Source: Thermomonas sp. HDW16
Lineage (GTDB): Bacteria > Pseudomonadota > Gammaproteobacteria > Xanthomonadales > Xanthomonadaceae
DNA: 64,000 nt
Direction: 5' to 3'
Assembly (NCBI RefSeq): GCF_011302915.1
Contig: NZ_CP049872.1
Location: forward strand, 620,001-684,000
Shown here: in pieces, positions 1-64,000 of the stretch
Position numbering within the stretch: position 1 is the first letter of the stretch
Layout: every line of letters begins with the position of its first letter
Program-made: the position numbers and the translations under genes
The notes under the pieces: model-generated
What the model saw: only the letters and a program-made list of their open reading frames with translations
What the model was told of the DNA's origin: nothing
Databases searched by the model: none

Positions 1-45
1 CCATCTTCCCGGAAAGTTTCGGCCCTGCCAGAAGTCTTTCGGCGG

Positions 46-75
46 TTGCCCCGGCATTTTCACGCCTGCTATACT
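46..75 (+). promoter_or_regulatory. predicted sigma70-type promoter of the atp operon
   Basis: TTGCCC at 46-51 and TATACT at 70-75 are separated by 18 bases and lie just upstream of the first gene of the ATP synthase operon. The -10 element is close to consensus and the -35 is weaker. This is seen by eye only. A GGAGGG further down at 90-95 is not followed by a usable start codon. Confidence 0.5.
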
Positions 76-140
76 TTTGCGGCTTCGCAGGAGGGTTTTC
101 ACGTCCTGCGGCACCGTCATCGACGCCTTGGGTTTTCCGC

Positions 141-1396
<1,256 letters not shown>

Positions 1397-1441
1397 TCCA
1401 CGTTCCACCCTTTCCTTCGTTCCATCACTTTTCACAGCTAG

Positions 1442-1741
<300 letters not shown>

Positions 1742-1756
1742 GCGGTACCGCGTTGC

Positions 1757-1784
1757 GATGCGCGCGACGGGTGTCGCGCGCATC
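1757..1784 (+). promoter_or_regulatory. perfect 12-bp hairpin between atpE and atpF
   Basis: GATGCGCGCGAC (1757-1768) pairs perfectly with GTCGCGCGCATC (1773-1784) around a GGGT loop, and no U-run follows. Its place after the high-copy c-subunit gene suggests an mRNA-stabilising or processing hairpin rather than a terminator. That role is inferred. Confidence 0.6.
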
Positions 1785-1868
1785 GGTTCCATCGTGCCGC
1801 GGCATGCCGCCGTGGCGCAGTCTTGAACGCCTCGTCCTGACGGGCGCGTTCGAATCGCAAGGTACGAC

Positions 1869-2342
1869 ATGAATCCGACCTTCATGACATTGCTGGGCCA
1901 GATGATCACGTTCGCGATCCTGATCTGGTTCACCGTCAAGTTCATCTGGCCGCCGCTGATGTCGGCGATCGAAGAACGCCAGCAGAAGATCGCCGAAGGC
2001 CTGGCCGCGGCGGACAACGCGCAGAAGAACCTGGCGCAGGCGCAGGACAAGGTCAACGAAGAGCTCAAGGCCGCGCGCAGCAAGGCCAACGAGATCATCG
2101 ACCAGGCCCACCAGCGCGCCAACCAGCTGATCGACGCGGCCAAGGCCGATGCGATCGCCGAGGGCAACCGCCAGCGTGCGCTGGCCGAGGCCGAGATCAT
2201 CGCTGCCGCCAACCGCGCCAAGGAAGACCTGCGCAAGCAGGTGTCCCTGCTCGCCGTGTCCGGTGCCGAGAAGCTGCTGAAGCGCGAGATCAATGCCAAC
2301 GACCAGAAGGCACTGATCGACGAGCTGGCCGCGCAGCTGTAA
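1869..2342 (+). CDS. atpF: F1Fo ATP synthase subunit b
   Basis: Peripheral-stalk subunit b, 157 residues (156 in E. coli). A single N-terminal membrane helix (about residues 8-28) is followed by a long charged alanine-rich helix rich in K, E, Q and A, which forms the dimeric right-handed coiled coil that links Fo to F1 through the delta subunit. The start ATG at 1869 gives the standard short periplasmic N-terminus MNPT. The gene lies 127 bases after atpE and 10 bases before atpH. Confidence 0.96.
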
Positions 2343-2352
2343 GGACCGGACG

Positions 2353-2880
2353 ATGAGCCAGGCCCTGACCCTCGCACGCCCCTACGCCCGCGCCGCGTTT
2401 TCGTTGGCGCGCGATGCCGGTGCGCTGCCCGCATGGTCGGACGCGCTCGCGTTCGCCGCGCGGGTGGCCGCCGACCCGCAGGTCGCGGACTTGCTCGGCA
2501 ACCCGAAGCTGACCCAGGCGGATGCCGCCACCTTGCTCGCCCCGGAAGGCGCGAACGAGTTGTTCGGCAACTTCCTCGGCCTGCTGTTCGAGAATCGCCG
2601 CCTGTCGCTGCTGCCGGAAATCGCCGGCCTGTACGACGAGCTGCGTTTCGAAGCCGAACGCGTGGTCAAGGCGAAGATCACCTCCGCCGTGGCCCTGCCG
2701 GCCAGCGAACTCGAGACCATCAAGGCCGCGCTGAAGAAGCGTTTCGGCCGTGAGGTCGAGATCGAGACCTCGGTCGATGCCGGCCTGATCGGCGGCGCGG
2801 TGATCGATGCCGGCGACGTCGTGATCGACGGCTCGGTCAAGGGCAAGCTGGGCCGCCTCGAAACGGCGCTTTCGCACTAA
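2353..2880 (+). CDS. atpH: F1Fo ATP synthase subunit delta
   Basis: Delta subunit, 175 residues (177 in E. coli), which sits on top of F1 and binds the b dimer. The N-terminal helical domain begins LARPYARAAFSLA, the usual family opening. The C-terminal part holds the conserved GGAVIDAGDVVIDGSVKGKLGRL (given in two parts: GGAVIDAGD and IDGSVKGKL), typical of delta/OSCP proteins. It lies 10 bases downstream of atpF in the standard order. Confidence 0.96.
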   Translation: MSQALTLARPYARAAFSLARDAGALPAWSDALAFAARVAADPQVADLLGNPKLTQADAATLLAPEGANELFGNFLGLLFENRRLSLLPEIAGLYDELRFEAERVVKAKITSAVALPASELETIKAALKKRFGREVEIETSVDAGLIGGAVIDAGDVVIDGSVKGKLGRLETALSH

Positions 2881-2943
2881 TTCGTTCGTAGAAACTTTTT
2901 ATTGAATCCGGTCGGCGGCAACGCCGGCACCAAGGAAACCAAG

Positions 2944-4494
<1,551 letters not shown>

Positions 4495-4556
4495 GCACCG
4501 GACGCATCCGCGCGGATCGTTGATCCGCGCCGTCGACACACGAAGAAGAGACGAGC

Positions 4557-5420
4557 ATGGCAGGCGGCAGAGAAATCAAAACCAAGATCAAGAGCGTACA
4601 GAACACCCGCAAGGTGACGCGCGCGCTCGAAATGGTCTCGGCCTCCAAGATCCGCAAGGCGCAGGACCGGATGAAGGCCTCGCGTCCGTACGCACGGGCG
4701 ATGAAGCAGCTGATCGGCCACCTGGCGCAGGCGAATTCCGAGTATCGCCACCCGTACCTGGTCGAGCGTGCGGAGATCAAGCGCGTCGGCTACGTGATCG
4801 TGTCCTCGGACCGCGGCCTGGCCGGCGGTCTGAACAACAACATGTTCCGCAAGTTGCTGGGCGAGTTCCGCCAGTGGCAGGAAAAGGGCGTCGAAGTCGA
4901 CGTGGTCACCATCGGCCAGAAGGCCTCGGTGTTCTTCCGCCGGATCAAGGTCGACATGCTGGCCTCGGTCACCCACCTGGGCGACGTGCCGCACGTCGAG
5001 CAGCTGGTCGGCGTGATCAAGGTGATGCTGGACGCGTACACCGCGGGCAAGGTCGACAAGGTGTTCCTGTCGTACAACGACTTCGTCAACACCATGACCC
5101 AGCGCGCGATGTTCGACCAGTTGCTGCCGCTGCCGGCGGCGGAGACCCAGGTCGCCAAGCACGACTGGGACTACCTGTACGAGCCGGACGCGGAGTCCGT
5201 GCTGGACCACGTGCTGACCCGTTACGTGGAATCGCTGGTGTACCAGGCGGTGCTGGAGAACGTGGCCTCCGAACATGCCGCGCGCATGGTCGCGATGAAG
5301 TCCGCGAGCGACAACGCCACCAAGATGATCGACACCCTGAACCTGATCTACAACAAGGCGCGTCAGGCGGCGATCACGCAAGAGATTTCGGAAATCGTGG
5401 GCGGTGCCGCCGCGGTGTAA
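4557..5420 (+). CDS. atpG: F1Fo ATP synthase subunit gamma
   Basis: Central rotor shaft of F1, 287 residues, the same length as in E. coli. The N-terminal helix contains the family signature [19 protein letters not shown], and the C-terminal helix contains [20 protein letters not shown], which sits inside the alpha-beta ring. The start ATG at 4557 follows an AAGAAGAGACGAGC ribosome binding region. Neighbours are atpA (63 bases upstream) and atpD (55 bases downstream). Confidence 0.97.
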
Positions 5421-5471
5421 ACCGCAGCGCAACGCTTGACCATTACAGATACAGAGTTACTACGAGGCTAG

Positions 5472-6878
<1,407 letters not shown>

Positions 6879-6914
6879 TCGGCAGCTTCGACCTCTAGCA
6901 ACCAAGGAATCACG

Positions 6915-7340
6915 ATGGCATCCACCATCCGTTGCGACATCGTCAGCGCCGAAGCCGAGATCTTCCATGGCGAGGCCGAACTGGTCGTCGCCACCGGCGA
7001 ACTCGGCGAGCTGGGCATCGCGCCCAAGCACGCGCCGCTGATCACCCGCCTCAAGCCGGGCAAGGTCGTGGTGACCGTGCCGGGCGGCGAGAAGCTGGAC
7101 TTCGCGATCTCCGGCGGCATCCTCGAGGTGCAGCCGACGGTCGTGACCGTGCTGGCCGACACCGCCGTGCGTGCGCAGGACATCGACGAAGCCGCCGTGC
7201 GCGCGGCCAAGGAAGAAGCCGAGCGCATCATCGCCCACCGTGGCGAGGCGATGGAAATCGCCGAGGCGCAGCAACGCCTGGCCGAAGTCACCGCGCAGCT
7301 GCAGGCGCTGGAGCGTTTGCGCAAGAACCTCAAGCACTGA
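6915..7340 (+). CDS. atpC: F1Fo ATP synthase subunit epsilon
   Basis: Last gene of the operon. Epsilon is 141 residues (139 in E. coli), with an N-terminal beta sandwich (motif [15 protein letters not shown]) and a C-terminal two-helix domain that can insert into F1 and inhibit ATP hydrolysis. An AAGGAATCACG ribosome binding region precedes the ATG. A strong terminator follows 25 bases after the stop. Confidence 0.97.
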
Positions 7341-7364
7341 GGTTTCACGCAAATCGTTGCATCG

Positions 7365-7391
7365 AAAACGCCGGCGAAAGCCGGCGTTTTT
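7365..7391 (+). terminator. rho-independent terminator of the atp operon
   Basis: AAAACGCCGGC pairs with GCCGGCGTTTT around a GAAA tetraloop and ends in a T-run, 25 bases after the atpC stop. This is a textbook terminator. Confidence 0.93.
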
Positions 7392-7415
7392 GTTTCAGGT
7401 CGCATGAAAATTCGG

Positions 7416-7486
7416 GCGGCGAGGGTGCGGGGCGTTCGCGCAGCGGCATTTCGAGGCGCGTAGCGAATGCCCCGCACCCTCGCCGC
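7416..7486. repeat. large inverted repeat between convergent atpC and GtrA genes
   Basis: The 24-base arms 7416-7439 and 7463-7486 are complementary at every position except one G-T wobble and flank a 23-base centre. The repeat sits between the atpC terminator and the end of the leftward GtrA gene. It may be a bidirectional terminator for the leftward genes or a REP-like element. No second copy was noticed in the window. Confidence 0.7.
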
Positions 7487-7491
7487 GGCGA

Positions 7492-7881
7492 TCAAGCCGC
7501 TTTTTTGTAAACCCAGTGCCGCGACAACAGGAAGCCGATGCCGCCGGTCAGCAAGTCCGCACCCGGCTTGAGCAGCTGCGCTGCGCGCAGGCCGAACATA
7601 TCGTCCAGGTGGGCGACGATCCAGGTGTTCAGCACGGTCAGCGCGATCCACATGGCGATGAAGCGCACGACCGCATGCCGCCCGACGTGGGTGTCGTCGC
7701 CGGCGAACGTCCATTTGCCGTTGAGCCAGAAGCCCAGGCAAGCGCCCGCCAGACGGCCGATCACGTTCGCCGGCTCCACCGGCATGACCCACTGGCTCAG
7801 CACCAGCATCAGCCCGTACTCGACCAGCCATTGCACGATGCCGATGACGGCGTAGGAGGTGGCGTGTCGTCGCAGGGTCAT
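7492..7881 (-). CDS. GtrA family membrane protein
   Basis: A 129-residue protein with four hydrophobic helices and the GtrA-family patterns NVIGRLAGACLGFWLNGKWTF and, at the C-terminus, FLLSRHWVYKK. GtrA proteins are thought to flip polyprenyl-phosphate-linked sugars across the inner membrane for surface glycan decoration. The ATG at 7881 overlaps the stop of the upstream glycosyltransferase gene (ATGA, 7878-7881), which supports this start over the longer frame beginning at 7911. Coupling to a membrane glycosyltransferase fits a lipid-linked sugar pathway; the sugar and acceptor are unknown. The written motif spans two adjacent blocks. Confidence 0.85.
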   Translation of the reverse strand: MTLRRHATSYAVIGIVQWLVEYGLMLVLSQWVMPVEPANVIGRLAGACLGFWLNGKWTFAGDDTHVGRHAVVRFIAMWIALTVLNTWIVAHLDDMFGLRAAQLLKPGADLLTGGIGFLLSRHWVYKKAA

Positions 7882-9872
7882 GGCTGCGCATTGTCCGGGA
7901 TGCGCCACCATTGCGCATCGCCTGCGGTTCCGGCCAGCGTCGCGCCGCTGCGTTGCATTCCGGCTCGCTGCGCCGCGGTCAGCGTATTAGGCTTGAGGAT
8001 GACGTGCGCAATGCGGTTGTCGTGCAGCAATCGTGTCCAGGCCTCCCCGCTTGCATCGCCATCGGCGCGGATGCCTGCGGCCTGCCAACGCGGCGAATAC
8101 CACAGCATGTTGCGACCACGTTGGCCGAGTTCGGCCAGCGCAACGCCGGTTCCCGGCATCAGCAAGACCTTGCCTTCGCGGGCGGCGGCATCGTGCAAGC
8201 GCGCGGCCAATGCGCGCTCGGGCACATAGCGTTCGAACAAGGGGGCATCGTGACCGCCGGCCACGATGACGCGCTTCAACGCGCCGGTGCGCAGCAGCCA
8301 ATTGGCATTGGTGGCGAAGGCCAGGTTCAGCACGCACAAAGCCCAGAACGCGGCGGTGGCGCCTCGTATCGCGGGGTAGGCGACGACGAGTGCGGGTATC
8401 GCCAGCGCCAGCGCCGGCTGCAGGTAACGCGCATATTGCAACGGCAGCAGCGGCAGCAAGATGCCGATGCCGGCAACGATCGCCAGTGCCCGCGTGCGCA
8501 CATTGCGCAAGGCCAGCACGAACACGCCAGCCAACGCGACCAGCACAAAACCGAAGCCGCCATCGAACGACTCGAAATAGTGTTCGGTATCGAAACTGAT
8601 GTCCCACAGCACGTCGGCATCCAGGCCGCCTTGCCAGCGGCCATCGTTGAAGTCGGTCGTGGCGAAATACGGCGAGCGGAAGGTCGCGTTGAGCAGAGGC
8701 AGGAACGGATTGCCAGCGATCGACCAGGCGTAGAAGTAGCTCGATCCGCCGATGACGATTGCGACCAGCGCAGCCGGTACCAGCCAGCGCCAGCGGATAT
8801 GCGCGCGATGCCGCCACGCCGCCCATGCGAGCAGCGGCAACGCGACCGCGGCATGCATGGTCTTCAGGCCGCACAGCGCACCGAACAGAACCGCGCCGGC
8901 GAATAGGCCACGCAATGAGGCCGTGCCGCCGTCACGCAACACCAGCCAGGCCAATGCCGGCAGCAGGGCCATTGCCGGCAATTCGGTCTGCATCCCGCCG
9001 ACCAGATTCATGCTCATCGGCAGGCTGCCCAGCAACGCGACGGCCCACCAGCGGCGGGTGGCGTCGCCGCCCAATGCGGTCGTCAGCGCGAACACCGCGC
9101 CTGCCGCGATCGCCAGCCACAACGCATCCAACGCGCCACGCGCCTCGCTAGCCGCCAGTACCTGGGCCACGCCATGAAGGACATCGCCACCCCAGGGTGC
9201 GAGCGCCCACACCTGCAGGGTCGGATCCATTGCGTACCGCGCGGTGTCCTGCAATTGCCAGGGCAGGCCGAGGTGGTAGGCCACGTCGTCGTACTGCATC
9301 GTCGGCAGCCACGCACCGGTGCTGGCCAGGCCAAGCAACAGGAGTGCTGCCGTGGACGCGCGCGGTGCGGCGCGCGCCGTGTCATCGAACTGTCGCCACG
9401 CGATGCGACAGGCGTCGACAATCGCGGTACGCCGCCAGGCAATCAAGCCGACGCAAGCCACTGCGTACGCTGCGCGATGATGGATCGGGAAGGGCAGCAA
9501 CCAACCCAGCGTGCCGGCGATCAGCGCCAGGCCCAACGGCAGGGCGATCGGGCCGGCGATCAGCAGGCTGCCGATGGCGATGGCGGCGGCGGCAAGCAAC
9601 GCCACTGCCAGCATCGGCATGGGGCCGGCGAATACGGTGAGTGCGGCCAGCCACACCGCCGCCAATGCCGCGGCGCGCTGCCAACCCAGCCAGCGCTGCA
9701 ACGGCCATGCCGCCGCCATCGCCAGCAAAGCCAGCAATACGTGTTCGAAGAAGCGGGGGAACGGCAACGCCTCCCACATCCGGTGCGCGACCAGGCCGAT
9801 GGCGCATGCGGCCATGCCGGCCCATAGCAGGAACGCGGGCGCCTCGCGGGAAGCACGGGAAGAAAACGACAT
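7878..9872 (-). CDS. multi-pass membrane glycosyltransferase-like protein (GT-C type)
   Basis: A 664-residue protein made almost entirely of hydrophobic helices (roughly 12 or more), with a soluble C-terminal part. After an early helix block it contains [14 protein letters not shown]. This resembles the acidic Asp-Asp motif in the first outside loop of GT-C enzymes, which use polyprenyl-phosphate sugars as donors. The frame is open to 9926, but the ATG at 9872 ([10 protein letters not shown]) just before the first membrane helix is the more natural start. It is translationally coupled to the GtrA gene, so the two probably act together on a surface glycan. The family is assigned from topology and one motif, so the exact activity is uncertain. 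Confidence 0.65.
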
Positions 9873-9971
9873 GCAGTGAATGCTAGGGCATGCGGCGGCG
9901 GCGTCAATTGCATGCACTCGCCGCATGCAGCGCAGCGGCTAGAATCCGGGCATTCGCCACTGGAATCCGCC

Positions 9972-11345
9972 ATGACCGCACCACTCCACGTCGTGATCCT
10001 CGCCGCCGGCGAGGGCAAGCGCATGAAATCCGCGGTGCCGAAGGTGCTGCAGAAGATCGCCGGGAGGCCGATGCTGGCGCAGGTGATCGATACCGCCCGC
10101 GCGCTGCAGCCGGCCGGCATCCACGTGGTCTATGGGCATGGCGGCGATGCAGTGCGCGCCGCATTCGCGGAGCAGGCCGACCTGCACTGGGCCGAACAGG
10201 CGCACCAGCTCGGCACCGGCCACGCGGTGCAACAGGCGATGCCGAACGTGCCCGACGACGTGCGCGTGCTGGTGCTGTATGGCGATGTGCCGCTGATCAC
10301 GTCGCATTCGCTGCAACGCCTGCTCGATGCGCCTGGCCGCTTGGCGGTGCTCGCTGCCGAATTGCCGGATCCCGCCGGTTACGGCCGCATCCTGCGCGAC
10401 CCGGAAGGCCGTGTCGCTGCCATCGTCGAACACAAGGATGCCAACGACGAGCAACGCCGCATCCACCTGGTCAATACGGGGGTGATCGCCGCGGATTCGA
10501 CCGCGCTCAAGCGCTGGCTCGTGCAGTTGCGCAACGACAACGCGCAGGGCGAGTACTACCTGACCGACGTGTTCGCCGAAGCAGCGGACGAATATTCTGC
10601 GGCGGAGATCGTGGTGGTGGCCGATCCGTTGGAAACCGAGGGCGCCAACGATCCCTGGCAGCTGGCTCAGCTCGAGCGTGCGCTACAGCTGCGGCAGGCG
10701 CGTGCATTGTGCGTCGATGGTGCGCGTCTCGCCGATCCGGCGCGCATTGATATCCGCGGCAAGGTGACGGTCGGGCGCGATGTCGAGATCGACGTCGATG
10801 TCATCTTCGAAGGCGAGGTTTCGCTGGCCGACGGCGTGCGTATCGGCCCGTTCTGCCGGATCAAGGACGCGTCGCTGGCAGTAGGCACCGAGGTGCGCGC
10901 GCATTGCGACATCGACGGCGCGCGCACCGAAGGTGCGGTGATGATCGGCCCATATGCGCGGCTGCGCCCGGGCACCGTGCTGGCCGATGGCGCCCATATC
11001 GGCAATTTCGTCGAAACCAAGAATGCGCAGATCGGCGTCGGCAGCAAGGCCAACCACCTGAGCTACCTGGGCGATGCGGTCGTGGGGGCGGGCGTCAATA
11101 TCGGTGCCGGTACCATCACCTGCAACTACGATGGCGTGAACAAGTCGACCACGACCATCGAGGACGGCGCCTTCATCGGCTCCAATTCCTCGCTGGTGGC
11201 ACCGGTCACGGTGGGCGCGGCGGCCACCATCGGTGCGGGATCGACCCTCACCAAGAATGCAGCGGCCGGCAAGTTGACCGTGGCGCGCGCGAAGCAGGTC
11301 ACGCTGGAGGGTTGGCAGCGGCCGGTGAAGAAGCCAAAAGCCTGA
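9972..11345 (+). CDS. glmU: bifunctional N-acetylglucosamine-1-phosphate uridyltransferase / glucosamine-1-phosphate acetyltransferase
   Basis: Makes UDP-GlcNAc in the cytoplasm for peptidoglycan and LPS. The 457-residue protein matches the usual 456. The N-terminal pyrophosphorylase domain opens with [14 protein letters not shown] (nucleotide binding); the C-terminal left-handed beta-helix has repeated hexapeptides and the segment [16 protein letters not shown] of the acetyltransferase site. The frame is open from 9876, but the ATG at 9972 gives the standard N-terminus. It lies 75 bases before glmS, the enzyme two steps earlier in the same pathway, in the usual pairing. Confidence 0.97.
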
Positions 11346-11420
11346 ACCTAGCCGGCTTGGCACCTCCTGACTTCACGCATGGACGGTAAACTGGCGGCCT
11401 GTTCTCGAGGATGAACGCGC

Positions 11421-13253
<1,833 letters not shown>

Positions 13254-13274
13254 CGCTGCGGCGGCGCGGCGTGC

Positions 13275-13279
13275 ACTTT
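13275..13279. repeat. 5-bp target site duplication of element A, left copy (ACTTT)
   Basis: ACTTT directly precedes the TGGGG terminus of element A. The same five bases directly follow its other terminus at 30382-30386. Five-base duplications are the rule for Tn7-like transposons. Confidence 0.9.
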
Positions 13280-13348
13280 TGGGGTATGACATTAAAGTTG
13301 GTATATAAACCAAAATAGTTCAGATAGCGGACAAAATAGTTGAGATAC
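13280..13348 (+). repeat. glmS-proximal end of element A with three TnsB-type sites
   Basis: Three 17-base sites start at 13289 (degenerate), 13310 (CCAAAATAGTTCAGATA) and 13331 (ACAAAATAGTTGAGATA), exactly 21 bases apart. The last closely matches the TnsB site of Tn7 (core ACAAAATAGTTGGGAA, from memory of the published Tn7 ends). Close packing of sites is typical of the Tn7 right end. The sites lie about 40-100 bp upstream of the tnsA start, so TnsB may also repress the tns operon, as in Tn7. Confidence 0.88.
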
Positions 13349-13387
13349 TCGTGCTAGCCTCGCTTTTAAGGCGTAAGGAGAGCGCGA

Positions 13388-14206
13388 ATGGGTCAATTCA
13401 AATGGACTGACCGCCAGATCAGAGAGGGCCGGGGACAAGGTACCGGCGAGCACTACCTCCCTTGGATCCACGTGCGGGACTTCTCCTCGAAGGGGAAGGC
13501 GAGCCGGTTCAAGAGCTGGAAGAGCGGGCGGACGATCCAATGCTTCTCGGACATCGAGACGGCGTTCGCCTACCTGCTCGAGTGGTCGGACGCCATCGTC
13601 GACTACTACGAGCAGTTCCCCCTGCTACCACTCGAAGAAACCATCGAGCTGGCAGATCGCCTGGGTGTTCGGATCCCTGTGGCTAATGGTGAGCCGCGGG
13701 TGAGGACTACCGACTTTGTGATCGACTTCCAGGCGGAGGGCCAACTCCTCCGCCGAGCGCGCTCGATCAAGCCTGCGAAAGAGCTGAGTGTCCGAGCCAA
13801 GGTGCTGGCTCTGGAGCTGGAGCGGCAGTTCTGGGCGGTTAGGAGTACTGACTGGGCAATCATCACCGAAAACGAAATTCCTTGGCCAATGGCCAAGAAC
13901 ATCGAGTGGGTTCATAGCGCCAGAACGCTCGACGATCACGAGCATATCGCCACGCTTCCCTTGGCCGACATTCTGCCAGTGCTTCGCATCGCCCTAGATG
14001 CACAAGATCAGCCCTTAGCCATCGCCTGCCTGGAAGTGGATCGCAAGCTCGGACTTGAACTTGGCACGTCCTTGTTTCTGGTGAGGCACCAGTTGGCGAC
14101 AAAGGCTTGGCGCATCGATATGCACCAGGCCATTAAGACGCAGGATGTGCTGAGGCTTCATCCCGCTGAATCTGCAGACGAGTGCCTTGAGCGGGGTGTG
14201 GCATGA
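13388..14206 (+). CDS. tnsA: TnsA endonuclease, element A
   Basis: TnsA cuts the 5' strands at the transposon ends and, with TnsB, makes Tn7 transposition cut-and-paste. It has 272 residues (273 in Tn7). The restriction-enzyme-like catalytic residues are visible: Glu75 in YYEQFPL, Asp109 in TTDFVID and Lys128 in SIKPAKEL. A helical TnsC-binding C-terminal domain follows. AAGGAG lies 9 bases before the ATG. It overlaps tnsB by four bases (ATGA at 14203). The paralogue in element B (38425) has the same motifs but is clearly a different lineage. Confidence 0.95.
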   Translation: MGQFKWTDRQIREGRGQGTGEHYLPWIHVRDFSSKGKASRFKSWKSGRTIQCFSDIETAFAYLLEWSDAIVDYYEQFPLLPLEETIELADRLGVRIPVANGEPRVRTTDFVIDFQAEGQLLRRARSIKPAKELSVRAKVLALELERQFWAVRSTDWAIITENEIPWPMAKNIEWVHSARTLDDHEHIATLPLADILPVLRIALDAQDQPLAIACLEVDRKLGLELGTSLFLVRHQLATKAWRIDMHQAIKTQDVLRLHPAESADECLERGVA

Positions 14207-16383
14207 GCTCGCTGCCGGCAATAGGCATGGTCGTCCAAAGGGCTGCCTCTAAACAGGGGCCAGTGCGTCGTGAACGGATCTTGTGGCTGGATCGCGCGCA
14301 TGACACTGCGGCAACGATTGCCCTCGATGACGAAAAGGCCGTCCCTGAATTGATCTCAGCAAAGGAACTGGATCGGCTCTGGGTTAAGGGGACGCTGACG
14401 CTTTCCATCGATGAGTTCGCCCATCTGGTGACTGCTGACGTCAAGCATAAGGGCCGACGCGATAAGAACTGGCGGGCCATCAAAGCAATTGTCTCGGACG
14501 AACCGAAATGCTTTGACCGCGTTTTTCGTGCCTCGATGTTGACCGCTGCTGAGAAGACCAGCGAACGTAGCCGGAACACTTTGATTCGCGATCTGCGGCG
14601 TTATTGGCAAAGCGGTAAACAGAAAAATGCTTTAGCCACGAACTACGATCGGTCTGGCGCCGGCGGGGAACGACGAATTTCTGAAAATGGAAAGAAGCCA
14701 GGTCGAGCTTCGGTCCTGGAACGCCATGGTCATGTCGAACGAGGTCCGGCGGTAACACCGGAGACTGCCAAGCTGTTTGATATGTATCTCAAGAAATACG
14801 TCTTGAAGCTGAATCCGCAGTCGCTTCCGTATGCATTCGGAAAGCTGATCGAGGAGAAATACAGCACGACAAAACGGAGTAAAAGCGGTCGGTTGGTTAC
14901 CGAGCCACTCCCTCTGGATCGTCGACCCACACTGCGACAATTCCGGTACTACGCGAAGAAAGAGCACGGCATCAGCGCGGTCAAGAAAGCGCAAGATGGT
15001 GTTGAGGCCTATGAACAAACCATGCGCCCTGTGCTTGGCAACAGCAGCCTCGTCATGGGGCCTGGCTCGGTGTTCCAGATCGATGCGACCGAGACTGATA
15101 CCCACATGGTGAATTCGATCATGCGGGAGCGCCCGATCGGCCGGGCGACGCACTACTTCATGACCGATGCCTTCTCGGGACTGATTGGCGGCATGCATGC
15201 GGGCATCGAGTCGCCAAGCGTGTTGATGGTGCGTCAAACGCTGGCGAATACCGCCCAGTCCAAGGTCTCGTTCTGCGAGCGGTACGAGATTCCGATTGAA
15301 GATAAGGAATGGCCGTGCAGGCACTTTCCGGAATCCATCATTGCGGATCGGGGTGAGATCATCGCGAAATCAGCGGATGCCGTGGTGGATGAGCACAACC
15401 TCAAGATCACCAATCTCCCCGCGTTCCGGCCGGACTGGAAGCCCTTCGTGGAAGGGAACTTCGCCTTGGCGAACCATGTACTCCATACGCTTCCCGGGGC
15501 AATTCGCCGTACCCGCAATGAAATTCGGAAGAAGGATCCGCGGCTGGAGGCGCAACTGGATATCTTTGGGATCAATCAGATTCTCATTCAGTTTGTCCTG
15601 TACTACAACCCGTTCCATATCCTGGAGAGCCATCCGTTTGACCTCTTCGAGATTCAGCACAACATAAAGCCTCGTCCACTCGATCTATGGCAGTGGGGTG
15701 TCCTGCATCGGAGCGGCGCGCTCCGTGTGAAGTCGGAAGATGCTATCCGCATGCTGTTGTTGGAGCGCGGGGAGGCGACCGTGACGGGACATGGGTTGCG
15801 TTTTCTGGAGGCAGACTACGATTGTTCGCTGGCGCATGAGCTCGAGTGGTTCCAGAAGGCGCGCACTCAGGGACATTGGAAAGTGCAGATTTGCTTTGAC
15901 CGGCGCAACCTGGAGTTCATTTATTTGCTGCCGGAAGGCCGTAGGCCGCTGATCGCGTGCCCCATCCTTCGTCGCGACGAGCAGATGATTGGCCTGTCGC
16001 TCGAGGACATTCAGGATTATCAGAAATTCCTCGAATATCGCGATGCTCTCATGCGTGAGGAGCAGCTCGCCGGGAAGGTGAACCTCCATGCGCGCGTAGA
16101 GGACGTCGTCGAAGAGCAGCGCAAGCGTACGCGTGATCGCAAGAAAGACACGCCGCCGGTATCCAAGTCCGCGGCCACGCAGGGTGTGCGGGACTCTCGC
16201 AATGAGGAACGCGCGCGGCAGAACGCCAAGGTTCACGAGGGTGTTCAGGGGACGTCACCGGCGGCGGCTCCTTCCAATACGCAGGCCACTCAGCCGAAGG
16301 CCTCGGCTTCCACTACATCCTTGTCCGACTTTCGCGAATCGCGCGGGCTCAAGCTGCTGCGGGAGCGGCGGCAGGGAAAGTGA
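14203..16383 (+). CDS. tnsB: TnsB transposase (DDE), element A
   Basis: TnsB binds the transposon ends, cuts the 3' strands and joins them to the target. It has 726 residues (702 in Tn7). The catalytic triad is Asp294 (FQIDATETD), Asp382 (IIADRGEI) and Glu417 (PFVEGNF); the spacings of 88 and 35 residues are the same as in Tn7 TnsB. An N-terminal DNA-binding region and a C-terminal tail rich in charged, serine and alanine residues flank the core. The tail normally contacts TnsC. It is the last gene before the operon is broken by an opposing cargo block; tnsC comes 3.7 kb later. Confidence 0.96.
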   Translation: MSSLPAIGMVVQRAASKQGPVRRERILWLDRAHDTAATIALDDEKAVPELISAKELDRLWVKGTLTLSIDEFAHLVTADVKHKGRRDKNWRAIKAIVSDEPKCFDRVFRASMLTAAEKTSERSRNTLIRDLRRYWQSGKQKNALATNYDRSGAGGERRISENGKKPGRASVLERHGHVERGPAVTPETAKLFDMYLKKYVLKLNPQSLPYAFGKLIEEKYSTTKRSKSGRLVTEPLPLDRRPTLRQFRYYAKKEHGISAVKKAQDGVEAYEQTMRPVLGNSSLVMGPGSVFQIDATETDTHMVNSIMRERPIGRATHYFMTDAFSGLIGGMHAGIESPSVLMVRQTLANTAQSKVSFCERYEIPIEDKEWPCRHFPESIIADRGEIIAKSADAVVDEHNLKITNLPAFRPDWKPFVEGNFALANHVLHTLPGAIRRTRNEIRKKDPRLEAQLDIFGINQILIQFVLYYNPFHILESHPFDLFEIQHNIKPRPLDLWQWGVLHRSGALRVKSEDAIRMLLLERGEATVTGHGLRFLEADYDCSLAHELEWFQKARTQGHWKVQICFDRRNLEFIYLLPEGRRPLIACPILRRDEQMIGLSLEDIQDYQKFLEYRDALMREEQLAGKVNLHARVEDVVEEQRKRTRDRKKDTPPVSKSAATQGVRDSRNEERARQNAKVHEGVQGTSPAAAPSNTQATQPKASASTTSLSDFRESRGLKLLRERRQGK

Positions 16384-16391
16384 GATTGTTC

Positions 16392-17108
16392 TTATTTCCC
16401 GGCTTTGCGGTCGACGTGATCCAGCTGATGGCGGATATAACGCACACAGCCTTCTAGCCAAGCAACTACTGCCGCTTCATCTGCAAGCACCTGATACGGA
16501 CCTGTCGATGGTATGCGGTGCCAGTCGGTGACCATTGCGTAGTGGAAATGACCGAAGGTGCCGTTACCTGCGGGTTTTGGCCGTGCGTCGGCAAGGAACT
16601 CTTCAAACCCCGGTATCGCCTCGACGACTTCGTCGAACATCGGGAGCTCGGCGACGCCGGCGGCACTTAGGACATGCCAGTGTGGTTGCGCGTGCCCCGA
16701 ATCGGTTTCGGCTTCATGGATCTGCCACTCGGCGCGCAGCACGTGTTCCTTCTGGGGTGTCGACGGGTCGCCCTGGAGAAGACCGATGGAGATGTGATTT
16801 ACGCGCCAGTATTTATCGGCAATGAAGTGCAGATCGATGGCGATATGCAGCCATCGATTCCCGTCTGGAAGCGGAAGTACGGGGCGATTCTCCCCTCGCA
16901 CTTCCGCTTCGGCTGGCGGCGTGGTGAAGAAATACAGCGACGTCGTGCCTCGGAATCGCCGAGACTGGTGCTCAACATGATGCAATCCAAGCACCCCTTT
17001 CAGGGCCTGTGCGCACTTGCGTCCAAGGCTGTCGTCCGAAGCCACGATGCACTGCGGTGCGGGAGACGCCCGGGTTGCACGTTGCCGCTTCTTCTCGGCG
17101 CGTCCCAT
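16392..17108 (-). CDS. hypothetical protein, last gene of the methyltransferase cargo block
   Basis: A 238-residue soluble protein that I do not recognise. It has a basic N-terminus (MGRAEKKRQRATR) and several His/Trp-rich stretches (WLHIAIDLHFIADKYW, HAQPHWHVLSAAG, GHFHYAMVTDWHR). These could bind metal or form an active site, but they match no motif I can name. It starts three bases after the stop of the adenine methyltransferase, so it belongs to the same leftward operon, and its end meets the tnsB stop with eight bases between. It may supply the missing effector or nuclease of the unit; this is inference from position only. Confidence 0.6.
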   Translation of the reverse strand: MGRAEKKRQRATRASPAPQCIVASDDSLGRKCAQALKGVLGLHHVEHQSRRFRGTTSLYFFTTPPAEAEVRGENRPVLPLPDGNRWLHIAIDLHFIADKYWRVNHISIGLLQGDPSTPQKEHVLRAEWQIHEAETDSGHAQPHWHVLSAAGVAELPMFDEVVEAIPGFEEFLADARPKPAGNGTFGHFHYAMVTDWHRIPSTGPYQVLADEAAVVAWLEGCVRYIRHQLDHVDRKAGK

Positions 17109-17111
17109 GGG

Positions 17112-19454
17112 TCAGGCCTGCAATTTCAGTCCGTACGCCTGATAGACCGCGCGCGTCCATAGATCACGATCGGGCGACTCACCGCTATTCAGTGCGCTAC
17201 CCATCCCGATGAGAGTTTCGGTGATTGGCGCGTCCGGCAGCAGCTTCGGTAGGGGTAGTTGATTGACGTAGCGCTCGGACAAATTCCATTGCCCACCCGA
17301 CAGGTTATTGGACACACCCGACAGCAAGATATCGGTCAGCGGGTGGTTCAAGAGCGCCACGTAGGCCTCTTCGCAGCCCGCAATCTCCGCCGTCTTGGGC
17401 GCCCATCCATAGCCCTGGATGGGGATATAGCGCCCGTCTGGATCCCACGCGAATGAACCGGAACCACCGAAATAGGTGGAAAGGATCTTGGGGCCGACGG
17501 CATCGAGCCTTTGCCGCGGCAGGGAAAGCACCCACCACTGGTCCGGCTTGATCCGAGAACGCTTGCGCAAGGCCACCTTGTTCGGCAGCAGGCGATCGGC
17601 AGCGAAGACCTTCAGCTTTTTGAGCAGCATCTCTTCGGAGTCGATTTCCAACCCTTTGCCATGGGGGTAGAAGACATAGGTGGTGTCGTTCAATACGCCG
17701 TCGACGATTGAGTTGTTCACCACTGCAGGACGGAAATACTTGCGCTCGCCCTTGGGCAGGTTTTCGGCGTACTCGCGGCTCACCAGGTACACGCTATTCA
17801 GGCCAGTAATGGTGCCTTGAGAGACATCGAATAGCGTTTTCGCGAGCGGAAGCCCGTGAATCTCCTGAAGCAGTCGGTAAGCGGTGTAGGAGCGCGGCGC
17901 CCAACTGCGGCCATCCTGTCCCAAATGCTCCGCAGCGTAGACGCTGAAGTCGCCGTTGTCGGCCACATATCCTTTGACGGTTTGAGGCGTGATCGAACGC
18001 AAGCGCCGCAAGGCACGTGCCGACGAGTCCGCCTTGTGGTTCGACCACACGGCCAGCGGCGGCCGGTCGAGCTGGCCGCGCACCCCCACATACAGTCCTG
18101 CATCCACGACGGCATCGGCGAAGACCGTGTGGCTGCCCAGGCGCGCAATCAGGTGCGGCTTGACCTCTGCGGCAATGGTATTGCGCAGTTCCACGTACGA
18201 TTCGCCATCCAGCAGTGAAGCAGGCAATACGGCACCGATCACGCCGCCGTTGGGCAGTGCGTTGACCGCGTTGTAGAAGAACGCGCTGGCATAGTCCGGG
18301 CGCTTCGATGCAAGTGCTCCCAGGCGATCGGTCAGCCGCTGCTTCTGAGCGTCGCCCATCCCCTGCCAGGAAATGAAGGGCGGATTCATCAGGATCAATC
18401 GGGCGCCGATGTTCCAGCTATCAAGCCGGAGTGCGTCCTGCTGCTCAAGCACCACTTCAACATCCAGATTGCTCTGGCTGCGTTCCCAGTCCAGGACGAA
18501 CCGCGCCATGGCAAGTGCCGCAGGCGAGATGTCCCAGCCCACGAGCTTGACTCGGTGCGTGTGGCCACGCATCTGCAGCTGGCGCAGGGCTTCCCGGAGA
18601 AATTCGGCGGAGCCGCATGCCGGATCCAGCACGGTGATATCCGCGTTGATCGGCGGTTGCGCCTTCAGTGCTTCCTCCACCACGGTGCGGACAAGAGGAC
18701 TGGGCGTGAAGAAAGCGCCGCTTGCGGAATCGCGTCCTACCTTCTTGGCTTCGGACGCACCGAAAAACGACAGCTGCGGGTCCAGTTCGACCAGGTAGTG
18801 GGCTTCCTGGAAGAGGCGACCGGAGGCATGGCGCAGCACCAGCGGGATGATGGGCTTGAGCTGATCGCCAGGACGCACGCGAATCATGTCTTCGCGAAGG
18901 CCATCGCGCTGCAGATCCGAAAGCGAGCCGGCAAGCTCCTGGGCGCGCGGCAACTTGCTCCAGTCGATCCGCGTAACGGCGCCGTTCTGTCCTTCGTCGG
19001 CACTGGCCAGCAGATAGAGGAACGCCTGCAGCGCCTCCGGGCCTGTGACCTGTTCACCCAGCATGGTGCGCACCTGCCGGTAGATCGACATGAAGTGGCT
19101 GACGACAGAACTGGTCTTGGACGGCTGCCGTTCTTCAAGGTAGGTCTGGAACTTGACGATGTTGTCGGCAACGAGCCCGCGCGTGTAGGTCTCGGCGGAG
19201 GATTGGTCCCAGCGCCAGACGCGCACGGTGTCGCGATCGACTTTCACGTAGTGGCCGACGTCCGCCGACCACGCGCGGTCACGCTCGGCGCCATGGTCGT
19301 GTGCATCGCCGGTCAGATCCAGGCAAAAGTTGCCCTTGCCGCCATTGAGGAGCACATGGCGGCGCTCGTTCTGCTGGCCGAACAGCGGAACCGGCATCAG
19401 TCCCAGTTGCGTGCGCCAGATATCCAGATTGTCGATGGCGAGTGCGGAGCTCAT
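17112..19454 (-). CDS. N6-adenine DNA methyltransferase (gamma-type, TaqI/Eco57I-like)
   Basis: 780 residues. The SAM-binding motif VLDPACGSAEFL is at about 275-286 and the catalytic NPPF at 357-360, in the order of gamma-class N6-adenine methyltransferases (HsdM and type IIG enzymes). A helical region before the fold and a long C-terminal part ending in GGQWNLSERYVNQLPLPKL look like the target-recognition region of TaqI/type IIG enzymes. I see no PD-(D/E)XK nuclease motif at the N-terminus, so it may act as an orphan methylase or with a neighbouring protein. Its start overlaps the stop of the MerR-like gene (ATGA at 19451). Confidence 0.85.
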   Translation of the reverse strand: MSSALAIDNLDIWRTQLGLMPVPLFGQQNERRHVLLNGGKGNFCLDLTGDAHDHGAERDRAWSADVGHYVKVDRDTVRVWRWDQSSAETYTRGLVADNIVKFQTYLEERQPSKTSSVVSHFMSIYRQVRTMLGEQVTGPEALQAFLYLLASADEGQNGAVTRIDWSKLPRAQELAGSLSDLQRDGLREDMIRVRPGDQLKPIIPLVLRHASGRLFQEAHYLVELDPQLSFFGASEAKKVGRDSASGAFFTPSPLVRTVVEEALKAQPPINADITVLDPACGSAEFLREALRQLQMRGHTHRVKLVGWDISPAALAMARFVLDWERSQSNLDVEVVLEQQDALRLDSWNIGARLILMNPPFISWQGMGDAQKQRLTDRLGALASKRPDYASAFFYNAVNALPNGGVIGAVLPASLLDGESYVELRNTIAAEVKPHLIARLGSHTVFADAVVDAGLYVGVRGQLDRPPLAVWSNHKADSSARALRRLRSITPQTVKGYVADNGDFSVYAAEHLGQDGRSWAPRSYTAYRLLQEIHGLPLAKTLFDVSQGTITGLNSVYLVSREYAENLPKGERKYFRPAVVNNSIVDGVLNDTTYVFYPHGKGLEIDSEEMLLKKLKVFAADRLLPNKVALRKRSRIKPDQWWVLSLPRQRLDAVGPKILSTYFGGSGSFAWDPDGRYIPIQGYGWAPKTAEIAGCEEAYVALLNHPLTDILLSGVSNNLSGGQWNLSERYVNQLPLPKLLPDAPITETLIGMGSALNSGESPDRDLWTRAVYQAYGLKLQA

Positions 19455-19906
19455 TTGGACCTCCCTTGAGCAACACCCAGCGGTGGAAAGACGATTTCAG
19501 GTTGCGCGGGAGAGGATTCCTCCTCGGACAACCGCTGGCGCAATTGCCGGATGAGGGGCCCCAGAGGGACCGCGATCCGTGTTTGTTGTGCCCAACTGCC
19601 TTCTTCGCTGGCGCTGACCAGTTCCATGGTTTGGCCGTCGAACACGAGCACCTTGTCCTCAAGGCCGAACCACGCACCTTGCGAGCAAGCTTTGAAGAAT
19701 TCGACCGAGTGCGACACGAGTTCCCCCACATTCACGCCCAAGCCATGGATCTGGGTGACGACTTTTAGCGCAAGCAAGTCTCCTGGGCTGAAACAGGGGG
19801 CATACCCCTTCTTCCCTTTCAGCGGCGGAAGCTTTTGCCGCCAATAGCGCAAGGTTTCCTCGGTGATTTCCAAGGCTTCCTTGACCTGAGCGGGCGTGTA
19901 GCGCAT
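19451..19906 (-). CDS. MerR-like winged-helix DNA-binding protein
   Basis: 151 residues. The N-terminal region YTPAQVKEALEITEETLRYW followed by KLPPLKGKKGYAPCFSPGDL has the helix-turn-helix plus wing pattern of MerR-family domains (...TLRYWR...G...Y...D). The C-terminal half is variable and carries no metal-binding cysteine pattern, so it is a MerR-like regulator or specificity factor rather than a metal sensor. First gene of the leftward operon with the methyltransferase. Its promoter has the 19-base spacer and central dyad typical of MerR-controlled promoters, so it probably regulates its own operon. Confidence 0.75.
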   Translation of the reverse strand: MRYTPAQVKEALEITEETLRYWRQKLPPLKGKKGYAPCFSPGDLLALKVVTQIHGLGVNVGELVSHSVEFFKACSQGAWFGLEDKVLVFDGQTMELVSASEEGSWAQQTRIAVPLGPLIRQLRQRLSEEESSPAQPEIVFPPLGVAQGRSK

Positions 19907-19914
19907 GGGTGGGC

Positions 19915-19955
19915 ACTATACGCCAGTTTAATTCGTTGTTTACAACGAATTAAAC
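19915..19955 (-). promoter_or_regulatory. MerR-type promoter and 14-bp dyad operator
   Basis: Reading leftward, TTGTAA (19945-19940) and TATAGT (19920-19915) are separated by 19 bases, the long spacer that MerR activators correct by bending DNA. A perfect dyad, GTTTAATTCGTTGT / ACAACGAATTAAAC with a two-base centre (19926-19955), overlaps the -35 element. It lies directly upstream of the MerR-like gene and between it and tnsC, so it could affect both directions. Confidence 0.65.
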
Positions 19956-20068
19956 CGTTGTATTGTTCAGCTTGGCGAGTCGCTCAGGTGGGAGGGATAT
20001 TGTTCAGAGTTGCTGGGTCGCTCCAGCGCTAGCCTTGAGGGGGTAACGATCGTGATGGGGAAGGCGAT

Positions 20069-21613
20069 ATGACGCCGCAAAAGATCGCGGCAGTAGCGGG
20101 TAATCCGCAGGCAGCGGGGCTGAACGGGCCCGTGCGGTTCAATCCATTCGCGTTGACCATTCGACGGCCTCTCACTGAGGAACAGGTGATTGATGAAGTC
20201 GCTCGTACGCCCCGCATTTATGAGGGCGAATGCGAGCTGCCGGCGTATGCTCGCCGCGAACTCACGATGCGTCTGGATAACTTCGTAGAGCCGCTGCCGC
20301 GATTCTTTGAGCTGGAAAATCGCATTTCGGGAATGATTCGCGCGGGTTACGAGTGCCGCAATCCGCTTCCACTTGGTCTGCAGCGGCAGTTGGTGGAAAA
20401 GCAAGGGCTGGATCAGCGCGAATTCATCACTCTTCCGCCTGTCACCTTGGCGCCCGGGCTTTCATTGATCGGCTTCAGTGGCGTCGGCAAGACGACTGCC
20501 GTCACCTCGATACTAAACCTGCATTCGCAGTTGCTTACCCATGAGGGCTTCCAAGGCGTGCCATTCCATCGCACGCAATTGGTTTGGGCGCGTGTGGCAT
20601 GTCCGCCATCGGGCGGAGCACGCACGCTGCTGATGAACATCTTCCAGGAATTTGATCGATTGATGGGGACCGACAATCACCGCCGGTTCGAGAACTCCAG
20701 GCGGTCCGGCCCCGAACTGGTTCCCAATCTCGTCGACATCATGAGCACGCTCGGGCTTGGGGTGCTGGTCATCGATGAAATCCAGCGATTGGTCCGCATG
20801 GGCAACGAGGAGGCGAGCCTGCTGCTGGATGTCTTCACCCATTTGCGTACCGAAATACATACGCCAGTGATGTTGATCGGTACGCCAAAGGCCATGAGCG
20901 TGCTTAATAGTGGGTTCGAGCAGGGGCGACGCAATACGTCACTGGGACACATCGACTGGCAGCCGATGGATAACGACGACACCTGGGCCTTCTTCGTCGA
21001 ACAGATGTGGAAGCTGCAGTGGCTTTCAAAGCCGACACCACTCACCGAGAAGCTGCAGGACGCACTGTATGAGTGGTCGCAGGGCATCACGGATATCGCC
21101 GTCAAGATTTTCAAGATGGCGCAGTACAACGTGATCGGCGCTGACGATGAGAAGCTGACGCCGGAATTGTTCGAGGCCGTGGTGCGTACCGAATTCGCCT
21201 GGTTCGTTCCATGGATACCGTATTTGAAGCGCCGCGATCCTGAACTCATGAGTGGCGAGTTTGATCGATTGTTCGAACCCGATACCAGGAAAAATAGGCG
21301 AAAGTCGAAAGCGCCTGCTGCGCCGGATTTATCGACTGCACTTCTCCACGCTGGCGTAAAACCCGAAGAACTGCACGATGTGTTGGCAGGATTGAGGCAG
21401 CGGCGTGAAGCCGAAACGGCTGCTGCAGCTGGAACTCCAGCGGCCTCGGCGAAGCCCGCCAAAACGCCGAAGAAGAAAAAGGCCCCCGCTCCTGCGGAAA
21501 CGCCGTCAGGCCTCACCCTGTGGGAGTTGGTGCAACAACAACCACACTTGTCGGGGCATGACGCATTACTTGAAGCCGGCCATGTGCGCTTGCCGGACGC
21601 GGTTGGCTTTTGA
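20069..21613 (+). CDS. tnsC: TnsC AAA+ ATPase target-selection regulator, element A
   Basis: TnsC couples target choice (TnsD or TnsE) to the TnsAB transposase. It has 514 residues. Walker A GFSGVGKT is at 135-142 and Walker B LVIDEIQ has Asp236-Glu237. The N-terminus probably contacts TnsD, and the basic C-terminal region with KTPKKKKAP probably contacts TnsA and DNA. The ATG at 20069 follows GGGGAAGG. It is separated from tnsB by the inserted cargo block and is coupled to the next gene by a TTGA overlap. Confidence 0.93.
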   Translation: MTPQKIAAVAGNPQAAGLNGPVRFNPFALTIRRPLTEEQVIDEVARTPRIYEGECELPAYARRELTMRLDNFVEPLPRFFELENRISGMIRAGYECRNPLPLGLQRQLVEKQGLDQREFITLPPVTLAPGLSLIGFSGVGKTTAVTSILNLHSQLLTHEGFQGVPFHRTQLVWARVACPPSGGARTLLMNIFQEFDRLMGTDNHRRFENSRRSGPELVPNLVDIMSTLGLGVLVIDEIQRLVRMGNEEASLLLDVFTHLRTEIHTPVMLIGTPKAMSVLNSGFEQGRRNTSLGHIDWQPMDNDDTWAFFVEQMWKLQWLSKPTPLTEKLQDALYEWSQGITDIAVKIFKMAQYNVIGADDEKLTPELFEAVVRTEFAWFVPWIPYLKRRDPELMSGEFDRLFEPDTRKNRRKSKAPAAPDLSTALLHAGVKPEELHDVLAGLRQRREAETAAAAGTPAASAKPAKTPKKKKAPAPAETPSGLTLWELVQQQPHLSGHDALLEAGHVRLPDAVGF

Positions 21614-23250
21614 CCGGCAGATTATTGTTCTTTCCGGTCGCCGCACCAGATGAACTGCTATACAGCCTGTTGGCGCGCTATGCGCGCATGGCCGGCGGAC
21701 TGTCGCCGCGGCAGGCAATGGCGCAGGTGCTTGGATCCGAGAATCGAGCGGCAGCCTGGGATCTTCCATGCCATCTAGGTGTGTTGGCCAAGGCATTGAA
21801 AATGCCGGCGACAGATCTGATCGATAGACATACGCTGCTTCCGTATTACGGTTCCGTGCTGTTGCCGGAGCGTCGGCGGATGCTCAAGCAGTGGATGATT
21901 GGAAGCCGCCACGGTGGTGATATCCATGTGGCCGCTGGCGTGACTGCTAGCGCCGTAGCGGCCACACATCGACTTCGTTATTGCGCGCAGTGCGTGAAGG
22001 ATGATGCACAGGAATGGAGTGCGCCTGTCTGGCGGCGTCTGCATCAATGCCCGGGTGTGATCTGGTGTCCGATCCATGCCGGTCCATTGATTGAAAGCGG
22101 CGTGGTGCTGTCTGCGCGCAGCCATAAGCACCAGGCCGTTGATCTCCGCGCGGCCATGCGAACCGATGACAAGGAGTTGCGGATTCCTGACACGGAGCGC
22201 GCGTCGGCCATTGCCGTGCGATCGCAGGAATTGCTTGCAGGTAAGGGCCCGATCGGCGCAAATGCTTGGCGCCGGCACCACTTGGACTTCATGCGTCGCG
22301 GCGGTTGGCTGACATCAGGCGGTCGTGTGCGGTGGGCGTCGTTGCTGCCTGAGGCGCGATCCCGGCTGCCGATGGCGTGGTGGCAATCTCTGGATTTGCG
22401 CACCGACATCGAACATTCATCGCATTGGGTCGCCGCGCTGGTGCGCTCACCACGCAAGAGCTCGCACCCCCTCCAGCATCTGATGATGGAGGCGTTGCTG
22501 ACGGAGCTGACGTCCGACGTACCTGCCAGAAGCGCCTCGAAGCCAAGGCAACGGCGGCGGTTATCTACACCGGTCAAGGCTGAGTCGAAAGTCGTGGCCG
22601 CGGATCGGCGAGCGTGGCGCGAACTTGCCGTTGAATTTCCAGCGGTGGGTGCAAAGGTCTGGCGATTGAAGCGCCCCGATCTGTACATGCGGCTCTATCG
22701 ACACAGCCCGGCCTGGTTACGCGCCTGGAACGCCGTTCGCCGAAAGCCGCAAATGGCTGCTCGTCCAGGCCGCATCGATTGGAAAAGCCTCGACCGACAG
22801 CTGACCCGGAAGCTCCCCGCCGCGTTTCGTGTCTTGGTGACCGGCGATCGCAGCAAGCGGTATCGCGTCTCGGTCGCAAGCCTGCAACGGCAACTGCGGC
22901 TGACAGGGGTGCATCGCAATCAGTTGGCCAAGTTGCCAAAACTCCGCGCGGCGCTGGGTCGATGGGCGGAAACGCCGGAGCAATTCCTGAAGCGTCGCTT
23001 GGCAAACGCCGTGCGGGAATGGGCCTGGCACTATGCGCATGCCCCGGAGCCTTGGCAGCTCCTGCGCTCGGCGGGCGTTCGCTCGCCCTGGTCTGGCGGT
23101 GCAAAGGCGCTGGCTCGGTCCGCAATCGCCCTCTACCCTTGGCTACAGCGGCAGTACCAGCAAGTGCCACAGGACGTGCAGGATGCAGATCAAGGATTGG
23201 CCCTTGGGCCCACACGCCGAGGCGACATTGGTCGCCGTCGGGTCTCCTGA
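21610..23250 (+). CDS. tnsD: TnsD/TniQ target-site protein, element A
   Basis: TniQ-family protein, 546 residues (508 in Tn7 TnsD). The N-terminus (LFFPVAAPDELLYSLLARYAR) is the typical TniQ opening, given here in two joined blocks. The zinc site is Cys125, Cys128, Cys153 and His156 (YCAQC ... WCPIH). The C-terminal half is basic and likely holds the DNA-binding helix-turn-helix motifs that read the end of glmS. It starts at TTG 21610, overlapping the tnsC stop. Because the element sits at attTn7, this protein is inferred to be a glmS-specific TnsD. Confidence 0.9.
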   Translation: MTGRLLFFPVAAPDELLYSLLARYARMAGGLSPRQAMAQVLGSENRAAAWDLPCHLGVLAKALKMPATDLIDRHTLLPYYGSVLLPERRRMLKQWMIGSRHGGDIHVAAGVTASAVAATHRLRYCAQCVKDDAQEWSAPVWRRLHQCPGVIWCPIHAGPLIESGVVLSARSHKHQAVDLRAAMRTDDKELRIPDTERASAIAVRSQELLAGKGPIGANAWRRHHLDFMRRGGWLTSGGRVRWASLLPEARSRLPMAWWQSLDLRTDIEHSSHWVAALVRSPRKSSHPLQHLMMEALLTELTSDVPARSASKPRQRRRLSTPVKAESKVVAADRRAWRELAVEFPAVGAKVWRLKRPDLYMRLYRHSPAWLRAWNAVRRKPQMAARPGRIDWKSLDRQLTRKLPAAFRVLVTGDRSKRYRVSVASLQRQLRLTGVHRNQLAKLPKLRAALGRWAETPEQFLKRRLANAVREWAWHYAHAPEPWQLLRSAGVRSPWSGGAKALARSAIALYPWLQRQYQQVPQDVQDADQGLALGPTRRGDIGRRRVS

Positions 23251-24796
23251 CGCTCGAGACCGTGGGCGGCAATGGCGAACCCATGTCTATTTCGCGGATA
23301 GCAAGGGCGAAGTATTCGACTTGAGGTTGCCATGGGGGCTGTTGCCCAAGCTGCGGCCTGGCTCAGTCTTCGTCAACGGCTATCTCACAGGGCATGCCGT
23401 GGCACTCGAGACGCTCGATATCGATATCGAAACGCAGCCTCAATTGGTGTCTTGGGCCGAGGCAACGCATGGCGAGCCAGGGTGGATGCTTTTGCAGGCA
23501 CTGCAGGATGAGTACTGCCTGGCGTTTCAGCTAAAGCGTGGTCGGGTCGTTATCCCTTGCATTCAGGTCTTGCGTGCATTCCATGCGCAAACCAGGATGA
23601 TTTCGCATGCGCTTCTAAGACCCCTCATTCTTAGCGAACTTGCGAGTGGCGAATTGCGCGGTGACGAAGCGAGGTTGCATATCGCGCCCTTAGTGCCGCA
23701 AGGCACGGTGACGAAAGCGTTTGGGCGCTATCTCGCCAAGCTACTCTTTGAGTACCCTTGGGTTGAGTCCTTCTCGGACGTGTTCCATCGTCGATTTGCG
23801 GAAGCGCAGCGCCTGCTCATCGACAAGCATGACCGGGTTCCGTTGCAGTGCTTCCCCCCTCGCGCATCCTGGTCACGATGGAAAGTCGCAGGTCACCATC
23901 TTGGGTCAGGCGATTTCTTCATCAGCGACCTTTTGGGCACGCTATCCCGCAGCAAGTCGCCTTATCGGACGCTCCTGGTCTTCCATAACAAGAAGGGGCC
24001 ACCACCCAAGAATCCAGGCATGTCGTTAGCGGTTGATGCGGACGAAGGCGCTAGGAAGGAAAAGCCATCGCGTGCCGGCATCAATCAAGATCCAAAGGGC
24101 GTTGGGCAGCCGAAACTGGTGCGTCAACGGGTCATCGAGCACGACGATTCGGATCCTGCACGGGTCTTCGATATTTATTCCAGCAGGAAGCAGGGTGGCG
24201 CACACAAGAGCGGTGGTGGTGAGGGTGGCGAGGGCAGATTGCCGCCGCCAGAGGCCCCACTCAGCTTCGATGACGAACGACGGCCGGGTGGAAGAACGAG
24301 CGCCGAATTTCTTGGCATTCCAGGACGCGATGCCACGCCGCTGCATTTCGAAATCTTCATCCAGGCATTTCGGGATGCTATCGAATCCCGTCACGGCTGG
24401 ACGCTGCAATTCAGCATCCAGGCATTGTCTGATCATGTGCCGGCCTGCCAGCCGCCTGACCGGCTGGTCATGTTCGGTCGGCTCAAGACGCCAAATGCGC
24501 TCGGGTATCTGATCGAACTAGAGCCATTGGAAGGGCAGACCTCCTATACCTTGGCTGTCGTTCGACGGAATGAACCCGAATCGGCCACGATCAAGGAAAT
24601 CGGGGCCAAACTCTCCCGATGGTTGACCGGATTCGGTAGATCGGATGTATCTGAATTGCTCAAGGATGACCCTGATTACCAGGTCATGCTGTCGACTCAT
24701 CGCGACCTAGGGGAACAAAAGTGGGCGCACCGGATCTTGGAAAAGATCGATCCACCGGAGAAAAGGCCGGCATGGACGCGCGGCGTAGCTGGCTGA
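23183..24796 (+). CDS. tnsE: TnsE target-selection protein, element A
   Basis: TnsE directs Tn7 into replicating DNA and plasmids by reading 3'-recessed ends and the sliding clamp. From the ATG at 23183 (MQIKDWPLGPH) the protein has 537 residues, practically the length of Tn7 TnsE (538). The open frame extends to 23033, but that part runs inside tnsD and was excluded. The start overlaps tnsD by 68 bases. The middle carries a low-complexity G/E/P linker and the C-terminal 180 residues form the conserved domain. Recognition rests on length, operon place and resemblance to the TnsE of element B. Confidence 0.85.
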   Translation: MQIKDWPLGPHAEATLVAVGSPDARDRGRQWRTHVYFADSKGEVFDLRLPWGLLPKLRPGSVFVNGYLTGHAVALETLDIDIETQPQLVSWAEATHGEPGWMLLQALQDEYCLAFQLKRGRVVIPCIQVLRAFHAQTRMISHALLRPLILSELASGELRGDEARLHIAPLVPQGTVTKAFGRYLAKLLFEYPWVESFSDVFHRRFAEAQRLLIDKHDRVPLQCFPPRASWSRWKVAGHHLGSGDFFISDLLGTLSRSKSPYRTLLVFHNKKGPPPKNPGMSLAVDADEGARKEKPSRAGINQDPKGVGQPKLVRQRVIEHDDSDPARVFDIYSSRKQGGAHKSGGGEGGEGRLPPPEAPLSFDDERRPGGRTSAEFLGIPGRDATPLHFEIFIQAFRDAIESRHGWTLQFSIQALSDHVPACQPPDRLVMFGRLKTPNALGYLIELEPLEGQTSYTLAVVRRNEPESATIKEIGAKLSRWLTGFGRSDVSELLKDDPDYQVMLSTHRDLGEQKWAHRILEKIDPPEKRPAWTRGVAG

Positions 24797-24990
24797 TGAT
24801 GACAAGCGGATAAATCGCAAGGTAGCCGCAACGGCGAAAGGGCCCCTTCCGTCATTTAGCGTAAATATTTCACATTGATGGCGCGTTTGTGCGCTGCGGC
24901 GTGCAGAGCTTCGAACAGCCGGATATGAAAGAAGCTCGCTAGGGAGGGCGGTGCCGTGCAATGCGGTATGCCCATGGATATGGGGAAATC

Positions 24991-27900
24991 ATGAAAATGT
25001 TTCGACAGACGTCGCGCGGCATGGCTGCGTTGCTTTTCGTCCTCAGTTTTTTGTTTGCACCAAGCCATGCGCTTGCAAGGGTGCAAGCTACGTCGCCCGG
25101 CAGCTGTCAGACAAACTGGCACTACGCTGATGGGTGGTGCTATGCACCTGATGAATATGTCAGCGTAACGGGCACGCGTGGCGACTTCGACAACGACCCC
25201 TATAGCTGGGGAGGTAACTCCAGCTACGGCAGCAGCTCTTCTTATTCCCCCCCCGACTTGTTCGATACGGGCAATGGATACGCATCGCAAATCCAGGCCC
25301 CAAGTACAGCCAATGCTTCAGGGCAAAACGCCAATTCAAAAATCGGCTGCGGCGTAGGCAACCCGATTCTCCCAGCCACCGGCAACAAGATCGAGCCGGA
25401 GGCCGACTTCACCAGTTCCGGTGAAATGGCCCTCGGCCTGACGCGTACCTACAACCACTACTGGCCGGGCGCGGGCCTGTTCGGCAAGTACTGGGTCAGC
25501 AACTTCGACTACAAACTGACCTTCGGCACCACGGATCTCAACGCCTGTTACCCGCGCCCCGGCGGCGGCGCCTGCGGGATCGGAGCCAACACGATCATTT
25601 ACGCGTGGCGTCCCGATGGACGCACGATCAAGTTCATCAAGGCCGCGGACGGCATCTTCTACGAAGACAAACCGCAAGCCGTGGCCAGGATCGTGCCGCA
25701 GAGCAACGGCAGCTTCATCCTCTATAGCGAGGAGCTTGGCGTCGAGACGTATTCGTTGGCGGGCTACGTGTCGTCGGTGGTGAACGCGCATGGCATCGGC
25801 TGGACGTTTACCTACACCAGCGGCACCTATCCCTACCGCATCACCCATACCTCGGGCCGCTACGTCGAATTTACCTGGACCAGCGGCCAGTTGACTGCCG
25901 TGCGCGATCCAGCGGGCAATTATTACGGCTTCTCCTATAACGCCAATTACTTTGGCACTGGCTTGCATCGGTTGACGGCCAGTTCGCAGCCCGGCAGTCC
26001 GGCCACGACGACCACCTACCACTACGAGAAATCGACCGACACCAGCGCATTGACGGGTAAGTCGTTCAACGGCGTTCGCTATTCCAAGTTCACATACGAC
26101 GCCAATGGCTATGCGACCAGCACCGAACACAACGGGTATGCCAAGTACACCTTCAGCTACAGCACGAATGCCACCGACGGCACCTTCACTGCGGTGGAAA
26201 CCAACCCGCTAGGTAAACAAACGACCACCGTTTACAAGGATGGCAAAGCCATCACCGTCACCGGCCATGCCAGCACCTGGTGCCCGCAGACGAACTACGC
26301 CTTGAGCGAATATGACGCCAACGGCTACCCGGTGACGCGGCAGGACTTCAACGGCATCTACACCGACACGTACTACAACGCCAAGGGCCAACTCACACAA
26401 AAGGTCGAGGCGGCAGGCACGGCGCTGCAACGTGTGACCCGATATCAGTGGGATGCTGCCAGCAACCGCTTGCTAAGCGAGCAACTGGATGGGCAATACC
26501 TCACGCAATACACGTACACGAGCGGTGGCCGCATTGCGAGTGTCTCCACGACCAATCTGTTGGCGCCATCGCCGGCGAACAATCTCAATCAGACACGCAC
26601 CACCACGTATACCTACACGCTGCATGCCAACGGCATGCTGGCGACCGTCACCGTCGATGGGCCATTGCCTGGAGCCGGTGATGCCGTCACGACCAGCTAC
26701 AACAATCAGGGCGATTTGATCTCGACCCAGAACAGCCTTGGCCACATGGTGACCTATAGCAATCTGAATGGGCTGGGCCAGCCGGGGCGGGTGACCGGGG
26801 TCAACGGCGACATCACCGATTACACCTATGACGCCCGTGGGCGTGTCACCAAGGTGCGGACCTATCCGGATGGCGCGACGGCGGCGGACACCAGCTATTT
26901 CTATAGCGCGAATGGGACGTTGGAACATGTGACTGGCCCCGATGGGCAGAGCATGAGTTATCAGTACAACCCAGACCGCCAGCTCACGATGCAGCACGTC
27001 GGGTTGGCTGCCGATCTTAATGATCAGAGCAAACGGGTCGAGGCGCAGTCTTTTGGGCGTGATCTTGCCGGCAACATGACGTCGAAATACAACATGAGCC
27101 TCTACTGGAGCAATTACGGTTACGGGTATCTGGGCTGCTATGGGAAGTTCGGCATGAACCCGATGCATCTGGAGTCGGATATCCCCGAGGAGGACTGCGA
27201 ATACCAAGGCGGCACGCCTGAGTATGGGGACATCGTTGTCAATGAGAGCGATATCACGGCCATGGCTTTTGCCGACTACGACGAATTGAGTCGGGTGCGG
27301 GCCCAGCGATCCAATTCCGGTCAGACTGTCACTCAGAGCTATACCTATGACCTGAACAACAACATCAAGACAATCGTCAGGCCATTAGGCACTACCACCT
27401 TGTACTACGATCAGTTGGATCGCGTGGTGCAGTCGACGAATCCGGCGGGCGGTAATACGTACTTCGAATACGACGCCGCAGACCGGCTGACCAAGGTGAC
27501 CGATCCGCGCGGGAAGATCACGACGTATGTTTACGACGGCTTCGGCCAGCTATGGCGCCAAGTCAGCCCAGATAGCGGTACGACCACCTACAGCTACGAC
27601 GCGTACGGCCAGTTGAGCCAGATGATTCGCAATGACGGAAGTGTCACGACGTATGGCTACGACGGTTTGGGCCGCCTGGCCGCCGTCAACGCTGGTGGTC
27701 AGACCCAAGACTACGGCTACGATTGGTGCGGAAACGGCAAGGGTCGCTTGTGCAGCACCGTAAGTACGGCCAGTACACAAAACTACGCGTACATGCCAGA
27801 CGGTCGCCTTTACATCCGACGAGAATGGATTCGTGGCAACGCGGTGGAATCCGACTACTGGACATTTTATTACTACGACGCATTCGGTCGCCTGCATGCG

Positions 27901-29445
27901 ATCACCTACCCGAGCGGCGTTGCGGTCGGTTATGGCTATGCCAGCAGCAAACTCGTAGCAATGACGGTCAATATCGGTGGGGTTGTCAGCAACGTGGTTA
28001 CGAACACGCTGTATCAGCCGTTCGGACCTGCGAAAAGCTGGATCTATGGGAACGGCCTGTCCCGTGGGTATAGCTATGACTTGGATGGCCGGCTGACCAA
28101 TGCGAACACCAAGAACGGCACGACCAACGTGCAGAACCTGTCCTATGCCTACGACACGAACGATCGCATCACCGGGATCACGAACGCGACCAATACCAGT
28201 CTGAGCCAGACATATGGCTACGATGCCTTGAGTCGCTTGACCGGCGTCACGTCCACGTCGGGCAACCAGGCGCTGTACTGGGATACCAACAGCAACAAGA
28301 CCCGGCATACATGGACCTTCGATGAATCGCTGGGCGTCGATGCGGCCAGCAATCGCATCGGCAGCATGGGGCCGCATACCTATACCTACGATGCGCGTGG
28401 CAACCGGGCGACCCAGTCGTTCAGTGGCTCAACGGCCACCTATGGGTACGACGGCTTCAATCGCACGACCAGCATCAGCCGCAATGCGGCAACGAGCTTC
28501 GGTGAGCCGAACTATGCGACTGTGAGCTTGCCTGCAGGCACCAACGGCTACGGTTACAACGCCTTCAACGAGCGCGTCTGGAAGGCGGCACCGAGCCATG
28601 GCTGGTATCGCTATACCTACGGGCCGGGTGGCACTCTGCTATCGGAGCACAAGGACAACGGCGATCAGTGGACGAACTACCTCTGGTTCAACGGAGAACT
28701 GGTCGGCCTGGTGCGCAGCAACCAGTTGTATTTCGTGCATAACGATCACTTGGGTCGGCCGGAACTGGCGACGAACAGCGCAAAGAGTGTGGTGTGGCGA
28801 GCGAACAGCTACGCCTTTGATCGGCGAGTGACGCTGGACAGCATTGGTGGACTGAACGTTGGATTCCCCGGCCAGTATTACGATCAGGAGACCAACCTTT
28901 GGTACAACATCAACCGCTATTACGATGCGCGCATTGGAGGCTACACGCAGAGCGATCCGATCGGGCAAGCCGGTGGGCTAAACACATATGCCTATGTCAT
29001 GGGCAATCCAGTTAATGCAGTAGATACGCTCGGTCTACAGACTTGTTTGCTGACAACAGTTGGGCCAGGTGGAGTTCGAGATCACTCTGCGGTCTACACG
29101 ACACGAGGAGATGGCTCTGGCGGTCCTGCGCTTTACGATCCGGCCGGATCATATGGTGCTGCGAATGGCGGCGGAAGCAGCGGTATCGTGACGGGCGATG
29201 CTGCCAGCATCGCGAAATTCAAGGAATTTCATAAAGGACAAGGGGTTGAGTCCTCGTGCAAGAACACTTCTAAGAAGGAAGAAGAGAGCATCATCAATAA
29301 AGCCTTCAGCCTTCCCTCGGCAGCGCCATTTCAGTGCGCAATCATGTCTTCGTCAGCGCTGAGTGGTCAGTCTTCATTCCCACATGTGGAAGCCGGCACA
29401 TTCTGGCCTGGCAATTTGCTGCGTCAGGTGCGGAGGGGGCCGTGA
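24991..29445 (+). CDS. RHS/YD-repeat toxin with C-terminal toxin domain
   Basis: 1484 residues. A signal peptide (about residues 1-30, ending SHALARVQA) is followed by a DUF6531-like region and dozens of YD repeats ([16 protein letters not shown]). The core ends [17 protein letters not shown] ... LGLQ near residue 1350. The last ~134 residues are the variable toxin tip. It has a His in RDHSAVY and, later, a Cys in [11 protein letters not shown]; this His-then-Cys order recalls circularly permuted NlpC/P60 (papain-like) domains that cut peptidoglycan or lipids. The ATG at 24991 follows GGGGAAATC and gives the signal peptide, so it is preferred to 24961. The next gene overlaps by four bases and is the likely immunity gene. 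Confidence 0.9.
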
Positions 29446-29792
29446 ATTCATCGCTAAGCAGCGCGTTGATTTACTTGCTTGGCTTCGTAGGCCTTGCCTC
29501 GATTGGTTTGATACCACTTCGAGTCTGGCAAGTGCTGAGGCGGGCACTTGCGTTCAAGAAATCAAGACTGCTGATTGTCTTCCTAGCCCTGATAGCAGCG
29601 ATGGCGCTCTTGGGGGATGCGCAAATCACGACACGAATTTTTAAGTGTCTGACTGAGAGTTACTGCGGCCCCGGTGTCGCAAGTGGATGGATTTATCTTG
29701 CAATGCTTGGGGTTGTGTATCTTGTTTTTGAAGTGTCAGTTCTTTTGATATGGAAGATCAATCGGGCCAAGCCTTTCCCGCCTGCTGCATAG
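29442..29792 (+). CDS. putative membrane immunity protein of the RHS toxin
   Basis: 116 residues with three hydrophobic helices (about 7-28, 45-62 and 86-110). GTG start at 29442, preceded by GGAGGGGG and overlapping the RHS stop (GTGA). Tight coupling of a small gene directly after an RHS tip is the usual place of the immunity gene. A membrane location would fit a toxin that works in the periplasm or at the membrane. I recognise no known immunity family. A longer frame beginning at 29334 lies inside the RHS tip and lacks support. Confidence 0.7.
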
Positions 29793-29813
29793 CTCAGATG
29801 TAAGGTGTCATTC

Positions 29814-29838
29814 GAAGCCCCGCTCGTCGCGGGGCTTC
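29814..29838. terminator. hairpin terminator after the RHS immunity gene
   Basis: GAAGCCCCGC (29814-29823) pairs perfectly with GCGGGGCTTC (29829-29838) around TCGTC and is followed by TTCGTTT. It lies 21 bases after the immunity stop, between convergent reading frames, and could work in both directions. Confidence 0.8.
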
Positions 29839-29843
29839 TTCGT

Positions 29844-30095
29844 TTAGCGGCTAGCCTTCTTCTTCTGCGGCTGTAGTCGCAACTGCGATTGCCGGGCCTG
29901 GTGTTTGAGGATCAAGCCTTCAAGCACCGCCTGTGCGGTGGCGCGTTCGTCGTCGTCGAACTGCTGCAATGCTTCGAACTGCAAGCGCAGCGCATCGCTG
30001 GGGCCGCGTTCGTCTTCCTCGAAGACCAGTTCATCCAATGAAACCCGCAACTCCTTCGCCAGCCGGGTGAGGGCGTCTAGTGTGGGGGTAATCCC
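29844..30095 (-). pseudogene. 5'-truncated XRE-family regulator remnant
   Basis: Reading leftward, TPTLDALTRLAKELRVSLDE and then LVFEEDERGP ... LRLQFEALQQFDDDERATAQ is the C-terminal end of a small HTH_XRE regulator, including the third and fourth helices of the DNA-binding domain. The reading frame has no helix 1-2 or start upstream: before 30095 it runs into unrelated sequence with GGGGGTAATCCCCC. An internal ATG at 30050 would make only 68 residues without a DNA-binding domain. It looks like a gene cut by an earlier rearrangement near the end of element A. Confidence 0.6.
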
Positions 30096-30332
30096 CCGCC
30101 AATTAACTGACGTCAGAAGTGGAATTTTCTCGTACGCTTTCCCGAGGAGGTTCCATGAAGAAGTCCGCTTCGGCGAACTACTAACAGGGTCAGTTTCACT
30201 TCCTGGCTACCCACAAGAAGAAGCCCCGCTTAAGCGCGGAGCAGCAGCTGTGCAACAGTCGGGCCAGAAAACAATGGAGCCGGAAGGGTGTGTTTTTGTG
30301 GTCGTGTCCACCGTTTGATGTCGGGCGACCAC
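30096..30332. other. non-coding tail of element A, possible insertion-sequence debris
   Basis: No convincing gene. An ATG at 30154 preceded by GAGGAGGTTCC opens a frame MKKSASANY that stops at once, which resembles the start of a transposase gene. The break in the XRE gene at 30095 suggests that a mobile element once ended here. No complete terminal repeats are seen. Confidence 0.3.
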
Positions 30333-30381
30333 TATCTCAACTATTTTGGCGCTCGTTTCTCGACTCTATTGTCACGCTCCA
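30333..30381 (-). repeat. distal end of element A with two TnsB-type sites
   Basis: On the minus strand the terminus TGGAGCGTGACA starts at 30381. A degenerate site covers 30372-30356 (about 14 of 18 bases match the site at 13331), and a good site CCAAAATAGTTGAGATA covers 30349-30333. The terminal twelve bases match the glmS-proximal end at 9 positions. Confidence 0.85.
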
Positions 30382-30386
30382 ACTTT
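30382..30386. repeat. target site duplication of element A, right copy (ACTTT)
   Basis: Identical to 13275-13279. Its last T is also the first base of the TGT terminus of element B, which shows that A inserted after B. Confidence 0.9.
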
Positions 30387-30451
30387 GTAAACAGGAAATA
30401 AAGTTGTATCTCAGGAAATAAAGTTCTATCTCAGGGAATAAAGTTGTATCC
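30386..30451 (+). repeat. glmS-proximal end of element B with three tandem TnsB-type sites
   Basis: Three direct copies of a 20-base unit, CAGGAAATAAAGTTGTATCT, start at 30392, 30412 and 30432 with one, two or three changes. They follow the TGT terminus directly. The same unit appears in inverse orientation three times at 58800-58931. The sequence differs from the sites of element A. Confidence 0.9.
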
Positions 30452-30585
30452 GGTAGGTCATCTGCGATATCTGGCGTTCGGGGGAACGAGCGCCTCATCG
30501 CTGCTCGATCTAAAGGCAAATCCATAGTGATTTGGATCGCGCTGAGCTGAGATGGATTCACCCGTTAGAACTCTTCGCGCTTTGG

Positions 30586-31250
30586 TTACCAATGTTCGGG
30601 CAGCTTCATCGCGATTTTCATGCCGCGTGTTGGCTCCCTCACAATGAATCCGCCTCGGATCAGGTCGCGTAGCACGTGGTTCACCATTTCTCGGCTTGCA
30701 CCGACTTGGTTGGCGATTTCTTGCTGAGTTAGTTGGCGCGGAATCCTGCGCGAATTGCCGTCATCTATGGCGGCATTGTTGAGAAGCGTGACAGTGCGTT
30801 CATACACACCATCCAAGGCAACGCTTCGAAGCTTTCGCGTCGTATGCCTTACGCGCGAAATCAGTTTGATGATCAGAGCCTGAGTGAAATCGGGATTCTG
30901 GTGAATCAGAGTATTAACGCGATTTCCGTTGATAACCGCGCATTCGGAGATGACAAGCGCCTTGACAGATGCCGAGCGCGGCTCGCCATCCAGAAACATT
31001 TCCCCGAAGATCTCACCTGGCTCGATCAAACTGTACGTCAACTCTCGGCCTCTACGGTCTTCGGTGAATGCCTTGAGGCGGCCAGAAATCAGAATGTACA
31101 GCGTATCGGATGCCTCTCCTTCACGGATGACCATATCGCCAGGTACATAGGCCTGAGTGACCCGCTGCGCGCGAGCAAATCAAGCAGTTCGGTCGAGAAC
31201 CGGTCGATGATTCCATTCACGAACAGCTCCGTTCCCTTCGTACGCGTCAT
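30586..31250 (-). pseudogene. Crp/Fnr-family regulator, frameshifted
   Basis: Cyclic-nucleotide-binding beta barrel (GEIFGEMFLDGEPRSASV) followed by a C-terminal winged helix (LTQQEIANQVGASREMVNHV). The intact frame starts only at the ATG at 31134 (182 residues) and lacks the first strands of the sensory domain. The expected upstream part (ATG at 31250, MTRTKGTELFVNG) is present in another frame, and the two join as LLAR / RVTQAYVPGDMVIREG if one base is restored near 31165-31175. Full length would be about 222 residues, normal for the family. It is either inactivated or a sequencing error. It faces away from the secreted-peptide gene, with a palindrome between them. Confidence 0.75.
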
Positions 31251-31258
31251 CTAGGGCA

Positions 31259-31271
31259 TGACGAATCGTCA
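31259..31271. promoter_or_regulatory. 13-bp palindrome between the Crp-like gene and the peptide gene
   Basis: TGACGA-A-TCGTCA is a perfect dyad 8 bases upstream of the reconstructed start of the Crp-like gene and 88 bases upstream of the peptide gene. Crp/Fnr operators are dyads of similar type (TGTGA or TTGAT half-sites), so this is a possible autoregulatory site. No test is possible from sequence alone. Confidence 0.4.
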
Positions 31272-31358
31272 AAAAGTGAAGTATTTACGTTGCGCTTGTC
31301 AATTTCCTTATTGAATGATTCATGCCCCGCAATGTTGCGGGCAATCGGGGAATCAAAG

Positions 31359-31541
31359 ATGCAACTTCGAAACATACTGCTTGGGATGGTGATTGCAGTG
31401 GGCGCATCACTGCTGCCGGTCGGCAATGCACAAGCTTTGCCTGCTGGATGGACTGATGCTGGATGCTTTGGTCCGGATCGCCTAATTGTCGGCCCGAATG
31501 GGAGCTACATCATCTACCACAATTCACCTTCGTGCGCCTGA
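31359..31541 (+). CDS. small secreted peptide precursor
   Basis: 60 residues: signal peptide of about 26 residues (MQLRNILLGMVIAVGASLL... ending NAQA), then a mature peptide of about 34 residues with two cysteines (DAGCFGP and the penultimate residue of SPSCA). These could form one disulphide ring. A 24-residue N-terminal extension in the open frame is unlikely to be used; the ATG at 31359 opens the signal peptide. It lies directly upstream of a TonB-like protein and a split MacAB-type exporter, so it may be a bacteriocin-like or signalling peptide, or an accessory of that system. I do not recognise the family. Confidence 0.6.
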   Translation: MQLRNILLGMVIAVGASLLPVGNAQALPAGWTDAGCFGPDRLIVGPNGSYIIYHNSPSCA

Positions 31542-31550
31542 TATAAAATT

Positions 31551-31575
31551 GCAGCGCCGGTTTTGCCGGCGCTGC
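31551..31575 (+). terminator. hairpin after the peptide gene
   Basis: GCAGCGCCGG and CCGGCGCTGC (perfect 10-bp stem) around TTTTG, ten bases after the peptide stop, without a long U-run. Probably an attenuator that makes the peptide transcript more abundant than the transporter genes behind it. Confidence 0.6.
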
Positions 31576-31595
31576 TTCGATTAAAGGAGTACGGA

Positions 31596-32015
31596 ATGAA
31601 ATCGAGATGGATCCGCATTTGGTTCTGCGCATTGTTGGTACCTATTTTTACATTTACAAATGTCTGCATTGCAGCAGACGCCGACAATAAGCCGATTAAG
31701 GTGTCAAGAACTGAGCTCGATCAATACTGGGTTCCATCTCAGGAGGATATGTCGCCGACCATACCCCCCTTGGTCAGATCTGCGTTTGGCTTAATTCAGA
31801 AGCATGGACGAATCGTGCTGGACTATGAAGTCACAATTAATGAAAAAGGCGTACCCGTGGACTTTAAGTTAAATTCCATAACGCCTGCAAACATTGATCC
31901 TAAGCCATTCATCGCTGGGGTGATGTTCTATCGCTACAAACCAACCGTACAAAATAGCGAACGCAAGCCGGTACGGCTACATGATCAAAAACCCCATTTC
32001 ATGCCGAAAAAATGA
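31596..32015 (+). CDS. periplasmic protein with a TonB-C-terminal-like domain
   Basis: 139 residues. A signal peptide or anchor (about 1-28, ending VCIAADA) precedes a domain with GRIVLDYEVTINEKGVPVDF and a later MFYRYKPTVQNSERKPVR, the strand pattern of TonB C-terminal-like domains (product of energy-transducer type, without the proline-rich linker or the long anchor). AAAGGAGTACGG lies directly before the ATG at 31596. It sits between the peptide gene and the exporter genes; a role in contact with an outer-membrane partner is possible but unproven. Confidence 0.6.
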   Translation: MKSRWIRIWFCALLVPIFTFTNVCIAADADNKPIKVSRTELDQYWVPSQEDMSPTIPPLVRSAFGLIQKHGRIVLDYEVTINEKGVPVDFKLNSITPANIDPKPFIAGVMFYRYKPTVQNSERKPVRLHDQKPHFMPKK

Positions 32016-32062
32016 TCGTACGGCACGCCTGACTCTATGAGAGTGCGAGAGACTAAGTATTA

Positions 32063-34429
32063 ATGTTGAGTTTTTTATTGCGGAGCCTGATGGGCCGGGC
32101 ACCAAGCCTTGCGCTGACCGTGCTGGGCCTTGCCGTTGCCTTTGCGGCAACGCTGGCGGCATTGAACTTGCATGCGGTGCTTCGCGACGGTCACCCGCAA
32201 GGGACGAATTTTGTCGGTGAACCCCTCAGTATCTTCTCGCACATAACCGCAAGAAATTTTGACCTTTTCCTGTTTCCACCACAGATTCAGGCATTTCAAG
32301 AAGAGATCGGTGACAGCGGCGCGGTCACGGCTTCCTCAGGTGCAAGGGCGATAGATGTCGAGGTTGCTGGCACCACGCATGAGGTAGCGGTTGACGTAGT
32401 GGCACCAAACTTCTTCACCTCGCTCGGGGTAGAAATTAAGGGCGCGGATGCACGGTTATTCGGAGAAGAACGCACAGCTCCCAATTGTGTCGTCTCGGAA
32501 CGCTTCTTGGCGGGCATGGGACTGCAAGTAGCGCCCGAAATGCTCCAAATTGCTGGACGCCCCCTACGCGTGATCGGTGTCGCACGTGGTTTCAATGGCC
32601 TATGGGATCATGAGACAGATGTCTGGGTGGATTGGCGTCTTGGCCATGATCTGCTATCTCCGAATACAACTGTCAAAGGTATTGATGGGTTCTACTGGAC
32701 GCTGGCCATCCCAGCACATGCGAAAGCCGCAACTTTTAGTGGCAGGCTACAACGCGCACTGGCGCGCCACGATCTGGTTGAACCTCCTTTTGACAGTTTT
32801 CGCGCAGTGCCCGGTATTACCAATCAGCCCGATATGCGCCGAGCCGCAGATATTAGTTCATGGCTGTATCTACTCCTGTGCGTGATAATGCTCACTGTTG
32901 CTACAGTCAATCTTGCAGCATGGTCCGCCTTATTGCGGGCGGGCAAGATTGAAAGCGAATGGACATTCCTGCAATTGGGGATTCCACGCCGCGCGCACTC
33001 GCTGCTCGGGCTTGGTTTCGTCTTAGTTCCGGTACTTGCCGGAGCAGTACTAGCGCTGCCCCTCGAACGCCTGCTCTCTGCGTTATTGCATCAAGATTCC
33101 GCCATTTATTCTTTGCTGGCGTGGTCACCAGAGTACAAGCACACTTATCCATGGGGTGCTTGGCTTACCATTGTGCTCGCGGTGACAGTATCCGGCTGGG
33201 TGCTAGGGCTCGCCGTGGCGCGTCTGGCGGGCATGCACTTCGGCGCCGTCAGTCTGCATGCAGTCGGCGGCAAGGTAGAGCGCCTGTTTCGCCCGATGGC
33301 CACGCTGGTGACGATGCTGGCTGCCATTGCCCTGCTGTTCGGTACTCTACAAACAGCCAATGCACTGCGGGTTTGGCAGGCCTTGGCTCAGAAAGACACC
33401 GGGCAAGTTTGGATGTTGTTCCTCAAGCCAGATAGCAATACAGCTCTAGATCGTACGCGGCGTGAAGCCGTCATACGTGATGTGCGTGCACAACTTCCAC
33501 ATGTACACACGCTCGGCTTCGTGAAGATTCGCCCGTTGTCCTCCACCAAAGAGGGATTGAGCGCCTATTCGCTGGAACCGAATGGGCCACCAGTACTGAA
33601 ACTGCTACTTAACGAGGCAGATGCAGGTGGCATGCAGGTGCTGGGAGCCAACCTGCGTAGTGGGCGTCAATCCGACACCAGCCTCAGCGCGATGGAGATC
33701 ATGCTCGATGCACAGGCCGCGCAGAAGCTGATTGACGTTACCGGTAAGCGCAGTGTGCTTGGCATCAGTCTGTACGATGAGTTGAGCATGCCTTGGCGCG
33801 TTGTCGGCATAGTGGATCGCATCCCGTACGGGCCAGATCCCGACAAGGAAGCGCCAGTGGCCTATGTAACGCTTGGGGATTCGCCTTTGATCATGAATCT
33901 CATCCTGCGCGGAACGAGTACGGTCGAACAAATCAACCAACTAGCCGCCGCGGGCGTACGCGTGGATGATGGCCAAGTGCACTTCGGTGAACCAGCCAAC
34001 CTCGCCGAAAAATCCAATGAAGCGCTGGCACAGTTCCGTAGCCGTGCCTTGCTCGGTCTGATTGCGGCGATCATCACTATCGCGATATCAGTACTAACCA
34101 TTCTCTCGATCGTGACGCTGGAAGTGCGCCGCCGCCGGCGTTTGCTGGCGGTTCGCTCCAGTCTGGGCGAACGCCCACTGGCAACAGCTTGGCGTGGTAC
34201 GCGAGGTGTGCTGTTGTCGATATTGCTTGGTGCGTTGTTGGGTACGCTGGCGATCTGGTTGGCCGGCGCATGGCTTGCAGCGCAAGACATGGTGAAGCCA
34301 GCCGACTTCGCCTGGGCCATGCCGCTGTGCATCATCCTGCTTGCTGTACTCGGTGGTGCTGGTAGTGTCCTTGTCCTATTGAAAGAATTTTTTGCCCAGC
34401 CCCTAGCACAGCATCTGCGTGAGGATTGA
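32063..34429 (+). CDS. ABC transporter permease, MacB/FtsX type
   Basis: 788 residues. The N-terminal helix (about 15-37) is followed by a large periplasmic domain (MacB_PCD-like), a helix bundle near 270-450, a second periplasmic domain, and a C-terminal FtsX-like helix trio ending at about residue 780. This duplicated arrangement resembles the double-domain permeases that export peptides, lipoproteins or antibiotics by mechanotransmission rather than by a channel. The ATPase is a separate gene (35741) instead of being fused as in MacB. It overlaps the adaptor gene by 11 bases. Confidence 0.85.
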   Translation: MLSFLLRSLMGRAPSLALTVLGLAVAFAATLAALNLHAVLRDGHPQGTNFVGEPLSIFSHITARNFDLFLFPPQIQAFQEEIGDSGAVTASSGARAIDVEVAGTTHEVAVDVVAPNFFTSLGVEIKGADARLFGEERTAPNCVVSERFLAGMGLQVAPEMLQIAGRPLRVIGVARGFNGLWDHETDVWVDWRLGHDLLSPNTTVKGIDGFYWTLAIPAHAKAATFSGRLQRALARHDLVEPPFDSFRAVPGITNQPDMRRAADISSWLYLLLCVIMLTVATVNLAAWSALLRAGKIESEWTFLQLGIPRRAHSLLGLGFVLVPVLAGAVLALPLERLLSALLHQDSAIYSLLAWSPEYKHTYPWGAWLTIVLAVTVSGWVLGLAVARLAGMHFGAVSLHAVGGKVERLFRPMATLVTMLAAIALLFGTLQTANALRVWQALAQKDTGQVWMLFLKPDSNTALDRTRREAVIRDVRAQLPHVHTLGFVKIRPLSSTKEGLSAYSLEPNGPPVLKLLLNEADAGGMQVLGANLRSGRQSDTSLSAMEIMLDAQAAQKLIDVTGKRSVLGISLYDELSMPWRVVGIVDRIPYGPDPDKEAPVAYVTLGDSPLIMNLILRGTSTVEQINQLAAAGVRVDDGQVHFGEPANLAEKSNEALAQFRSRALLGLIAAIITIAISVLTILSIVTLEVRRRRRLLAVRSSLGERPLATAWRGTRGVLLSILLGALLGTLAIWLAGAWLAAQDMVKPADFAWAMPLCIILLAVLGGAGSVLVLLKEFFAQPLAQHLRED

Positions 34430-35720
34430 AGACTTGAACAAACCAGACGATCCATTCGTCATCGGGCAGATGGATGTCGCGCGCCTGGATCATCCGCAGC
34501 GCCGCAGACGGCAGGTCATGTATGCGATAGTCGCCCTCATCCTCCTATTCCTGGCTGGTATTGCGGCGTATCGCTGGCTTTCACTCGGTGTCCCGCGCAT
34601 AGCTGTCGACCGGCTGTGGATCGACACCGTGCGCTTCGGCGACTTCGAGCGCACTGTGCGGGGAACCGGGGTTCTGACGCCCAAGGTGCAGCGCTGGCTC
34701 ACCGCACAATCGAGCGCCACCGTGGAACGCGTGGTGGCGCAGCCCGGTACCCGGGTCAAGGCCGATGACGTAGTATTGGAAATGAGCAATCCCGAACTGC
34801 TAGATCTTCTCTCCGACGCCCAGTCCGCACTGGCAGCGGCGGCGTCCGACGAAGCATCCAAGCGCCTCACGCTGGAGGGCCAGGTGATGGATCTCGAATC
34901 GTCACTCGCCACCCTGAGCGCCGACCACGGTTACACCAAGCTGCAGGCCGAACGCGAAGCGAAGCTGGTGGAACCAAAGTTGATATCCGCTCTCCAGTAC
35001 ATGCAGACGCAGCAGCGACTTGAAGCATTGACCGAACAGCTGCAAATCGGAGCACGCCGACTTGCCGGCCTGCGCCGCAACGTGGGCGAGCAGATCGAAT
35101 CGGGCACGGCGCGGATTGCACAGTTACGTCGGGCGGTCGTACAGAGGGAACGACAGGTCGAGGCGCTGCGCATGCGCGCCGGCATCGACGGTGTGGTGCA
35201 ATCGATTGAGGCTACCGAGGGCAAGCAGGCGGCGGCCGGTTCGTCACTCGGGCTGATCGTGCAGACATCGCCGCTATGGGCCAAGCTCAGCGTGCCAGAA
35301 GCGCAAGCCAAGGATCTTGTGTCGGGGATGAAGGCGCTTATCGATCTTCGCAGCGCCTCCTTGCCTGGCCACATCGTGCGCATCGTACCCGGCGTGCAGA
35401 ACGCTGCAGTAGAAGTGCTCGTCGAACCGGATGGAGCGCTACCGCCGGAAGCACGCCCCGCGCTTGGGATCGCTGGCACCATCCAGATCGACCGCATCGC
35501 TAACGTGCTGACGATTCCACGCCCTCCTGAAGCACGGCCGGACTCGACAGGAACGCTGTACCGGATTGGCAGCGACGACCGCGCTGAACGGGTTTCTGTG
35601 CGCTATGGGCGGGCGTCGTCGGATCGCATCGAGATCGTTAGTGGGCTGAAGAAAGGCGACCGAGTCGTGCTGTCGAATCTGGCCGACTGGAACAACCCTC
35701 CCATCTTCCGATTGCAATAA
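34419..35720 (+). CDS. periplasmic adaptor (HlyD/MacA-type membrane fusion protein)
   Basis: 433 residues. A single inner-membrane helix (about 34-53) is followed by a lipoyl/barrel-sandwich half (GTRVKADDVVLEMSNPELL), a coiled-coil hairpin (about 125-235) and the second half (AGIDGVVQSIEATEGKQAAAGS). It would bridge the permease to an outer-membrane exit duct. No TolC-like gene is present, so a chromosomal TolC is presumably used. The GTG at 34419 overlaps the permease stop; a TTG at 34434 is an alternative start. Confidence 0.87.
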   Translation: MRIEDLNKPDDPFVIGQMDVARLDHPQRRRRQVMYAIVALILLFLAGIAAYRWLSLGVPRIAVDRLWIDTVRFGDFERTVRGTGVLTPKVQRWLTAQSSATVERVVAQPGTRVKADDVVLEMSNPELLDLLSDAQSALAAAASDEASKRLTLEGQVMDLESSLATLSADHGYTKLQAEREAKLVEPKLISALQYMQTQQRLEALTEQLQIGARRLAGLRRNVGEQIESGTARIAQLRRAVVQRERQVEALRMRAGIDGVVQSIEATEGKQAAAGSSLGLIVQTSPLWAKLSVPEAQAKDLVSGMKALIDLRSASLPGHIVRIVPGVQNAAVEVLVEPDGALPPEARPALGIAGTIQIDRIANVLTIPRPPEARPDSTGTLYRIGSDDRAERVSVRYGRASSDRIEIVSGLKKGDRVVLSNLADWNNPPIFRLQ

Positions 35721-35740
35721 TCTCTACCGAAAGAGCATCC

Positions 35741-36421
35741 ATGATCGCACTGAACGGCATCACGCGCGTTTTCCGCACGGATACGGTCGAGACACATGCC
35801 CTGCGTGGCATCGACCTGCTCGTCGAAAAAGGAGAGTTCATCGCCATCACCGGCGCATCAGGCTGCGGGAAATCCACGCTGCTCAGCGTACTTGGCTTGC
35901 TCGACCGGACCAGCGGCGGCTCATACAGGCTTGCCGGGCACGAAATCGGAAGCCTGTCCGCCAGCCAGCGTGCACAAATCCGCAATCGCGAGATCGGCTT
36001 CATCTTCCAGGCATTCAACCTGATCGATGAGCTCACGGCACGCGAAAACGTGGCCCTGCCTCTGGAGTTTCGCGGCGTATCGAAGCGCGAGCGTATGGCC
36101 CGTGCCGCCAAGGCGTTGGAGCAGGTGGGCATGGAGCAACGCATGGATCATCGACCCACGCAGCTCTCTGGCGGCCAGCAGCAGCGCGTGGCGATTGCCC
36201 GTGCCCTAGTCGGAAACCCGCGCTTGATCCTCGCCGACGAGCCCACCGGCAACCTGGATTCCAGCAGCGGCGACGCAGTGATGAATCTGCTGGTCAATGT
36301 TCATCGAAACGGCGGGACGGTTCTCATGGTCACCCACTCGGATCGTTGTGCCAACCTCGCCGGCCGGCGCATCCACATGCAAGACGGCAGGATTTTCCCT
36401 CTGCCCGTGGCCCAACCGTAA
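35741..36421 (+). CDS. ABC transporter ATPase, MacB/LolD family
   Basis: 226 residues, the usual size of a stand-alone LolD/MacB-type ATPase. Walker [10 protein letters not shown] is at 38-46; then the Q-loop, the signature LSGGQQQR and Walker [13 protein letters not shown], followed by the switch histidine in MVTHSDR. It energises the permease encoded two genes upstream. It is the last gene of the cluster, with about 300 bases of non-coding DNA after it. Confidence 0.92.
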
Positions 36422-36721
36422 CCTTCCCCGTCAAGCGCCGCTGTTAGCAGTAACTAGAAAGTTGAACATGCGCTGAGGATTTCCAGGCTAGATAAGCTGA
36501 GAAAGGTACGGCCCAATCAAACTGCTCTACAGAGCTGAGCTTCCAAGGCTGTATACCGCTTACCGCAAGTCTTATCGACTTGAAGCGGAAATCCAGCGAA
36601 ATGACAACAGAAGTTGTCTTTTCTGGCGCGCAAGTCAGGTTTCCTTGAACTGGAACTTTGAACTTCCCTGGGATTTGTAGCCATCTCCAAGCCGTACATT
36701 ACGGCTATGACGGAGGTGGAT
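36422..36721. other. non-coding stretch after the exporter cluster
   Basis: No credible gene on either strand. The last part (from about 36650) probably belongs to the insertion-sequence remnant that follows. No TnsB-type sites of either element were found here, although this is close to where an older end could have been expected. Confidence 0.4.
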
Positions 36722-36802
36722 ATGAGCAGCAAGCGTTATCCGGAGGAGTTCAAGGTCGAAGCGGCCAAGCACGCACATGGCCTATCGACCTGTCATCGGT
36801 GA
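36722..36802 (+). pseudogene. remnant of an IS3-family transposase OrfA
   Basis: The frame MSSKRYPEEFKVEAAKHA matches the typical start of IS3-family OrfA proteins (an HTH protein that begins (K/R)RY(S/T/P)EEFK.EA). It breaks off after about 18 residues into unrelated sequence and stops. GAGGTGGAT precedes the ATG. The break coincides with the end of the leftward membrane-protein gene at 36782, so an IS was probably deleted here. Confidence 0.6.
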
Positions 36803-37435
36803 AACATTTGTCGTGTCCGTATATGGTGCGTCGGCAATGATCCGATCGAGCTCCGTCCCAGACCTGTCGATGGCTGCCAAAGCGCGATAAGCGTACAAGT
36901 TCCAGCTGCGGTACAACATCGCATAGACAGCGCATATGCCGACAATCACGAGTGCCTTTAGCCAACTTGGTCCTGGCGCCGTAATGGCGAGGCAGTACAT
37001 CAATAACCAATGCAAACCCACGACTGTCGCGAAGGTGGCGGACATTGCACGAGCAAGGGTGGATCGACGGAGAATTATGGTGCCGTTACGTTCTCGCAAG
37101 TCAATGTTGAGCACGGTCAGCCGAATATCGGCTAATGGCAGTCCTGCGTCGTAGGCAGCTCGGACAATTGGCCTAACTGACGCGGGCGCAATTCGCCAGT
37201 ACATCACGGCAAACTGCAGTCGTCGGCAGCGCTCGGTGTGCCAACGCGTTTCCAACGATTTGTTCCCAGTATCTTCGAGACTCTGAGCGAGGCGTCTTTC
37301 TGCCCAGTGGCGACGTGCATGCCACCACCAAACGCCAGAGAAAATGGCATCCAGCCAGTTGCCTAATGCGATGGTAAGCCGTCGAAGTAGTGCATCCAGG
37401 CGGAGGAAGGATGGTGGGTAGGTAACTGGATTCAT
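36782..37435 (-). CDS. hypothetical membrane protein
   Basis: 217 residues. A soluble N-terminal part with many Trp and Arg residues (WWWHARRHWAERRLAQSL) is followed by two hydrophobic helices near residues 135-175 and a short polar tail. I recognise no family. The ATG at 37435 overlaps the stop of the upstream XRE gene (ATGA), so it is translated with that regulator; the longer frame from 37513 is less likely. Its tail reaches the IS3 remnant, so the last residues may be altered. Confidence 0.55.
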   Translation of the reverse strand: MNPVTYPPSFLRLDALLRRLTIALGNWLDAIFSGVWWWHARRHWAERRLAQSLEDTGNKSLETRWHTERCRRLQFAVMYWRIAPASVRPIVRAAYDAGLPLADIRLTVLNIDLRERNGTIILRRSTLARAMSATFATVVGLHWLLMYCLAITAPGPSWLKALVIVGICAVYAMLYRSWNLYAYRALAAIDRSGTELDRIIADAPYTDTTNVSPMTGR

Positions 37436-37841
37436 GCGCTCATCAGCTTGAGGAGATGTTCCTTGATCGCGACGGTTGACTCGTTCGAACCCTCCTGCAT
37501 TAACGCCGAACAAAGAAACCGGAAGAATCGCTCCCGCTCCGGGTAGGGAAGCGGATCACCGGACGCGTCGCGCGCGAACTCATCGACCGTCTTGAACGCG
37601 GCCGCACACACGTCGAGTGCAGCGCCAGGTCGACTGAAGAATGCGGACGTCTGCTGCAGAACCAACTGGCTGATATCCACGCCACGATCCTGTAGGCGGA
37701 GCAGGTAGTTGAGATCTGGGACACGCACATCCTGCTCATACAGGTGCTGAGTCACCCGTTTGACACCCCCCACGACGCGAACTGCTCTTGGGTGAGTCGA
37801 CGTGCTTCCCGTTGCGCTCGTAGGCGGCGTCCAAAACTCAC
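37432..37841 (-). pseudogene. XRE-family repressor with a frameshift in a C6 run
   Basis: From a GTG at 37841 (SD GGAG eight bases upstream) the frame reads VSFGRRLRAQREARRLTQEQFAS, the first two helices of an HTH_XRE domain, then shifts at a run of six C (37766-37771). In the other frame it continues GGVKRVTQHLYEQDVRVPDL, helices 3-4 of the same domain, then a 90-residue tail. One base restores a protein of about 136 residues. The intact part alone (from 37773, 113 residues) has no complete DNA-binding domain. The homopolymer could be a sequencing error or a phase-variable tract. Confidence 0.7.
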
Positions 37842-37925
37842 GGTTAGATCTCCGAGGTTGCCAAGCTGAACCAACTGGGCTAAAAAGATACCATAAGTAT
37901 GCAATCGTGAACTTTCGAGACAGCT

Positions 37926-38204
37926 ATGGATACAGAGATATCCGCTTCGCGGCTTGAGGAAGCGCGCCAGGAATTCGCCCGGCATGGGGTATCGATCCGC
38001 CAGTGGGCCCATATCCATGGCTTTCCGGCGCAACTGGTGTATCAGGTGCTTGCCGGCCGTAAGCGCTGCCTGCGAGGGAAATCGCACGCAATTGCTGTAC
38101 GCCTTGGGTTGAAGCCTGGAGTGATCGGCTCCGTTGCCGATATTGACGCCGTCAATCGGCAGGCGTCTCAACGAATCGAAACTGCGGAGGACGCCATGCG
38201 CTGA
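37926..38204 (+). CDS. small DNA-binding protein, BcepMu gp16-like
   Basis: 92 residues. The stretch HGVSIRQWAHIHGFPAQLVY followed by QVLAGRKRCLRGKSHAIAVRLGLK is the helix-turn-helix pattern of the BcepMu gp16 family of phage and transposon regulators. It is divergent from the XRE repressor, with an 84-base shared promoter region between them, like a lysogeny-style switch. It lies 220 bases upstream of tnsA of element B and may control transposition or cargo. Family named from pattern memory. Confidence 0.7.
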   Translation: MDTEISASRLEEARQEFARHGVSIRQWAHIHGFPAQLVYQVLAGRKRCLRGKSHAIAVRLGLKPGVIGSVADIDAVNRQASQRIETAEDAMR

Positions 38205-38234
38205 TTTCGCCAGTGTGCGAAAAAACTCGGGCAT

Positions 38235-38264
38235 AAGAAAACCGCCCGGCTAGGGGCGGCTTCT
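38235..38264 (+). terminator. terminator upstream of tnsA of element B
   Basis: AAGAAAACCGCCC pairs with GGGCGGCTTCTT around a short loop, 30 bases after the gp16-like gene. It isolates the tns operon from transcription of that gene. Confidence 0.65.
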
Positions 38265-38424
38265 TGGCAAAGCATGAAATCAAGCTGGCGGGCTTGGTAG
38301 GGACTCTATTTGTCTCCAACATTCGTGTCAAGCCTCCCGAGGGATTGGATTTCATCCCCCAGAGAGAGGCAGACCTATGTGTCCATTACCGAGAATTGCC
38401 CCTCGCCTCGATGCGAGGTGAGGC

Positions 38425-39267
38425 ATGGCCAAGCACCGATATGGCTTCGACGAGGCCAAGATCGCCCGTTTCCAGAAGGAGGGGCGTGGAACAGGTCAGG
38501 GCAAGGACTACCTGCCGTGGCTGACCATCCAGGACGTCGCATCGAATGGCAGGGTGACGCGCGTCTACAGCTTTAAGACGGACCGATCGCATCATCTTTT
38601 GTCAGACCTCGAGACCGGTCTGTTTCACATGCTCGATTGGTCAACGTCCGTCGTTGACATGCGCGAGCAGTATCCGCTGGATCGTGAGGTCACCCGAGAT
38701 ATAGCCCGCCAAATGGGCATTCAGCATCCGCGTGACACACGAACGCAGACGGACATCGTGATGACCACGGACTTCCTCGTGGACATCAGGAGAGCGATGC
38801 AGAAAGGACTCGCCGCTTACTCGGTAAAACCTGCAGCGGAACTCGACGATGCCAGAACGCTAGACAAGCTGGAGCTCGAGCGCCGCTATTGGCAACTGAA
38901 AAAGGTCCCCTGGTTTTTGGTCACGGATAAGGATCTACCGAAGCGTCGAATTCTCAACCTGGCGTGGCTGCATGAGATGCGATCACTCGATCAATTGCAG
39001 ACCAAGCACCCGGATTATTGGAAAGACCGGTGTGATCGGTTCATCGGCGTCCTGACCCGCACACATGGGGGCTTGGTCCATGACCTGTTGTCGTATCTCG
39101 AGCAGCACTGTGAGTTTCGCGATGGCGAGCCTATGACGGTGCTTCGGCATCTGGCGGCGAACAAGCGCCTCGGACTCGACCTGGATGTTGAGTTTTCGAC
39201 CAAGAGTCCGGTAAGTGCGCTTCGCCTTGCGACCCACGAGCAGCAGCAAATGGGGGCCCGGGCATGA
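38425..39267 (+). CDS. tnsA: TnsA endonuclease, element B
   Basis: 280 residues. The catalytic residues are Glu81 (MREQYPL), Asp116 (MTTDFLVD) and Lys135 (YSVKPAAEL), as in Tn7 TnsA. The N-terminal EGRGTGQGKDYLPWLTIQDV corresponds to the block EGRGQGTGEHYLPWIHVRDF in element A, but overall the two proteins are far apart. GAGGTGAGGC precedes the ATG. It overlaps tnsB (ATGA at 39264). The gene stands about 8 kb from the nearest transposon end, unlike in Tn7, where tnsA directly follows the right end. Confidence 0.95.
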   Translation: MAKHRYGFDEAKIARFQKEGRGTGQGKDYLPWLTIQDVASNGRVTRVYSFKTDRSHHLLSDLETGLFHMLDWSTSVVDMREQYPLDREVTRDIARQMGIQHPRDTRTQTDIVMTTDFLVDIRRAMQKGLAAYSVKPAAELDDARTLDKLELERRYWQLKKVPWFLVTDKDLPKRRILNLAWLHEMRSLDQLQTKHPDYWKDRCDRFIGVLTRTHGGLVHDLLSYLEQHCEFRDGEPMTVLRHLAANKRLGLDLDVEFSTKSPVSALRLATHEQQQMGARA

Positions 39268-41468
39268 TCCTGAAACTTGCGGACCTCTTGGACCTGGACC
39301 CTGAGACCGGAGATCTCGTGCGCGTGGTGTGGCTTTCCCCGGATCACGGAACGGCGGCCTTGTTTCGGGTTGCGGACGAGAAGGCATTTCCGGTCCTGGT
39401 TCCAGTGGAATCACTCGAGAACAGACTTCGAGCTCTGGAAATCCGATTGGTTGTGGACGATCCCTACCAGGTCATCGTCGTGGAGAACAAGCTGAAAGAC
39501 AGCAACAAACGTAAGCGTGATCGGGCGTGGAGTCTGATTCAGCCTTTGGTCGAAAACACGCCCGACATCTTCAACGCAAATCGTCGTGGCGCCTTGGTGC
39601 AGGACACTGTCAACGAGGCCAGGAAAGGCGAGAACTGGGCTATCAAGCGCACGACGAAGGCGTTGATCTATGGATATCTGCGCCGCTATTGGCAGCGCGG
39701 GATGACCGCAAACGCGTTGCTACCCGACTACGACAAATGCGGCGGTCGGGGCAAGATCAAAAAAGCGGGTGACAAGAAGCGAGGGCGACCTCGCAAATAC
39801 GGCATTCAGGTCGGTATCAACGTGACGTCTGAGATTCGACGGTTGTTCTCGGTTGCGTTCGACCGATATTACGCAACTACAAAAAATGGCAAGCACACGC
39901 TGAAAGGTGCGTTCAATGCACTGATTCGAGATTTCTTTTCGGTCAAGAGTATCGACACTGATACGGGGCGAATCGTGCACCTCAAAAAGGAGGAAGTCGA
40001 AGCACAAGGTGGTCTCCCGACGATCGATCAATTCGTCTACTGGTCGGACAAGGACCATCTACGCCTTGAAATCAAACGCAAGCGGATGGGTCCAAAGCTC
40101 TATGACAAGGACATGCGTGGCTTGCTGGGTACCTCGAATGCCGAGGTCATGGGGCCAGGCAGCAGGTATCAGATCGATGCCACGATTGCCGACGTCTTTT
40201 TGGTGTCGAGGCTGGACCCCAACCTGATCATTGGGCGCCCAGTGCTCTACATCGTGATCGATGTCTTCAGTCGCATGATTGTTGGTTTGTATGTCGGATT
40301 GGAAGGGCCTTCGTGGGTGGCGGCGATGATGGCGCTTGCCAATACCGCAATGGACAAAGTGGCTTTCTGCGCCAAGTACGGCATTCCCATCGAGCCAGAA
40401 GATTGGCCTTGCCACCATTTGCCGGGAATCTTCTTGGGCGATCGTGGAGAAATGGAAAGCGACAAGGTCGATACGCTCATCAACAGTTTCAACGTGAAGG
40501 TGGAGAACACGAGCTCCTATCGCGCTGACTGGAAGGGCATCGTCGAGTCTCGATTCAGGCTGCTGCCGGCGGCATTCAAGCCATACACGCCAGGCTATAT
40601 CGATGTCGATTACCGACAGCGTGGCGGCCATGATTATCGCCTCGATGCAGTGCTGAACCTTGATGATTTCATGAAAATCATCATCAATTGCGTACTTCAC
40701 TACAACAACGTGCACGAAATCACGACCTACGATTTCGACCGTGATGTCAAGGTGGACGGTGTGCCGGCAATTCCCGCCGAGCTATGGGACTGGGGCATTC
40801 GCCATCGATCCGGCGCCCTACGCACCTATCCGGAGGAACTCGTCCAGTTCAGTTTGATGCCGACGGACAGCGCGTCGGTGACGACCACCGGTATCGCGTT
40901 TCGTGGACGGTTTTACACGTGCCCGCTGGCGATCGAAGAGCGCTGGTTCGATAAGGCACGTCAGGATGGCCGATGGAGAGTCACAGTGTCGTACGACCCG
41001 CGCGACGTGGACACGATCTATCTGCACACCCCGGGGTCGCGCATGGGGTTCTCGGTGTGCACGCTGACGGATCGCAGCCGTGCAGATCAACACCTTTCCT
41101 CGTGGGAAATCGATCAAATCGATCAGCGCGACAAGCACGGACAAGCGAATCGCCGGACAGACGCCATTCTTGCAAAGGCAGACACGGATGCCGCAAACGA
41201 GGAAGTCATTGAGCAGGCCAAGCAACGGCGCGGCAAGCCCAGTCAGGCCAGCGCGGCCAGTCAGACCAATCGTATTCGAGAAAATCGCGCTAAGGAGAAA
41301 GCTGCCAACCGGGAGGGAGAAGCCTTCAGGCCTGGTCAGACATCAGATAGACAGGAGAAACCCAGCGCTGAAGTGATTCAGTTCCCAGGCAACGCGGTGC
41401 AGCAGGAAACAGATTACAGCCTGCCCACCATTGACGAAATCTTGGGAGGCGCCGATGAAGATGCCTGA
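39264..41468 (+). CDS. tnsB: TnsB transposase (DDE), element B
   Basis: 734 residues. The triad is Asp305 (YQIDATIAD), Asp393 (FLGDRGEM) and Glu428 (GIVESRF), again spaced 88 and 35 residues apart. It presumably recognises the AAATAAAGTTGTATC-type ends, which differ from those of element A. The N-terminal part has the expected helix-turn-helix regions and the C-terminus ends TDYSLPTIDEILGG, probably the TnsC contact. It lies between tnsA and tnsC with short overlaps on both sides. Confidence 0.96.
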   Translation: MILKLADLLDLDPETGDLVRVVWLSPDHGTAALFRVADEKAFPVLVPVESLENRLRALEIRLVVDDPYQVIVVENKLKDSNKRKRDRAWSLIQPLVENTPDIFNANRRGALVQDTVNEARKGENWAIKRTTKALIYGYLRRYWQRGMTANALLPDYDKCGGRGKIKKAGDKKRGRPRKYGIQVGINVTSEIRRLFSVAFDRYYATTKNGKHTLKGAFNALIRDFFSVKSIDTDTGRIVHLKKEEVEAQGGLPTIDQFVYWSDKDHLRLEIKRKRMGPKLYDKDMRGLLGTSNAEVMGPGSRYQIDATIADVFLVSRLDPNLIIGRPVLYIVIDVFSRMIVGLYVGLEGPSWVAAMMALANTAMDKVAFCAKYGIPIEPEDWPCHHLPGIFLGDRGEMESDKVDTLINSFNVKVENTSSYRADWKGIVESRFRLLPAAFKPYTPGYIDVDYRQRGGHDYRLDAVLNLDDFMKIIINCVLHYNNVHEITTYDFDRDVKVDGVPAIPAELWDWGIRHRSGALRTYPEELVQFSLMPTDSASVTTTGIAFRGRFYTCPLAIEERWFDKARQDGRWRVTVSYDPRDVDTIYLHTPGSRMGFSVCTLTDRSRADQHLSSWEIDQIDQRDKHGQANRRTDAILAKADTDAANEEVIEQAKQRRGKPSQASAASQTNRIRENRAKEKAANREGEAFRPGQTSDRQEKPSAEVIQFPGNAVQQETDYSLPTIDEILGGADEDA

Positions 41469-43068
41469 AGCCGTCACGACGTTGCCCGAGTACGCGGGGA
41501 ATCCGTTCATTGCGTCGCTTCCTGATCTCATGCCGCAAAAAGGGATCTACGCAGAGTTGTTGGCAGAGCCGGCTTTTCACGAAAAGGAACGAAATTACCC
41601 GTCTTATTTGCGAAAGCACTGTATCGCAAGGCTCGATAAATGCTTCCTGCCGCAGGCGCGACAGGTGGACTTGGCGGATCGCTTCGCATTGCTGCTGCGA
41701 CAAGGGTACATAGGTCGAAATCCCTTGAAGCATGACTACCTGAAGCACTTGCAGAACGGCTTTGAGCGCATTGAGGGACGATCTTTGGATGTCAAGGTAT
41801 CTCAACCCGTAGAAAACACTGCGAGTAGCTTTGCGCTTTTGGGCTGCCCGGGGGTTGGCAAGACATTATCAGTGAATCGTACGTTGGGCCTGTACCCGCA
41901 AACGATCCGTCACGACAAGCCATTCAGCCTCGTTCAGATCGTGTGGCTGCGCTTGGAGGCGCCTGCTTTGGGTTCTTTGAAGCAACTGTGCCTCGACTTC
42001 TTTGAAGCCATCGATACCCTGATTGATACCGACTACGTCAAGCGTTACACCATTGGGGCATCGGTGGAACAAATGCTGGTGCACATGGCGCACTTGCACG
42101 CACTTGGCGTTCTGGTCATCGACGAGATTCAGAACTTGCGTGGCGCGAAGGTTGGCGCCGAACAGTTGATGAAGTTTCTGGTGAAGTTGGTCAACACCAT
42201 TGGCGTTCCGGTTATTCCCGTTGGAACCTTCGGCGCGTTACCCCTCCTGCAGAGGAGCTTTAGTCACGCGAGGAGGTCGACAGGCCTCGGATCCCTCCTT
42301 TGGGATCGCATGGAACCTGGTCCCGTTTGGGATCAGTTCGTGAAGAAGTTTTGGAAGTTTCAGTGGACCAAACTGTATACCGAGATAAGCAACGAGCTGA
42401 ACGCGACGCTGTATGACGAAAGCCAGGGGATCGCAGACCTGGCGGTCAAGCTCTTCATGCTGGCTCAGCTTCGGCTGGTGAGTATCAGCGAAATGCGCGC
42501 GAGCGTGTCTGAAACGCTGACAAGCAAACTGCTTCGGACCGTGGCCAAGGAAGAGTTCGCCATTGTGGCGCCGATGATCGAGGCCCTACGCGTAAATGAT
42601 AAAGAGTACTTGGCCAAGTGCGACGATCTTCGCGCACTCAGCGATCATGTTGGCTTGGTGTTAGGGCGTGCGCTGGGTGGACAGGCCCAGGAGTCATCGC
42701 AACCCAGCGCACAACCAACCTCGGACACAGTTCAGGATACTTCGAATGGATCGACTGACGCGCTGTTGATATCGTCATTGTTGACGCTCGGGGTTGCGCA
42801 AGATGTGGCTCGGAAGCTGGTTGACGAGGCATTGGCAAAGGATCCATCAGGCGATCCGTTGGTACTGATGACGCACGTTGCCAAAATATTGACCGCCAGT
42901 CCGCCGAAGCAAAAGAAGCCAAAGCCAACACCGCAGCAGAACGAGCAACGGCCCGCAAATGACTTGCGTGTTCTTGTGCAGGCCGGACGCGACAACAAAC
43001 AGAGCGCGTATGCGGCACTTCTTGAAGCTGGGGTCGTGCGTCCACCCATGCTGGATTTCGCGGCATGA
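41455..43068 (+). CDS. tnsC: TnsC AAA+ ATPase, element B
   Basis: 537 residues from the ATG at 41455 (GGGAGG lies six bases upstream); the open frame reaches 41431 inside tnsB. Walker A GCPGVGKT is at 130-137, Walker B LVIDEIQN with Asp223-Glu224. A charged, Lys/Pro-rich stretch (PPKQKKPKPTPQQNEQ) precedes a short end ALLEAGVVRPP that resembles the end of the TnsC of element A (ALLEAGHVRLP), so this tail is conserved between the two elements although the rest has diverged. Confidence 0.93.
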   Translation: MKMPEAVTTLPEYAGNPFIASLPDLMPQKGIYAELLAEPAFHEKERNYPSYLRKHCIARLDKCFLPQARQVDLADRFALLLRQGYIGRNPLKHDYLKHLQNGFERIEGRSLDVKVSQPVENTASSFALLGCPGVGKTLSVNRTLGLYPQTIRHDKPFSLVQIVWLRLEAPALGSLKQLCLDFFEAIDTLIDTDYVKRYTIGASVEQMLVHMAHLHALGVLVIDEIQNLRGAKVGAEQLMKFLVKLVNTIGVPVIPVGTFGALPLLQRSFSHARRSTGLGSLLWDRMEPGPVWDQFVKKFWKFQWTKLYTEISNELNATLYDESQGIADLAVKLFMLAQLRLVSISEMRASVSETLTSKLLRTVAKEEFAIVAPMIEALRVNDKEYLAKCDDLRALSDHVGLVLGRALGGQAQESSQPSAQPTSDTVQDTSNGSTDALLISSLLTLGVAQDVARKLVDEALAKDPSGDPLVLMTHVAKILTASPPKQKKPKPTPQQNEQRPANDLRVLVQAGRDNKQSAYAALLEAGVVRPPMLDFAA

Positions 43069-44807
43069 CGACACTTGCCTATTTCCCAGAAATCTATCCG
43101 AAGGAGTTGCTGTACAGCGTCTTGGCGAGGTATCACCGCCACACGGGGACGCCTTCGTCTAGCCACACCATGGAGGCTCTCTTTGGTCGCAGGCTCATTG
43201 TGGCGAGCTTGGATCTGCCTGGCCACATTCAGGCGTTAGCCGATCGACTACCGACAACTGCGGGTTGGACGGCCGACCGTATCGTCGACGAACTGACCTT
43301 GCTGCCGTACTACACCGCGTATCAGTCGGCTGCCGTCAGGAGGCTCGCGCGGCGTTCGGTGATTCGGGGCGCAAGCAACTGCCTCATGACACGGCTTGGC
43401 ATGGCTGCCTTCGGTGTCCAGCACATCACCAAACTAAGATTCTGTCGGTTATGCCAGCAGGACATGCTGTCCATGTACGGAGAATGCTACTGGCGTCGTG
43501 ACCATCAGCTGCCCGGCGCGCTCGTTTGCGCAGACCATGGGTGCTCCCTGCAGGTGAGCACCGTATCGCTGGTAGAGCGTGGGCGACATGAATTTGTTGC
43601 CGCTGATCGGAGAGTTTTCTCAAGCGACGCACCGATGATGGTCCGCAACCTTGACCAGCAAGTGATGTCGGATCTACAGCGCTTGGCCCAGATCAGTCGA
43701 AATGCGCTGGAGAATCCAGGGCCAGCCAAATCTTGTCGAGCGTGGACGCAGTACTACCGACTCAACATTGGCAGGCTCGGATGCTCGTACTCAATGCAGC
43801 GAGTCGATCAACGCCGTTTGCGGGAGCAGTTCAATTTTCACCATAAAACTGTCCTCCCGGAGCTCTCACGGCTGTTCCTTGGTCGTGGAGAAAGCCAGGG
43901 TTGGCTGGCTGCCATCGTGAGAAAGCATCGCAAAGCATTCCATCCGCTCCACCATCTTCTGGTGCAAGACTTCCTTGATCATCAGGAAGTGCGTACTGAC
44001 CCTTTTGGCAACGGGCCGTGGCCCTGCCTGAGTCCCTTGGCCGAGCACAAGGGGCGGCCGACGGTCGCCAGGGTTGAGGTGCATCGAAATCGCGGCCATC
44101 AGGTCGGTGTCTTCCAATGCGCTTGCGGCTATACGTATACCCGAAGCCACTTCGGTGGTGACAGGGGCCTTGGACCTCCACGGTTTCAGACGTATGGCCC
44201 GAGCTTGGTACCGGCTTTGCGCGGGTTGGTTCGTGAGGGATATTCGCTACGTGCCGTGGCGCGTCGGCTGGAAATTGATCCGAAGACCGTCGTCAAACTG
44301 GTAGAAGAACTGGGGATTGACACTGTCTGGAAAGCTCGCGCTGTCCCCAAGCGAGAGTTGAAAATCCGGCCTCCCGTGGTATCCGCGCCGCCGAAGGGTA
44401 GCGGTAAAGCCAAAGCAGTGGCGCTAGCGGTGCGCGTGGATTGGAGCTCACGCGATGAACAGGTCAGCGCCAAGATTTCTCGGGCGGCACGAGAGATTCG
44501 CGGCCTCGTGCCACTGGTTCGTGTCACAACGCTGCAGATTGAACGTCGGTGTTGGAATCGTGGGTGGCTGAGCAAACGCGCTGAAAAGTTGCCGAAAGCG
44601 ATGCGCCGTCTCAAAGGGGTTGTTGAAACCGTCAACGTGTTCCGGCGCCGGCGAATTGCTTGGGCGATCGACGAGATGGCCAAAGCCGACGCACGACTCG
44701 TTGCATGGCAGGTCCTGCGCAAAGCAGGCCTAGGTACCGAATATGCCGAGCTCGCCAAGGGGCTAGTTGATGAATACCTCGGTGTGACGCAGCGGCGGGC
44801 AGCATGA
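43065..44807 (+). CDS. tnsD: TnsD/TniQ target-site protein, element B
   Basis: 580 residues. TniQ opening TLAYFPEIYPKELLYSVLAR; zinc ligands Cys127, Cys130, Cys155 and His158 (FCRLC ... VCADH). The C-terminal half contains the repeated pattern GLVREGYSLRAVARRLEID, a helix-turn-helix, and a second Arg-rich DNA-binding region. Since element B also entered at glmS, this is inferred to be an attTn7-specific TnsD. ATGA overlap with tnsC at 43065 and with tnsE at 44804. Confidence 0.91.
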   Translation: MTTLAYFPEIYPKELLYSVLARYHRHTGTPSSSHTMEALFGRRLIVASLDLPGHIQALADRLPTTAGWTADRIVDELTLLPYYTAYQSAAVRRLARRSVIRGASNCLMTRLGMAAFGVQHITKLRFCRLCQQDMLSMYGECYWRRDHQLPGALVCADHGCSLQVSTVSLVERGRHEFVAADRRVFSSDAPMMVRNLDQQVMSDLQRLAQISRNALENPGPAKSCRAWTQYYRLNIGRLGCSYSMQRVDQRRLREQFNFHHKTVLPELSRLFLGRGESQGWLAAIVRKHRKAFHPLHHLLVQDFLDHQEVRTDPFGNGPWPCLSPLAEHKGRPTVARVEVHRNRGHQVGVFQCACGYTYTRSHFGGDRGLGPPRFQTYGPSLVPALRGLVREGYSLRAVARRLEIDPKTVVKLVEELGIDTVWKARAVPKRELKIRPPVVSAPPKGSGKAKAVALAVRVDWSSRDEQVSAKISRAAREIRGLVPLVRVTTLQIERRCWNRGWLSKRAEKLPKAMRRLKGVVETVNVFRRRRIAWAIDEMAKADARLVAWQVLRKAGLGTEYAELAKGLVDEYLGVTQRRAA

Positions 44808-46486
44808 AAAAGATGTTTTTCAAATGGATATCCAAGCTCGTTGAGGGCTCTGCCGAAGTCTTCTGGTTGGCAGGCCTGGTACTCAATGAAATGAACGAGT
44901 GGAAAGTGAGAACGGTCTATCGAAACAAGGACACCGGTCAATTGTTTCCGTCACTTGATCCTATCGGGATGCTTCCACTCCTGAGCCTGGGAACATGGTT
45001 TGATCGCCATGGCCAGTTGATGGTCGACGATCTGCCGGGCGAACTTGTCGAAACTATCATCCAGGACGTCGGAAATCCGGAAGTCATCACGTCGGATGAA
45101 CTGCCACCAGAGCTCTATCCCTTGCCGGAAGGGAAGGCGGGAAAGCAGCGTCTATTTCGCTATCGGACCGCGAAAGGAAATGTCTTGATTCCAGCGGTAG
45201 AACTGGTGCGCTTCCTCTTCCTGCATAACAGGGCCTTGGCGTTGGCGCTGATGCGCCCAGCGGGACTGGAGCAGCTGTACGCTCCTATGGCACCCGGGTC
45301 GCGGGACGTGGCGAAACTTCAGTTCACGCGGGCCATGCCACAAAGTGCAATCGGCCATGAACTGGCGAAAAATATCGCGTGGATCGCGCTTGACGAGAAC
45401 GCACGGCGATCCTGGGATAGTGTTCTGCGTCTCTCCCAAGGGCAAAGCTATGTCCTGTTTGAGCCGCCGTCCATTCGGAATTCGGTATGGGCGTTTCGTG
45501 GATTCCGATTCGGTAACCAGTGGCTCGTGCTTGAGTTGAACTACATCGGCGGGCGGACACTGCCGGTGCGAACACTTGAATACACGCACCCACAGTTCAA
45601 GAAGGTCATTAAGGTTGGTACGGAAGGTAGTCCTGGTCACGGTGCCGAGAAATCGAAACCTGAAGGAAGTAGTGGGAAGCCTGCCGAGAACAGCTACGAC
45701 GTTGATGACGGAGAGAGCGGAAGTAGTAGCTATAAGGGCGCCCAAGTGCTTGATCTGGGGAATCGTCCTAGATCCTTCGACAACCACGTGAAAGTCGTAA
45801 AGGAAAGAAAGGAGGTAGAGCGCAAGGGCGAGAAGCAGAAACCGGCTGAGAAGAAGGCTCCTACACCCAAAACCCCGCGCGTCATTCAGGCAACAATGGG
45901 TGAGCGAGCGGCCGCTGCGACGCTTCCGCCGCTGGAGTTCAAGACCATGTCACCGGTGCCATGGGCCAGCATGGGGGACCTCGAGGCGTTGGATGAAACT
46001 GTCAGGCACATGCGAGATGCGTTGCCAGACGCGCAGTTCTCCATGGGGTTGGTGCCGCTAAAGCAGGGGCGTGTGGTCTCTATCGTCGACTCGAAACCTC
46101 GGGTTGCCATGGTCGTGACTATTAGGAATCCACGGAGCTTGCCGGTCATTCTGATCGACGTAGAACGATCAGGTATCGCGGCCCTGTCGTTAATGTCGAT
46201 GCGCTTTGAAGCAGACGTCACATCAGGCCAGATGGAAATGGCGGTTCGAAAGATGCTCGATGGCTGGGTTGACGCCAGTGGTTATTGGTCATCGAAAGTC
46301 GAAGAGGAGCTTGCAAGTCACTGCCATTGCCAACGGTTGCCAAAAGCTATCATGCCTAGAGAGGACTTTGAGAAGTATGGAAAGGCATGGGCGAGTCGCT
46401 TGGTCGAAAAATTGGGGCTAATGCGCGATGACGAGCAATCAGTCGATGCATACCCAACTTCCTACGGAGGAGACCCACATGATTGA
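44804..46486 (+). CDS. tnsE: TnsE target-selection protein, element B
   Basis: 560 residues (538 in Tn7). The N-terminal region is followed by a Lys/Glu/Pro-rich linker at about 270-365 and a conserved C-terminal domain (LPDAQFSMGLVPLKQGRVVS). Layout and length match TnsE, and the similar linker and domain order are seen in element A. It would let the element enter conjugative plasmids and replicating DNA. It is coupled upstream to tnsD and overlaps the next small gene by eight bases. Confidence 0.87.
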   Translation: MKKMFFKWISKLVEGSAEVFWLAGLVLNEMNEWKVRTVYRNKDTGQLFPSLDPIGMLPLLSLGTWFDRHGQLMVDDLPGELVETIIQDVGNPEVITSDELPPELYPLPEGKAGKQRLFRYRTAKGNVLIPAVELVRFLFLHNRALALALMRPAGLEQLYAPMAPGSRDVAKLQFTRAMPQSAIGHELAKNIAWIALDENARRSWDSVLRLSQGQSYVLFEPPSIRNSVWAFRGFRFGNQWLVLELNYIGGRTLPVRTLEYTHPQFKKVIKVGTEGSPGHGAEKSKPEGSSGKPAENSYDVDDGESGSSSYKGAQVLDLGNRPRSFDNHVKVVKERKEVERKGEKQKPAEKKAPTPKTPRVIQATMGERAAAATLPPLEFKTMSPVPWASMGDLEALDETVRHMRDALPDAQFSMGLVPLKQGRVVSIVDSKPRVAMVVTIRNPRSLPVILIDVERSGIAALSLMSMRFEADVTSGQMEMAVRKMLDGWVDASGYWSSKVEEELASHCHCQRLPKAIMPREDFEKYGKAWASRLVEKLGLMRDDEQSVDAYPTSYGGDPHD

Positions 46487-46832
46487 GCAGTCGTTCAATA
46501 CCCGATTCCGTTGGTACGAGATGTCCGGGCGAGAGCAGATGGTCTGGGCCGTCGTGTATGCGCAAACCAGGGGAGATCCTGGCGCGGTGGCGCATATTGC
46601 CGACCAGACGGTTTCATTGCTGAGGGAGCTTTCGATCGATGGAGAAGCGCCGAATCCAGAGTACGTAGCAGCGCGTTATGGGCCAGGACTGGAATTCGAG
46701 GAGTTTCGGTCCTGGTACCCAGTCGCCATGAAAATCGCGAAGAAGGACCATGTCCGACCACAGAAGGTGGATGAAGCCGCATGCCGCGAGGCCTACGATA
46801 TCTATCTACAATGCGCGACGGATTTTTACTGA
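46479..46832 (+). CDS. small hypothetical protein, sixth gene of the tns operon of element B
   Basis: 117 residues, acidic, no membrane segment, no recognised motif. The ATG at 46479 has CGGAGG eight bases upstream and overlaps the end of tnsE, so it is translated with the tns genes. The frame also extends to 46428, inside tnsE. Nothing like it follows tnsE in element A. The coupling suggests a role in transposition or immunity of this element; function unknown. Confidence 0.65.
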   Translation: MIEQSFNTRFRWYEMSGREQMVWAVVYAQTRGDPGAVAHIADQTVSLLRELSIDGEAPNPEYVAARYGPGLEFEEFRSWYPVAMKIAKKDHVRPQKVDEAACREAYDIYLQCATDFY

Positions 46833-46963
46833 ATTCAGCTGATTTCAAATGGTGAGCAGGTTTATTCGTCTCGACACATGAGGCCGCGAGCGTGCATCTT
46901 CCGTCGGAAGAACGGGGTAGTCCCTCGGGGCGCGCCAAATAATTGAAAGAATGGCCGGCCTGA

Positions 46964-49213
46964 TTAAGACAGGCGAATTTCTCCGAGGGATACGCCGACA
47001 TCGCGCTTGGACACAATCATCATTAGCGCCGGAATGCCATCTGACGCCAATCGACTGGCGAGCGTCGCCAGCAGGACGATGTCCGTGCCGCTTGGGTCTG
47101 ATGTATGCCCTGCCGGGTGTGAGTGCCACTCGCCGATATAGCTCACCATGCCGCCGGTCAGGTTCTCACAGCGGGACACATAGTCTTGCCCGCCCTCGCC
47201 GCGGACGAAGCTGGTCGCATCCGCCGAACTATCAGGTGGCGCGTCGGACGCATCTACGATTGTGATCGTGCGTAGTTTTTGATCGATCACGCCCACCAAG
47301 ACTCCGCCGGTCTCGGAAGGCAGACAGGCATCGCGCATCGCATGAAGCTTTGCCTCCACCCCCGCATCCCACCGGACCTGCCAGTCTCCGCGCACAAATT
47401 CCCTGACCGGGTGGACCTCGACCGATGCTGCCGAAAGAGAGCCCGTGTCGTCATCCAAAGTCCAGACCCGAATAGCCCCATCGCCGGACGCCACCGACTT
47501 GCGGAGTCGCCTAGCCAGTTGGGCCGCATGAGTCTCGACAAGTTCGAAGGGCAACGCCAGGCTATGGTCGCGACAGCCTGCGCCAACGCGCACTTCCTTT
47601 GATCTCTCCAAGTGCTTCTCGCCCCAAGGCTCATTGAGGATTGCTCGGTAATACTGGGCTTCCAGCGCGGAAAGTCTGACCTGTCGCTTCTCGTCCTCAA
47701 GTAAAAGAACAGCACTCATCCCGGAGTAGGTGAAGAACACTGACGCGCTCCGGGGCAGATCTTTTTGTTCCGACCAGTCTCTGGGAACTTCGATCGTCGT
47801 AGTGGCATCGACGAGCAACTGGGCATCGCGAAGGGATTTCGCCACATCGGGATTTGCCAAGTCGTTCGCGCGCGCAACGATTGCCGGCGGCCGTACTTGG
47901 CCTACCCCCAAGGTGCACGAGGCATGCACACTGACGACCTGCACCTTCGGAAAACAGACGGCACCTGCGGGCGCGATGTGGCGAACTAGATTGTGAGGGG
48001 CCAGGTCGTCGGGATCGATGAAGCTCCAGCGTCCCCAGGCTTCGCGCGCCCAGATATCGGCCAACACGCCACCCAACGATCCGACGCCAGCCAAAACGCC
48101 CGTGAAATCGGCATCTTCCTGGGTCACACCTGACAGGGCGCGCGCGAACTGCCTGCTTGGCATAGGCCGCAGATCCGTCAAGATAAGCGGGACAGAGCGC
48201 CAGACCGTCTCCGGCGAGAGCGTTGCGCCACCAATCGCGAGATCCTCTGCTACGGAAACTGGACCACCCGGTACCGGACGGAAGAGTACGCCAAGCTTGA
48301 TCCCAACGTTCTCGAACTTCTCCGCGATTAGAAATCCACGGCAATCCAGCCGCTCAGTCTTTCCATCACGCGTGCGGGGAATGCGCACGATAAGCAGCAA
48401 GCTTCCGTTTCCTCCCCCTCCGTTCCCAGTGAGGCGAAACTGCCTTCTGAACGCTGCCTCAAACGGGCCCTGAAACTCCAATCCCATCTGCGCGAGTTGA
48501 TCTGCCAGCGCGCCCAGCGTTCCGGGCGGGCGCTGGATTGGTATGTTGCCTACGGGTGCGAGATCGACAACCAAAGGCTGGATGGTCGATGCTGGATCGT
48601 CCGGCTTTGTGGTCGATGCGATGAAATAGGTGTGTCCGTTTCCTCCTTGGACTTGATGACAGTAAATGACGCCAAGATCCTCGGCCGACCTCTCATTGAA
48701 CTCGGCAGGAAGCACAACGGTGAATTCAGTGGCGTAGAACAGCTGTTCCAGCGCCTGATCTTGCGCATGAAGCGTGCCGTCAGCCGTGCAGCGCAGCCAC
48801 CACAGGATGCGATCCAAGTGTTTTTGCGGCGTCCATCGCCGCTCTTCGAAACCCCAGTTCTCGTAAAGACACAACGACGCTGGCTGGCCTGCGGCGACGC
48901 CGTGCAGATGGATCACATCGGGGAAGTCGGCCCGAATTGCTCGCACCTCGGCGGGCACGCTCTGATCGGATCGAAATGTCAGGCAGAGACGCTCACGGGG
49001 AAGAATCTTCGCGTCATTTCGAGGTGCGATCGTGCCGTCACCCGCCTCGACCACGATGCCCACATGTGGAAGGGGCGCGTCGAGTTGGCGCAACTCGACT
49101 ACCCTGAAATGCGGATGCTGTTGGCATGCGTGCAGCAGTCCCAGGAGCTGGGGGTTCACCTGCTCGTTGGGAATGTGTTCTATCCGCTCGCCCCAATCAA
49201 GAAAGACGACCAT
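46964..49213 (-). CDS. E2-E1-JAB fusion protein of a ubiquitin-like conjugation system
   Basis: 749 residues with three domains in order. An E2-like domain (about 1-165) has a candidate active Cys115 in PASLCLYENWGF. A ThiF/E1 adenylation domain (about 360-570) has GVGSLGG at 376-382, FIDPDDLAPHN at 398-408 and a candidate catalytic Cys547 in GAGCRDHS. A C-terminal JAB/MPN metalloprotease has Glu634 and HSHP-x7-S-x2-D (His697, His699, Ser708, Asp711), the full JAMM zinc site. The frame is open to 49474, but that part lies inside the upstream gene; the ATG at 49213 is two bases after its stop. It is related in logic to Cap2/Cap3 of type II CBASS and to Bil/Bub operons, but all three activities are in one chain. 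Confidence 0.88.
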   Translation of the reverse strand: MVVFLDWGERIEHIPNEQVNPQLLGLLHACQQHPHFRVVELRQLDAPLPHVGIVVEAGDGTIAPRNDAKILPRERLCLTFRSDQSVPAEVRAIRADFPDVIHLHGVAAGQPASLCLYENWGFEERRWTPQKHLDRILWWLRCTADGTLHAQDQALEQLFYATEFTVVLPAEFNERSAEDLGVIYCHQVQGGNGHTYFIASTTKPDDPASTIQPLVVDLAPVGNIPIQRPPGTLGALADQLAQMGLEFQGPFEAAFRRQFRLTGNGGGGNGSLLLIVRIPRTRDGKTERLDCRGFLIAEKFENVGIKLGVLFRPVPGGPVSVAEDLAIGGATLSPETVWRSVPLILTDLRPMPSRQFARALSGVTQEDADFTGVLAGVGSLGGVLADIWAREAWGRWSFIDPDDLAPHNLVRHIAPAGAVCFPKVQVVSVHASCTLGVGQVRPPAIVARANDLANPDVAKSLRDAQLLVDATTTIEVPRDWSEQKDLPRSASVFFTYSGMSAVLLLEDEKRQVRLSALEAQYYRAILNEPWGEKHLERSKEVRVGAGCRDHSLALPFELVETHAAQLARRLRKSVASGDGAIRVWTLDDDTGSLSAASVEVHPVREFVRGDWQVRWDAGVEAKLHAMRDACLPSETGGVLVGVIDQKLRTITIVDASDAPPDSSADATSFVRGEGGQDYVSRCENLTGGMVSYIGEWHSHPAGHTSDPSGTDIVLLATLASRLASDGIPALMMIVSKRDVGVSLGEIRLS

Positions 49214-49214
49214 C

Positions 49215-50390
49215 TCATCCCGCCCGCGGGGCCGCGGCGGCGGCAGTTGCTGCCGCCGCCGTGGCGGCTTCCACCGCGCGTACCTTGGGGCCGGCCGCTT
49301 GGATCTCGATGTCGATTGGGGCTGGCGCCCAGGTGAAGGGCGTCTCGCCCGTGCACAAGAACTTGCCGAAAACCGGATCGAGGATGCTCTCGTATTCGCG
49401 CTTGGCACGTGTGCAAGGTGGGTCGCCATCGTCATCACGGATGGGCTTGCTGCTCGCGATGATCTTCGCGCCATGCCGGGCCTGCCCTAGGGCCGAACGG
49501 GCCTTCTCCGACACCTCGGCGTCTTCGCCGCAGTCCGACCAGCTGTCGTAGGAGAACACGTGCCAAGAGCAATGATGCGGCGTTTCGAGGATGTCGTAGG
49601 CCAGCACCTCAGGCTCGTCCTTGTAGCGATCCCACAACCGTTCCCAAATGGCGACTTCGGCATCGCCTGCCGTAAGGAAGCGGTACTGGTTCATGCCTAC
49701 TGCGGTAGCCGCAATCTCGAAATTGAGAATCACGCTGGACTGGTTCTTCGCGCGCAGCTCGTCTTCTTCATCGTCGTCGCACACCAAGCTCGGCGCAAGC
49801 AGATGGGCGGAGAAATAGCTGCTGGATACACCGTTAACCTTGGAGAAACGCTCGCCACTGCGGATGAGGATCGCTTCAAGCCCGTCGGTCTTGCCATCCT
49901 TGTCCTCGCCCAGGATCAGGATGCGATCGCCTTCTCCGGCCCAGCCGTTGTTCCGAAAGTGCTTGACCCGGCGGCGCGCCTCCGCGGCCCAAGCCTTCGC
50001 ATCGTCGCAAAGGACATGGTGGATCTTGTGTGCGCGACGGAAGACGATGGGCGAGGACCACATCTCTCGGATCACAATCTTCTTTTCGGCATCGGGTTTG
50101 CCGTCGTCGCCGTAATCTTCCAGCGCGCCCAGCTGGAAGTGGGTGCACAGGCCTGAGCAGTGATCCTTGTCCGGGTGGCTGAGCAGGAAAGCATCGACGT
50201 AAGGACGGCCATTGGCGTCCCGCGGCAGCCGCGCCCGCAAGTCCTTGGCGACGTCCCGGGTCTCCTTGTCCGCCGGATCGTCGGCGGCCTTGCGGATGTT
50301 GCAGTCGATCAAGAACGTCGTGCCGTCGAGCAGTCGGAGCAACGCCATGTCGCCGTTGCCGACCGGGAAGAAGCTGAGCGTGGGGGTCAT
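49215..50390 (-). CDS. ComEC-type metallo-beta-lactamase-fold protein with alanine-rich tail
   Basis: 391 residues. The zinc motif is SHPDKDH (His72, Asp74, Asp76, His77); further ligands are likely the Asp in LTAGDAE and the His residues in ETPHHCS. The HxDxDH pattern is that of ComEC/Rec2-like hydrolases and nucleases. The last 20 residues are a flexible Ala-rich tail ending in Pro-Arg-Ala-Gly. A free tail with a terminal small residue is what E1/E2 enzymes of the Cap2 kind need as donor. Directly upstream of and coupled to the E2-E1-JAB gene. The substrate is unknown; a nuclease or cyclic-nucleotide hydrolase role is possible. Confidence 0.82.
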   Translation of the reverse strand: MTPTLSFFPVGNGDMALLRLLDGTTFLIDCNIRKAADDPADKETRDVAKDLRARLPRDANGRPYVDAFLLSHPDKDHCSGLCTHFQLGALEDYGDDGKPDAEKKIVIREMWSSPIVFRRAHKIHHVLCDDAKAWAAEARRRVKHFRNNGWAGEGDRILILGEDKDGKTDGLEAILIRSGERFSKVNGVSSSYFSAHLLAPSLVCDDDEEDELRAKNQSSVILNFEIAATAVGMNQYRFLTAGDAEVAIWERLWDRYKDEPEVLAYDILETPHHCSWHVFSYDSWSDCGEDAEVSEKARSALGQARHGAKIIASSKPIRDDDGDPPCTRAKREYESILDPVFGKFLCTGETPFTWAPAPIDIEIQAAGPKVRAVEAATAAAATAAAAAPRAG

Positions 50391-50503
50391 AGGGACTCTT
50401 CGCCGGCCGGATCAGGGGGCCGCGTGGTAGTATAAGTACAATGATTAGACGGGAATAGTTAATATGCGTATATCTATTATCCTCGTTCTCACCGGTTGCT
50501 GAG
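50391..50503. promoter_or_regulatory. divergent promoter region, lactamase operon and WYL regulator
   Basis: An AT-rich 113-base gap between divergent starts. Candidate -10 hexamers: TATTAT at 50475-50480 for the rightward WYL gene and TATACT (50435-50430, minus strand) for the leftward lactamase operon. WYL regulators of defence islands (CapW, BrxR) bind such shared regions; no clear dyad was found by eye. Confidence 0.35.
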
Positions 50504-51400
50504 ATGGCGGATCTCTCAAGCCAAAATCGGCGAGGTCGTTGGGGGCAGGATCGACGCCTCGAGTTCATTGACTCGCGCCTTTACTGGGTTGGCCGGGTCA
50601 ATCGGTCATCGCTCACCGACTTTTTCGGTATCTCGGTTCCGCAGGCATCGCTTGACCTTGCCGAATACCAAGCGCAAGCGCCGCTCAACACGGTCTACGA
50701 CCGCACCGAAAAGGCCTACGTCGCAACACCTGAGTTCAAGCCATTGCTGGTTGACCCCACGAGTGGTCGCTACCTCGCTGAGCTTTATGCGCTCACTACC
50801 AGCACCATCCCGCCCGACATCAGCTTCCTCGGCGAACCGCCAACGACCGCAATCGTCAAGCATCCGACGAGACTGGTTTCGCCGGAACTCCTTCGCTCAG
50901 TGCTGCACGCGATCCACTTCCGCTCCACGCTCGAAATTACCTATCAGTCCATGAGCCGGCCCGAGCCCAGTCGGCGAGCGATCAGTCCGCGTGCGCTGGC
51001 ATACGACGGCTACCGCTGGCATGTGCGTGCCTACTGTCACAAGCGCGAGAATTTTTGCGATTTCGTGTTTGCGCGCATTCTCGACCATTCCGAGATAACC
51101 CCCTCGCTACCCGTCCCGGAGAAGGATTCCGAGTGGGAGCGCAGGATCACCATCGAGATCGGCCCAAACCCAAGATTGGCTGCCGGCCAGCGCAAGGCCA
51201 TTGAGCTTGACTACGGCATGCAGGACGGTGGCCTCGCGATCGAAACGCGTCAATGCCTTGCCTACTATCTTTTGCGCCGATTGGGATTACATCGCCAGAC
51301 CGATGGTCTTCCTGGCAATGAAAAACAAGTCATTTTGCTCAACCGGGAGGACTTGGTTCCCTTGATCCCGGAACTGCGGCCTTCCAACACTGGTGATTGA
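50504..51400 (+). CDS. WYL-domain transcriptional regulator (CapW/BrxR-like)
   Basis: 298 residues. An N-terminal winged helix (RRLEFIDSRLYWVGRVNRSS) is followed by a central WYL domain with YRWHVRAYCHKRENFCDFVF and a C-terminal extension. This layout and length match the BrxR/CapW family, dimeric repressors that keep BREX or CBASS operons off until phage infection. It faces the lactamase/E2-E1-JAB operon and precedes a membrane protein and Wadjet, so it may control either direction. The ligand is unknown. Confidence 0.85.
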   Translation: MADLSSQNRRGRWGQDRRLEFIDSRLYWVGRVNRSSLTDFFGISVPQASLDLAEYQAQAPLNTVYDRTEKAYVATPEFKPLLVDPTSGRYLAELYALTTSTIPPDISFLGEPPTTAIVKHPTRLVSPELLRSVLHAIHFRSTLEITYQSMSRPEPSRRAISPRALAYDGYRWHVRAYCHKRENFCDFVFARILDHSEITPSLPVPEKDSEWERRITIEIGPNPRLAAGQRKAIELDYGMQDGGLAIETRQCLAYYLLRRLGLHRQTDGLPGNEKQVILLNREDLVPLIPELRPSNTGD

Positions 51401-51403
51401 TCG

Positions 51404-52048
51404 ATGGCTGCGTCCCTCAAAGATTCCTATCGATGGCAGCTGTTCGCCGCACTTGCAGCGAACCTCGTCCTCTACTACGGGCTCGTCAAGGGGTTGAGCT
51501 TGGCCGAAATCCGGTTAAACACCGCGCTTGCCCACCTTGCGGAGCTGCTTCCAAGTGGCCTTGCCGTGGCACTTTGCGGAATTATCAACGCGCAACTCAC
51601 CCCACTGCAGAAGGCGCGAATCATTTTTCTGCGCTGGGGCGACCCGCTGCCAGGTTCCCGGGCCTTCTCCCATTACGCTGCCCGAGATCCCCGAATTGAC
51701 ATGCGGGCCGTGCAAGCCAAATGGTCGCCCTTACCGAACGATCCGTATAAGCAGAACGCACTTTGGTATCGCATCTACCAGCAGGAGCAGGAGACGCAGG
51801 CCGTTCGCCACCTAAATCGAAATTGGCTCTTTGCACGGGACTATGCTTGCACCTGCGTGCTTAATTTCTTCGTCCTCGGCGGTCTCGGCATTTTCCAGAT
51901 GCCGAGCCTTGCCTCGTGGTCGATCTTCATGGTGATCGTTGCTGCGCAGTTCCTCCTTGCTAGGCAATCTGCGGTTCATCATGCAGAAAGATTCATTACT
52001 ACCGTAATTGCGCAGGCCGCCTCAAAGCCGGGCGGGGCAAATACGTGA
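51404..52048 (+). CDS. hypothetical membrane protein next to the WYL regulator
   Basis: 214 residues with about four hydrophobic segments: near 13-30, 45-65, 150-168 and 170-190. Between the pairs is a polar loop with WGDPLPGSRAF and WYRIYQQEQET. It starts four bases after the WYL stop and is thus in the same operon. I recognise no family. Two membrane-spanning pairs are common in effectors of abortive-infection systems (for example CBASS membrane effectors), so it could be the killing part of the neighbouring lactamase/E2-E1-JAB unit; this is inference. Confidence 0.6.
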   Translation: MAASLKDSYRWQLFAALAANLVLYYGLVKGLSLAEIRLNTALAHLAELLPSGLAVALCGIINAQLTPLQKARIIFLRWGDPLPGSRAFSHYAARDPRIDMRAVQAKWSPLPNDPYKQNALWYRIYQQEQETQAVRHLNRNWLFARDYACTCVLNFFVLGGLGIFQMPSLASWSIFMVIVAAQFLLARQSAVHHAERFITTVIAQAASKPGGANT

Positions 52049-52108
52049 AGCAGAGCGATTCGATCAGCAAGACGATCAAAGATGAAAGCGGAACGTGAAG
52101 AGTAGGGG

Positions 52109-53600
52109 ATGAGCGTCAACAGTCAGGAGCGCACCGAGTCATACATTCTGGCCCGCCAGCAGAATCCTGCCTGGCAGTTGCTGGCCGGGCGCAGAGCGCC
52201 GCTCGTGCTGAGTTGTCTGCAGGCGCTATTCGAGGAAAGTCAGGACGGCGTCGATTATGACGATGCTCAACAAGCGCTAGCCGATTTATTGGCCGGGCAT
52301 GCCGGACTGAGCGAGTTTGAAATTAACGGCGACACTTCCACGCTGGCGCGCAAGGAACTGCGCACCTGGATCCGACGTGCTCTGGTAGTCGAACGCGAGG
52401 GGCGGTTGTACGCTACCGATGCGTTGGAAACCGCACTGCGATTCGTGAAGGCGTTGGGCAGCCGCATCATGACCTCCACAGCCTCGCGACTGGCGGTCGT
52501 TCAACGCGAAATTGAACGCTTAGAAGCGCGATTGAATCCCGACCCGCAGAGCCGGGCTGAACACTTGCGCCGGCAGATCGTCGGTCTGCAGCGGGAATTG
52601 GAAGAAGCCGAAGCCGGCCGGATCGAGGTCGCTGACATCAAGGAAGCGGCCGAGGGGATTCGCGAGCTCTATGCACTGGCGACTAGCCTGCGCGCAGATT
52701 TTCGCCGGGTAGAGGATTCCTGGCGCGACGCTGACCTGCACCTACGTCACGCCATCGTCAATGAGGGCCACCACCGCGGTGCGGTCGTCGACACCCTGCT
52801 TGATGGCCACGACACATTGCTCGAAACCGTCGAGGGTCGGGTATTCCAAGCATTCCATCAGCAGTTGCAACACGAAGTTGAGCTGGAGGCAATGAAGCGC
52901 CGGTTGCGCATCATTCTGCAGCACTCACAAGCCAGCGTCGCGTTGACCATGTCACAACAGACCGATCTGCGATGGTTGGTGATGCGCTTGGTCAAGGAGT
53001 CGGCTTCGGTCATTCGTGCACGCTCGCGCAGCGAACGCGATGTCCGCAGTTTTCTTCGTACAGGTCTGGCAGCTGAACATCATCGAGTCGGTCAACTGCT
53101 TAACGAGGTCTTTCGCCATGCCCAGGCTGTGGACTGGAGTATTACTTCGATACGCCGACAGCCGACACCTGCCGCCTCTGGCCGTCGCTTGTGGCGGCCT
53201 GCCCTTGGTAGAACGGCTGCGCTTCAAATCTCTGGACCAGCAGGCACTACGCGATCTGGATCTGCAGCGCATGGCCGGCGACATCGACCAGATCGACGAG
53301 GAGTTCTGGTCTTCGCTGGATAGCCTCGACCGAGAAGCGTTGGTGCGCGATACCGTGGAAACGATACACAGCAGCAACCAGCCACTGAGTCTAGCCGGCT
53401 TAGCGCAGCGGCTGCCTCCAACGCACGACCTGGAGTCCCTCGCCGTATGGCTTGGCTTAGCGCGGGAAGCGGACTGCACCATCGGCGAAGAGCGCGAAAC
53501 TCTGGATCTCACCACCCGAGACGATCAGAACCTACGCTTCCATGTGCCGTTGCTCGTGCTCGACCCGGCGATGTTCGAGAACTTCGAATGGGAACCCTGA
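52109..53600 (+). pseudogene. jetA: Wadjet JetA (MukF-like, DUF3375), frameshifted
   Basis: JetA is the kleisin-like subunit of the Wadjet plasmid-defence condensin. The first 355 residues (winged helix, then a coiled region with AEHHRVGQLLNEVFRHAQ) are in one frame. The last 145 (LPLVERLRFKSLDQQALRDL to MFENFEWEP) are in the next frame, and the two join as RRQPTP / PPLAVACGG when one base near 53171 is removed. The joined length, about 496, is normal for the family. As written the gene encodes a 404-residue protein without its C-terminal winged helix. It is followed after one base by jetB. It is either dead, a sequencing error, or made by ribosomal slippage. Confidence 0.85.
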
Positions 53601-53601
53601 C

Positions 53602-54411
53602 ATGACTGCCGGCACTGAAGATATCGACCCGACCGTGGCCAGCTCCGGCGGATGCGACACCGGCGATTCCGCCAATGGGAGCGCGAAGACATCCGAGCAG
53701 ACTCATGTGGTCACAGCGGTACGGGCCACGATCCTGGAGCTGATGAAGTACGGGCTCTTGGAGGAGGCCAGCAAGCCCAATCTCTACCGCAACGCGCTGT
53801 TGCATCAGGATGAAGTGGATCGGGTGCTGGGCTGGCTGGAGCTGGCACTGCGTATCGATGATATCCGCGGCTTGGCGTTCATTGTTGTGGCCGCAGCGCC
53901 CGACCGGGACGATGACGAATGGTCGCATCCACTGGTGCGCCGACTGCGCCTGACTCTGGAACAATCGCTGCTAGTCGCAATTCTGCGCCAGCAATTCGTC
54001 GCCCATGAGGTGGAATCCGGTGTCGGCGCAGGCGATGCCCGAGTCGCACTCGACGATCTTATTCCACACCTGCAGGCTTATCTGGGTGACCTGGGTAGCG
54101 ACGCCCAAGAAAGAAAACGTCTGTTGACGCTGCTTGAGCAGCTCAAAGGGCACGGCATCGTCTCGGACGTCGATCAGCAGGAGCGGGTGACGATACGCCC
54201 GATCATCGCTCACCTGGCCAATCCCGAAAACCTCACCAATCTGGTGCAAGCGCTGCGCGAGGCTACCGGCGATGGCGATATCAATCCGACAACGGTCGAG
54301 GGGCGGATGAATGAGGAATTTACCTGCGCTGGCTTCCGGCAGCTACGTACTCACGCATCTGGACCTCTACGACTGGGGTGCTTTCGGTGGTCGCCACAGC
54401 GCGCAGATTGA
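53602..54411 (+). CDS. jetB: Wadjet JetB (MukE-like, DUF4194)
   Basis: 269 residues. JetB binds JetA and the SMC-like JetC. The winged-helix core is at about 40-200 (ILELMKYGLLEEASKPNLYR, later LTLLEQLKGHGIVSDVDQQE). The ATG at 53602 lies one base after the jetA stop; a longer frame from 53542 runs inside jetA. The last 33 residues overlap jetC by 101 bases, an unusually long overlap, so the functional protein may end near LREATGDG. Confidence 0.85.
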   Translation: MTAGTEDIDPTVASSGGCDTGDSANGSAKTSEQTHVVTAVRATILELMKYGLLEEASKPNLYRNALLHQDEVDRVLGWLELALRIDDIRGLAFIVVAAAPDRDDDEWSHPLVRRLRLTLEQSLLVAILRQQFVAHEVESGVGAGDARVALDDLIPHLQAYLGDLGSDAQERKRLLTLLEQLKGHGIVSDVDQQERVTIRPIIAHLANPENLTNLVQALREATGDGDINPTTVEGRMNEEFTCAGFRQLRTHASGPLRLGCFRWSPQRAD

Positions 54412-57400
54412 TCTGGCCGGCACCGCGATCATCGGCCCTACCGGCAGCGGCAAAACTACGTTGGTTGACGCACTGATGACCTTGCTGGTCGCCAGTCCCC
54501 GCTACAACCTGGCCTCCACCGGGGGGCATGAAAGTGATCGCGACCTGGTGTCGTATGTCCGTGGCGTATCCGGCGCCGGCAACGACAGCGATACCAACGA
54601 ACACATTGCCCGCCCAGGCCCGGTCGTTACTGCGATCGCCGCGCGTTTCAGCGACGGCGAAGCAGTGCTGCGCATCGGCGGTTTGTTCTGGTTCGATGGC
54701 ACCAGTTCTGCAACGACCGACCTCAAACGCCGCTGGATATTCTGTCAGAGCGATACCCCAGCTTTGGACGAATGGCTGGAAGCCCACCGCGATGGCGGAG
54801 CAAGGGTATTGAAGGAACTCGAGCGCCATTCGCCTGGGTTGAAAATTTACGAAGACAAGAAGTCATTCCTCGCGCGCTTGCGCGACCACTTTGAAGTTTC
54901 CGCAAACGCCTTCGCCCTACTCAATCGCGCTGCTGGGCTAAAGCAGCTCAACAGCATCGACACAGTGTTCCGCGAACTGGTGCTGGACGATCACTCCGCT
55001 TTTGACAGCGCCCGCGCTGTCACCAATGAATTCGACACTCTGGCTGGTATCCGGCAGGAGCTTGAGACCGCTCGCAAACAGCGCGACACACTAGCGCCGA
55101 TTGAGAAGGGATGGTGCGAACACCAAGAAACGACCTCCAAGCTGGACGAACACAACCAGCTATTGGCTTTGCTTCCAACTTGGTTTGGCGAGCACGCCAT
55201 CGCACTGTGGGAAAGTCGGGCCGCTGCCGAAAAGGCCAAACGGATCGAACTACAACAGCAGGCCGACACATTATCCGGTGAACTGATGCTGGGTCAGGCC
55301 AAGGAACAGGCACTGCAGGTGATCTATCTGCAGGCAGGTGGACAGCGAATCGAAGATCTGCGCCGACACATCAGTACTCAGGAAGGGAAGCTTGAACGAC
55401 GTGAACGCCAGGCTGCGAGCTACCAAGCATGGGCAGCCGGCCTAGGTCTGGATCAGACGCTTACTCTTGCCTCGCTGCAATCCAACCAGGCAACGATCGA
55501 AAAGCGGCGAACCGAAGAAACCGGGCGCTGGAGTGAGCAAAAGCAGGCTGCATGGGAAATCGGTGCGAAACAGCAGGTTCTGCTCGTCGAACGTGACCGC
55601 CTGAAGCAGGAATTGCACGACGCTGAGCAGCGTCCTGGCTCGAATATTCCGGTCGAACAACAGCGTTTCCGCGGTCTGCTCGCAGAGCATCTTGGCGTAG
55701 GTGAAGATGCCGTACCCTTCGTTGCCGAGTTGGTCGAAGTCCAGTCGGAACAAGCGCATTGGCGCGGCGCCATTGAGCGCGCCATCGGTAGTGAGCGCCT
55801 TCGTCTGCTGGTTTCCCCGGAGTATTCCCCCGCCGCGCTGGACTGGATCAATGCGCGCGACAACCGCCTGCACGTTCGCCTGCGCGAGGCTTATGCGCCT
55901 GATGATCAGGTGAGATTTTTCGACGATGGATTCACCCGCAAACTCAATTTCAAGCCGCATGCCCATCGCCAGGCACTGAAGCGCTTGCTCACCGGAATCG
56001 ATCGGCATTGCGTGGGTGACATCCAGACGTTGCACCGAACACCGCATGCGATGACCGTACAGGGGCTGATGTCCGGTCGCAGTGGGTACTTCGACAAGCA
56101 AGATCAGAAGCCGCTCGAACGCGACTGGATGACCGGCTTCGACAATCGCGACCAGCTCGCGCGTCTCGCACAGGATCTCGCCGCAGCAACGAAACTGCAC
56201 GCGGAAAGAAAGGGCGAAATGCTTAAGGCCGAAGAGCTCGTGGAAGCCACAAGGCAAGGCTTATCGCTCCTGGATAGGATCAAAGATACGATTTTTGACG
56301 ACATTGATGTCCCCGGTGCGCAGGCAGAACTCGAGCAGTTGACGCAGCAACTGAAGGCGTTGACAGCGCCAGCATCAGATCTTGAGCAGGCAAGAATCGA
56401 ATGGGAGGCTGCCAAGAAGAACACAGAAGAATTGCGTGAGAAGCAGGTAAAACTGCAGACGCAGATCACGTTGATAGAACGAGCCATTGAGCAGGCGAAC
56501 GACGCCGCGGACCGCATCAGGAAGAGAATTGGCAGCGGATTGGATGACAACCAGAAAGCGCTGGCCACCCAACACTTGAAAATCCCGCAGATCGACGATC
56601 TGACCGGACTGGACGACTTGGAGCGCGATGAAAGCGGACGCTTCCAACAGCAAATCAAGCGCTTGTCCGACCGCCGAAACCACATTGAGCAGCAACTCAT
56701 TCGCGATATGGGCAAGGCGAAAGCAGCGGACACCGGTGCATTGTCCGAGGTCGGTACAGAATTACAGGACGTGCCGGCCTATCGCAAACGTCTGAACGTA
56801 CTGGACGAAGAAGCGCTTCCCGAAAAACTCAGCCGTTTCCTCACCTACCTAAACCAGTCTTCCGATCAAGGTGTGACCCAACTGCTCAGCGAGATCGACA
56901 GCGAAGTCTCCGTGATTGAGGAGCGCATAGCCGACCTCAACGCCACCTTGGAGCGGGTGGATTTCCAGCCCGGTCGCTACCTGCGCCTGGAACCACAGCG
57001 GGTCGAGCACGAGAGCCTGCGTACCCTGCGGCAGGCACGCGCCCATCTGCGTTCGGCCCAGCTCAAGGATGACCTGGGCGAAAGCCACTACCGCGCCTTG
57101 GCAGACTTGGTCGGCCTGCTGCGTGATGCCGTGGAACGGCGAAAGACCCTCGGTGCACTGGCACTGCTCGATCCCCGCTACCGGCTGCAGTTCGCTGTTC
57201 TGGTGATCGAACGCGGCAGCGGCAAGATCATCGAGAAGCGCACCAGCTCCCAGGGCGGCAGCGGCGGTGAGAAGGAGATCATCGCCAGCTACGTGCTTAC
57301 CGCCTCGCTCAGCTACGCCCTATGCCCACCAGGCAGCCAGCGGCCCTTATTCGGCACCATCGTGCTCGACGAGGCCTTCTCCAAGAGTTCTCAGGCAGTG

Positions 57401-57619
57401 GCCGGGCGCATCATCCGCGCCTTGGCGGAATTCGGCCTGCACCCACTCTTCGTCACACCAAACAAGGAACTGCGCTTGCTACGGGAACACACCCGTTCCG
57501 CCATCGTCGTCCACCGCAGAGGCGCGCAGGCGACCATGACCTCGCTGAGCTGGGAGGCGTTGGAAACGCATGCGCTCAGCCGCGCTCAGCGGCAGGAGCA
57601 TGATGTTGAAGTCGCCTGA
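54311..57619 (+). CDS. jetC: Wadjet JetC (SMC/MukB-like ATPase)
   Basis: 1102 residues. Walker A GPTGSGKT is at 42-49; a long double coiled coil at about 230-880 has a hinge-like middle (ERLRLLVSPEYSPAALDWIN); signature QGGSGGEKE and Walker B FGTIVLDEAFSKSS are near the C-terminus. This is the motor that reels in DNA and senses small circular plasmids. The start ATG at 54311 gives a normal N-terminus (LTHLDLYDWGAFGGRH). All ATPase motifs are intact. Confidence 0.94.
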   Translation: MRNLPALASGSYVLTHLDLYDWGAFGGRHSAQIDLAGTAIIGPTGSGKTTLVDALMTLLVASPRYNLASTGGHESDRDLVSYVRGVSGAGNDSDTNEHIARPGPVVTAIAARFSDGEAVLRIGGLFWFDGTSSATTDLKRRWIFCQSDTPALDEWLEAHRDGGARVLKELERHSPGLKIYEDKKSFLARLRDHFEVSANAFALLNRAAGLKQLNSIDTVFRELVLDDHSAFDSARAVTNEFDTLAGIRQELETARKQRDTLAPIEKGWCEHQETTSKLDEHNQLLALLPTWFGEHAIALWESRAAAEKAKRIELQQQADTLSGELMLGQAKEQALQVIYLQAGGQRIEDLRRHISTQEGKLERRERQAASYQAWAAGLGLDQTLTLASLQSNQATIEKRRTEETGRWSEQKQAAWEIGAKQQVLLVERDRLKQELHDAEQRPGSNIPVEQQRFRGLLAEHLGVGEDAVPFVAELVEVQSEQAHWRGAIERAIGSERLRLLVSPEYSPAALDWINARDNRLHVRLREAYAPDDQVRFFDDGFTRKLNFKPHAHRQALKRLLTGIDRHCVGDIQTLHRTPHAMTVQGLMSGRSGYFDKQDQKPLERDWMTGFDNRDQLARLAQDLAAATKLHAERKGEMLKAEELVEATRQGLSLLDRIKDTIFDDIDVPGAQAELEQLTQQLKALTAPASDLEQARIEWEAAKKNTEELREKQVKLQTQITLIERAIEQANDAADRIRKRIGSGLDDNQKALATQHLKIPQIDDLTGLDDLERDESGRFQQQIKRLSDRRNHIEQQLIRDMGKAKAADTGALSEVGTELQDVPAYRKRLNVLDEEALPEKLSRFLTYLNQSSDQGVTQLLSEIDSEVSVIEERIADLNATLERVDFQPGRYLRLEPQRVEHESLRTLRQARAHLRSAQLKDDLGESHYRALADLVGLLRDAVERRKTLGALALLDPRYRLQFAVLVIERGSGKIIEKRTSSQGGSGGEKEIIASYVLTASLSYALCPPGSQRPLFGTIVLDEAFSKSSQAVAGRIIRALAEFGLHPLFVTPNKELRLLREHTRSAIVVHRRGAQATMTSLSWEALETHALSRAQRQEHDVEVA

Positions 57620-58805
57620 CGAACTCGCCACCATCCTGACCCGGCAATGGCAAAGTGCCGACAAGCGCGAAGACTATCTGCTCAATCCGCAGAGCTGGCC
57701 GATGGAAATCCCGATAGGTCGCCCGTCGCCTACGCTGTTCAAGCACCAAACAGCCAAAGTCCGCGAGCACATCGCACTTTGGCGGGCCGTGACCGTGGGC
57801 GATGTGCAATGGAAGGACACGGTCTTCCGCAGTGCCGCTGGGCCAGTGTCACTGCCACTGCATTGGCAGCTGTCCTCGCCAGATGAATGGGCACAGGCAT
57901 CGGGCGATGCCCAAGTGCAAATGGAACTACAACGACTTCGATACCTGCTCGATCGCGCCGACCCAAGCTTCCACACGCTTCTGATCCGGCAACGCGGGCT
58001 GTGGCGTGAGCGTAACGACGAAGAGGTTGTGCAAGCAACCGCGTTGACCCTTGAACTGGAGCCCGGTATCGCGGCCGGCCGTCCCCTGCGGGGTCTCGCC
58101 CTTGCCGGCATCGACAGCAAGTTCATCGAACGCAATCGCGGATTGGTGACCGCGCTGCTAGATATCCGCTTCGAGGGTCAGGCGTCTCAACTTGGTCTCA
58201 CCAGCTTTCTGGATGCCGCCGATGAGGGTGACCATTGGCTACTGGTCGTGCCTCTGGCAGCGGGGCAGCTGCCCTTCGCCCAGCAGCGTGTACGGGCCCG
58301 TGAGTTGATGCAGACACCGCTATTGGCCGGGCACATCCTGTTGATCGAAAACGATCGGTGCCTTCACCTGCTGCCATCGCTGCCCGACACCATCGCCGTC
58401 CTCGGTTCTGGCCTCGACCTCGCATGGTTGCGCGCGGATTGGTTGTGCCAGCGCCATTTGGGATATTGGGGTGATATGGATACTTGGGGCCTGCATATGC
58501 TTGCGCGTGCCCGCGGTCTGCAGCCCCACCTGCAGCCTTTGCTCATGGAGCGTGCCTTGTTCGATCTCCATGCGTCTGCGCTCGCGGTACCGGAGCCGGT
58601 CCGCGCCGGCTCGGAGCCCCCAGATGGACTGTCAGATCATGAGAAGGATTTCTACCGCCATCTGCTCGGTCTATCTAAGGGGAGGCTTGAGCAAGAATTC
58701 TTGCCCTTGGATACAGTTGCTTCTGTTCTGTTCGTCTGGCACGAACTCGGGAGCGAATTCAGCAAATCCAGTCGTGGAGACATAGCAGATTTGAATTTGG
58801 GATAG
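57600..58805 (+). CDS. jetD: Wadjet JetD (topo VI-like nuclease, DUF3322/DUF2220)
   Basis: 401 residues. JetD cleaves the closed circular DNA that JetABC has extruded. The N-terminal arm domain is followed by a Toprim-like domain with YWGDMDTWGLHMLARARG, which holds the acidic metal ligands. The ATG at 57600 has GCAGGAGC upstream and overlaps jetC by 20 bases. Its TAG stop lies inside the first TnsB-type site of the distal transposon end (58800-58819), so jetD is the last gene before the element border. Confidence 0.92.
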   Translation: MMLKSPDELATILTRQWQSADKREDYLLNPQSWPMEIPIGRPSPTLFKHQTAKVREHIALWRAVTVGDVQWKDTVFRSAAGPVSLPLHWQLSSPDEWAQASGDAQVQMELQRLRYLLDRADPSFHTLLIRQRGLWRERNDEEVVQATALTLELEPGIAAGRPLRGLALAGIDSKFIERNRGLVTALLDIRFEGQASQLGLTSFLDAADEGDHWLLVVPLAAGQLPFAQQRVRARELMQTPLLAGHILLIENDRCLHLLPSLPDTIAVLGSGLDLAWLRADWLCQRHLGYWGDMDTWGLHMLARARGLQPHLQPLLMERALFDLHASALAVPEPVRAGSEPPDGLSDHEKDFYRHLLGLSKGRLEQEFLPLDTVASVLFVWHELGSEFSKSSRGDIADLNLG

Positions 58806-58937
58806 AACTTTATTTCGCGTGCAGTTTTGGTGACAGGCGGATTCAGGATAGAACTTTAAGTTTTCACCCAGAGCAGTGCTGACGAAGAATCAGCTACTTG
58901 CGCTTGTTTCGGGATAGAGCTTTTTTACCCATATACA
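58800..58937 (-). repeat. distal end of element B with three spaced TnsB-type sites
   Basis: Inverse copies of the 20-base unit of the other end: 58800-58819 (GGATAGAACTTTATTTCGCG), 58846-58865 and 58912-58931, spaced 46 and 66 bases, then the terminus TGTATATGGG read from 58937. Wide spacing is typical of the Tn7 left end. Confidence 0.88.
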
Positions 58938-58942
58938 CACTT
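58938..58942. repeat. target site duplication of element B, right copy (CACTT)
   Basis: CACTT directly follows the terminus of element B. The matching left copy is 13274-13278 beside glmS, split off from element B by the later insertion of element A. Confidence 0.85.
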
Positions 58943-58958
58943 TTCCACCAATATCCGC

Positions 58959-59606
58959 TTGGCCGGCATCGCCGCATTGGCGTGCCTGGCGATCCTCGCC
59001 CTTTATCTGCCCGGACTGCATCCGCTGTTCTACGCGTGCAAGCCGCTGGCAACGTTGGCGATCCTCGTGCTGGCCGTGCGCCTGCCTGCAGACGAGTCGC
59101 GTTACCGCCGCGGCATCGTGATCGGCCTGTGCTTCGGCCTGCTGGGCGATGTGTTGTTGATGCTGCAAGGCGAGGCCGCGTTCATGGCGGGTCTCGGCGG
59201 TTTCCTGTTCGGTCATGTCGCATACCTGCATGCGTATCGACAGCGCGCAGCGTTGTTCGCAGCGGCGTGGCCGTTCGTTTCATATGCGGCGCTGGCCTGT
59301 GCCGTGCTCGCATGGCTGTGGTCGTACCTGCCGGCGGATTTGCGCGTGCCTGTGGTGGTCTACGTGGTGGTGCTGGGCGCGATGGCCGCGCAAGCCGCTG
59401 CAGTGTGGTGGCGCCGCCGCGATGCCGCGACCGCCTGTGCAGCCATCGGTGGTGCGTGTTTCCTCGTTTCCGATGCCATCCTCGCCATCGACCGTTTCGC
59501 CCTGCCGTTCACCGCCGCGCAGGCGCTGCTGCTCATGCTGTATTGGCTGGCGCAGGCGCTGATCGCCCTGTCGGTGCAGCCGTCGTCCGCGACAACGCAG
59601 CGCTGA
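58959..59606 (+). CDS. YhhN/lysoplasmalogenase family protein, 5' end cut off by element B
   Basis: Membrane protein with about eight hydrophobic helices, such as YRRGIVIGLCFGLLGDVLLM with the family's GLLGD motif. YhhN/TMEM86 proteins hydrolyse the vinyl ether of lysoplasmalogens or act on similar ether lipids. From the TTG at 58959 there are 215 residues, without a ribosome binding site. The open frame continues upstream to 58938 and, joined to the bases beside glmS, reads GTG CAC TTT TCC ACC AAT, which gives a 223-residue protein. The insertion therefore removed the probable start. Expression may be lost or driven from within the transposon end. Confidence 0.8.
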   Translation: MAGIAALACLAILALYLPGLHPLFYACKPLATLAILVLAVRLPADESRYRRGIVIGLCFGLLGDVLLMLQGEAAFMAGLGGFLFGHVAYLHAYRQRAALFAAAWPFVSYAALACAVLAWLWSYLPADLRVPVVVYVVVLGAMAAQAAAVWWRRRDAATACAAIGGACFLVSDAILAIDRFALPFTAAQALLLMLYWLAQALIALSVQPSSATTQR

Positions 59607-59623
59607 GCATCGCCCAATAAAAA

Positions 59624-59644
59624 GGCCCGGCATCCTGCCGGGCC
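59624..59644 (-). terminator. rho-independent terminator of btuB
   Basis: GGCCCGGCA / TGCCGGGCC with a three-base loop; on the minus strand it ends in TTTTTATT. It lies 29 bases after the btuB stop and may also stop the convergent yhhN transcript. Confidence 0.9.
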
Positions 59645-59672
59645 CTAGCATCCATGCGTTGTCGCTCCGTAC

Positions 59673-61553
59673 TTACTTCGGCTGCCAGCGCAGGCTCAGG
59701 CCCCATTCGCGACCCGGCTGGTTGTAGTACGCGCTGGTTTCGTAGCCCTTGTCGAAGGCATTGACCAGGCTGGCCTGCAACGTCCAGTCCGCGGCGAAAC
59801 GCCACGATGCACGTGCATCGATGGTGCCGTAGCCGCCCACCCGCAAGGTGTTGGCCACGTCGTCCCAGCGTGCGGCTTCGGCGATGCCGCTGATGCCGAC
59901 ACCGAAATCGCCGAGGTCGCGATCCAGGTCGATCCGCGCACTGCGCTGCGGCCGGCGCGGCAGGCGCTTGCCGTGGTTGATGCCCGTGCTGAGGTTGCGT
60001 GCATCCAGCGTGCCGAGTTGGCCGCGAATATCCCACCCGCCAACTTGCGTGCTTGCGACAAGCTCGATGCCGCGGATGCGCGTGGTCTCGATGTTGTTGG
60101 CGGCGAAGATTGCGGTGTCGTAGACGATCAGGTCGTCGATGTCGTTGCGGTATGCGTTGAGCTGCCACTGCCAGCTGTCACGTTCCTGACGCAGCGAGAG
60201 TTCGCTGTTGCGTGCCGCTTCCGGACGCAGTGCCGGGTTGCCGTAATACGGGTAGTACAACTCGTTGAAGCTTGGCGCCTTGAATGCGGTGGCATGGCTA
60301 GCGGTGATGCGCCAGCCGTCGGCGAAGCCGAAGCCCCAGGCGATGCCGCCGGTGGTCTTGCCGCCAAACTGGTCGTTGTCGTCGCGACGCAGGCTGGCCT
60401 GCAGGTCGTGCGCACCGAACTTGCCCTGGTACTGCGCGAATGCAGCGCGGTTGCCGCGTGCGGCATCGAACGGGGAGAACGGATCCTGAACATCGGCGCG
60501 GTCACGCAACCAGTCGTAGCCCAAGCTCAGCAACTGGCCTGCGGCGAGCGTGATGTCGCCCTGCACGGTGGCGCTGTCGCGGGTGGTGAGGAAGCGATTG
60601 GCGAACGATGCGCCCAGGTAATTATCGGAATCGTCGCGGTTGCGACCCAGCGTCAGTCGCAGCACCAGCGCCTCGCTGGCATCGAAGCGCACGCTGCCGC
60701 CGATCACTTGCTGCAGCAAGTCGGAATTGTCCGGCAGGCCCCACGCCGGGTCGCCGTCGTACTCATTGTGGCCGCGCGCGCGCAGCGCATGCGCATCGAA
60801 TTGCCATGCATCGCCTGCCTTGAAATCCGCACGTAGCGAGGCGTTGTTGTTGCGATAGCCATCGCGATCCGGATCCGGATTGTCCATGCCGCAGCCTGCG
60901 TATTGCGGCGCACCGATGCCGCGACAGGCATTGATGCCATCTGTGGACTGATGGCCGATATCGATGCCCACGCCACCACGCGTACCGCGCAAGTCGACGC
61001 CGGCCGACGCTTCGCGATAGCCATTGCTGCCGGCGCCGATGCGGGCGCGGCCACGCACGCCTTCACCACCCTGTCCGCGGCGGGTGAACACCTGGATCAC
61101 CCCGCCGATCGCGTCCGCGCCGTACAACGAGGAACGCGGGCCGCGCACGATCTCGATGCGCTCGATCTGCTCCAGCGGGAGGTCCTGCAACGAGGTCAGG
61201 CCGGAGGTGGCCGAGCCGACGCGGATGCCATCGACCAGGAACAGGGTATGGTCGGATTCGGTGCCGCGCAGGAACAGCGTGCTGAGTTTGCCGAGGCCGC
61301 CCTGGTTGACCAGGGTCACGCCGGCGCGGCCGCGCAGCAGTTCCGGCAGCGAACGTGCCGTGCTCTGTTCGATCTCCTTGCGGTCGATGACCTCGACTGC
61401 GGCCAGCGCGGCATCAGCGGTGATCGCAGTGCGGGTGGCGGTGACCACCACGTTGTCCAGGTTCTTGGCATCGTCGTTCTGCGCGAATGCAAACGAGGGC
61501 GAAGACAGGGCGAGTGCGAGGGCGGTGAAACGAAGGGTGTTGCGCGACTGCAT
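59673..61553 (-). CDS. btuB: TonB-dependent vitamin B12 receptor BtuB
   Basis: 626 residues. The signal peptide ends SFAFA; the TonB box is in NLDNVVVTATRT; the plug domain has LPELLRGRAGVTLVNQGGLG and RGPRSSLYGADAIGGVI. A 22-strand barrel follows, ending with aromatic-rich strands. It imports cobalamin across the outer membrane with energy from TonB. The frame is open to 61859, but that part is the RNA leader; the ATG at 61553 gives the signal peptide. A cobalamin riboswitch precedes it, which confirms the substrate. Confidence 0.93.
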   Translation of the reverse strand: MQSRNTLRFTALALALSSPSFAFAQNDDAKNLDNVVVTATRTAITADAALAAVEVIDRKEIEQSTARSLPELLRGRAGVTLVNQGGLGKLSTLFLRGTESDHTLFLVDGIRVGSATSGLTSLQDLPLEQIERIEIVRGPRSSLYGADAIGGVIQVFTRRGQGGEGVRGRARIGAGSNGYREASAGVDLRGTRGGVGIDIGHQSTDGINACRGIGAPQYAGCGMDNPDPDRDGYRNNNASLRADFKAGDAWQFDAHALRARGHNEYDGDPAWGLPDNSDLLQQVIGGSVRFDASEALVLRLTLGRNRDDSDNYLGASFANRFLTTRDSATVQGDITLAAGQLLSLGYDWLRDRADVQDPFSPFDAARGNRAAFAQYQGKFGAHDLQASLRRDDNDQFGGKTTGGIAWGFGFADGWRITASHATAFKAPSFNELYYPYYGNPALRPEAARNSELSLRQERDSWQWQLNAYRNDIDDLIVYDTAIFAANNIETTRIRGIELVASTQVGGWDIRGQLGTLDARNLSTGINHGKRLPRRPQRSARIDLDRDLGDFGVGISGIAEAARWDDVANTLRVGGYGTIDARASWRFAADWTLQASLVNAFDKGYETSAYYNQPGREWGLSLRWQPK

Positions 61554-61689
61554 GGGGGTTCTCCGGCGCGCACGCCCGCGCGCCTTGACTGGAAGGGCGG
61601 CTGCCATGCGAACGGGAACGGACGGGCGATGCGGGAATACACATGCGCGACGTCGCGCGATGCCCGCCGCATCGCAACCAACATGGACT

Positions 61690-61890
61690 CCAGGGCCGGT
61701 CTCCGGGCTTGCGGGCGGAACCACGCAGTCGTGTGATTCCCGCTGGGCGCCTTCCCATGCCTGCATCGCGAGGATGCGTGCACAGTGGCCGATGCCGAGC
61801 TTGTCTCGCTTACCGTTGCGGGGGCAGCGCCGGACTGGAGCGCTGCTCGCGCTCGTCACCGGCTTCCCGTTTCAATCCTCGGGCGTGCGC
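61690..61890 (-). ncRNA. cobalamin riboswitch upstream of btuB
   Basis: On the minus strand the leader contains AACGGGAAGCCGGTGA, then GCTGCCCCCGCAACGGTAAG, then CCACTGTG, GGGAAGGCG and finally the B12 box AGCCCGGAGACCGGCC (61709-61694). These are the conserved blocks of adenosylcobalamin riboswitches, in the right order. It should turn off btuB when B12 is plentiful. Ends are approximate. Confidence 0.93.
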
Positions 61891-61938
61891 CTTTGGATCA
61901 CCTTGAAGCGCGCGCATTGTAGCGCAGCGACCACGCGC

Positions 61939-62322
61939 TCACTCGGCGGGCGTGTCCGGCGCGCTGCGGTCGTCGTCGAACAACCGGATTTCCGGCATGG
62001 CGCCCTCGTCCATCTGGGTGGTGGTGACCGGGGCGGCGGCGGGACGGCCGCGCGGCGGCGGCAGCTGGGCAATGGCCGCGTCCGCCGCCAGCACCAGCTG
62101 ATGGCGACGCGCTTCCGGCACTTCCTGCCAGTGGCAGTCGACCAGTGCGCCTTCCAGCGAGTAGAGCAAGTTGAGGCTTGGCTTGAAGCCGGCGCGGCGC
62201 ACTTTCATGTAAGCGTCCACGGCGCCGATCGCGGCGATGTCGTCCAGCGAGCGCAACCCGACCTGGCGTAGCCAGGCGGCGGATTTCGGGCCGATGTTGC
62301 GCAGCTTGGGGGTGGTGTTCAC
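61939..62322 (-). CDS. TfoX C-terminal-domain protein
   Basis: 127 residues. The first 80 match the TfoX/Sxy C-terminal domain, a helix-hairpin-helix-like fold (LRNIGPKSAAWLRQVGLRSL, later AYMKVRRAGFKPSLNLLY). The tail is Pro/Ala-rich and acidic and is not part of the family. The N-terminal TfoX domain that would make it a competence regulator is absent. It overlaps the upstream msrC-like gene (ATGA at 62319), so the two are translated together. Confidence 0.85.
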   Translation of the reverse strand: MNTTPKLRNIGPKSAAWLRQVGLRSLDDIAAIGAVDAYMKVRRAGFKPSLNLLYSLEGALVDCHWQEVPEARRHQLVLAADAAIAQLPPPRGRPAAAPVTTTQMDEGAMPEIRLFDDDRSAPDTPAE

Positions 62323-62807
62323 TGCAGGGACTCCAGATAGACCCGGGCAATCGCTTCCAGGCCTTCTTGGTCTTCAACGGAAAAACGCGCGGCAACAGGA
62401 CTGTCGAGGTCGAACACGCCGATCAGTTCGCCATTCGTGGTCACCAGCGGCACCACCAATTCCGAGTTGCTGGCCGAATCGCAAGCGATGTGGCCCGGGA
62501 AGGCATGCACGTCCTCGATCCGCTGGGTTTGCCGCAAGCGCGCCGCCGCGCCGCACACGCCCTTGTCCAGCGGGATGCGCACGCAGGCGGGCAGGCCCTG
62601 GAACGGGCCAACCACCAGCTCGCGGCCGTCGAAGAAATAGAAGCCCACCCAATTCAGGTCGGGCAGCGCGTTGTACACCAGCGCGGACAGGTTGGCGGCA
62701 TTGGCGATGCGGTCGCGCTCGCCATGCAACAGGGCATGCGCTTGTTGTAGCAACTGCGCGTACTGTTCCGGCTTGGTGCCGGCGAGGGGAATCGTGGAGA
62801 AGCTCAT
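62319..62807 (-). CDS. msrC: GAF-domain free methionine-R-sulfoxide reductase
   Basis: 162 residues. Reduces free methionine-R-sulfoxide in the cytoplasm. The GAF fold is seen in LNWVGFYFFDGRELVVGPFQ, and all three family cysteines are there: ACVRIPL, KGVCGAA and IACDSASNSE. The latter two are the catalytic/resolving pair. The ATG at 62807 (MSFSTIPLAG) is preferred to the longer frame from 62864, which would overlap the divergent gene. Operon with the TfoX-domain gene. Confidence 0.9.
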   Translation of the reverse strand: MSFSTIPLAGTKPEQYAQLLQQAHALLHGERDRIANAANLSALVYNALPDLNWVGFYFFDGRELVVGPFQGLPACVRIPLDKGVCGAAARLRQTQRIEDVHAFPGHIACDSASNSELVVPLVTTNGELIGVFDLDSPVAARFSVEDQEGLEAIARVYLESLQ

Positions 62808-62849
62808 CGACGCAGTGTAGCAATGCGCATGCTGGGCTAAGCTTCCGGC

Positions 62850-63575
62850 ATGCCGTCCACCCATTCACCACCTGTTTCCGTCCGCAAGGCACGGGGCCGC
62901 GAGGTCACCCGCATCGAGGCATTCGTGGATGCCGCGTTCGCGTTCGCGGTGACCTTGCTGGTGATTTCGCTGGATGCGATCCCGGACAACACGCAGGCGC
63001 TGCTGGATGCGCTCAAGGACATTCCCGCGTTCGCGGCCAGTTTCGCGCTGCTGGCGATGCTGTGGTGGGCGCATGCGGACTGGAGCCGCAAGTACGGGCT
63101 GGATGATGGTCGCAGTGTGTTCCTCAGTCTGCTGCTGGTGTTCCTGGTGCTGGTGTACGTGTATCCGCTGCGGATCATTTTTAGCGCGTTCTTCGGCTGG
63201 CTTAGCGGTGGCTGGTTGCCATCCGGCATCGCCATCGGAAGCGACCGCGACTTGCAGCTGCTGTTCACCGCCTATGCGCTGGCGTGGACCACGCTTGGCT
63301 TCGTGGTGGTGGCCCTGTACCGACATGCGTGGCGACAACGCGACGCGATCGGGCTGGATCGCCAGGAACGCATCGAATTGCAGGGCGCGCTGGCCGCGCA
63401 ATGGATGATTCCGATGACCGGTTTGTTGGCCCTGCTGTTCATCGCAGCGGTCTCGATATTGGGCCATCCCGAACTGTCCGGCATGTCCGGTTTCGCCTAC
63501 GCGTTGATGGCATTGACCGGCGTGGCGGTGGTGCGCGCGCGTCGTCGCGCCGAACGCGAACCAGACGGCGCATGA
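62850..63575 (+). CDS. TMEM175/DUF1211 family putative potassium channel
   Basis: 241 residues with six hydrophobic helices. The first helix carries RIEAFVDAAFAFAVTLLV, a variant of the R-x3-FSD pattern of TMEM175 channels with Val in place of Ser. These proteins form potassium leak channels. The ATG at 62850 is in the 42-base gap to the divergent msrC gene. Its stop overlaps the start of bioD (ATGA at 63572). Confidence 0.82.
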   Translation: MPSTHSPPVSVRKARGREVTRIEAFVDAAFAFAVTLLVISLDAIPDNTQALLDALKDIPAFAASFALLAMLWWAHADWSRKYGLDDGRSVFLSLLLVFLVLVYVYPLRIIFSAFFGWLSGGWLPSGIAIGSDRDLQLLFTAYALAWTTLGFVVVALYRHAWRQRDAIGLDRQERIELQGALAAQWMIPMTGLLALLFIAAVSILGHPELSGMSGFAYALMALTGVAVVRARRRAEREPDGA

Positions 63576-64000
63576 GTTTCGGCGTGTACGTCACCGGCAC
63601 GGATACCGGCATCGGCAAGACGTTCGCCAGCTGTGCGCTGTTGCATGCATTGCGCTGGCATGGGTTGCGTGTGGTCGGCATGAAGCCGGTCGCCAGCGGC
63701 TGCGAGCGCATCGAGGGGCAGTGGAAGAATGCCGATGCGTTGGCGCTGCAGCGTGCAGGCGAACCCGGGATCGCCTACGCGGACATCAACCCGTTCGCTC
63801 TGGAGCATCCGTTGGCCCCCGAACTTGCCGCGCGCGATGCCGGCACGGAAGTGACATTGCCGCCAATCCTTGCCGCACATGCGCGGCTTGCCGACCAGTC
63901 CGATGGACTGGTTGTCGAAGGCGTGGGCGGCTGGGCAGCACCACTGTCGCCATCGCTGATGCAGGCGGATCTGGTGCGTGCCTTGCGATTGCCGGTGCTG
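63572..64000 (+). CDS. bioD: dethiobiotin synthetase, C-terminus beyond the window
   Basis: First 143 residues of BioD, which closes the ureido ring of dethiobiotin with CO2 and ATP. The P-loop GTDTGIGKT is at residues 9-17, followed by the substrate lysine region MKPVASGCE and the EGVGGWAAPLS block that binds magnesium and diaminopelargonate. The frame is open to the window edge, so the gene is cut by the window and not by a mutation. Translationally coupled to the TMEM175-like gene. Confidence 0.95.
   Translation, partial: MSFGVYVTGTDTGIGKTFASCALLHALRWHGLRVVGMKPVASGCERIEGQWKNADALALQRAGEPGIAYADINPFALEHPLAPELAARDAGTEVTLPPILAAHARLADQSDGLVVEGVGGWAAPLSPSLMQADLVRALRLPVL

Follow-up and report, generated by a model that had tools for sequence, protein, structure and literature searches.

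We propose that the metallo-beta-lactamase (MBL)-fold protein encoded in the window (the whole 64,000-nucleotide stretch of DNA analyzed here) is very probably itself the conjugation donor of the neighboring E2-E1-JAB enzyme, standing in the place of the CD-NTase in a CBASS-like defence cassette. The proposal draws on sequence comparison, namely, gene order, catalytic residues, conservation of the MBL C-terminal tail, co-inheritance of tail and enzyme, and the occurrence of the same tails on CD-NTases, together with the absence of the tail motif from a second MBL family, MBL2. These comparisons lend support to the suggestion of a first-pass annotation of this DNA that the lactamase itself would be the conjugated protein.

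The MBL and E2-E1-JAB gene pair and its setting

The MBL gene is an open reading frame throughout, and its product ends in ...AAAAAPRAG (final residues TAAAATAAAAAPRAG) before a TGA stop codon. A single base separates this stop from the ATG (49213) of the E2-E1-JAB gene. In the MBL, the metal motif reads H72-x-D74-x-D76-H77, D243, and H272-H273; in an alignment of 67 sequences, H72, D74, D76, H77, H272, and H273 were invariant and D243 nearly so. The protein matched no Pfam family, and its sole hits in a PDB sequence search were short ones to endoglucanases (E 0.0038 at best). The partner protein has the domain order E2 (Prok-E2_A, 1.7e-17), E1 (ThiF), and JAB (Prok-JAB, 4.5e-11) in Pfam, where Prok-E2_A and Prok-JAB scored above the cut-off and ThiF, with 19.3 bits, below its cut-off of 28.1; in the PDB sequence search, a relative was found for the JAB domain alone (9ild, E 8.5e-5). 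The first-pass description of an MBL with an Ala-Gly tail next to an E2/E1/JAB fusion gene was thus confirmed from the reading frames and domain matches, and the two cysteines it had singled out, E2 Cys115 and E1 Cys547, were found to be conserved (Table 1).

Table 1. Features of the cassette, with window coordinates unless a locus is named
Feature	Coordinates	Strand	Details
E2-E1-JAB fusion, 749 aa	46964..49213	-	NCBIfam NF058523 6A-MBL_cap2_3, 644.5 bits (cut-off 320)
JAB metal site E634, H697, H699, S708, D711	47081..47314	-	present in 45/48 aligned enzymes, 3 gaps
Predicted E1 catalytic Cys547 codon	47573..47575	-	kept in 45/48 aligned enzymes, 3 gaps
Predicted E2 catalytic Cys115 codon	48869..48871	-	kept in 47/48 aligned enzymes, 1 gap
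MBL-fold protein (proposed conjugation donor), 391 aa	49215..50390	-	NCBIfam NF058524 6A-MBL_enzyme, 430.7 bits (cut-off 220)
MBL C-terminal tail, residues 368-391, PKVRAVEAATAAAATAAAAAPRAG	49218..49289	-	RAG-class motif at end
WYL-domain regulator, divergent	50504..51400	+	Pfam WYL, 7.7e-13
Small TM223-cluster protein, candidate membrane effector	51404..52048	+	2 hydrophobic windows
MBL2 genes	L028 6964-8079; L043 and L044 9759-10892

The locus is a member of an already known system, 6A-MBL (NCBIfam, June 2026), as both window proteins exceed the curated cut-offs and adjoin each other. The designation "anti-phage" comes here from the NCBIfam name only, and the choice of cap2_3 as a name hints that a likeness to Cap2/Cap3 had been recognized. 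All 346 positions of the NF058524 model have been aligned by residue 367, so that the tail falls outside it. A search of the accessible literature found no paper using the name 6A-MBL. The gene pair is likewise already known: Iyer et al. 2006 (PMC1779556) described it as operon type 6a, in which the E2-E1-JAB triple module almost always adjoins a metallo-beta-lactamase; the accessible part of that paper makes no mention of an MBL tail or of a donor role for the MBL. Other defence MBLs in PADLOC (LmuA, 2.4e-9 over residues 4-86; RTasMBL, 1.9e-6; PDC-M48B, 2.1e-4) and Avs1a in NCBIfam (9.3e-5; 21.3 bits against a cut-off of 420) belong to the same broad MBL class, with matches far weaker than that to 6A-MBL (3.9e-129).

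Clustering of neighboring ORFs of at least 100 aa across 91 loci, including the window, placed E2-E1-JAB in 82 loci (some of them fragments), TM262 in 47, the WYL family in 40, TM223 in 15, and a further family, which we call ImmA-like by its appearance, in 11. The membrane proteins of the cassette matched no Pfam family above cut-off. A patatin gene follows in six distant MBL operons examined, and in the Agrobacterium, Phaeobacter, and Gluconobacter plasmid operons, though not in that of Nostoc, the patatin lipase comes after the enzyme. As in CBASS, the cassette seems to consist of a core plus an exchangeable effector. In L035, a small membrane protein after E2-E1-JAB (4966-5475) represents a third type of membrane partner and matches PADLOC PDC-M48A (1.7e-62). 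No nucleotide cyclase was seen in the cassette.

Beyond the WYL and TM223 genes lie Wadjet (Jet) genes. JetA (52109-53600) seems split, as a 404-aa frame reaches position 355 of 499 in the best JetA model and is followed by a second frame (53016-53600), reflecting either a frameshift or a sequencing error. The window also holds two Tn7-like sets (13388-21613 and 38425-44807) with TnsA, a Mu-type transposase C-terminal domain, and TniB, the second also with TnsD/TniQ, and the defence genes sit within this Tn7-like island. The sets come after a gene that, from its Pfam domains, we take to be GlmU-like. A 560-aa protein directly after TnsD/TniQ (44804-46486) matched no Pfam family at E 0.01.

Conservation of the MBL tail and its relation to the enzyme lineage

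The first-pass annotation had proposed an alignment of homologous lactamases as a check, and a comparison of homologue tails showed that a C-terminal motif is kept. In 96/96 classified MBLs (38 clusters at 70% core identity), a RAG, HG, GFA, or GxG motif lies at the end or within a few residues of it, with HG in 73, RAG in 17, GFA in 3, and GxG in 3; these classes were defined by eye from the printed tails, prior to any tree. Since the motif occurs in all 96, the tail is more than chance. Among the best 120 of 2664 homologues, 94 have [RK]AG and 17 have HG, in both cases in the last nine residues, and 7 have GFA at the end, the other two being P0093 and P0088. In the P0088 protein, more than 30 residues, with a hydrophobic stretch, follow PRAG, so that it is either a membrane-anchored precursor or an annotation error. 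For the Agrobacterium MBL, [RK]AG stands close to the C-terminus in 112 of the best 120 of 2940 relatives, with RGG, RVG, or RSG in the remaining 8. The same tail picture was obtained for the best 80 of 136 reference-genome loci together with the window locus.

An E2-E1-JAB match on the same strand was detected downstream by tblastn in 74 of these 81 loci (3.9 kb off in L078). Three of the other seven (L011, L043, and L044) have a divergent E2-E1, profile-scanned for L011 and L043. The sequence of L054, L055, and L058 stops 1.1-1.3 kb past the MBL, at a contig or locus edge, where the partner is not assessable, and L028 has just a 229-aa ORF at the enzyme position; these four loci, in which the partner gene was not demonstrated, are counted within the 96. 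Left out of the 96 were L082-L085 (copies, with RAG or HG tails), L089 (the same gene as L087), L122-L127, and L088, whose match spans model positions 3-111 only (E 1.3e-13) and whose tail is not classifiable.

Plasmid relatives at 25-28% identity, from Agrobacterium, Phaeobacter, Gluconobacter, and Nostoc, end in PTRAG, SPRAG, APRAG+RWR, and APRAG, respectively, and in every case the next gene encodes an enzyme of the E2-E1-JAB cluster described above. The motif is thus kept while the MBL diverges to about 25% identity. Two actinobacterial proteins (L092 and L094) and a distant one (L086), ending in IGFGAA, VGFGR, and VGYGD, form the separate GxG class, and the enzymes of L092 and L094 form a clade of their own. 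Phage records gave no MBL match. Six loci came from IMG/VR: the MBLs of L122-L125 end in RAG or HG plus 0-4 residues, that of L127 ends in GGGGYA, and L126, in which the reading frame spans just 54 aa counted from where the match begins, was not used. Near copies of an E. coli plasmid operon relative (L090), as distinct from the window genes, were present in 31/5426 complete E. coli genomes, which places the system in a species convenient for laboratory work; the L090 MBL has a natural run-on tail, RAG followed by VSNQ.

The motif was found at the end of 0/30 rows of the MBL2 family (four of the rows are fragments and one protein is listed twice); these ends are mostly acidic and variable (PEDQES, SYEEA, EVDDTDN), and the L009 protein ends in Gly without the motif. 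As most MBL2 rows come from loci that hold E2-E1-JAB too, the value of MBL2 as a control lies more in the shared fold than in a lack of the enzyme. In the MBL2 loci L112-L116, no ThiF or JAB gene was annotated in the stretch shown. MBL2 adjoins the TM262 membrane gene in L043, L044, L053, and L094.

Tail class was then mapped onto trees of 48 representatives, namely, those with an E2-E1 protein of >480 aa. The four tail classes required 6 changes on the tree of the MBL core, from which the last 40 residues had been removed, versus 3, the minimum, on the E2-E1 tree; the class GGGxYA (P0093 and L127) is absent from these trees, L127 being placed in the joint tree described below. The MBL core rejected single clades for RAG, GFA, and HG with p-AU values of 0.0105, 0.012, and 0.0158, which are moderate (about 0.01) and derive from quick trees with long branches. 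The Nostoc MBL, only 25% identical to that of the window, has a RAG tail, and its enzyme groups with the enzymes of near MBLs. On these results, tail class tracks the E2-E1 enzyme rather than the MBL core.

Tails common to MBLs and CD-NTases

The MBLs of L011, L043, and L044 have KPAGFA at the C-terminus; downstream of each come a separate E2-E1 gene and then a small gene, which in L011 encodes a JAB domain (Pfam). The E2-E1 proteins of L011 and L043 matched PADLOC PDLC00855 (E1-E2) over nearly their full length, with 621 and 620 bits. The L011 enzyme fails the NF058523 cap2_3 model (83.7 bits), while its MBL passes NF058524 (430.7 bits). With the CBASS-type enzyme as the query, 179 plasmid records were matched (40 listed, 7 examined), and the PDLC00855 model matched 6/398 genomes. 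All 11 CD-NTase-like genes next to full-length relatives of the enzyme (L099-L109) encode proteins ending in GFA or GFG, as illustrated by the CD-NTase of L107, SLIRPALGIGLTFPSNPVYPNKPGGFA, and the MBL of L011, SLLRASVAASGLTFPPRPVVPNKPAGFA. MBLs next to a CBASS-type Cap2 end in ...FPxxPVxPNKPAGFA, as do CD-NTases next to the same Cap2 family. In the L110 and L111 operons, where the enzyme matches in the E1 part only, the CD-NTases end in TGRFA and GGGRHA. We use the name CD-NTase on the basis of sub-threshold matches (eight CBASS-operon proteins were scanned, and the seven CD-NTases among them match NCBIfam cyclase models, all below the curated cut-offs), record annotation, likeness, and SMODS domains of homologues.

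The similarity of these tails was assessed by shuffling. For 20 MBL/CD-NTase tail pairs, covering 4/10 MBL tails and 5/11 CD-NTase tails, local alignment scores were 43-93 and the highest shuffled score was 48; for 19 pairs, 0/1000 shuffles reached the score, and for the remaining pair, 2/1000 did. Against three CD-NTase tails, mean scores were 66.7-87.7 for 9/10 MBL tails and 20 for P0093, compared with 15.7-23 for 8 hand-picked MBL tails of other classes. Two core-core comparisons scored 29 and 31, and five shuffles of one of them scored 28-37. The L107 CD-NTase has 738 homologues; among the best 120, the C-terminus is GFA or GFG in 118, including 30 with exactly NKPAGFA, the same end as in all 7 GFA-class MBLs among P0001-P0120.

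A second common class is GGGxYA/GGGRHA, comprising the L127 MBL (GGGGYA), which passes the 6A-MBL model with 374.9 bits, and the Agrobacterium cGAS-like protein of L111 (GGGRHA). The L127 E2-E1 aligned with that of L111 over 550 residues (24% identity, E 3.6e-46); its alignments with 11 other enzymes were segmental, none longer than 137 residues. On a joint tree of 32 enzymes, whose deepest forks are weak, 5 changes, the fewest possible, sufficed for the six tail classes, against 4 or more switches of carrier between MBL and CD-NTase. A single clade of MBL-linked enzymes was rejected (p 1.6e-27), as was the grouping of the two GFA ones (p 1.4e-84). With the same tails present on two unrelated enzymes, the MBL and the CD-NTase may each be able to act as the tag that is attached.

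For CBASS, the accessible part of Jenson et al. (PMC10097602) reports conserved Gly/Ala ends only on the cGAS of operons with Cap2 and Cap3, and the same logic is applied here to the MBL tails. According to the portion available of a study of the Bacillus cereus cyclase (PMC11153139), PspA lysines were found to carry its terminal peptide KPGGFA, a change of the last Ala abolished immunity, and Cap3 took the cyclase off without a scar. The 6A-MBL cassette resembles type II CBASS in its E2-E1 and JAB parts with the catalytic residues kept (Cap2 and Cap3 being fused in the window), in a putative donor with a conserved small C-terminal residue, albeit with run-on past the motif in 14/44 representatives, and in the same tails in two classes. 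Patatin genes occur in the CBASS operons L105 and L111, as in the distant MBL operons, and a WYL gene adjoins one CBASS operon. It differs in having an MBL-fold hydrolase at the CD-NTase position; a genome-wide search, which among CD-NTase families covered SMODS (PF18144), gave no match at E 0.01.

Proposed mechanism, alternative readings and implications

Under the proposed mechanism, the E1 domain would adenylate the C-terminal Gly (RAG) of the MBL tail, which would then pass via thioesters on E1 Cys547 and E2 Cys115, so that the MBL becomes joined by an isopeptide bond to lysines, or possibly another amine, of partner proteins. The JAB domain would trim tails with extra residues after the Gly and take conjugates apart. 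By analogy with CBASS, from which we infer priming, localization, and release by JAB, conjugation would prime or localize the MBL hydrolase. The membrane protein (TM223 here, TM262 or a patatin lipase elsewhere) would be the likely killing effector, and the WYL protein would control expression.

A variant in which the MBL tail is joined to a lipid or small molecule, as for Atg8/LC3, anchoring the MBL at the membrane next to the effector, is unlikely. Membrane or lipase genes do accompany the cassette, and Jenson et al. (PMC10097602), in the part accessible, leave a lipid target open for CBASS; however, the enzyme carries the same E2 and JAB equipment as Cap2/Cap3, and the reported attachment of the B. 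cereus cyclase (PMC11153139, in part) is to the lysines of PspA.

We hold it very improbable that the tail is kept for another reason, be it translation coupling, a protease or degradation tag, or docking to the enzyme without conjugation. The tail lies at the very end of the protein, and in the window the stop and the next start are 1 nt apart, the last MBL residues directly preceding the start codon, so that some constraint at the DNA level is possible there. Codon usage at the motif, however, varies synonymously: in 33 HG representatives, His is encoded by CAT in 17 and CAC in 16 and Gly by four codons, and in 11 RAG representatives, Ala is encoded by three codons, which argues for selection on the protein end. 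Furthermore, 14/44 RAG/HG representatives (11/33 HG and 3/11 RAG) keep the motif though the frame continues for 1-6 residues beyond the conserved Gly, and the same tail is found on CD-NTases, a known kind of donor. The PRAG end as a mere by-product of ribosome binding or coupling was rejected in view of the synonymous codons and the run-on tails.

Because of these 14 run-on tails, a trimming step must be assumed in the donor reading. Trimming is predicted to occur, perhaps by JAB, and by likeness to the account in the accessible part of Jenson et al. (PMC10097602) the JAB domain could act likewise here. The first-pass annotation had named bulky C-termini in homologues as evidence against a donor role; taken literally, such ends do occur in the 14, but the motif itself is present in all representatives, pointing to trimming rather than rejection of the model. 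The extended tails would also suit a scheme in which JAB cleaves the tail and thereby activates the MBL by proteolysis, conjugation by E1/E2 being secondary. This we consider highly unlikely, since 30/44 representatives already stop at the Gly and no enzyme that aligns at the positions of the E2 and E1 cysteines lacks them.

Bil and Bub, which resemble the present system in having ubiquitination-type enzymes in immune operons, use ubiquitin-like donors, but no such donor was found in this cassette. Among ORFs of 40-130 aa outside larger ORFs, no ubiquitin-size gene recurred in the cassettes at E 1e-4, a search that a fast-diverging gene could escape, and a genome search that, among ubiquitin-like families, covered Prok_Ub (PF14454) gave no match at E 0.1, in agreement with the first-pass remark that no ubiquitin-like gene was visible. 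That the enzyme conjugates a separate ubiquitin-like protein encoded elsewhere, as Bil and Bub and the scope of the genome search might allow, with the MBL only a downstream effector, is most improbable, given that the commonest small-ORF family in the cassettes is an HTH (5 loci) and that the MBL tail follows the enzyme lineage.

With the MBL as the donor, priming could work through localization or through activation of hydrolysis, and the MBL might act on a signal or on nucleic acid. A signaling role for it is possible but tentative and is favored by the CBASS-like effector genes. As a bolder conjecture, one that may well prove wrong, Cap2-type enzymes would read an enzyme-specific tail code, and the tail would be movable, at least two classes having been exchanged between the nucleotidyltransferase and lactamase folds. 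The MBL would functionally replace the CD-NTase and, once conjugated, make or destroy a diffusible signal controlling the patatin or membrane effector, while JAB would mature extended tails like ubiquitin precursors.

The proposal raises the question of what job the MBL does in a cyclase's place beside patatin or membrane effectors. If the MBL is indeed the donor, bacterial ubiquitin-type conjugation would require neither the ubiquitin fold nor the CD-NTase fold, and an enzyme-matched tail alone would suffice to turn a protein into a donor. The donors of uncharacterized bacterial E1-E2 enzymes would then be predictable from sequence.
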